This document shows positions 1 through 25,756 of a DNA stretch of 25,756 nucleotides, in pieces. Each line of letters opens with the position of its first letter. Position 1 is the stretch's first letter. The translations under genes and the position numbers were made by a program. A model generated the notes under the pieces. That model made no database searches, was not told where the DNA came from, and saw only the letters and a list, made by a program, of their open reading frames with translations. Source of the stretch: a virus; the IMG/VR virus record IMGVR_UViG_3300046000_007303, positions 1 through 25,756 of that record; one strand, written 5' to 3'.

Positions 1-74
1 CAGATTGTTCACCTAAAGAATGCCGCCTTGATAAACTACGCTCCTATGTAGGTTTGTGGTATCGAAAACTTTAA
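1..74 (+). CDS. C-terminal end of an upstream gene (partial)
   Basis: The frame starting at base 3 is open from the window edge to a TAA at 72-74 and encodes about 23 residues ending in GLWYRKL. The fragment has two cysteines in a C-S-P-K-E-C-R-L pattern. This resembles the Cys-rich tail of small phage proteins that end in a C-P-L-x-x-x-R motif, but the piece is too short for a firm match. The 18-base gap to the next start and the shared strand suggest it belongs to the same transcription unit. The other two frames hit stops early. I am moderately sure it is a real gene end and have no function for it. Confidence 0.45.
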   Translation, partial: DCSPKECRLDKLRSYVGLWYRKL

Positions 75-92
75 CAACCAACCGAAAGAACT

Positions 93-359
93 ATGAACAC
101 AGACACACCGAGAACAGATGATTCAGAAACCAGAGTAAGAAAAAATGGAATTTCTTCACTCATCGAATACTGCTATGCGAACGACATGGCTAAACTAGAA
201 CGCGAACTAACCGCAGTCACCGAGCAGCGCGACAGGCTGGCGGTGGCTCTACGGAACTGTCTGCCGTTCATTACTGGCGACGGTTGCGGAGAATACAGCG
301 ATGCTATCGAAGCCCTACAATCCCTAACCACGAACGAACTAACCAGCGAGAAGATATGA
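93..359 (+). CDS. small coiled-coil phage protein of unknown function
   Basis: An 88-residue protein. It opens with the polar segment MNTDTPRTDDSE, and its middle (about residues 30-55) is a predicted amphipathic helix rich in Leu, Glu and Arg, containing KLERELTAVTEQRDRL. This layout (an N-terminal 'NTDTPRTD' followed by a short coiled coil) is common among small phage proteins of unknown role. Its stop codon overlaps the ATG of the next gene (ATGA at 356-359), so the two are probably translated together. The leader is A-rich (CCGAAAGAACT) with no clear Shine-Dalgarno sequence. I see no catalytic motif. Confidence 0.7.
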   Translation: MNTDTPRTDDSETRVRKNGISSLIEYCYANDMAKLERELTAVTEQRDRLAVALRNCLPFITGDGCGEYSDAIEALQSLTTNELTSEKI

Positions 360-994
360 TAGCGCCTACCCCAATAAAACTTACTGGTAAAGAATTTGAA
401 GAATTTATCCTGGACGCTGCCGATAGAGCAGAGAAAGCCGGGATCTTTTGCATGGATCGCTATGGAGTAGAGGTTTCTAATTTTGGAGGGGAGATCCGAG
501 CCGTGCCAAGCAAGCCAGATTTTGAAGGCACCAGGGCCGACGGCCGCCACTACATCATCGAGGCCAAAGTTGACTCCAAGGCAACATTTGAGATGGAGCC
601 TAAAAAGATCAAGCCTCGCCAAATCAAACACCTTCTCAAGCGATCCAGGTTTGGATCTAAATGTTTTCTTCTTCTTCACTGGAATGAGCGAATCCTTAAA
701 AAATCACACGACCAGGCTTTTACCGTGGCTATCCCGGTCAATGACGACGAACCACGCTGGCAAAAGTTTCTCGACGCCTACGCGGAATCCAAGCGCACCA
801 AACAACCAATGGCGATCCAAGATCGTATCAGTCGCCCCGAATCCGAAGTGATGGGCAGGGTGATCGACTGGATAATCCCCGAAGGATGCCGGAAAGCGAC
901 CCCAAATCTCATTCCGATTATTTGGCCAGAACTTCACCAAATCAAACTCACTGCCGAGATCGAGCAGCAGACCGAACTTTTCAAGAACCAATAA
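356..994 (+). CDS. RecU-like Holliday junction resolvase / nuclease
   Basis: A 212-residue protein read from the ATG at 356, which overlaps the upstream stop as ATGA; an in-frame start at 284 would lie inside the previous gene. The centre carries the nuclease signature of the RecU/PD-(D/E)XK fold: K-P-D-F-E-G (D55), then I-I-E-A-K (E69, K71), then K-A-T-F-E-M. It is followed by a segment resembling RecU 'HQIEHM...GICFVI' (RQIKHLLKRSRFGSKCFLLL, about residues 89-108). RecU proteins cut four-way DNA junctions during recombination and replication. The neighbours are SSB and DnaB, which fits processing of phage replication intermediates. About 100 residues after the nuclease core are unlike RecU and I cannot assign them. 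Family placement is reasonably sure; the exact substrate is inferred. Confidence 0.72.
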   Translation: MIAPTPIKLTGKEFEEFILDAADRAEKAGIFCMDRYGVEVSNFGGEIRAVPSKPDFEGTRADGRHYIIEAKVDSKATFEMEPKKIKPRQIKHLLKRSRFGSKCFLLLHWNERILKKSHDQAFTVAIPVNDDEPRWQKFLDAYAESKRTKQPMAIQDRISRPESEVMGRVIDWIIPEGCRKATPNLIPIIWPELHQIKLTAEIEQQTELFKNQ

Positions 995-1014
995 TCTCAA
1001 ACCAATACAATACA

Positions 1015-1353
1015 ATGATGGACATTAACAACCTGACAATTACCGGGCACCTCACAGCAGATCCGGAACTACGACACACTCCAAAAGGCTTTGCTTGCTG
1101 CAACTTGCGCATCGCAATCAATCGATCTCATAAAAGCTCAGAAGGGGCGCTAAAGGAAGAAACCATATTCATCGATGTTGTTGCATGGAAAGAGATGGGT
1201 GAACTCTGTCATAAACATCTTGTCAAAGGCAAACGAGTTGGAGTTACAGGCCGACTGGTGGAAGACGTATGGACCGACAAGCAATCAGGCCAACCACGAT
1301 CGAAATTCAAAGTAAACGCAACCGAAGTCATTTTCCTTTCCCCTCTCGAATAG
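1015..1353 (+). CDS. ssb: single-stranded DNA-binding protein (SSB)
   Basis: A 112-residue protein starting at the tandem ATGATG at 1015/1018. The frame is open back to 886, but the conserved SSB start falls at MMDINNLTITGHL. It shows the OB-fold pattern: the N-terminal strand N-N-L-T-I-T-G-H-L-T-A-D-P-E-L-R, then G-F-A-C-C-N-L-R-I-A-I-N-R, then E-T-I-F-I-D-V-V-A-W-K-E-M-G-E, then K-G-K-R-V-G-V-T-G-R-L-V-E-D-V-W. SSB coats single-stranded DNA at the fork. Most bacterial SSBs are 150-180 residues with an acidic tail ending in DDDIPF that recruits partner proteins. This one stops after the OB fold at FLSPLE, so it probably lacks that partner-binding tail. The leader CAATACAATACA has no Shine-Dalgarno sequence. 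Confidence 0.9.
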   Translation: MMDINNLTITGHLTADPELRHTPKGFACCNLRIAINRSHKSSEGALKEETIFIDVVAWKEMGELCHKHLVKGKRVGVTGRLVEDVWTDKQSGQPRSKFKVNATEVIFLSPLE

Positions 1354-1395
1354 ATCGACCATCAACTAATTTGCATATCTAAAGCTCTAATAACG

Positions 1396-2859
1396 ATGAA
1401 CGATCTAAATTTACACTCTCAACTCCCTATTGCTGACGATGTGACGCGTGAGCTCCCCTACGCGCTCCAGCCGGAAAAATCCGTGCTTAGTTACATCCTG
1501 CAAGACCCGCAGGAGTTTCTTACAAGAGCCATTGAAGAAGGAATCACTGAGTCTCATTTTTACCTACCCCAGCATCAAACGCTTTATTCGTTTGTTCTCG
1601 ATATTTTCCAAGAAAATGAAGAGATTGAAATGATCGGTTTAGTGCAAAGGTTGTTGGATGCGGGAAAACTAGAGAAATGCGGTGGCGCTGGCTACATTGT
1701 TGAAATCAACAGTTATTCTTTTGTTGGTGGCCACTTTGACAATCACCTCCATCACATCAAAAACAAATATATCCTGCGATCCCTGATACGAGCAAGCAAC
1801 AATACTGTCGCGGCCGTGTATGAAGAACCGGAAGACCCTAGCATAATTCTGGACGAAGCTGAGCGCCAGATCCTTTCAATCCGGGAATCAAGCTCGAAAG
1901 AGGAAGACATAAGCAACAAGGCAATTCTCCGCGAGATCACGAAGGAGATGATAGAACGCGCCCAAGGAAATAGGCCAGCAGCCACCGGGGTCCTTACTCA
2001 ATTCGAAGACTTGGACCGAATGACCGGAGGATTTAAGCCTGGCGAGCTCATCATCATCGCCGCCCGGCCTTCGATGGGGAAAACCAGCTTGCTGATGAAC
2101 ATTATCGAGAACATGGTAATCGGCCAGGACCTCCCCTCTCTTGTGTTCTCGGCCGAGATGCCCAAAAAGCAAATCCTGGAGCGCCTCACCTATGGACTGG
2201 CCGGGTTTTCCGCTTCTATCTTTCTCCGGGGGGAGAAGCTCACTGAAGAGCAAGGAAAGAAGTTTAAGTCGGCCACGATCAAGATTGCCAACGCTCCGCT
2301 ATTTATCGACGACAAGGCGAGCCCGACAATCAATGAGATCCGCGCCAAGGCTCGCAGGATGCACCGGAAACACGGGATCAAGGTAATTGGCTTGGATTAC
2401 CTCCAACTCTGCAAATCCACCTCAAAACAGGCAATGGGATCACGAGAGCGCGAGATCTCCGACATTTCCAGCGGGCTCAAGGCGCTGGCCAAGGAATTGA
2501 ACATTCCGATCATTGTTTTGGCACAACTCAACCGAGACGCCGAGAAACGCACCGGGAAATCCAAAGGCCGCCCACAAATGAGCGATCTTCGAGAATCTGG
2601 TGCCATCGAGCAAGATGCCGACGTAATTGGTATGCTCACTCGCCCGGCCTATTACGCGGCCACAGACGCCGAGAAAGAATCCCTGGCGGGCAAAGCTGAG
2701 CTAATCATAGCCAAAAACCGCAACGGAGGAACCGGATCCGTCAACATGACTTTTATTGAGAATTTGATGAAATTCAAAAGCGGAGCCCCGATCATTACAA
2801 CCATCATTCCCAACCCGGTGCCAGCCCCGGTGGACAACCGTTTTAATAGAATCCGGTGA
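1396..2859 (+). CDS. dnaB: replicative DNA helicase, DnaB family
   Basis: A 487-residue protein, close to the usual length of about 470 for DnaB. The N-terminal helical domain (about residues 22-125) includes the typical Q-P-E-K-S-V-L opening and the H-F-Y-L-P-Q-H-Q segment. The C-terminal RecA-like ATPase has Walker A ARPSMGKT (223-230, K229), Walker B around GLDYLQL (D334), the DnaB-specific D-L-R-E-S-G-A-I-E-Q-D-A-D stretch (397-409), and the K-N-R-N-G segment holding K440 and R442, where the arginine finger of this family sits. DnaB forms a ring that unwinds the fork on the lagging-strand template. It follows SSB by 42 bases, and its TGA overlaps the GTG of the next gene. No DnaC-like loader or primase is visible in the window. 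No Shine-Dalgarno sequence precedes the start (TAATAACG). Confidence 0.95.
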   Translation: MNDLNLHSQLPIADDVTRELPYALQPEKSVLSYILQDPQEFLTRAIEEGITESHFYLPQHQTLYSFVLDIFQENEEIEMIGLVQRLLDAGKLEKCGGAGYIVEINSYSFVGGHFDNHLHHIKNKYILRSLIRASNNTVAAVYEEPEDPSIILDEAERQILSIRESSSKEEDISNKAILREITKEMIERAQGNRPAATGVLTQFEDLDRMTGGFKPGELIIIAARPSMGKTSLLMNIIENMVIGQDLPSLVFSAEMPKKQILERLTYGLAGFSASIFLRGEKLTEEQGKKFKSATIKIANAPLFIDDKASPTINEIRAKARRMHRKHGIKVIGLDYLQLCKSTSKQAMGSREREISDISSGLKALAKELNIPIIVLAQLNRDAEKRTGKSKGRPQMSDLRESGAIEQDADVIGMLTRPAYYAATDAEKESLAGKAELIIAKNRNGGTGSVNMTFIENLMKFKSGAPIITTIIPNPVPAPVDNRFNRIR

Positions 2860-3167
2860 AAAAAGAAGCTATTAGCATCACTTACATCCGACGCGGCCGG
2901 AAAAAAAGATCAAAAGGTGTCGTCGCGTCCATTGATCCATCCACCGGGCTCATCAAGGTAAAGCCCGATCGATATGATTGGAGACATATCTATGTAACAC
3001 CCGAAGAGGTTGCGGCCGGATCCGAGACGCCGATTACCGACCAACTAATCCAAAAACATGGCGACCAGGTAACACCGGAGATCATCGACACACTTCGAAG
3101 CATGGAGGCTGAAATCAAATCCCTCAAAAAAAGGTATTGCAAACCCGGTAAAAAAGTTTCTAAATAG
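2856..3167 (+). CDS. small basic protein of unknown function
   Basis: A 103-residue protein read from GTG at 2856, overlapping the DnaB stop as GTGA, which suggests coupled translation. The first half (about residues 6-60) looks like a small beta-barrel: I-T-Y-I-R-R-G-R-K-K-R-S-K-G-V-V, then T-G-L-I-K-V-K-P-D, then W-R-H-I-Y-V. The second half is a predicted helix followed by a Lys-rich end. The strong positive charge and the position directly after the helicase would suit nucleic-acid binding, but that is inference. I do not recognise a family. Confidence 0.65.
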   Translation: MKKEAISITYIRRGRKKRSKGVVASIDPSTGLIKVKPDRYDWRHIYVTPEEVAAGSETPITDQLIQKHGDQVTPEIIDTLRSMEAEIKSLKKRYCKPGKKVSK

Positions 3168-3171
3168 AAAC

Positions 3172-3185
3172 ATCGCACGAGCGAT
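3172..3185 (+). other. short hairpin before the 3194 gene
   Basis: ATCGC at 3172-3176 pairs perfectly with GCGAT at 3181-3185 around a four-base loop (ACGA). It sits in the 26-base gap between two genes and ends 9 bases before the ATG at 3194. No T-run follows, so it is not an intrinsic terminator. It may be chance or may affect translation of the next gene. Confidence 0.3.
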
Positions 3186-3193
3186 TTATCATT

Positions 3194-3613
3194 ATGCAAA
3201 CCTCTAAAATTATTAAAAACAACGAAGAAGCCCAGGCACAACTGGCCATTAAAGTAACAGATCGCATTGCCGATGAAGAAAGACTGAAATCGGACATTGG
3301 CGTCTTCAACTCTGAAGAAATGGAAGAAGCGGAAATGCTTCTCAGTGAAAGCGATTACGCATCCATGAGCGTTCGCCATTGGCAGCTTATCCGCTTGGAT
3401 AACTTGAGACACGAGATCAAAGGCCTGCAAGAAACCCAAAAAGCCAATCTCATTTTCCCCGATGGAAAATATCTTCTTTTGCCAAAAGGCGAGCGCCTGA
3501 TCTCGCCCGCCGGGTTCCATCCCGATCAAAAGGTTTTTATCCAGCCGTCCGAAGGAGCTCTCGTCAGTCACCTGCCGAAATCTTCAAATATGTCCTACTA
3601 CGACTTCACTTAA
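3194..3613 (+). CDS. hypothetical acidic helical protein
   Basis: A 139-residue protein that I do not recognise. The first 80 residues are charged and predicted helical (for example F-N-S-E-E-M-E-E-A-E-M-L-L), followed by a more beta-like stretch (K-A-N-L-I-F-P-D-G-K-Y-L-L-L-P-K-G). Its opening bases share ATTAAAAACAACGA with the start of the gene at 4591, giving an I-K-N-N sequence in both proteins. The leader TTTATCATT has no Shine-Dalgarno sequence. A terminator-like hairpin follows it. Confidence 0.65.
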   Translation: MQTSKIIKNNEEAQAQLAIKVTDRIADEERLKSDIGVFNSEEMEEAEMLLSESDYASMSVRHWQLIRLDNLRHEIKGLQETQKANLIFPDGKYLLLPKGERLISPAGFHPDQKVFIQPSEGALVSHLPKSSNMSYYDFT

Positions 3614-3624
3614 TCAATCAACCC

Positions 3625-3656
3625 GGCGGGTCCAATCCCCGCCACAACTCTTTTTT
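3625..3656 (+). terminator. weak intrinsic terminator candidate
   Basis: GGCGGG at 3625-3630 pairs with CCCGCC at 3638-3643 around a 7-base loop, giving a six-pair all-GC stem. A run of six T follows at 3651-3656. The T-run starts seven bases after the stem rather than immediately, which weakens the case. It lies in the 50-base gap between the 3194 and 3664 genes, where a transcription boundary would be reasonable. Confidence 0.4.
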
Positions 3657-3663
3657 ACAAGCC

Positions 3664-4332
3664 ATGAACACTATCCAAGAAATTCCAGATTCACTCATTC
3701 CTCCAGCACTCGGCACCATCGTCGGATTCTACCGGATCAAGACTCCGCACGTCGATCGCGATTCATCATTTGAAACCGCGTCCTGGTGGCAGGAAACCAC
3801 GCTCGCCCCAGGCATTTATCCGATCAAGGTCGGATCCGCTTACTACGGCCGAGGCAAGCCACTCTTTTTCTATGCGGAAGGGATTGGCACTGTCACCGAC
3901 GCCTATTTTGCTTCCAGCTTTGGCGGAGTAGCGATCGGAGGTAGCAATCGTGAACGCTATGTTGGTAAACCCAATCGCGTCAGCATCCACCTGGCAATAG
4001 GAGACGCTATTCGCCGGACTGGCAACAGTGTAAGCGAAGAATCTCCCGACGTGTGGATCGATCCGGAATGGTGGAAAGCCTTAGCTCATTACGCTCAAAC
4101 CAGGCTGGCCAACACCGTTGCCGGATTTGAGCAGCGCCACACCTACTCCGGCAACCGCACCCCGCGCGACAAGGCGAGCACAACCAAGCATCACGCGCAA
4201 TGGATCGTTGAAGACGCCCAACTGGTTGACGACATACTTCATCAGATTCAATACCACAAGGATAGGACCCCGATGAGGGAGGCCACTTATCTCAAGAATA
4301 CCGAATGGGCCGGAACAACCCCAACCCTTTAA
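3664..4332 (+). CDS. hypothetical phage protein
   Basis: A 222-residue soluble protein with no signal peptide or membrane segment that I can see. The N-terminal half is beta-rich and aromatic (T-I-V-G-F-Y-R-I-K-T, A-S-W-W-Q-E-T-T-L-A-P-G-I-Y-P-I-K-V-G), and the C-terminal half is helical (W-W-K-A-L-A-H-Y-A-Q-T-R-L-A). I cannot assign a family or see catalytic motifs. It is the largest gene of the small-gene block and lies just after a terminator-like hairpin, so it may begin a new transcript. The leader TTTTTTACAAGCC lacks a Shine-Dalgarno sequence. Confidence 0.7.
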   Translation: MNTIQEIPDSLIPPALGTIVGFYRIKTPHVDRDSSFETASWWQETTLAPGIYPIKVGSAYYGRGKPLFFYAEGIGTVTDAYFASSFGGVAIGGSNRERYVGKPNRVSIHLAIGDAIRRTGNSVSEESPDVWIDPEWWKALAHYAQTRLANTVAGFEQRHTYSGNRTPRDKASTTKHHAQWIVEDAQLVDDILHQIQYHKDRTPMREATYLKNTEWAGTTPTL

Positions 4333-4336
4333 TCCG

Positions 4337-4585
4337 ATGATGTCTCCAGAAAAAAAAGAACAGCGCAGGATCGAACGCCTGGAACGCAAACGCATCGAGA
4401 AAATAGAACTTGATAGGCAGTTTGAGGCAATGATGGAAAAGCGACTCAATAGGCCTCCGGTAAAGCCTCCCGTTGATAGCTCTCGTCGGAAAACCCTTCC
4501 TTATAATGGATGGGATACAGGTTATTATACGGGGGAAATATCACCCATAAGATGTGAAGATGAAGAACGACCTTTTAAGCAATAA
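4337..4585 (+). CDS. small charged helical protein of unknown function
   Basis: An 82-residue protein starting at the tandem ATGATG at 4337, four bases after the previous stop. Residues 4-40 form a very highly charged helix (E-K-K-E-Q-R-R-I-E-R-L-E-R-K-R-I-E-K-I) that could be a coiled coil. A Pro-rich turn (R-P-P-V-K-P-P-V) and a tail containing Y-N-G-W-D-T-G-Y-Y follow. No family recognised. Confidence 0.55.
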   Translation: MMSPEKKEQRRIERLERKRIEKIELDRQFEAMMEKRLNRPPVKPPVDSSRRKTLPYNGWDTGYYTGEISPIRCEDEERPFKQ

Positions 4586-4590
4586 AGATT

Positions 4591-4896
4591 ATGATTAAAA
4601 ACAACGATACAGATAACGACACTCAGGCCGAGCTCGCCGCCTGGGATTTACTTAAAATGGCCAGGAAAGAGATCGCTGATCTTATTGAATGGAATAAAGC
4701 AGTTACTATTTTGGCCGAAGGCCGATTAGATTTATTGGAAGAACAAAAACACCGATATAATGAGCTCAAATCCTACTTATGCCGGATCAAACTCCCGGTG
4801 CCTGTCAAACTTTTCTCCGAGATCTGCGCCAATTTCCCTGGCCAGGATGTATTCTGCGCCGAGAAGGACGGGTATCTCTGCGTTTACCGGAAATAG
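4591..4896 (+). CDS. hypothetical protein with N-terminal coiled coil
   Basis: A 101-residue protein. After a polar start (M-I-K-N-N-D-T-D-N-D), residues 15-65 are predicted helix with heptad-like Leu and Ile (L-L-E-E-Q-K-H-R-Y-N-E-L-K). The end is a compact stretch with cysteines at Y-L-C-R-I, E-I-C-A, V-F-C-A and Y-L-C-V. Four cysteines in the last 40 residues is notable, but their spacing does not form a standard zinc-binding pair pattern. It begins five bases after the previous stop. The leader AATAAAGATT lacks a Shine-Dalgarno sequence. Function unknown. Confidence 0.6.
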   Translation: MIKNNDTDNDTQAELAAWDLLKMARKEIADLIEWNKAVTILAEGRLDLLEEQKHRYNELKSYLCRIKLPVPVKLFSEICANFPGQDVFCAEKDGYLCVYRK

Positions 4897-4898
4897 CC

Positions 4899-5102
4899 AT
4901 GAAATGGAATTTTGAATCAACCCAGGAACGAGACGACAGGCTTTCACGTCCTCACCGATGGTTTGCCTGGCGTCCCGTACGCCTCGACGACTCCGGCAAG
5001 ATCGCATGGCTTGAGACGATCTGGCGAAAGAAGCAATTTATCCGAATTCTTTTTAGTGAAACGTCATGGTTTGATTATTTCGAGAAGGAACCTAAGAAAT
5101 AA
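4899..5102 (+). CDS. small tryptophan-rich phage protein
   Basis: A 67-residue protein starting at ATG 4899, two bases after the previous stop. The frame is open back to 4779, but that would overlap the upstream gene. It has the pattern R-W-F-A-W-R-P-V-R-L-D-D-S-G-K-I-A-W-L-E, which I recognise as a recurring motif of very small phage proteins of unknown function. It has six Trp in 67 residues and a basic centre. No catalytic motif. Confidence 0.65.
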   Translation: MKWNFESTQERDDRLSRPHRWFAWRPVRLDDSGKIAWLETIWRKKQFIRILFSETSWFDYFEKEPKK

Positions 5103-5105
5103 CCG

Positions 5106-5474
5106 ATGGACTTCAAAAAAAAGCCCCTTCAATGGCACGATGTATATCTTAAGCCAATTCCCTATTTTAAACCGATAAACATCCACGAATACATCCAAGG
5201 CCACTTGCTCATTCAGGACATGATGGAGCAGATCAACCTTTGCTATCATTCCGTGAGGTGCCTCGATAACACCATCTCCCCGGACATTATCACGGTTATG
5301 ACTCTCCCTGCCTGGCAAGTATTCTGCCAGATTTCCCACACTTTCTCCAAAGAACCAGACGACCTGTATTTCCAGCCCACCACCTTCAACGGATCCACGA
5401 TCGTTGTACTAGCCGACAACACCTCCCAATTTTTCTTCTACACCCTTTGCAGAAACATCCCGAAACCATTATGA
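5106..5474 (+). CDS. hypothetical phage protein
   Basis: A 122-residue protein beginning three bases after the previous stop. It is a mixed alpha/beta sequence with conserved-looking aromatic residues (Q-W-H-D-V-Y-L-K-P-I-P-Y-F-K-P, P-A-W-Q-V-F-C-Q-I). I see no known motif, signal peptide or membrane helix. Its TGA overlaps the next ATG (ATGA at 5471-5474), so the pair is probably translationally coupled. Confidence 0.6.
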   Translation: MDFKKKPLQWHDVYLKPIPYFKPINIHEYIQGHLLIQDMMEQINLCYHSVRCLDNTISPDIITVMTLPAWQVFCQISHTFSKEPDDLYFQPTTFNGSTIVVLADNTSQFFFYTLCRNIPKPL

Positions 5475-5791
5475 AAAAAGACCCGCTATTAGATCAATTA
5501 CTCAAAGAAGACTTTTACATAGGAAATGACCTAAATCCGCTCTTCAAAAAAGCACTTAATAGAGAAGTGACTGAATGGTATTTAATTGGAGCCAGAGACG
5601 TTTCTTTGGATTTCCAATTAAAAAACAAAGAGCTTTTGATAGAGCTTGAACTTCCCGAAAGCAGACACCTGCGTTTTGTCAAACTGGAAGACCTGCTCAA
5701 GCCTTTGGAGGATGAAGATGATGAATTTATTGAATTGTGCATCGCGTCGCTCAGAAAAATTGCAAATAAGCTCGAAAAAACACTACTATGA
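5471..5791 (+). CDS. small acidic protein of unknown function
   Basis: A 106-residue protein taken from ATG 5471, which overlaps the upstream stop by ATGA; the in-frame ATG at 5447 would overlap the neighbour more deeply. It is acidic, with a cluster E-D-E-D-D-E-F-I-E-L near residues 78-87 and a helical end. No family recognised. Its own stop again overlaps the next start as ATGA at 5788-5791, making three genes in a chain of coupled starts. Confidence 0.6.
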   Translation: MKKDPLLDQLLKEDFYIGNDLNPLFKKALNREVTEWYLIGARDVSLDFQLKNKELLIELELPESRHLRFVKLEDLLKPLEDEDDEFIELCIASLRKIANKLEKTLL

Positions 5792-6108
5792 ACGACGACC
5801 TATTCGATTACGGGGAAAGCAAACAACAGGACATTACCCAGAACCGACACAGCGGGAATACCGAAAGCGAAGCCGCTTTTGAAAAGATACACGACTCACT
5901 CCCTCGCCAGCGGGCGGAAGTGCTTGAAGCAATCAAAAATCACCCGAAGGGAATCACCTGTAAAGAACTGGCTACCGATTGGAACGTCGGAATGAATGTC
6001 ATTTCTGGAAGGTTCTCGGAATTGAAACGCGACAAGCGAATCATCAAAATCGGAGTGAGAGACGGATCGGCAATTATGCAAATAAACGAAACCAATTACC
6101 ATGATTAA
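5788..6108 (+). CDS. winged-helix DNA-binding protein
   Basis: A 106-residue protein. Residues about 41-90 read as a winged helix-turn-helix: R-Q-R-A-E-V-L-E-A-I-K (first helix), G-I-T-C-K-E-L-A (second helix), V-G-M-N-V-I-S-G-R-F-S-E-L-K-R-D (recognition helix), then a short wing I-I-K-I-G-V-R-D-G. The 'RQ-VLEAIK...GIT..EL......V..R.SELK..G.I' pattern is typical of small phage winged-helix proteins. It could be a regulator or a replication accessory protein. Its end overlaps the next gene by eight bases. Confidence 0.6.
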   Translation: MNDDLFDYGESKQQDITQNRHSGNTESEAAFEKIHDSLPRQRAEVLEAIKNHPKGITCKELATDWNVGMNVISGRFSELKRDKRIIKIGVRDGSAIMQINETNYHD

Positions 6109-6469
6109 ACGCCCACTTGACAAACGATTCTCCCAGGCCGTGCTCGATGGCCGGAAATTTACCACGATCCGCAACAACCCCTGGCCGATAGGGAAACCCG
6201 TCATGCTCTACAACTGGAGCGAAAAACCTTACCGATCTCCCCAAATTGACGTGGCCGCCATTGAAGTGGTCGAGTCGTGCCTTGTTGGAATTGCCAAAAT
6301 GCCATCAGGGCACATGAGATACAATTACAGCATCCAAATTGATCCACCGCTTTGGCAATGCGAAGGATTTGATTCGCGCGAGGATATGGATGCCTGGTTT
6401 AGCCCTATGGTCAAACCCGGCGAATCCATTACCAAATCACTCATGCGCTTCCACCTGTTAAGCAGGTGA
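6101..6469 (+). CDS. ASCH-domain-like protein
   Basis: A 122-residue protein. The front half (about residues 5-60) resembles the ASCH fold, a small PUA-related beta-barrel that binds RNA or modified nucleotides: F-S-Q-A-V-L-D-G-R-K-F-T-T-I-R near the start, then P-I-G-K-P-V-M-L-Y-N-W, then a strand V-A-A-I-E-V-V-E. The K-x-T-x-R element and the following 'G-x-x-V' strand are the parts I rely on. The second half contains M-D-A-W-F-S-P-M-V and is not assigned. It overlaps the previous gene by eight bases, and its stop lies inside a repeat/hairpin cluster (6452-6490). Confidence 0.55.
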   Translation: MIKRPLDKRFSQAVLDGRKFTTIRNNPWPIGKPVMLYNWSEKPYRSPQIDVAAIEVVESCLVGIAKMPSGHMRYNYSIQIDPPLWQCEGFDSREDMDAWFSPMVKPGESITKSLMRFHLLSR

Positions 6470-6490
6470 ATAACAGGTGATAACAGGTAA
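6452..6490 (+). promoter_or_regulatory. competing hairpins over a ribosome-binding site
   Basis: CACCTGTTA at 6452-6460 is a perfect inverted repeat of TAACAGGTG at 6471-6479. Its first six bases also pair with CAGGTG at 6463-6468, so two hairpins compete. A third copy of the repeat unit, TAACAGGTAA at 6481-6490, contains the AGG (6485-6487) that sits seven bases before the ATG at 6495. The cluster spans the stop of the ASCH-like gene. It could regulate translation of the next gene or be a protein operator; the sequence alone does not say which. Confidence 0.45.
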
Positions 6491-6494
6491 ATTT

Positions 6495-6719
6495 ATGAAC
6501 ATCGAATCCATTATCAAACAAGCCATCGATCGCCACACCAAGGAGATCATCGAAGAAGAAGCAGCCGAGGCCGCCAAGCGCGTTGAGAAGCGCGTCCGGG
6601 AAAAGACCGGAGAAATCGCCGCCAACATCGCAAGGCACATCGAATACAACCAAATGGGGCAAGAGCTACGGATCACCGTCCGATTCCCCGAAATACCAGC
6701 AAATCCATGGACTCACTGA
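6495..6719 (+). CDS. small helical protein of unknown function
   Basis: A 74-residue protein. I chose ATG 6495 over the upstream in-frame ATG at 6477 because a good AGG ribosome-binding site lies seven bases before 6495, one of the few clear ones in this window. The sequence is almost entirely a charged amphipathic helix (E-I-I-E-E-E-A-A-E-A-A-K-R-V-E-K-R-V) and may form a coiled coil. It overlaps the next gene by 13 bases. Function unknown. Confidence 0.55.
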   Translation: MNIESIIKQAIDRHTKEIIEEEAAEAAKRVEKRVREKTGEIAANIARHIEYNQMGQELRITVRFPEIPANPWTH

Positions 6720-7090
6720 AACGCCTCATCGCCTGGATCACCAGGTGCAGACTCCACACTTGGACAACAACCCTCACAAACGGATGGGATGGTTCTCCCT
6801 TACAGCAGCGCTGCGACAAATGCCTGCAATACCGTCACAAAAGACTCTCATCCGATAAATGGATCAATGGAGAATACCCGCTCCGCCCAAAGGAGATAAA
6901 GATAAACCCCCGCAACATGGGCAAGACCGCAGCCACGACAGCCAGGTGGACCAAACTCACCCCCGAAGAGTTCAACGAAACCGGATTACACGAATCCTTC
7001 CGCGATCACTCCTACTGGAACGAAGACGGCTACCTGGTAACCGTCGCCATGCACAAGGCTGCCATCGATAACCTCAAACCAAACGATTGA
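6707..7090 (+). CDS. small protein with possible zinc ribbon
   Basis: A 127-residue protein. The N-terminus has C-R-L-H-T-W (C14, H17) and later C-D-K-C (C36, C39), a spacing that could bind one zinc ion and recalls the very small prophage zinc-ribbon proteins of the DUF1660 type. The remaining ~85 residues (W-T-K-L-T-P-E-E-F-N-E and Y-W-N-E-D-G-Y-L-V-T) are unassigned. Its start lies inside the previous gene. Two other open frames over the same bases (6583 and 6859) look like shadows. Moderate certainty that this frame is the real one. Confidence 0.5.
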   Translation: MDSLKRLIAWITRCRLHTWTTTLTNGWDGSPLQQRCDKCLQYRHKRLSSDKWINGEYPLRPKEIKINPRNMGKTAATTARWTKLTPEEFNETGLHESFRDHSYWNEDGYLVTVAMHKAAIDNLKPND

Positions 7091-7097
7091 TTGAATT

Positions 7098-7850
7098 ATG
7101 GAATGGAACGATGAAACCGAATCCCTTGCCCTCCAACACAGAGAGGCCGGGAAGACCTACGCAGAGATAGCCACAGCTCTCGGCACCTCCGCAACCAGCG
7201 TGAAGCACAAGGTAAGGCGATTACAGCAATCCAGTAACATGGATCGATACAAGCACACATCAGAGAAGACCGAACAACTGGAAGTGGCAATAGCTCACCT
7301 GAAACACGGAAAGCTCAACACGCTCGAAACCCATTGCGGATTCGGTGGAATGACAGAGCGCTACCAGAAGCTCGGCAAGGTTGATTGCTTTGACATCGAT
7401 GAGAAACGTGTGGCCTTCGTGAATGGATTATTCTTGGAAGGCGTATCGGCCGTAAAAGGTGACAGTGAGATCGAAGTATTTCGCTTAATCGCAAACCGAC
7501 AGATCTACGACATCGTTGACATCGATCCCTACGGCCTTCCCAGCCGATACTTCCCCCACGCTTTCTACCTACTGAAAAAGGGAATTATGTTCCTTACTTT
7601 CCCGGTGATGGGAGTTGCACAAATCAACAAAATAACGATCCGACATTACCAAGCCTTCTGGGACATCGAATTGGAGGACAACGAGATCTACGTCGATAAG
7701 ATCAAATCAAAGCTCGAAGACATGGCCTTTCAATGCAAGAGAGAGATTCAATTCCTCGACATCAGGAAGATCGGAAGAATTTACCGCATGGCCATCCACG
7801 TCGAAAAGAAATCCCTTTGCGATATTGTTGGCCTGGTTGTGAATAGATGA
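7098..7850 (+). CDS. HTH-SAM-dependent methyltransferase fusion
   Basis: A 250-residue protein. Residues 1-42 form a homeodomain-like helix-turn-helix (W-N-D-E-T-E-S-L-A-L, T-Y-A-E-I-A-T-A-L-G, S-V-K-H-K-V-R-R-L) of the kind that reads DNA. From about 73 on is a Rossmann-type methyltransferase: motif I L-E-T-H-C-G-F-G-G (76-84), the acidic SAM-ribose position F-D-I-D (D99/D101), and motif IV D-I-D-P-Y-G (141-146), followed by the strand I-M-F-L-T-F-P. D-P-Y-G is the form seen in Trm1-type guanine-N2 tRNA methyltransferases; adenine-N6 DNA enzymes have DPPY or NPPY, and cytosine-C5 enzymes have PCQ. The HTH suggests a DNA target, so it may modify phage DNA, but the substrate is unproven. It has the same leader TTGAATT directly before ATG as the gene at 7920. 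Confidence 0.7.
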   Translation: MEWNDETESLALQHREAGKTYAEIATALGTSATSVKHKVRRLQQSSNMDRYKHTSEKTEQLEVAIAHLKHGKLNTLETHCGFGGMTERYQKLGKVDCFDIDEKRVAFVNGLFLEGVSAVKGDSEIEVFRLIANRQIYDIVDIDPYGLPSRYFPHAFYLLKKGIMFLTFPVMGVAQINKITIRHYQAFWDIELEDNEIYVDKIKSKLEDMAFQCKREIQFLDIRKIGRIYRMAIHVEKKSLCDIVGLVVNR

Positions 7851-7868
7851 TGTTCATCTCAACAGTTG

Positions 7869-7906
7869 ACCGGATCCGGTAAGATACATTTCCCTCGCGC
7901 GCGCGA
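7869..7906. promoter_or_regulatory. two perfect 12-bp palindromes before putative terS
   Basis: ACCGGATCCGGT at 7869-7880 and TCGCGCGCGCGA at 7895-7906 are each perfect palindromes, separated by 14 bases, in the only 69-base gap between the methyltransferase and the putative small terminase gene. Such sites could bind dimeric proteins (an operator, or a terminase recognition site). I see no convincing promoter pair around them; TTGACC at 7866-7871 has no good -10 partner. Confidence 0.45.
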
Positions 7907-7919
7907 AACTTTTTGAATT

Positions 7920-8561
7920 ATGCCAGCAAAACCAAACCCAACAAAAAAGGCCGCAAAAAAGGCAGCTAAGATAGCGAAGAAGAAAGCGAAACCCAAGGCC
8001 GCCCCAAAGCAACCCGTGGCCACCACGATCGTAACCGAGCTCACGGAGCAAATCGATAACCAGGAGATCACCGACCGCAAAGGAGACGCATTGCAACCGA
8101 TCGGGCCGGATCGAATGAGACTCATGCAGGCCGATGTTATGTCGGCGATCGTAAGGAAGTTCGACGGTGACAAGCTGGCCGGGCTCCTGGATGAACTAAG
8201 CAAAGCCGAGAACATCACGAATGGAGGGCACAAGATCCCGGACAACCGGACCAGACTGAGCGCGGCCACGTTGATCCTGGCATACATGATTGGCCGCCCG
8301 GTGGAGCGCCAGGAGATCTTGAACATCAACATGAACGCGGATGCCGCTCACGACCTGGCAGAGCGCCTGAAAGGATCACCAGCACTCCGCGCAGCCTTCC
8401 GATCGATCCTGGAGCAGGCAGAGAAGCACTCAACCACTGAGGCCGTTCCACCAACCTCCACGGTGGAAGTTGTGATCCCGGCGGAAACAAAAGCACCCAC
8501 AGTAGCAAAGAAAGCTAAAGCCGTAGCAAAGAAGAGCCCAACCCTGGAGTTTGAAGATTAA
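7920..8561 (+). CDS. putative terminase small subunit
   Basis: A 213-residue protein. Residues 1-33 are a Lys/Ala/Pro tail (K-K-A-A-K-K-A-A-K-I-A-K-K-K) like a histone-H1 tail, and another such stretch is near the end (V-A-K-K-A-K-A-V-A-K-K). The core (about 65-165) is helical, with L-L-D-E-L-S-K-A, P-D-N-R-T-R-L-S-A-A-T-L-I-L-A-Y and I-G-R-P-V-E-R-Q-E-I. The 'P-D-x-x-T-R-L-x-A-A...Y-x-x-G-R-P' pattern recalls small phage proteins encoded before large terminases. TerS recognises the packaging site and feeds DNA to TerL; the basic tails would suit DNA binding. The assignment rests mainly on position and charge, and an unknown gene lies between it and TerL, so treat it as tentative. Confidence 0.45.
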   Translation: MPAKPNPTKKAAKKAAKIAKKKAKPKAAPKQPVATTIVTELTEQIDNQEITDRKGDALQPIGPDRMRLMQADVMSAIVRKFDGDKLAGLLDELSKAENITNGGHKIPDNRTRLSAATLILAYMIGRPVERQEILNINMNADAAHDLAERLKGSPALRAAFRSILEQAEKHSTTEAVPPTSTVEVVIPAETKAPTVAKKAKAVAKKSPTLEFED

Positions 8562-8575
8562 CCGACACCAATTTC

Positions 8576-9238
8576 ATGCCATTACACGAAGCATCTACCC
8601 CGCCCATCAAAGTTCTTGTTCGTCGAGAGTTTATGACCGACCACACCGCCGGGCACGGTGAATATGAGCTTGGAGTTATGATCTCGGTAAGATCCATCCC
8701 CGGCAACGCTGCGCTTTTCCAGGTATTGCTGGAGAATGGTGCATTGCGGGACAAGCTGCCGATCCACGCACTTCATTCACAAAAGCACGAGCATGAACAC
8801 CCATTCCATCATCTTCAGCTTTGGAATTGTTTCAGCTCTAATTTCAACCTGGTCGAGCTTCAGTATCTTGCTGGCCTAATTGTTGAGGTTCGCATGAAGA
8901 CGGGTAAATGGGCTCGCGGCCGATACCTTTGGACAATGCAATGGGGGTCTGACATGACACACGGGATTGATTTTACCCTTGCCGTTGATCCATCCGAGCA
9001 CAAGAGCGCTCATTTCATCCAGCTTGACAATGGGGAGTTTGCTTTACAACCCAACAACCGCCTCCGCTGGCATGAGCCCAGCCACGTCACCAAGCCTTTC
9101 CCGGATCGACCGGACTACAAAGTGAACACTGACGAGTGGAATTGTGAAGCGCACGACAAATGGGCAACCGAAGACAGCAACGATTGGATGTATCGAGTGA
9201 ACGAAGAAACTTCATCTTCTCAAAATGTTGAAGATTGA
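8576..9238 (+). CDS. hypothetical protein upstream of terL
   Basis: A 220-residue soluble protein beginning 14 bases after the putative terS. It has a His-rich stretch (H-S-Q-K-H-E-H-E-H-P-F-H-H) near residues 65-78 that could bind a metal, and a C-terminal region P-D-Y-K-V-N-T-D-E-W-N-C followed by K-W-A-T-E-D-S-N-D-W-M-Y. I do not recognise a family. Lying between terS and terL suggests a role in packaging or head assembly, by position only. The leader ACACCAATTTC lacks a Shine-Dalgarno sequence. Confidence 0.65.
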   Translation: MPLHEASTPPIKVLVRREFMTDHTAGHGEYELGVMISVRSIPGNAALFQVLLENGALRDKLPIHALHSQKHEHEHPFHHLQLWNCFSSNFNLVELQYLAGLIVEVRMKTGKWARGRYLWTMQWGSDMTHGIDFTLAVDPSEHKSAHFIQLDNGEFALQPNNRLRWHEPSHVTKPFPDRPDYKVNTDEWNCEAHDKWATEDSNDWMYRVNEETSSSQNVED

Positions 9239-9301
9239 CAGGCCTTAATGGATGTGCTTGATGTTTCGGCAACATGAAAAACCATTCACTTCAAACACTC
9301 A

Positions 9302-9385
9302 TGTCCACGTTAGTCTAGTTGGTTGGCGGCCGGGTAAGCCAAAGGACACGCAAACCCGGCAATTCATACCCTTCCGCGCCTGCGG
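9302..9385 (+). other. structured non-coding leader before terL
   Basis: The 176-base gap 9239-9414 has no convincing gene. GCCGGGT at 9329-9335 pairs with ACCCGGC at 9354-9360 (seven pairs, 18-base loop). The loop contains GGACA (9344-9348), which can pair with TGTCC at 9302-9306, so a pseudoknot is possible. A small hairpin CCGC/GCGG follows at 9374-9385. The part at 9310-9330 looks like a tRNA D-arm, but no T-arm or acceptor stem follows. It may be a regulatory or packaging RNA/DNA element. Confidence 0.35.
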
Positions 9386-9414
9386 GGATAACCAATAAGG
9401 CGCACATTTTCTTT

Positions 9415-11190
9415 ATGATCGATCAAGCCACTATCCGGGAGACAATTCGCTGGGACACAGCGGCCTGGATGGAGTCATTCGGCAAGATTCGAAAGAAGAG
9501 CGGTGAGCTCGTAAGGCCACAGGCTAACGTGTATCAGATCCGGATCAATCAAGTGATCAAAGCCGCGCATGAATCCGGCCGACCTTGCCGCCTGGTATGT
9601 CTCAAGCCCCGGCAAAAAGGATCTTCCACCTTCTCGGTTGCCGCCGGGTATCGCCGATTGCAAGCCAAGCCAGCCAGCGGGCTCATTGCGGGAGGTGCGC
9701 ATTTCCAGGGGAAGAACTTATTCAAGATCTTGTCCACTTACGCCGAGACTGACGAGCTCGACCCACGATCATGCAAAGTAATGGACTCCGAGGCGCGCTT
9801 TTCCAATGGATCATCGATGGAGCGGATCACGCTGGCCAACCAGAACGCAGGCCGATCCGGCACTTTCCAGGTGTTGATCATCACCGAGGTTGCTTACCTG
9901 GCAGAAGAGGGAGTCGCCAACGCCGACCAGGTGTTGAACGGCCTTCTCAAGTGCGTACCAAACGAGCCCGACACACTGATCATCGAAGAGAGCACAGGCA
10001 AAGGTGCCAGTGGATTCTTTTACGATCGATTCGACAAGGCGATCACGCTCGAAGAGTTCCTTGCTGGCAAGAACGGCTATGTCAAAGTGTTCGCGGCCTG
10101 GTTCGAGTTCGATGATTCTCGCCTACCTCCAGAGAGTGAAGGAATCTACTCTTTCAGCGATCTCACCCCACAGGAGCAGAAGCTCTCCGAGAAGTGGAGC
10201 CTGGATCTTTATCAGGTCGCATGGATGCGATGGGCGATCCGAGACGAGTGTAACGGTGACTTCGATCGGTTTTGCCAGGATTATCCCTTCGATCCGGAAA
10301 GCGCCTTCCTCAAATCTGGCCAATGCCGATTCGATCAGGCCGGGCTCGATCACCAGGCAGAGATGTCAAAGCGTATTCCTCGCCAGTTCGGTGCACTTGA
10401 ATACAACCAACGTGCCGACCGTGTTTCCTGGACGCCAACCAGCGAGCAAACCGCCCGCGTCGTCCGATGGGAGCAGCCGCGCCCAGGATGTCGCTACCTG
10501 GTTGCAATCGACCCAATGACAGGAGCCAGTCAAACCGGAGGAATTGATCCCGACAGTCATGGAGTGTTCGTATTCCGGCAAGGCTACGTCGAAAGCGGCC
10601 GCTGGGTGCCTCCAGCCGTTGTTATGCGCAACATCCTTGTAAAAGACGGGATCCGGTTCGGATGTTGGTGGGACATCGACGTTCTTACCGAAGAGGTTTG
10701 GCGCATGGCTCGCTACTACCAAGCCAAGATCATCCCGGAGATGAACATGGACAAGGGAATGGTGGAACTTCTCAAACTCAAAGGAGACGTGGACATTTAC
10801 CAGCGCGAGCTCTTCAACAACCGTGAGAACGTAATTACGAAGGCCTATGGCTGGATGACGGACGTTCGGACCAGGGGAATGATTATTGAAAACCTTGCCC
10901 GAGGTGTGCGCGAGACAGGCCGGGGAGAATTTGGCGAAGGCCTGCACATCCGGTGCCCTTGGGCGATCGAGCAGATGCGCCATTTCGTGACCAAAGCCAA
11001 CGGGAAAGCCGAAGCTTCGCAAGGCAAGCACGACGACGACGTATTGGCGATTGCCATTGGATTCCAGCTTATCGACCAGGCAACTCCCTGGTTCGAAAAT
11101 GCGCGGGAGGAATGGACACCGCCGGATCTTCGTAGCCAAAGCCAATACTACAACCGACCAGTGCCCAAAAAATCTACGTTTTCCGCTTGA
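9415..11190 (+). CDS. terL: terminase large subunit (TerL)
   Basis: A 591-residue protein. I take ATG 9415; the frame extends to a TTG at 9319, but that would place the structured leader inside the protein. The ATPase domain has a variant Walker A K-P-R-Q-K-G-S-S-T (64-72), Walker B V-L-I-I-T-E (153-158) and the coupling motif E-E-S-T-G-K-G (191-197). The RNase H-like nuclease domain has V-A-I-D-P (D366), then I-I-P-E-M-N-M-D-K-G (the second acidic residue), and H-D-D-D-V (539-543). TerL is the motor that pumps DNA into the prohead and cuts it. All motifs are present, so it should be functional. Antisense open frames over it are shadows. The nearest AAGG is 14 bases upstream, too far for a good ribosome-binding site. 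Confidence 0.93.
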   Translation: MIDQATIRETIRWDTAAWMESFGKIRKKSGELVRPQANVYQIRINQVIKAAHESGRPCRLVCLKPRQKGSSTFSVAAGYRRLQAKPASGLIAGGAHFQGKNLFKILSTYAETDELDPRSCKVMDSEARFSNGSSMERITLANQNAGRSGTFQVLIITEVAYLAEEGVANADQVLNGLLKCVPNEPDTLIIEESTGKGASGFFYDRFDKAITLEEFLAGKNGYVKVFAAWFEFDDSRLPPESEGIYSFSDLTPQEQKLSEKWSLDLYQVAWMRWAIRDECNGDFDRFCQDYPFDPESAFLKSGQCRFDQAGLDHQAEMSKRIPRQFGALEYNQRADRVSWTPTSEQTARVVRWEQPRPGCRYLVAIDPMTGASQTGGIDPDSHGVFVFRQGYVESGRWVPPAVVMRNILVKDGIRFGCWWDIDVLTEEVWRMARYYQAKIIPEMNMDKGMVELLKLKGDVDIYQRELFNNRENVITKAYGWMTDVRTRGMIIENLARGVRETGRGEFGEGLHIRCPWAIEQMRHFVTKANGKAEASQGKHDDDVLAIAIGFQLIDQATPWFENAREEWTPPDLRSQSQYYNRPVPKKSTFSA

Positions 11191-11194
11191 TAGA

Positions 11195-11221
11195 TTGACA
11201 AATGGTTAAGTTTTGTTGACA
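11195..11221 (+). promoter_or_regulatory. duplicated TTGACA in the gap after terL
   Basis: TTGACA occurs at 11195-11200 and again at 11216-11221, 21 bases apart (two helical turns), in the 40-base gap between terL and the next gene. ACAAA/TTTGT also forms a small inverted repeat between them. Neither copy has a good TATAAT at the right distance, so a standard promoter is not proven; a regulator-binding pair is as likely. Confidence 0.25.
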
Positions 11222-11230
11222 TTCCCTGCT

Positions 11231-11818
11231 ATGGACGAGCAGCAGTATCAAGCCGATGTTAAGCCTGGTTTTAAAAAACCAATGGATAAACCTACTGCTG
11301 GGGCCGGAATGGGCAATTCAGCACAAACGCAACCTATGTCACAAAGGCAACAACCAGTGCAAGCGGTTGAACAAGCCGCCGGATTCGGCGAAGCCTTATC
11401 AAGCCTTCTTTCGACAGGTGGCGGGTTACAAGCAAATGTCCGGGATAACAAAGCAGGAACATACAAAAGTGGAGCCATCAAAGGCATGACCGAAGACGAG
11501 GCCATTGAATACGGCAAACAACTATGGGAAAAAGCACCCAAAGAAATCCGCGACAAATATGCCAGTCGTGTTCAAAACCGCCCGGCCGACTCTGAACGCA
11601 TGGCCGCATTTAATCAAATGGATCAAGCTGCGCAGGCCGCAAACAACGTAAACAATTTGCCTGGTGCTGATGAAGATTTTGTTGTCAATCCAGAATCAGG
11701 AACGCGAATCACTAACCGCACTAAAGAAAACACTTCAATGAATTCCACTGGAACACAATCCACCCAATGGAAGAAGCCGATGGACAAACCAACCAAAGGA
11801 GCCGGATACGGCTATTGA
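11231..11818 (+). CDS. low-complexity protein with the same motif at both ends
   Basis: A 195-residue protein read from ATG 11231 (the frame also has a TTG at 11213). It is rich in Gln, Asn, Ala and Gly and probably mostly disordered. Residues 15-28 (KKPMDKPTAGAGMG) and 181-194 (KKPMDKPTKGAGYG) are near-identical copies placed at the two ends. The copies use different codons for most shared residues (AAA/AAG, CCA/CCG, GAT/GAC, CCT/CCA, ACT/ACC), so the motif seems held by selection on protein. The middle has a helical segment (D-E-A-I-E-Y-G-K-Q-L-W-E-K). It lies between terL and another low-complexity gene, so a virion or scaffold role is plausible. No family recognised. Confidence 0.6.
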   Translation: MDEQQYQADVKPGFKKPMDKPTAGAGMGNSAQTQPMSQRQQPVQAVEQAAGFGEALSSLLSTGGGLQANVRDNKAGTYKSGAIKGMTEDEAIEYGKQLWEKAPKEIRDKYASRVQNRPADSERMAAFNQMDQAAQAANNVNNLPGADEDFVVNPESGTRITNRTKENTSMNSTGTQSTQWKKPMDKPTKGAGYGY

Positions 11819-11855
11819 CCCAATTTTAAAACAACCACAACCATTACCCACGATC

Positions 11856-13145
11856 ATGCCAGCCAACTATTTACAAATGGGTCAAACGTCCACAGGAAGT
11901 TATGACGTGAAAAAAAAACCCGCAGCGCCCGCAGCTCCAGTTCCAGTGGCTAATTCTTCAATGGCTGCGAACATTAAGCCTGTTGCCCCAGCTCCGGCGG
12001 ATTCAACTATTCCGCGAGCAATCCCTGTATCGTCGGTGGAACCTAACCGATCTCAACTTATTTCTGACGGAAAGGTGGCAACACCTGAAAGCAGATTGCA
12101 AGCGCAGGCATACAGTGAGCCGCGTAGCACAAAAGAAGCGCCCCCAGCACCCCCAACTTCTGCCGCGCCTAAATCAGCGCCTCAAGTTGATTATACAAAG
12201 GAGTTTAGAAAAGGCACCGCTTCCAATTTTGATCCTAAATCTCCACTAGACAAGGCTAAGATGGACGCATTGAAAGCAGGAGATAAAAATTGGGCCAACA
12301 ATGATTCAGCTCGTGAACGGATAAAAGGAGTCAAGTCACCAGGCGCAGCACCAGCACCATCCGCAGGAGCAGGAGCAATGGCAGCCAATGTAAAACCCAA
12401 CAGCGCGGAAATTGAGCAAAACAAGACCGCAATGAGCAACGCTCCAACCGGGGGGAACGTAAGCAAAGTATTGCCAGATGTTACCATAAAAGGAAAAGAC
12501 AAGAACGGCAATAATATCGAAGTCAAAAGACGACAATATGAAACCATAGAGGATAGCGCCGGAAATAAACAGAGGATCAACCCTGCTACTGGATTGCCTT
12601 TTGGCTATCAACCCGGCGACAAGCTTCCATCCGGAGCAACTGGATCCATGCAAACGCGAGCGAAAGAATCAGAGTTAAGACAAGAACAATCGAGGCCTGC
12701 CGCAGAAGCCTATGCAAAGAATCAGGCAAAAGCTAAAGCTGATGCGGCCGCAGCTAAAGCCGCACCACGTCCTGGAAGCCTAGAAGCGCGTGACGCCGGA
12801 GTAGCGCAAGCCAAGGCTAACGCTCAAAAAGAATACGAGCAGCGCCAAGCACAAGGACGCGCTAACAAAGCGGCATGGGACGCCGGAGACAAAGCATTGA
12901 AAGATGCAGGGATGAAACAAGTTGCTGCACCAGCTTCCTATGACTGGATGCGTAACATTGGCAAAGGAGCCGAAGCGCCACAGGAATCACGATCTGAGAA
13001 AAAAGCGCTGACTAGATTTTACGAAGACAATCCAGGGATTCAAAGCGATAACGCAAAAAGATGGAGGACTGGAGAGGATGTGAATTCCGCAAATCGTTAC
13101 GACAAAATGATGGAAAAACGCGCGCCGAAGAAATTCAAACGCTAA
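11856..13145 (+). CDS. Ala/Pro/Lys-rich disordered protein
   Basis: A 429-residue protein dominated by Ala, Pro and Lys. It has the P-A-A-P-A-A-P-V-P stretch near residue 22, a repeated MAAN[I/V]KP motif at 36-42 and 175-181 (the two copies use different codons for A, A, N, K and P), and a long helical Ala/Lys/Gln region at about 275-345. It ends in the strongly basic K-R-A-P-K-K-F-K-R. No signal peptide or membrane segment. It resembles disordered virion-associated or DNA-binding proteins, but I cannot name a family. It lies 24 bases before the giant gene and probably shares its transcript. The leader CCACGATC lacks a Shine-Dalgarno sequence. Confidence 0.6.
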   Translation: MPANYLQMGQTSTGSYDVKKKPAAPAAPVPVANSSMAANIKPVAPAPADSTIPRAIPVSSVEPNRSQLISDGKVATPESRLQAQAYSEPRSTKEAPPAPPTSAAPKSAPQVDYTKEFRKGTASNFDPKSPLDKAKMDALKAGDKNWANNDSARERIKGVKSPGAAPAPSAGAGAMAANVKPNSAEIEQNKTAMSNAPTGGNVSKVLPDVTIKGKDKNGNNIEVKRRQYETIEDSAGNKQRINPATGLPFGYQPGDKLPSGATGSMQTRAKESELRQEQSRPAAEAYAKNQAKAKADAAAAKAAPRPGSLEARDAGVAQAKANAQKEYEQRQAQGRANKAAWDAGDKALKDAGMKQVAAPASYDWMRNIGKGAEAPQESRSEKKALTRFYEDNPGIQSDNAKRWRTGEDVNSANRYDKMMEKRAPKKFKR

Positions 13146-13169
13146 AAAACACCCAAGAAAACACACTAA

Positions 13170-16100
13170 ATGGAAGACTTTCTCGATGAAGAACAAGAAG
13201 AGAATCCGTCGATGTTTACCCAAAAGCCAAGTAGCGCTATGCGACGTGGTATGGGTGAAACAGCGGTGACTGACAACGTAAGCCCGCAAAGCGGATTCGC
13301 AGCAAAGACCGCACCTCCAGTGTGGAGAATGTTCGTCGATAACGTGGCCTTCCAGAAGAGCAACGCTCAAGCGATCGCTTCCGAGCGACAAGCTCTCAGT
13401 CGATCTGATGCGGCCGTGAGAGAGTCCCAGCGCCTCGCAGAAAAAAACGACCCGGTGAAGCTGGGATTTGAGCGCGAGCTTGATTCTACTCAAAACGAAA
13501 TTTCCAGGATCTCACTTACTCGCCAAGATCCAAACTTCAAGCGCCTTGATAAAAAGGAGCGCGAAATGTTTGAGGCTGAGTATGGAATGAAGGAGACTTC
13601 AGCCCAGCGCAAGAAAGAGCTCGATGCCGTCCTTGGACGCGAAAAACAGCTCGATGAAGAGGATCAGCACCTTTACGGCCTGAAGGTCAAAGCCAATGAG
13701 CTCAAGATTGGAGGCCCTGGCTACTGGCAGCAGACCTACGCGCAACAGCAAAAGGACATTGCCGACCAAGGCAACGAAGCGGCCAGCAACGCGCAAGGCC
13801 GGGCGAAAGCACTCGAAACGGCCGACAACTCAGCGGCCCAGGAGGAAACCGCACTCATGCAGAAAATGCAGCAGGGTGTTCGAGGCACGGAGTTGACGGA
13901 AACCCAGGCCAAGCTCAAAGAGCTCAAGCAAACCCGCGAGGCCTTCGCAGAGCAGAAAGCAGCACCGGACCAGGAAGTTGAAGCGGTTCGTGGACAGGCC
14001 CAGCAAAGCCTGGAGGGAGAGCGACGCCAACGTGAAGCGCAGATCCGCGAGAGTATCAACATCAAAAACCTGGATCGACTGACGGGAGTAGAAAGGGGAG
14101 GACTTGAGGCCACCAAAGATACCGTAACAGTATTAGGCAAAGCCGTCTCCGATCTGAACACTTTGGATGTTCCTAGTGAGGGAGAGCGCATGAAGAAAAA
14201 GGCTTCCGTTCAATATCTTGAGGAACAGTTGAACGGAATGACAGCAAGGCTTGGTGGGCGTGAAAACGTCAGGGCTGACTTGCAGGCTAGAATCGCCAAC
14301 TATGATAAAGCGCTCAAAGAAAATCCTAATTCAACATGGAGCGAAACCAGGCTGGATAACGTGATGCTTCTCAAAATGCTTGAGCGCCAGGACGAGAAGT
14401 TTGCCGAAGCTGGCATTACGGATCCGAAAGACCGGGAGCGTATCGTCAAAGATGCAGCGCTAGAAAATTACTGGACGGCACAAGATACCGACAACGTGCG
14501 GGGACTTTCCACCGGAGAGGTTGTTTTTAACCCAGCTCGAATCTTTGGCCAGCGGGACCGGATCGAGGCAGACATCAAAGCGAAAGCTGGAAGCGAAGCC
14601 GATGCGGCCGAAGCCATTGCTCGAATGGAAGCAGTGAGAGTGAATGTAGTAGCGAAGATCGCCGAGGATTTAAGGAAATCGGACGGAAGTTTCAAGACGC
14701 ATGAGTCGGCAATGAAAAAAGCCGGAGTTACCGATGAAGTGAAGATCGTTGATTCCTACGCGGCCACGATGAGGGATCGCAATGAGATCATCAAATTCGG
14801 TGATGCCGTGATAACGGGCGTCAAAGAGGGTGGAGCGGGCATATACAAAACCGCAGTAGGCGGGACAGCCGGAGCCGTCAGATTGGTAGGTGCCGATGAA
14901 CTGGCAGGAAGTATGGGCGCTCACGCGCAAGAAGTAGGGAAATACATTGCCGCTTCAGATTCCGCTTTCGATACCAGAGGCAATACCGGGTATCTCTCTG
15001 TAAGCAAAGACCTTTCGGGAACTGTCACTCAAATGGCTCCGATGTTTGTCGGTGGAGCGTATGCAAAAGGGCTGAAAGGGATCACCCAGGCCATCGTAGC
15101 AGGGACTTCAGTTTATGGATGGGCAGGAGCACAAGGCTACGAATCAAAACTTTCCGACGCAATCGAAATAGAGAAAGAGAAGTTCGGAGGCCGTGACCTA
15201 ACCGAGAAAGAAATAGCATCTACTCTTGGCCGGGCCGACGTGCAGCTTTCAGCGTTTGCAAACGCAGCGCAAACCATGATTCTGGCGAAAGTATTAGGCG
15301 GAGGTGTTGAGCGAGCAGCGCTTGGCAAAGCAGCGCAATCGATGAGCCTTCGTGACTTCCTCACAAAAGGAGGCCGCAGAGCTCTCCAGGACAGCACATT
15401 ACGAGCGGAGCTCAAGAAGATGGGTAAAACCATTTTCGCCGATGCAAAAGATGAGTTTGTCGAAGAAGGACTTAACCAATTCTTAGACAAAGCCATTTCA
15501 GCCGTCGGCCTGGGACAAGATTTCAAACTTGGAGATGTGCTCGAAGAATCGATCCATGCAGGTTTAATGGGCGCGGTTGTCGGTGGAGGCCTTCCCCAAC
15601 TCAGAAGAGGCGAACAAGCCAGCGCTGAACATGACGAAAGAAAAGGGGTCAACACTCGCCTGATCGCTCAAGATCCAGGAAGCCCGAAAGCTCAACAGGA
15701 CGAGATCGACAAGGCCAAGGCCATTGCCGAAAAGCCAAGCGATCTGGATGATGTGGCGAAACACGTCGCAATCACTCGTGAGATCAACGCAAAGGAAGAA
15801 GCAGGAAAGCAATCTTTCATCGAAGCTCAGGAGAAATATACCCAGGCCCAGGCGACAGGAGATCCGGTTGCGATCGCGCAGGCCGAGCAAGTTTTAGGCA
15901 AAGCCACCGCAGAAGCGGCCGCCCCGACGCAAACCAAGGGGATGCTTAAAATCACCAACGGCAAAGGTTTGGAAACTCTTACCGATGCCGAAGTCAAATC
16001 GCTTGGCATCACTCGTGAAGGCAAACCAGTTTCCGCAAAAGAACTGGCCGCCGCCGGGCTCACTGCACCACTGGTGTCAAATAATACAGCAGACGGATCT

Positions 16101-19100
16101 TTAGTCATTACCGACGCAGGCAGCGCTATAATGGGTAGCGTATCACCAGCAGCAAAGACTCAGGTGACAATGGACGAAACTCAGTATCGTGCCGCCGCTA
16201 TCGCTAAAGCACAGGCCGCAGCAGCAGGAACAGCTCCAGGAGCCGCAGCAGGAACTACCGGATCGACCGGATCAACCGGAACCGCACCGGGATCAAGAAC
16301 CGCGCCCGAAGAAGCACCATTTTCCCCAAAAGGCATAATAAAAAGAACCAACGCCGAGCTTGATCAAAAAGAAACGGAGTTGAAAGCAATCCTTCGCCAA
16401 AATGTCACTGATCCTGACGGCCAAGAAGTAGCCAAGCTTGCGCAGTTGAGCATTGACGCTATCCGCGCAGAGAAAGACCGTCGTGCAGCAGATCCTAACT
16501 TTGTCGATCCAGCGGCCGCAACACCAGGAATCGCACCAACTGACCGTGTTTTCCGGATCACCGGAACGAATGGCACCGTGATCGAAGTCACCGCCCGCAA
16601 CGAAGCCGACGCGCAGAATCAAGCCGTGTCCGATCCTTCCTGGCAAGGTGGAGAGAAAGTTGACAGTGTGCTCGATGTAACACCGGAAACCGCCGAAATC
16701 AATTTAGGTGCAGAAGTGCAGCCTGGTGCAAATGCACCGACCAACACTGGTGCACCAACCTCAACCGATCGCCCTGAAGTTAGAATCAAGAAAGCACTCG
16801 CCAAAGCGAAGAAGATGCTTGGAGACGGCCTCAAGATTACCAACGACCCGAATAAGAAGACGGCCGCTCACGAAGATGGCACGATTGTAATCAACATCGA
16901 CCAACTCAAGGCCGCCGCCGCAAAGCGGAACATGAGCGAAGAGGAAACAAGCGTTTGGATTTCCAAGTCGATCGACGAGGAAGTTCGCCACGCCGCTCAA
17001 CACCGCGCAGCCCAGGCAATCTGGAAAAGCAAGGGCAGCCCCGGCGACTATGTTACATGGCGCAATGAGCATTACGGCAAAATCTGGCAAAATGAGTTTG
17101 TCGCATCAGGCAAGGATCAGATGGTTATCGATATTTACGGTGCCAAACTTGCCAGGTATGAGCCTTGGGAAAAGGCTTTCGAAGGCCTCCGCATCATCCA
17201 GCAAAAGACGGCCACCGGATCCCCGACCGAGATCGCCAAGTTTTGGGCAAATCTTCGCCAGGAAACGGTTGATCACCTTCGCGCAGCCCTGAAAGCGCTC
17301 AAAGAGCTTGTGGCCAGCGGCCTATCCCCGGAGCTCCAGGTGGAGATCGACGCGATCACCGCGCAACTCAAGGAATACGACAAGGCCAACAAGCCCGCGA
17401 AAGCAGCGCCAGCGCCGAAATCAGCGCCCCAGGCCGATGCTTCACGATGGACATTCAAAGAAATAGCAGATGATCTTTACAATCTTGGCGCTGGAGAAAT
17501 CTCTAGTCTTTCCGACTTTTCGCCAAAAGGACCAAGGGGAACCACAACTAACGAAATGCCATCACGGCAAGACTTAGAAGGTTTATTCGGCAAGCCATTT
17601 ACTGAAGAGGAATGGATCGATTTGCAGAACGATTATGTAGGTGGGCGTAATTTTGCAGAATCGCAAGCAGCCGAGGAAAGCGCCCCAACGGAGCCACAAG
17701 AGCCAAAGCAGCCAACGCAAGTCACTTTCGTTCGTAATGGTGAAACCATCACCGGTACATTCCGTATCCAATCGGAGAAGAACGGCAAGATCATCGTCGA
17801 AGTGAACGGCAAGAACGTCCTGGTTGATCCTTCCGAGATCGTGGAGCAGCCGAAACCCGTTTCTGCTAAACCACAGGAAACTAGCAGCAAATCACCAGAA
17901 ACCCCAGAATGGGAGAATTTCCCCGAAGAGTTTCAATCGCTTGGAATCCCGCGCGCCGAGATGCCACAGATCAAAGCCGAGGACCGCTCCGCAATGGTGC
18001 AGTTCCTCAAAGCCCGTGGAATTAACTACGAGGCCGACGTGATGATGCGCCCCTCGCAGCTTTCCCCAACCCAGGCGGAATACTCACGCGAGAAGGTTGA
18101 AAAAGCCAAATCCTACGAAGGAGGCAATCGCGCAATCCTTGTTTCCGCCAATGGCCGGGTTATTGACGGCCATCACCAGTGGCTTGCAGCTCTCGAAACC
18201 GATCCAGACACGCCGATCAAAGTAATCATCCTCGAAGCTCCGGTTATGGAGATCCTGGAAACCGTCAAGCAGATGCCTTCCGTGGAAACGGCCGAGGGAG
18301 CCTCAGCCCCGGCTCCAGCGCCCGCTCCGGCCCCCATCGCCGATTTTTCCCAGGCCGAATATGCAAAACGCAAACGCGCACTCAACAAAGCGATTAAAGC
18401 AAAGGATTGGCCGACCGTAGTAGCGAAGGCCACCGCCGACTTGGAGTATTTTGAAAAAACAGTATTCCCGGATGATTGGTCGATGTGGGAGCGCGCCAAG
18501 GAAGACGCTGAACAGCAAATCTCGCCTCGCAATTATGTTGAGCCGATTTTAAAACCATACGTTCCGGCCTCGGAAGCAGCGCCCCAAGCTAAACCAGCGC
18601 CCGCACCCGCAGCGAAGCCAGCTCTTTCCGAGGGAGAAAGCGCTCTCAAAAATATGTTCACCGATCTGGTCGATGGACTGGAAACAGCAGAACTTACCGA
18701 CGAGTTTTACCAGCAGCCGATCCCGGTAGCGAAAATGGGGCAACTCATTGGTGCCGCTCAAATCTTGATCTCCGAGGGAGTCACGACGCCAGAAGGCCTG
18801 GCCGCTTCTCTCGACAGGATCTCACCGAAGCTCCGCGTTTATTCCAAAGCGGTGTGGGGTGGGTTCGTGATGGCCAATCCGTCCCTGCAAAGCGATGTGA
18901 AGTGGCTCGACGTGTATGCGGAGATCGACGCCGCGAAACTTGACAATCAGCAACAACTAGAAGACAGTAACAGTGATGAGACGAATCAATCCAATCTTGG
19001 TAGTGAAGATCAGGAAACTGGTGAACAACTGGAACCAGGATCTAAAGGATCCGTGGATTCCAAGCCCGGCAGCGATCTCGATAGCCCAGGCGATCAAAAA

Positions 19101-22100
19101 CGGAGCCCCAACAATGGCAAGGCTTCTGGAGGAGGCAAAAATACTGGAAGCGTGGGCGGAAGATCTCCACGACCAGGTAATCGATCTGACTCATCAGCAA
19201 GTGGACCAGGGGAGGGAAGCGGGAGCGGCCCTGAATCAAGCAATGCTGGAACTGGTGCCAGCAACACCGGAAACGGAACTGGAGTGGCTGGAAATCAACA
19301 GCCTGCCTACTCAGGAAGACCTGGCTACCGTTTAACCGATCCGGAGAAGATTATTGGAGCAAAGGGTCCGAAAGACCGTTTCGCGCGAAATCAGAAAGCT
19401 CTTGAAACTTTCGACCGGGTATTTTCCGAAGGTCGTGAACCGACACCGGAAGAGCTTGACGCGATGGCCGCTTACATAGGCTGGGGAAGTTTCGGCCAGG
19501 AGCTCTTCCAAGGCTCATGGGATCGCCCCAATCCAAAGGACGAGTGGACAAAGGAAAGCGAATGGCTCCGCGAGCACCTTGGCCAAGCAGGATGGGAAAG
19601 CATCCGAGATTCGATCATCAACGCTCATTACACGGATCCTCCGCACGTCAAAGCGTTGTGGGACATTGTTCAGCACCTTGGATTCAAGGGCGGCCGGACG
19701 CTGGAGCCATCGATGGGCATTGGCAATTTCTTTGGCCTTATGCCGGACGTGCTCCGCTCGAAGAGCTCTCTCACCGGGATCGAGCTTGATAGCGTGGTAG
19801 GAGGAATGGCGAAAATGCTTTATCCAGATGCGAACATTCGGATCATGGGCTACGAGAAGAGCGCCACCGCAGACAATTTCTACGATCTGATTATCGGCAA
19901 CTGGCCTTTCCACAAGGAAGGACCAAGCGACACCCGATACAATCACCTAAAACTCTCACTCCACGATTATTTCTTCGTGAAAGCTCTCGATCAGGTTCGC
20001 CCAGGCGGCCTGGTTGTCGGAATTACTTCGTCGGGAACGATGGACAAAAAAGGCCAGGTAGCCCGCCGCCAGATGGCGAAGCGAGCAAAACTCGTTGGCG
20101 CGTTCCGATTCCCGTCTGGAGCATTTAAAGGCTACGCGGGCACCTCCGTCGTTACCGACGTAATCATCCTCCAGAAGCGCACCGAGCAGCTTTCCGAGGC
20201 AGGCAATGAGGAATGGATCGAAAGCGAACGAATCGGCGAAAAAGACAAACAATTCAATGCCAACGTCTATTGGAGAGACAATCCAACCCATATACTCGGC
20301 GAAATGAAATACGGACACGGCACTACCTTTGGTAGAGCTGGAATGACCGTAGAAAGGCCGGACAACTACGAAACCCTGCTTGGATCCATCACCGACAAAC
20401 TCCCAGCCGGGATCTACACGGAAGGCCAGCAGCGCCCCGATCGCAAGGAGTTCTTTAACCGTGAGAACGGAGAACCGCAAAACAGTGTGGTCTATGAAGA
20501 CGGCAGCACCGCCAACCCGAAAGGTTTCTACATCGTCCGGGGAGAGCAGTTGCAACCCCTTTCCGAAGTATTCAAGTGGGAAGTGAAGAGCGAGGCCGAG
20601 ACGAAAAAGCGCAGCGATCAGCTTTCGGCACTTCTGGATCTCCGGAAACAGGTCAAAGAATTGCTCACTTCGCAACGGGAAGACTATCCAGATACCAATT
20701 CGCGCAGATCGGAAGCTCTCGCCACCTTCAATGCTTTCGTCAAAAAACACGGGAGCATTAAGGATTCCACGATGATTAAGGCATTTGAAAAGGCCAACGA
20801 TCCGATGGCGCTCACCCTCCTTAACCTGGAGCGGAAAGAAAACGGAAAAACCGTTCCCCGCGACATTCTCCTGAAAGACATCATGCGCCGTGCGGTTGTC
20901 GATGTTCGAGGAAATATCCAAGATGCGTACGCGATCCAGCGGAACGAAAGCATAAGCCTCGACATAGCCAGGATCGCGGAGATCTCCGAAAGCACCGAGC
21001 AGGAAGTCGTCGATCGCCTTCTTGATCTGAATCAAATCTACAAAACTCCGGCAGGCACCTGGGAGACAGGTGAAGAGTATCTTGGCGGCAACGTCAGGAG
21101 AAAACTACGCGAAGCCATTGACGCCAAAGAGCAGGGATTCGACATGGATCGGAATATCGCAGCCCTGGAGAATATCCAGCCTGCCGATGTCGCCTATTTC
21201 GAGATTGAAGTTCAAATGGGAGCTTCATGGATCTCGAAAGAGGATTATCTCGGATATGTCTCTCACTTGCTTGGAGCTGATCCAGAAATGGCCGAGAAAA
21301 ACTTTACTTTAACCAAGGCCTCTTCAGGCTGGAATTTCAAAGTCAATAATGACGGCTTAGGCCGGGGAACTAACGCCAAGGAGAAATACGGAGTCGCCCA
21401 GCTTCCTTTCGCTAAAATTTTCCAAGCTGCGATGAACAACACGCAGGTAAAAGTCTGGAATCCAAAAGACGACGATGGCCGAGTCACCTTGAACGACGAA
21501 GCGACCAAGATCGCCAACGGCAAAGTTGACACGATCCGCGAGGAATTAGCCGAGTGGCTATGGGCCGACCCAGCCCGCACCGGTAGGCTTTCCAATGACT
21601 ACAACGAGGTAATGAACTCAGAAGTCACCCCGAAACGTAACGGGGATCATCTTCGCCTTGAAGGCCTGGCATTGAAAATGGGTAATTCCGAGTTCGATTT
21701 CCGCAAGCATCAGAAAGATGCGGTATGGAGATTCATCATGGATGGGAAAGGTGTTGGCGCTCACGAGGTCGGCACGGGTAAAACCTTCACTATGGCCGGG
21801 CTCGCCGTCGAAGGCCGGAGGCTTGGGAAATTCCGTAAAACACTCATTTTTGCTCACAACGCAAACTCCCAGGCTGTCTATGAAGAATTTCAAATGGCAT
21901 ACCCCAACGGGAAGTTCCTTTATGTGGACAATCTAAGCCCTGAAAACCGGGATTCAGCATTGAGGCAAATCGCTTTGGATGAATGGGATGCCGTGATCGT
22001 GCCACACTCTTTGATTGAGCGATTCACGTTATCTGAAAAAACATTGATGCAGATTGCTGACAAGCAGATCGTGGCACTTGAAAACGAAATTGCCCAGGAG

Positions 22101-25100
22101 CTTGAAGATATTGGCTACAATCAAGAGCTGGATCTTGACGACATGAAATCCGTCGGCATGGCGTTGAAATATGTTAAGGACTCTTCCACCGCAAAAGAAT
22201 TGGTGAAACAACGTATCGCCATCAGAAAGCGCATTGCCGATAAGGCAGCGAAAGCGCAGGCCGAAGGTGCAATCCTTTTCGAAGATCTTGGGATCGACAA
22301 TATCATCGTCGATGAAGCGCACATTTTCAAAAAAATCAACCTTGCTACCAGGAAGGTAATCAAAGGCCTGAACAAAGTGGAAAGCGGTATCGGTTGGCAA
22401 ATGGGAGCCATTACCGACTACGTTAAAGGCCAAAACGGAGGAAAAGGTGTGTATCTCTTCACCGGGACGCCGCTTACCAACAACCTGAACGAAGCCTACA
22501 ACATGATGCGCTTTGTGATGGATGAGGAAATGAGCGATAGCGGAATCGACAACTTTGACGACTGGTTCAATTCCTTCGCAGCTGCGGTTTCCGATGTTGA
22601 GCTCACCACCGGAGGCACCCATGAGCCTGTCACTCGACTACTATCCTTTGTCAACGTGCCAGAACTGGCTCGGATGGCTGGCAGGTATTTCGATGTAGTT
22701 CTCGCCAAGGATATGCCGGAGTTCAAAGACCGGGAATCAACTGAAGGCATGACCGAAAATCCGGTTGGAAGACCTTTCAAGGCCGTTAAAACGGTGATTT
22801 CCGACATGAGCCCTGAGCAGCTCGCCCATAAGGAGCAGATCCGCCAGCAATACGTCGAATATCAGGCGATGGACGGAAAAGGCAAAATGTTGGCCATGAA
22901 AATGGGCAGGCCGACTCCTATCACAATGGAAGGCCAAGGAACGGCCTCGGCGCTCGATTATCGTCTCGTTGATCCAACAGCCCCAGATTACGCAGGGAGC
23001 AAGATCAACATGATGCTTGGTAACGCGATGACTCATTACAATGAGCACCCGGAATCCACTCAAATGATCTTCATGGAGCGAGGATTGAACGATTACACCG
23101 ATAACGATGAAATTATTCGAGATGAATTCGGGATGCCCACTTACGACGATGAAGGCAAAGCCCGCCGTCGCAAAGTCAGAAGGCCGAAGTTCAACCTTGC
23201 GCGTGACATTGTTGAAAAACTGATGGCCCAGGGAGTAGCACCGGAGGAAATCGCCATTCTCGGAAATATGTCGCTCGATCCTATCGCTTTGCGCCCAAAT
23301 GACCCTCTCCGCAAGGTTTTGAAGATTTCGGCTAAGTTGACCAAGGCGGATATTGCCTCCCTCGCAAATCAGGGGAAAGTGCGCTTTATGATCGGCGGCA
23401 CCGAAACAATGGGAACCGGAGTCAATGCCCAGCGCAACCTCCGCGCAATGCACCATCTTGACGCCCCCTGGACGCCTGGCGCTCTTGAACAGCGCAACGG
23501 ACGCGGCTGGAGACAAGGCAACAGATGGAACACCGTGAATGAATACCGCTATTTCGCGGAAGGATCACACGACGGCCGCCGCTGGCAGGTCCTTTTGAAC
23601 AAGGTGCGATTCATCTACCGATTCACTCAAATGCTTCTCAATACGGAGGGGCAAAACAATCTCCGCGTTCTCGCCGGGGACGGTGCCGACATGAACGAAG
23701 GAGGATCGAGCGTCGCTGACTTCGAGCAATCTTTCTCGGCAGCGGCCGGGGATCCTCGCCTTTTGCTCCGGGCCAAGCTCGCGGCAGATGTCAATAAACT
23801 TGAACGGAAGCGCGACACCCATTTCCGATCCATCGAAAAAGCACGGGAATCGATCCGCGATCTCAAGAAAGATGAAAAGTATGAAAAGGACCAGCTTGAG
23901 TTCTTTGAAAAAGTCATTGATGTAATCAAAGGCACCTTCACCAAAGATTTTGAATTTCAATTCCTTGGCAAGACCTATACCGAGCGGAAAAAAGCGGAAG
24001 AGGCAATCGCCAATCAACCTATCCCAACCAGTAAGGATGACGGCAAGATCCTTGGAAAATATGGCGACAACATCACCCTTCGCCTCAAATGGGATTCTGG
24101 AAGCAATCAGCCGATCCAATGGAGAATTGAGATAGCTCTCCCAAATGGAGCCAGGCACGAAATGACACTTGGAGCTCAAAGCCTCGGATCGTTGGAAGGA
24201 TCCATGCGCGGCCTGATGAGGAACGTCTCAAACAGGCAAGAGAGATTCGGCGATTTCGCCAAGTCGATCGCCTCGCTTGAGGAAATGCTTGGAAAAGAAT
24301 TTACCCGCCAGCCGGAATTGGATTCCAAGAAAAAGGCGCTTTTGCAGATCCTCACCGAATTATCACAATCACCGTTCCCGGCACCATCATGGCTCCGTAA
24401 TGGAGCTCCGGCTGGATCCTTAGTTTATGTCGATGGGGAAGCCCGCGACGTCGAGGCACACCGCTGGGACAAAACAGGCTACTGGATATTACTGGAAAGT
24501 GAAAACGGCGGATTAGTCCCGGTCGATTACAGGAAGGTTATGGATGAAGCCGGGAATAGGCTCTTTGAAGATCATCCATTTGAAGCACCACCTGACAGCA
24601 AGGAGCTTACCGAGGAAGAGATTCGCGGAGTTCTTGGAGGCGAGTTTTTCCTTGCGAGCCCGGATGATACCTCGGCGAGCGGTGATGGATGGTTTATTTC
24701 CGGCCTTTTCCGCGATGTTGGCAAATGGCGGATATACAACTCAGATGGAGATATTCTCGGCGAAGGAGAATCAGCAGGAGAAGCCTACAAGGCCTATCTC
24801 GCTGAAACCACTGAAACCAAGCCAGAGGAAAAAGAAGTCGAAGAGTCACAATACGACCTCGCTGGATTCATCCAGGACGCGCGCCAGGGCTCGAAAGGCT
24901 CACCGCAGCGGATCAAACTCCGTCGCCAGCTCGAAGGCCTGGAGAAAGCGCTTACTCGCTTTGACGAGCAGTTTGAGGGGCAACTCCTAACTCCGCGCCA
25001 AGAGATGATTAAAGATCAGATCAGGGAAGCGGAGGAAGAGCTGGAAGAACTCAAAAGACGCCCAGGATTGGACTACAAGGAATACGACAAACTTCACGCA

Positions 25101-25756
25101 GTTCAGAGCAAAAAACTCGAAGGGCTCGATAAAAAACTAAGGTCTGGATCTGGACGTGAAAACCTAGTGAACAAAATTAAAGAGGTTCGCAAGAAGCTGA
25201 CCGATATGGAGGAAGAGGCAATGAGCCAAACTCAATCCACGTTGATTCCTTACGGATTTACCAAGCGCGAAGATGGCGGCCTGGAAACGGCCGATCTCTA
25301 CGATTTGCCCATCGAAGCCAACCCGGTGGAACTGGCCAAGCATTTAGGCAAAATCTATTTCACCGTGCTCATCAGCGATCCTGAAACTTATGTATTGCGT
25401 CCAAATTATTTTGAAACAAAAAAAGATGCTGAAGAGGCTAGAGCGAACGATCAAATTGTTATTGAGCAAAGGCGAGAAGAAGCTTTCCAGATGATCAAAG
25501 CAATAAACGAAGAGCTTTTTGGAAAAAGACTGGAAAATGCCGATCTGTCCGACGAGATGCCGGAATTCTATTCCCAGCTATCGCGCACGATTACCGAAAA
25601 AATGCCGAAAACGGCAACGCCTATGCAGGTGCTTCAGATTGCCAAAGCCGGAGCCAAGGCTGACGAAATCAAGTGGAGCGGACTTATTCCCTGGTTGCAA
25701 GGCAAAGAAAAGGTTTCCAAGGACGACGTGCTTAACTGGCTTGCCACTGAGGGCCT
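13170..25756 (+). CDS. giant polyvalent protein: DarB-like MTase-SNF2 helicase (partial)
   Basis: One uninterrupted frame from ATG 13170 to the window end, at least 4,195 codons; I read it through and found no stop. Order of parts: acidic N-terminus and coiled coils (about residues 90-300); Gly-rich hydrophobic segments (about 545-575, 621-658, 795-806); an E-E-V-R-H-A-A-Q-H motif (1270-1278); a ParB/Srx-like D-G-H-H-Q-W (1666-1671); a Gly/Ser linker (about 1925-2045); an N6-adenine-type methyltransferase with motif I L-E-P-S-M-G-I-G-N (2178-2186) and motif IV N-W-P-F (2244-2247); an SNF2-type helicase with G-T-G-K-T (2868-2872), D-E-A-H (3048-3051) and Q-R-N-G-R-G-W-R-Q (3441-3449); then coiled coils and, at the edge, a K-W-S-G-L-x-x-W-L module common in phage giant proteins. 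DarB of phage P1 has the same MTase-helicase pairing and is injected to block restriction. Injection here is inference. Confidence 0.88.
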   Translation, partial: MEDFLDEEQEENPSMFTQKPSSAMRRGMGETAVTDNVSPQSGFAAKTAPPVWRMFVDNVAFQKSNAQAIASERQALSRSDAAVRESQRLAEKNDPVKLGFERELDSTQNEISRISLTRQDPNFKRLDKKEREMFEAEYGMKETSAQRKKELDAVLGREKQLDEEDQHLYGLKVKANELKIGGPGYWQQTYAQQQKDIADQGNEAASNAQGRAKALETADNSAAQEETALMQKMQQGVRGTELTETQAKLKELKQTREAFAEQKAAPDQEVEAVRGQAQQSLEGERRQREAQIRESINIKNLDRLTGVERGGLEATKDTVTVLGKAVSDLNTLDVPSEGERMKKKASVQYLEEQLNGMTARLGGRENVRADLQARIANYDKALKENPNSTWSETRLDNVMLLKMLERQDEKFAEAGITDPKDRERIVKDAALENYWTAQDTDNVRGLSTGEVVFNPARIFGQRDRIEADIKAKAGSEADAAEAIARMEAVRVNVVAKIAEDLRKSDGSFKTHESAMKKAGVTDEVKIVDSYAATMRDRNEIIKFGDAVITGVKEGGAGIYKTAVGGTAGAVRLVGADELAGSMGAHAQEVGKYIAASDSAFDTRGNTGYLSVSKDLSGTVTQMAPMFVGGAYAKGLKGITQAIVAGTSVYGWAGAQGYESKLSDAIEIEKEKFGGRDLTEKEIASTLGRADVQLSAFANAAQTMILAKVLGGGVERAALGKAAQSMSLRDFLTKGGRRALQDSTLRAELKKMGKTIFADAKDEFVEEGLNQFLDKAISAVGLGQDFKLGDVLEESIHAGLMGAVVGGGLPQLRRGEQASAEHDERKGVNTRLIAQDPGSPKAQQDEIDKAKAIAEKPSDLDDVAKHVAITREINAKEEAGKQSFIEAQEKYTQAQATGDPVAIAQAEQVLGKATAEAAAPTQTKGMLKITNGKGLETLTDAEVKSLGITREGKPVSAKELAAAGLTAPLVSNNTADGSLVITDAGSAIMGSVSPAAKTQVTMDETQYRAAAIAKAQAAAAGTAPGAAAGTTGSTGSTGTAPGSRTAPEEAPFSPKGIIKRTNAELDQKETELKAILRQNVTDPDGQEVAKLAQLSIDAIRAEKDRRAADPNFVDPAAATPGIAPTDRVFRITGTNGTVIEVTARNEADAQNQAVSDPSWQGGEKVDSVLDVTPETAEINLGAEVQPGANAPTNTGAPTSTDRPEVRIKKALAKAKKMLGDGLKITNDPNKKTAAHEDGTIVINIDQLKAAAAKRNMSEEETSVWISKSIDEEVRHAAQHRAAQAIWKSKGSPGDYVTWRNEHYGKIWQNEFVASGKDQMVIDIYGAKLARYEPWEKAFEGLRIIQQKTATGSPTEIAKFWANLRQETVDHLRAALKALKELVASGLSPELQVEIDAITAQLKEYDKANKPAKAAPAPKSAPQADASRWTFKEIADDLYNLGAGEISSLSDFSPKGPRGTTTNEMPSRQDLEGLFGKPFTEEEWIDLQNDYVGGRNFAESQAAEESAPTEPQEPKQPTQVTFVRNGETITGTFRIQSEKNGKIIVEVNGKNVLVDPSEIVEQPKPVSAKPQETSSKSPETPEWENFPEEFQSLGIPRAEMPQIKAEDRSAMVQFLKARGINYEADVMMRPSQLSPTQAEYSREKVEKAKSYEGGNRAILVSANGRVIDGHHQWLAALETDPDTPIKVIILEAPVMEILETVKQMPSVETAEGASAPAPAPAPAPIADFSQAEYAKRKRALNKAIKAKDWPTVVAKATADLEYFEKTVFPDDWSMWERAKEDAEQQISPRNYVEPILKPYVPASEAAPQAKPAPAPAAKPALSEGESALKNMFTDLVDGLETAELTDEFYQQPIPVAKMGQLIGAAQILISEGVTTPEGLAASLDRISPKLRVYSKAVWGGFVMANPSLQSDVKWLDVYAEIDAAKLDNQQQLEDSNSDETNQSNLGSEDQETGEQLEPGSKGSVDSKPGSDLDSPGDQKRSPNNGKASGGGKNTGSVGGRSPRPGNRSDSSASGPGEGSGSGPESSNAGTGASNTGNGTGVAGNQQPAYSGRPGYRLTDPEKIIGAKGPKDRFARNQKALETFDRVFSEGREPTPEELDAMAAYIGWGSFGQELFQGSWDRPNPKDEWTKESEWLREHLGQAGWESIRDSIINAHYTDPPHVKALWDIVQHLGFKGGRTLEPSMGIGNFFGLMPDVLRSKSSLTGIELDSVVGGMAKMLYPDANIRIMGYEKSATADNFYDLIIGNWPFHKEGPSDTRYNHLKLSLHDYFFVKALDQVRPGGLVVGITSSGTMDKKGQVARRQMAKRAKLVGAFRFPSGAFKGYAGTSVVTDVIILQKRTEQLSEAGNEEWIESERIGEKDKQFNANVYWRDNPTHILGEMKYGHGTTFGRAGMTVERPDNYETLLGSITDKLPAGIYTEGQQRPDRKEFFNRENGEPQNSVVYEDGSTANPKGFYIVRGEQLQPLSEVFKWEVKSEAETKKRSDQLSALLDLRKQVKELLTSQREDYPDTNSRRSEALATFNAFVKKHGSIKDSTMIKAFEKANDPMALTLLNLERKENGKTVPRDILLKDIMRRAVVDVRGNIQDAYAIQRNESISLDIARIAEISESTEQEVVDRLLDLNQIYKTPAGTWETGEEYLGGNVRRKLREAIDAKEQGFDMDRNIAALENIQPADVAYFEIEVQMGASWISKEDYLGYVSHLLGADPEMAEKNFTLTKASSGWNFKVNNDGLGRGTNAKEKYGVAQLPFAKIFQAAMNNTQVKVWNPKDDDGRVTLNDEATKIANGKVDTIREELAEWLWADPARTGRLSNDYNEVMNSEVTPKRNGDHLRLEGLALKMGNSEFDFRKHQKDAVWRFIMDGKGVGAHEVGTGKTFTMAGLAVEGRRLGKFRKTLIFAHNANSQAVYEEFQMAYPNGKFLYVDNLSPENRDSALRQIALDEWDAVIVPHSLIERFTLSEKTLMQIADKQIVALENEIAQELEDIGYNQELDLDDMKSVGMALKYVKDSSTAKELVKQRIAIRKRIADKAAKAQAEGAILFEDLGIDNIIVDEAHIFKKINLATRKVIKGLNKVESGIGWQMGAITDYVKGQNGGKGVYLFTGTPLTNNLNEAYNMMRFVMDEEMSDSGIDNFDDWFNSFAAAVSDVELTTGGTHEPVTRLLSFVNVPELARMAGRYFDVVLAKDMPEFKDRESTEGMTENPVGRPFKAVKTVISDMSPEQLAHKEQIRQQYVEYQAMDGKGKMLAMKMGRPTPITMEGQGTASALDYRLVDPTAPDYAGSKINMMLGNAMTHYNEHPESTQMIFMERGLNDYTDNDEIIRDEFGMPTYDDEGKARRRKVRRPKFNLARDIVEKLMAQGVAPEEIAILGNMSLDPIALRPNDPLRKVLKISAKLTKADIASLANQGKVRFMIGGTETMGTGVNAQRNLRAMHHLDAPWTPGALEQRNGRGWRQGNRWNTVNEYRYFAEGSHDGRRWQVLLNKVRFIYRFTQMLLNTEGQNNLRVLAGDGADMNEGGSSVADFEQSFSAAAGDPRLLLRAKLAADVNKLERKRDTHFRSIEKARESIRDLKKDEKYEKDQLEFFEKVIDVIKGTFTKDFEFQFLGKTYTERKKAEEAIANQPIPTSKDDGKILGKYGDNITLRLKWDSGSNQPIQWRIEIALPNGARHEMTLGAQSLGSLEGSMRGLMRNVSNRQERFGDFAKSIASLEEMLGKEFTRQPELDSKKKALLQILTELSQSPFPAPSWLRNGAPAGSLVYVDGEARDVEAHRWDKTGYWILLESENGGLVPVDYRKVMDEAGNRLFEDHPFEAPPDSKELTEEEIRGVLGGEFFLASPDDTSASGDGWFISGLFRDVGKWRIYNSDGDILGEGESAGEAYKAYLAETTETKPEEKEVEESQYDLAGFIQDARQGSKGSPQRIKLRRQLEGLEKALTRFDEQFEGQLLTPRQEMIKDQIREAEEELEELKRRPGLDYKEYDKLHAVQSKKLEGLDKKLRSGSGRENLVNKIKEVRKKLTDMEEEAMSQTQSTLIPYGFTKREDGGLETADLYDLPIEANPVELAKHLGKIYFTVLISDPETYVLRPNYFETKKDAEEARANDQIVIEQRREEAFQMIKAINEELFGKRLENADLSDEMPEFYSQLSRTITEKMPKTATPMQVLQIAKAGAKADEIKWSGLIPWLQGKEKVSKDDVLNWLATEG
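18973..19335 (+). other. long overlapping +1 reading frame inside the giant gene
   Basis: A 120-codon frame offset by +1 from the giant protein starts with GTGATG at 18973/18976 and ends at TAA 19333-19335. It exactly covers the Gly/Ser/Asn-rich linker of the main frame, just before the methyltransferase domain. The alternative product looks like a folded helical protein (A-R-L-L-E-E-A-K-I-L-E-A-W-A-E-D-L) with Leu mostly as CTG. It could be an overprinted gene, the product of a frameshift that truncates the giant protein, or a relic of an ancestral frame. A Thr/Gly/Ser-rich linker naturally reads as Leu/Glu/Ala in this offset (ACT GGA gives CTG GA), so chance is a serious alternative. No Shine-Dalgarno sequence precedes it. 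Confidence 0.3.

What the first reader, a model, noticed from the sequence alone, without database searches (positions are those of the whole stretch)
13170..25756. Giant (at least 4,195-codon) polyvalent protein with DarB-like MTase and SNF2 helicase
Seen: one open frame of over 12.5 kb with intact methyltransferase motifs (LEPSMGIGN, NWPF) followed by a complete helicase set (GTGKT, DEAH, TGTP, QRNGRGWRQ), flanked by coiled coils, hydrophobic segments and other small domains. Known: fused MTase-helicase proteins such as P1 DarB are packaged and injected to protect DNA from restriction, and 'polyvalent proteins' combine such effectors. Inferred: this is an injected anti-restriction or anti-defence protein. 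Its N-terminal 1,900 residues contain several regions I cannot assign, which may be new effector domains.
Basis: partly seen in the sequence, partly recalled or inferred. Interest (0 to 1): 0.75.

Follow-up and report, generated by a model that had tools for sequence, protein, structure and literature searches.

The report
Injected phage protein with swappable payload
A bacterial virus, probably of Verrucomicrobiota, makes one cysteine-free protein of 5,988 amino acids that is most likely injected with its DNA to protect it from host restriction enzymes, and a near-identical virus carries a different DNA-modifying engine in the middle of the same protein.

Summary
The frame is real. It continues past the window: an identical phage contig gives 5,988 aa. 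The core (residues about 2050-3520) is a DarB-like adenine methyltransferase plus SNF2 helicase (PHROG 10089, E = 0), with catalytic residues invariant among relatives and strong purifying selection. The gene lies between terminase and portal genes. The ends form a conserved 'chassis': N-terminal region, DEExRH domain, usually a ParB-like domain, and an internal-virion-like C-terminus.

(1) The payload is exchangeable: a sister phage with a 100% identical C-terminus carries a core only 29% identical, and a phage with a 38% identical C-terminus carries that same core at 78%. Other chassis members carry strawberry-notch-type or reversed helicase-methylase pairs. (2) The 5,988 aa contain no cysteine, and all payload types checked are cysteine-free, whereas plasmid homologues and P1 DarB are not; cysteine absence is a known feature of injected N4 virion RNA polymerase. 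(3) A short peptide (LxA[AGS]xL) recurs in several of these proteins, often near module borders.

Best explanation: a virion-packaged, injected anti-restriction polyvalent protein, a new variant of a known kind. A Luteolibacter pohnpeiensis scaffold points to Verrucomicrobiota hosts. Injection and anti-restriction are inferred. The sister-phage swap rests on one contig.

The parts
13170..25754 (+). N-terminal 4,195 of 5,988 codons of the giant polyvalent protein (remainder outside the window)
13170..16220 (+). N-terminal chassis, residues 1-1017; parts conserved at 26-46% in relatives with other payloads; function unassigned
16830..17381 (+). DEExRH domain, residues about 1221-1404 (DEEVRH at 16974-16991); recurs in the chassis relatives examined
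17421..25266 (+). Interval replaced or strongly diverged in the otherwise near-identical sister phage IMGVR_UViG_3300044539_000180
17910..18305 (+). ParB-like domain, residues about 1581-1712 (DGHHQW at 18165-18182)
   Evidence: PHROG 11358 and 2859; weak fold match to ParB 7bnk
18678..18701 (+). Copy of the recurrent linker peptide LxA[AGS]xL (LETAELTD), in the linker before the methyltransferase
19473..19490 (+). YIGWGS, fits the GxGU signature of the LPD36 domain described in PMC5512222
19617..20324 (+). Adenine methyltransferase domain, residues about 2150-2385 (motif I 19701-19730, NWPF in 19890-19910)
21477..23615 (+). SNF2-type SF2 helicase/translocase, residues about 2770-3482
25281..25304 (+). 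Copy of the linker peptide (LETADLYD), at the right-hand payload border next to the recombination breakpoint
9319..11190 (+). Terminase large subunit (longest frame; true start probably downstream)
11213..13145 (+). Two low-complexity genes (11213-11818, 11856-13145) without cysteine between terminase and the giant; possible further ejected proteins (inference)

Best explanation
The ORF encodes a late, virion-packaged polyvalent protein that is ejected with the phage DNA, probably through a short tail. Conserved N- and C-terminal chassis regions serve packaging and ejection. The central payload, an adenine-N6 methyltransferase fused to an SNF2-type translocase, moves along the incoming DNA and methylates or shields it against host restriction, as proposed for P1 DarB. 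The chain is kept free of cysteine because it must pass the tail and the oxidising periplasm. The payload bay is exchanged between phages by recombination, presumably so that different phages can meet different restriction repertoires. Shown here: sequence, homology, synteny, purifying selection, payload incongruence, cysteine depletion. Inferred: packaging, ejection, methylation, restriction protection and the reason for exchange.
For: PHROG 10089 DarB-like match at E = 0; catalytic residues invariant across five diverged phages; dN 0.09-0.12 in the enzyme blocks against 0.43-0.69 in the chassis, with saturated synonymous sites throughout; position between terminase and portal genes; C-terminus matches 'internal virion protein'; no cysteine in 5,988 aa, and matched phage copies of the enzyme lack cysteine while all eight plasmid copies have 4-14, as in N4-like virion RNA polymerases; other methylase-helicase pairs on the same chassis; a homologous giant found in JC1 virions; P1 DarB packaged and protective.
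Against: No proteomics, methylation or restriction data for this phage. The C-terminal model failed and the N-terminus has no assigned fold. NWPF departs from the canonical NPP(F/Y). One phage-labelled relative of the core has 13 cysteines. The tail type of this phage was not established directly.
Confidence: 0.8

Rival explanations
1. The protein is a modification enzyme made and used inside the infected cell to methylate progeny DNA or to act on the host late in infection; its linkage to virion-type domains is incidental.
For: Methyltransferase and helicase motifs are intact, and methylase-helicase fusions are widespread on plasmids.
Against: Cysteine is absent from the entire chain including the payload, which a purely cytoplasmic enzyme would not need; internal-virion-like C-terminus; gene lies in the morphogenesis block; the homologous JC1 giant is in virions.
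Confidence: 0.1
2. It is mainly a structural internal-virion or conduit protein, and the methyltransferase-helicase is a passenger of minor importance.
For: Chassis regions are present in relatives without a detected methylase-helicase, and the C-terminus matches internal virion proteins.
Against: The enzyme is the most conserved part, and when it is replaced it is mostly by another methylase-helicase pair.
Confidence: 0.07
3. Rival to the exchange claim only: the sister contig IMGVR_UViG_3300044539_000180 is a chimeric assembly, so the near-identical-phage swap is an artefact.
For: Only one contig carries that core at near-identity; reads could not be inspected.
Against: The frame stays open through both joints for 6,304 codons, and the joints lie in tracts of about 5% divergence, although a chimera of two related strains could also look so. 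The same core type occurs in another chassis at 72-78%. A second pair (3300005582_000033 and 3300042375_000706) shows C-termini 59% but cores 27.5% identical, so exchange does not depend on this contig.
Confidence: 0.12

Closest known systems
P1 DarB (Punavirus), archetype of the LPD36-methyltransferase-SNF2 dyad
   Same: Homologous core (24-40% over three blocks), same domain order; P1 DarB is packaged and protects DNA in cis against type I restriction (PMC5512222, PMC9024508)
   Different: P1 DarB is 2,255 aa with 9 cysteines; no match was found outside the core
DarB-like giants of Bcep22-like phages (BcepMigl gp69, 4,658 aa; JC1 gp69, 4,515 aa, seen in virions)
   Same: Giant size, homologous core (about 30%), ParB-like domain, cysteine-free, virion-associated in JC1 (PMC9144972)
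   Different: Chassis not alignable by BLASTP; BcepMigl is at the end of the morphogenesis block before lysis genes, here the gene is between terminase and portal; no Pfam lytic transglycosylase match here
Pseudomonas phage vB_PaeM_USP_18 gp31 (4,947 aa)
   Same: Closest annotated-phage core found (38.5%; 37% over residues 1872-3871)
   Different: Flanking regions other than the ParB-like domain do not match
N4-like virion RNA polymerase
   Same: Giant, cysteine-free; the polymerases are packaged and injected (PMC2784036, PMC3715699)
   Different: No RNA polymerase match here; only the delivery style is alike
Polyvalent proteins (Iyer et al. 2017, PMC5512222)
   Same: Large multidomain early-phase effectors encoded by portal-terminase phages
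   Different: Payload exchange in near-identical phages, the matched cysteine comparison and the recurrent linker peptide did not come up in the passages I read or searched in that paper (not all of it was read)

Membership tests
DarB-like methyltransferase-helicase dyad (PHROG 10089) | Profile match across methyltransferase and helicase | tested here: met
   E = 0, residues 1917-3736
DarB-like methyltransferase-helicase dyad (PHROG 10089) | LPD36 with GxGU before the methyltransferase | tested here: met
   GWGS at residues 2104-2107, motif only, no LPD36 profile at hand
DarB-like methyltransferase-helicase dyad (PHROG 10089) | NPP(Y/F) active-site motif | tested here: inconclusive
   NWPF; N, P and F are invariant in the alignment, the second position is not
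DarB-like methyltransferase-helicase dyad (PHROG 10089) | SF2 helicase motifs C-terminal to the methyltransferase | tested here: met
   GTGKT, DEAH, TGTP, QRNGRGWRQG
DarB-like methyltransferase-helicase dyad (PHROG 10089) | Virion packaging and protection against restriction | not testable with these tools
   Needs virion proteomics and plating assays
Polyvalent protein (Iyer et al. 2017) | Large polypeptide joining unrelated domains, encoded with portal and terminase | tested here: met
   5,988 aa; DEExRH, ParB-like, methyltransferase, helicase and virion-type regions
Bcep22-like (Lessievirus) giant protein | Homology along the whole chain | tested here: not met
   Only core and ParB-like domain match BcepMigl gp69
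Zincin-like MPTase of polyvalent proteins (for the DEExRH domain) | HExxH motif on a helix after a small beta sheet, then a helix with glutamate | tested here: inconclusive
   EExxH instead of HExxH; two short strands, helices, a later invariant Glu; no PDB fold match
N4-like virion RNA polymerase | T7-like RNA polymerase domain | tested here: not met
   No such family match in Pfam, PHROGs or NCBIfam slices

The most novel reading that the evidence does not exclude
These phages use one conserved, cysteine-free injection chassis with a dedicated payload bay whose contents are exchanged as a cassette, and the modules are delimited by a recurrent, genome-specific peptide (LxA[AGS]xL, e.g. AGPLPA in one genome, AAPLP in another) that is a processing site separating the modules during assembly or after injection, perhaps cut by the DEExRH domain.
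Probability: 0.25. Interest if true: 0.85.

Novelty: new variant of a known kind. Interest (0 to 1): 0.62.

Why it matters
It offers a natural experiment for the polyvalent-protein idea: near-identical phages that differ in the enzyme carried inside the same injected protein. If confirmed, the payload bay would help show which defences select anti-restriction genes. The cysteine contrast between phage and plasmid copies of the same enzyme would be a cheap sequence marker of protein ejection, and a chassis that accepts unrelated enzymes bears on how phages deliver proteins into bacteria.

Tried and rejected
Pfam, NCBIfam and PDB sequence searches with N- and C-terminal slices gave no significant assignment. 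An AlphaFold model of the C-terminal 809 residues was too poor to search (pLDDT 48, pTM 0.27). The model of the DEExRH + ParB region (pLDDT 67) gave only weak matches (ParB 7bnk; Hfq/Tudor-like barrels), none for the DEExRH part. I considered recent horizontal transfer of the core between the window's phage and IMGVR_UViG_3300036399_001256 (core mostly 80-90% identical, chassis about 40%) and rejected it: synonymous sites are equally saturated in core and chassis, so purifying selection explains the contrast. The linker peptide as a DNA-level recombination seed is unlikely because codons differ between copies. Its proximity to module borders is significant for the window's and the sister protein (p = 0.0065 and 0.0045, not independent) and for one relative (0.021), but not for the others. 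The motif pattern was chosen after looking, so its statistics are weak evidence. A related-locus search for the sister payload found no second contig at near-identity. A paper search on Luteolibacter phages gave nothing relevant.

Full report
OBSERVATION. The frame 13170-25754 is open for 4,195 codons. The window is a 25,756-bp virus record. Three other IMG/VR contigs of the same phage overlap it at 99.9-100%. The longest (37.3 kb) has no mismatch to the window inside 13170-25753 and gives the full gene, 5,988 codons. The last three bases of the window differ and are a contig edge.

CORE. Residues 1917-3736 match PHROG 10089 'DarB-like antirestriction' at E = 0. As slices, the helicase part passes the curated Pfam cut-offs for SNF2-rel_dom, Helicase_C and ResIII. 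In an alignment of the window's phage, one relative and three distant phages, key residues of motif I, the N, P and F of motif IV, and key residues of GTGKT, DEAH, TGTP and QRxGR are invariant. Between the window's phage and IMGVR_UViG_3300036399_001256 pS is 0.69-0.76 everywhere, while dN is 0.09-0.12 in the methyltransferase and helicase blocks, 0.21 between them and 0.43-0.69 in the chassis: the enzyme is the most constrained part. P1 DarB aligns at 24-40% over three blocks.

CONTEXT. The gene follows a terminase gene and two cysteine-free low-complexity genes, and in sister contigs is followed by portal, scaffold-like and major capsid genes. The same order holds in IMGVR_UViG_3300036399_001256 (59.7 kb, 127-bp exact terminal repeat), IMGVR_UViG_3300031951_000204 and a Luteolibacter pohnpeiensis scaffold. 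Terminase identity to the 59.7-kb phage is 67-69% and portal identity 58-63%. The Luteolibacter scaffold (63.4 kb) shares genes along much of its length with the 59.7-kb phage, in circularly permuted order, so it looks like a phage genome in that culture. The Verrucomicrobiota host assignment rests on this one record.

CHASSIS AND PAYLOAD. Relatives share N-terminal segments, a DEExRH domain, mostly a ParB-like domain, and about 760 C-terminal residues. The C-terminus matches PHROG 6651 'internal virion protein' (1.4e-7). Between these lie four different methylase-helicase arrangements: DarB type A (window's phage; 3300036399_001256; 3300042375_000706), DarB type B (3300044539_000180; 3300005582_000033), strawberry-notch type (3300031951_000204: AAA_34 at 2.6e-101 and Helicase_C_4 at 1.3e-22, with a methyltransferase), and a reversed helicase-then-methyltransferase type (Luteolibacter; 3300043103_000208). 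A distant member (2609460304_000003) instead carries MuF_C, ddrB-ParB and a sub-threshold ART-PolyVal match. A second bay after the helicase also differs: the window's phage and the 59.7-kb phage show no significant match over residues about 3930-4780.

THE SWAP. Contig 3300044539_000180 has no mismatch to the window's phage over most of 5 kb on the left and nearly none over 12.6 kb on the right, but residues about 1418-4033 are replaced or diverged; its frame is 6,304 codons and stays open. C-terminus versus helicase-core identities: window/sister 100% versus 29%; sister/3300005582_000033 37.9% versus 78%; window/59.7-kb phage 41% versus 85%; 3300005582_000033/3300042375_000706 59% versus 27.5%. 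The two histories conflict in more than one pair. The right end of the homology between the sister and 3300005582_000033 (sister residue 4354) coincides with the window/sister breakpoint (sister residue 4350). The near-identical-phage case itself rests on one contig, and reads could not be inspected.

CYSTEINE. The 5,988-aa protein has none; the other genes counted in this phage have 44 in 6,044 aa (one of the 20 rows is off-frame). Sixteen giants have 0-2 each (the two counted in the 59.7-kb phage lie before its likely start). In homologous methyltransferase-helicase regions, eight plasmid copies have 4-14 each (57 in 10,859 aa), ten of eleven phage copies have none, and one human faecal scaffold has 13. 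The strawberry-notch and reversed payloads are also cysteine-free. Cysteine absence is described for injected N4-like virion RNA polymerases and ascribed to entry into the cell or passage through tail and periplasm (PMC2784036, PMC3715699). P1 DarB, packaged by a phage with a contractile tail, has 9. I take this as the strongest sequence evidence that the whole chain, payload included, is ejected.

LINKER PEPTIDE. A peptide LxA[AGS]xL recurs: eight copies in 3300005582_000033 (mostly AGPLP) and four to six in five others, including five in the window's full protein (three within the window); none of 300 shuffles reaches the observed number in four proteins, two of which are near-identical over much of their length. 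Copies within a genome tend to resemble each other, yet codons differ. 3300042154_001807 has four AASLD copies instead. In the window's protein the four copies tested lie within 25 residues of a homology-block edge (p = 0.0065); in several relatives this is not significant. The pattern was chosen after inspection. A processing site is possible; the DEExRH domain could be a degenerate metallopeptidase, but the model gave no fold match.

LITERATURE. Iyer et al. 2017 (PMC5512222) defined polyvalent proteins and the LPD36-methyltransferase-SNF2 dyad and proposed that it translocates on and methylates incoming DNA. The homologous JC1 gp69 is virion-associated with 51 unique peptides (PMC9144972). 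P1 DarB is packaged through an N-terminal signal (PMC9024508). The window protein is therefore a new variant of a known kind; its exchangeable payload and matched cysteine contrast are what set it apart.

Noticed in passing
window 9864-10860: All 14 internal differences between the window and the near-identical 37.3-kb contig cluster inside the terminase gene, none elsewhere; a small recombination tract is possible.
   Followed up: no
L010 14026-15099: Two adjacent genes downstream encode Thr-rich repeats (TDTDTTTETG-type), where sister contigs also show repeat-like partial matches.
   Followed up: no
L005 about 15500-16500: In the 59.7-kb relative the second bay after the helicase holds an unrelated sequence with a DLHEEN motif that by eye resembles a kinase-like fold; no Pfam or PHROG match.
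   Followed up: partly
L010 6660-8628: Minus-strand genes sit between portal and scaffold-like genes inside an otherwise plus-strand morphogenesis block, also in relatives.
   Followed up: no
L120 (MT835575.1, human faecal scaffold): The only phage-labelled DarB-like core in the control with normal cysteine content (13 in 1,560 aa); perhaps another delivery route or not a short-tailed phage.
   Followed up: no
G009 (IMGVR_UViG_3300005582_000033): A relative with a single open frame of 7,213 codons, in which the ParB-like domain lies after the payload instead of before it.
   Followed up: partly

What the first reader, a model, noticed from the sequence alone, without database searches (positions are those of the whole stretch)
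18973..19335. Second coding-like frame covering the linker of the giant protein
The +1 frame is open for 120 codons between TAG 18958-18960 and TAA 19333-19335, begins GTGATG, and reads as a well-behaved helical protein, while the main frame there is a low-complexity Gly/Ser/Asn linker. The overlap sits exactly between two domain blocks. Possible meanings are an overprinted gene, a programmed frameshift yielding a giant protein without MTase and helicase, or a linker born from two compensating frameshifts. The skewed composition of the linker could also produce this by chance.
Basis: partly seen in the sequence, partly recalled or inferred. Interest (0 to 1): 0.6.

Follow-up and report, generated by a model that had tools for sequence, protein, structure and literature searches.

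The report
Small gene hidden inside giant gene
A small, well-folded protein appears to be encoded in a second reading frame inside a giant phage gene, and the same hidden gene recurs in many related phages and mobile elements, so the giant protein's odd low-complexity linker looks largely like a by-product of that hidden gene.

Summary
Openness alone proves nothing: 40% of synonymous recodings of the linker keep the +1 frame open. Homologues decide it. In 15 non-overlapping pairs of relatives, main-frame third positions change fastest outside the overlap (0.291 per site) but slowly inside it (0.058), where the fastest position is the small gene's third. The alternative protein aligns across relatives in the same frame, mostly with its own ATG and a Shine-Dalgarno-like motif (62 of 72 starts; 9.5% at control starts). 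AlphaFold2 folds the window's protein at pLDDT 93.0, pTM 0.83. Among 21 phage records matched, none lists a separate gene for it. A chain of profile matches links it to TnpV (PF14198), and bona fide TnpV is itself nested, in the same relative frame, in methylase/SNF2 giants of gut contigs and Clostridia plasmids. The Gly/Ser/Asn linker is largely a shadow of the small gene (inference). Translation and function are not shown; the window's own start lacks a clear Shine-Dalgarno.

The parts
18973..19335 (+). nested small gene, +1 frame relative to the giant gene; start GTG 18973 or ATG 18976, stop TAA 19333-19335; 119-120 aa helical protein
   Evidence: aligned homologues in the same frame, inverted codon-position pattern, AlphaFold2 pLDDT 93.0
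18958..18960 (+). same-frame TAG just upstream of the start
   Evidence: 12 nt between this stop and GTG 18973; leaves little room for a frameshift route
13170..25754 (+). giant DarB-like ORF (main frame), open at the end of the record
   Evidence: phrog_10089 DarB-like antirestriction E 1.4e-130 over window 19338-20600
18948..19337 (+). main-frame low-complexity linker that covers the small gene
   Evidence: translation; position 3 is slow only here in the window-L005 comparison; composition largely expected from the small protein read one frame off
19338..20400 (+). LPD36-like start and adenine methylase block of the giant, directly after the nested gene
   Evidence: used as the unbiased seed; LPD36 with a GXGU motif N-terminal to the methylase is described in PMC5512222 (passages); the assignment of LPD36 here is by motif and position, not by a profile
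24544..24990 (+). control: another long +1 ORF in the giant gene, not conserved

Best explanation
Window 18973-19335 is a genuine protein-coding gene nested in the +1 frame of a DarB-like giant gene (N-terminal polyvalent region, then LPD36, adenine methylase and SNF2 helicase). Shown by sequence comparison: both frames are kept, and selection inside the overlap falls mainly on the small frame. Inferred: ribosomes start the small protein internally on the giant's mRNA, in most relatives at an ATG with its own Shine-Dalgarno, while ribosomes in the giant frame pass through and make a disordered linker whose composition is largely what comes of reading the small helical protein's codons one frame off. 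Inferred: the small protein belongs to the wider TnpV superfamily, and nesting fixes its co-inheritance and co-expression with the antirestriction methylase-helicase, so it most likely works with or regulates that module, for example as an accessory subunit. The last step is the weakest; no experiment or structure match shows the function.
For: Same-frame aligned ORF in 6 of 6 distinct relatives from a scan that did not use the small ORF; 52 of 52 loci found with the small protein have the giant frame across it; 4 of 4 further loci; 13 of 20 loci from species genomes. Differences per site at main-frame positions 1, 2, 3: flanks 0.141, 0.133, 0.291; overlap 0.147, 0.060, 0.058 (15 pairs; shift in 14 of 15). 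Window-L005: small product 84 of 120 identical, overlapped main frame 55 of 118. SD-like motif at 62 of 72 starts against 651 of 6833 control codons, 41 of 49 by 80% clusters. AlphaFold2 pLDDT 93.0, pTM 0.83. Main frame stop-free over all 82 distinct small ORFs, though 2.9 to 7.1 stops are expected from the small proteins alone in the 13 simulated. Bona fide TnpV nested in the same relative frame.
Against: No direct evidence of translation. The window's own start has no clear Shine-Dalgarno (one search lists it among the 10 of 72 without one). Of 18 phage loci fetched from methylase hits, 5 show no significant small ORF: ZKB4, Lalka27b, P1, BKO1-TP3 and Y7. The pair L008-L009 does not show the shift. 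Link from the window clade to TnpV is only by a chain; the direct comparison gives nothing. Functional partnership rests on nesting alone, and solo copies exist.
Confidence: 0.88

Rival explanations
1. Programmed ribosomal frameshift: the N-terminal half of the giant is joined to the small domain, giving a truncated product without methylase and helicase.
For: In the PBC5 record the N-part ORF runs in frame into the small domain, and phrog_938 (2185 positions) has the same domain at positions 2084-2173, near its end.
Against: A same-frame stop lies within 30 nt of the start in 12 of 49 cluster representatives, down to 3-6 nt. Own ATG and SD-like motif in most loci. In the four Verrucomicrobia loci there is no N-part to be joined. 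Free-standing copies exist. In PBC5 the methylase frame is also open across the small gene, so that record may simply be displaced by one base.
Confidence: 0.06
2. Chance or composition: the skewed linker keeps the +1 frame open and nothing is made from it.
For: 40.5% of synonymous recodings of the linker keep the frame open for 120 codons or more. No SD in the window itself.
Against: Codon-position pattern, aligned homologues, SD enrichment and a confident fold.
Confidence: 0.02
3. Linker born from two compensating frameshifts in the giant, the +1 frame being the dead former frame of the giant.
For: In principle it would also leave a structured protein in the other frame; PBC5 shows that the N-part can be read in frame with it.
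Against: A dead frame would not keep slow first and second positions in many lineages, a start codon, an SD-like motif and a stop. Free-standing relatives and TnpV have own starts and stops.
Confidence: 0.03
4. The gene is real, but the small protein serves the element's excision or integration (Xis-like), and its place in the giant gene is incidental.
For: PMC3158075 (passage): TnpV of Tn4451 is postulated to act in excision from homology to lambda Xis; PMC9815147 (passages) speaks of a TnpV transposase gene. Free-standing TnpV of phiNJ3 lies near recombinase genes.
Against: Nesting inside methylase-helicase genes recurs in phages, Verrucomicrobia loci and Clostridia plasmids, which ties it to that gene. 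The window's relation to TnpV is indirect.
Confidence: 0.2

Closest known systems
TnpV (Pfam PF14198), small protein of Tn4451-type and other mobile elements
   Same: Small helical protein of mobile elements; the proteobacterial members of the family give weak Pfam hits (26 of 34 at E up to 1, best 1.5e-4, all reported ones below the cut-off of 27 bits where shown). Bona fide TnpV is nested in the same relative frame in methylase/SNF2 giants of gut contigs and Clostridia plasmids.
   Different: The window's own protein gets no TnpV hit and no direct profile match; it is joined to TnpV only through two intermediate sets.
DarB-like polyvalent proteins with LPD36, adenine methylase and SNF2 helicase (PMC5512222, passages read)
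   Same: The covering giant gene is of this kind (phrog_10089).
   Different: The passages read from that paper do not mention an overlapping gene, a frameshift or TnpV (0 occurrences of tnpv, overlapping, frameshift, linker).
Overprinted and nested virus genes in general (for example tombusvirus p22/p19; PMC11044054 and PMC8227390, search listing and start of abstract only)
   Same: One stretch of DNA gives two proteins in two frames.
   Different: Overprinting is told there as a new ORF arising within an old gene; here the nested frame has the structured product and free-standing relatives, so the covering frame is probably the newer part.

Membership tests
Protein-coding gene nested in another gene | Small frame open and aligned in homologues | tested here: met
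   6 of 6 distinct relatives of the methylase-seeded scan; 52 of 52 and 4 of 4 further loci with the giant frame across it
Protein-coding gene nested in another gene | Selection on the small frame (slow main-frame third positions) | tested here: met
Protein-coding gene nested in another gene | Own translation start with ribosome-binding site | tested here: inconclusive
   met in 62 of 72 relatives' starts, not in the window itself
Protein-coding gene nested in another gene | Protein made in the cell | not testable with these tools
   needs ribosome profiling or peptides
TnpV (PF14198) | Pfam score above the gathering cut-off (27 bits) | tested here: not met
   window: no hit; PEp14-type members 20.7 bits at best shown. 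Met for L106, L109, L110 and L111. So the window's gene is filed as a distant relative at most, not as TnpV
TnpV (PF14198) | Profile-profile similarity | tested here: inconclusive
   chain 90.9, 96.5 and 77.8%; direct 0.1%
DarB-like methylase-helicase giant (covering gene) | Methylase block with DarB-like profile match | tested here: met
   phrog_10089 E 1.4e-130
DarB-like methylase-helicase giant (covering gene) | Carried in the virion and protecting DNA from type I restriction | not tested
   known for P1 DarB (PMC5512222, passages); P1 itself has no nested ORF in the stretch read
Programmed frameshift | Small frame open for a usable stretch upstream of the domain, back into the giant's preceding block | tested here: not met
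   stop 12 nt before the start in the window; 30 nt or less in 12 of 49 cluster representatives

The most novel reading that the evidence does not exclude
An ancient nested gene pair shared by phages, prophages and conjugative or plasmid elements of several bacterial phyla: a TnpV-superfamily helical protein whose gene has been covered by the coding frame of a methylase-SNF2 antirestriction giant, so that the giant's linker is a frame shadow of the small gene and the two products are kept together as one functional unit.
Probability: 0.5. Interest if true: 0.87.

Novelty: new variant of a known kind. Interest (0 to 1): 0.75.

Why it matters
Nested genes in phages are seldom shown to be kept over such distances, and annotation that allows one gene per place misses or breaks them: in the 21 phage records matched only larger genes are listed at the place, and one plasmid listing keeps TnpV and gives only a shortened SNF2 gene. 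Readers of DarB-like giants have probably taken a frame shadow for a linker. The case turns the usual overprinting story round (old structured small gene, new covering frame), gives a direct handle on the role of TnpV, a common mobile-element protein of unclear function, and makes testable whether DarB-type antirestriction has an overlooked small partner.

Tried and rejected
Bare-ORF significance was rejected as evidence. Searches with the window's small protein alone: no Pfam hit, chance-level PHROGs hits, 4 phage hits at E 1 to 9. Alignment A1 was too diverse for the search for related loci (error). A TnpV family search in 10 genomes behind my loci rang nowhere, controls included, so it says nothing. 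Plasmids with a proteobacterial-type member: no match; with a Nitrospirota solo copy: 3 hits at E 0.1 to 0.9, not used. PDB by sequence: only designed helical proteins. PDB by fold: best E 2.7; second look best Z 3.6, no row trusted; this does not show a new fold. Bacteroides phage BKO1-TP3 has a different +1 ORF at the corresponding place, but a scan found no relative, so it is not counted. TnpV just downstream of the SNF2 gene in Streptococcus ZKB4 looked like an association, but it is split and sits beside tet(O), as TnpV of phiNJ3 does, so it was dropped. The family tree has too few columns (34 of 65 inner branches open; the solo label needs 8 changes, 3 of them forced by starred branches), so the direction of evolution rests on solo copies and structure, not on the tree.

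Rows dropped before counts; 74 rows gave 65 different regions; of 238 pairs sharing enough words, those of 3-30% divergence that share no sequence were summed (15 pairs). Window-L005 is not among them and is given apart; 92 rows gave 82 distinct ones; 10 had no ATG, GTG or TTG at the assumed coordinate (matched segment begins inside the gene, or start unassigned) and were left out of the SD count; L070 is a broken copy kept among the 82. The p-values ignore relatedness and are not relied on.
Full report
What is there. The +1 ORF exists as described: open 18961-19332, GTG 18973, ATG 18976, TAA 19333-19335. It lies wholly inside the main frame of a giant ORF, 13170-25754, that runs off the end of this 25,756-base virus record. 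The giant is DarB-like: phrog_10089, E 1.4e-130, over the methylase part.

Chance. The ORF as such is not evidence. Given the linker's amino acids and the giant's codon usage, 40.5% of 20,000 synonymous recodings keep the +1 frame open for 120 codons or more; the giant holds a +1 run of 157 codons elsewhere. The control ORF 24544-24990 has stops in relatives, and position 3 stays the fastest over it. The other direction is different: given the small protein, the main frame is stop-free in 0 of 1000 recodings, with 6.6 stops on average.

Homologues, unbiased set. A viral-contig scan seeded on the methylase block, not on the small ORF, gave 9 loci; 3 are identical to the window in the stretch read, 6 are distinct. 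In all 6 (L005-L010) the same frame is open upstream of the methylase and its product aligns. Window and L005 share 84 of 120 residues in the small product but 55 of 118 in the overlapped main frame.

Homologues, wider. A profile of those products finds the ORF in the same frame in phages USP_25 (E 1.6e-24), Mwe-JY07 (1.9e-8), PEp14 (8.6e-5), Itty13 (0.004) and VvAW1 (0.009). A scan with the last four gave 52 viral loci; in 52 of 52 the giant frame runs across the small ORF. Three scans with single members gave 8 loci, of which 4 were new (L093-L096), all nested. A scan of 84,980 species genomes gave 20 loci: in 13 a giant or methylase frame runs across the small gene (9 proteobacterial, 4 Verrucomicrobia), 2 lie in decayed surroundings (L070, L085), and 5 (L069, L071, L073, L082, L087) stand without a detectable giant in the locus. 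In the four Verrucomicrobia loci there is no N-part: the methylase frame has a conserved beginning about 60 nt before the small gene, which is nested in its 5' end. In all, 82 distinct nested sequences fall into 58 clusters at 80% identity.

Sample of phage records. Of 18 phage records fetched from methylase hits, 13 have the small ORF with a profile or Pfam TnpV match better than 0.01: PBC5, USP_25, Itty13, PEp14, VvAW1, Mwe-JY07, JC1, POI1126, Atu_ph08 and four gut contigs. Y7 has an open ORF without a significant match, BKO1-TP3 an unrelated one, and Streptococcus ZKB4, Thermus Lalka27b and P1 have none in the roughly 3 kb read upstream of the methylase.

Selection. In 15 pairs of nested loci that share no sequence, differences at main-frame positions 1, 2, 3 were 814/5760, 766/5742 and 1670/5747 in the flanks (0.141, 0.133, 0.291) and 232/1577, 95/1577 and 91/1577 in the overlap (0.147, 0.060, 0.058). 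Main position 1 is the small gene's position 3. Position 1 exceeds position 3 in the overlap in 14 of 15 pairs; L008-L009 is the exception. Along the window-L005 comparison of most of the giant, position 1 reaches position 3 in four consecutive 60-codon windows at 18816-19367 and in two windows of the divergent tail (24972-25322); only in the linker is position 3 itself slow (for example 31, 15 and 10 differences at 19068-19247). Against L006 the linker is flagged too, and also three divergent windows elsewhere.

Translation signals. Of the 82 sequences, 72 have ATG or GTG at the assumed start; 62 of 72 have GGAG, GAGG or AGGA within the right distance, against 651 of 6833 same-frame ATG/GTG codons elsewhere in these loci; by clusters 41 of 49. 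The window is one of the exceptions, its relative L005 has a strong motif. A same-frame stop lies 3 to 237 nt before the start (median 81; 30 nt or less in 12 of 49; 12 nt in the window). This fits internal initiation and leaves little room for frameshifting.

The product. With 23 family sequences AlphaFold2 gives the window's small protein pLDDT 93.0 and pTM 0.83, seven helices; a PEp14 member gives 78.7 and 0.57, with its first 70 residues near 90. No confident PDB match. The best viral model is Q8W6J4 (prob 1.00, E 0.025), which by its accession I take to be a PBC5 protein (recalled, not checked).

Family. Profile comparisons link the window clade (A6) to an intermediate set (A7; Prob 90.9, E 1.2e-6), A7 to the large proteobacterial set A4 (96.5, 7.1e-10), and A4 to TnpV (A8; 77.8, 1.9e-5). 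A6 against A4 gives 26.9, A7 against TnpV 2.2, the window clade against TnpV 0.1. So the TnpV link is by a chain only. Bona fide TnpV, well above Pfam's cut-off, lies in the same relative frame inside the giant ORF in gut contigs L106, L109, L110 and L111. The same holds for TnpV-like ORFs of plasmids L114 and L116 and gut contig L117 and of viral contig L118; in L119 the covering frame is open for 1.5 kb only. Pairs among L109, L117, L118 and L119 show the same inverted pattern. Free-standing TnpV in L113 and L115 has stops in that frame. Nesting is thus found at two places along these giants: next to LPD36 in the proteobacterial phages and about 2-3 kb upstream of the methylase in the gut set. 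One origin or several is open.

The linker. Randomly recoded copies of 13 small proteins, read one frame off, have 69-80% of residues from G,S,N,D,P,E,Q,T,R,A; the real overlapped frames have 85-93%. The low complexity is therefore mostly a shadow of the small gene, sharpened by avoidance of stops. I infer that the small frame is the older one, from its structured product and free-standing relatives; the tree cannot prove it.

PBC5. In this record the N-part ORF runs in frame into the small domain, while the methylase frame is also open across it. A one-base displacement in the record or a real fusion would both explain it; phrog_938 has the same domain near its end.

Function. TnpV has been postulated to act in excision (PMC3158075, passage); nothing here tests that. 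Repeated nesting in methylase-helicase genes favours a partner or regulator of that module. This is inference.

Novelty. Ten searches of the held library were made. Passages were read in PMC5512222, PMC3158075 and PMC9815147; of all other papers I saw the search listing with the start of the abstract. None of what I saw describes a gene nested in DarB-like giants or an overlap of TnpV with such a giant. The library lacks most subscription papers and all preprints, so this is not proof of absence.

Noticed in passing
L114 (Monoglobus pectinilyticus plasmid NZ_OY725736.1), 4160-10348: The listing shows TnpV at 5022-5354 and an SNF2-related gene only from 7271, although the giant frame is open from 4160 across TnpV: one overlap, one gene listed, the other shortened.
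   Followed up: partly
L013 (Pseudomonas phage Itty13, NC_070969.1): All three annotated genes of the stretch lie on the strand opposite to the giant gene and the small gene; the giant itself is not listed there.
   Followed up: no
L011 (Sinorhizobium phage PBC5), 1781-2485: The N-part ORF is in frame with the small domain and out of frame with the methylase; either a displacement in an old record or a real fusion.
   Followed up: partly
L105 (Bacteroides phage BKO1-TP3), 2666-2926: An 87-aa +1-frame ORF of unrelated sequence sits at the corresponding place before the methylase; a scan found no relatives.
   Followed up: yes
phrog_938: A PHROGs family named endolysin has this small domain near its end (positions 2084-2173 of 2185), so a small ORF of the family may be mis-named endolysin by automatic annotation.
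   Followed up: no
L069, L073, L082: Intact free-standing copies in bacterial genomes without a detectable giant in the fetched locus; L069 has a strong Shine-Dalgarno. They hint that the small protein is worth keeping by itself.
   Followed up: partly
window 1396-2859, 8576-9238 and 9319-11190: Upstream genes include a DnaB-like replicative helicase (phrog_19, E 6e-99), a protein of a family named ferredoxin (phrog_3704, E 8.7e-63) and a weak terminase-like match (phrog_24361, E 2e-7).
   Followed up: no
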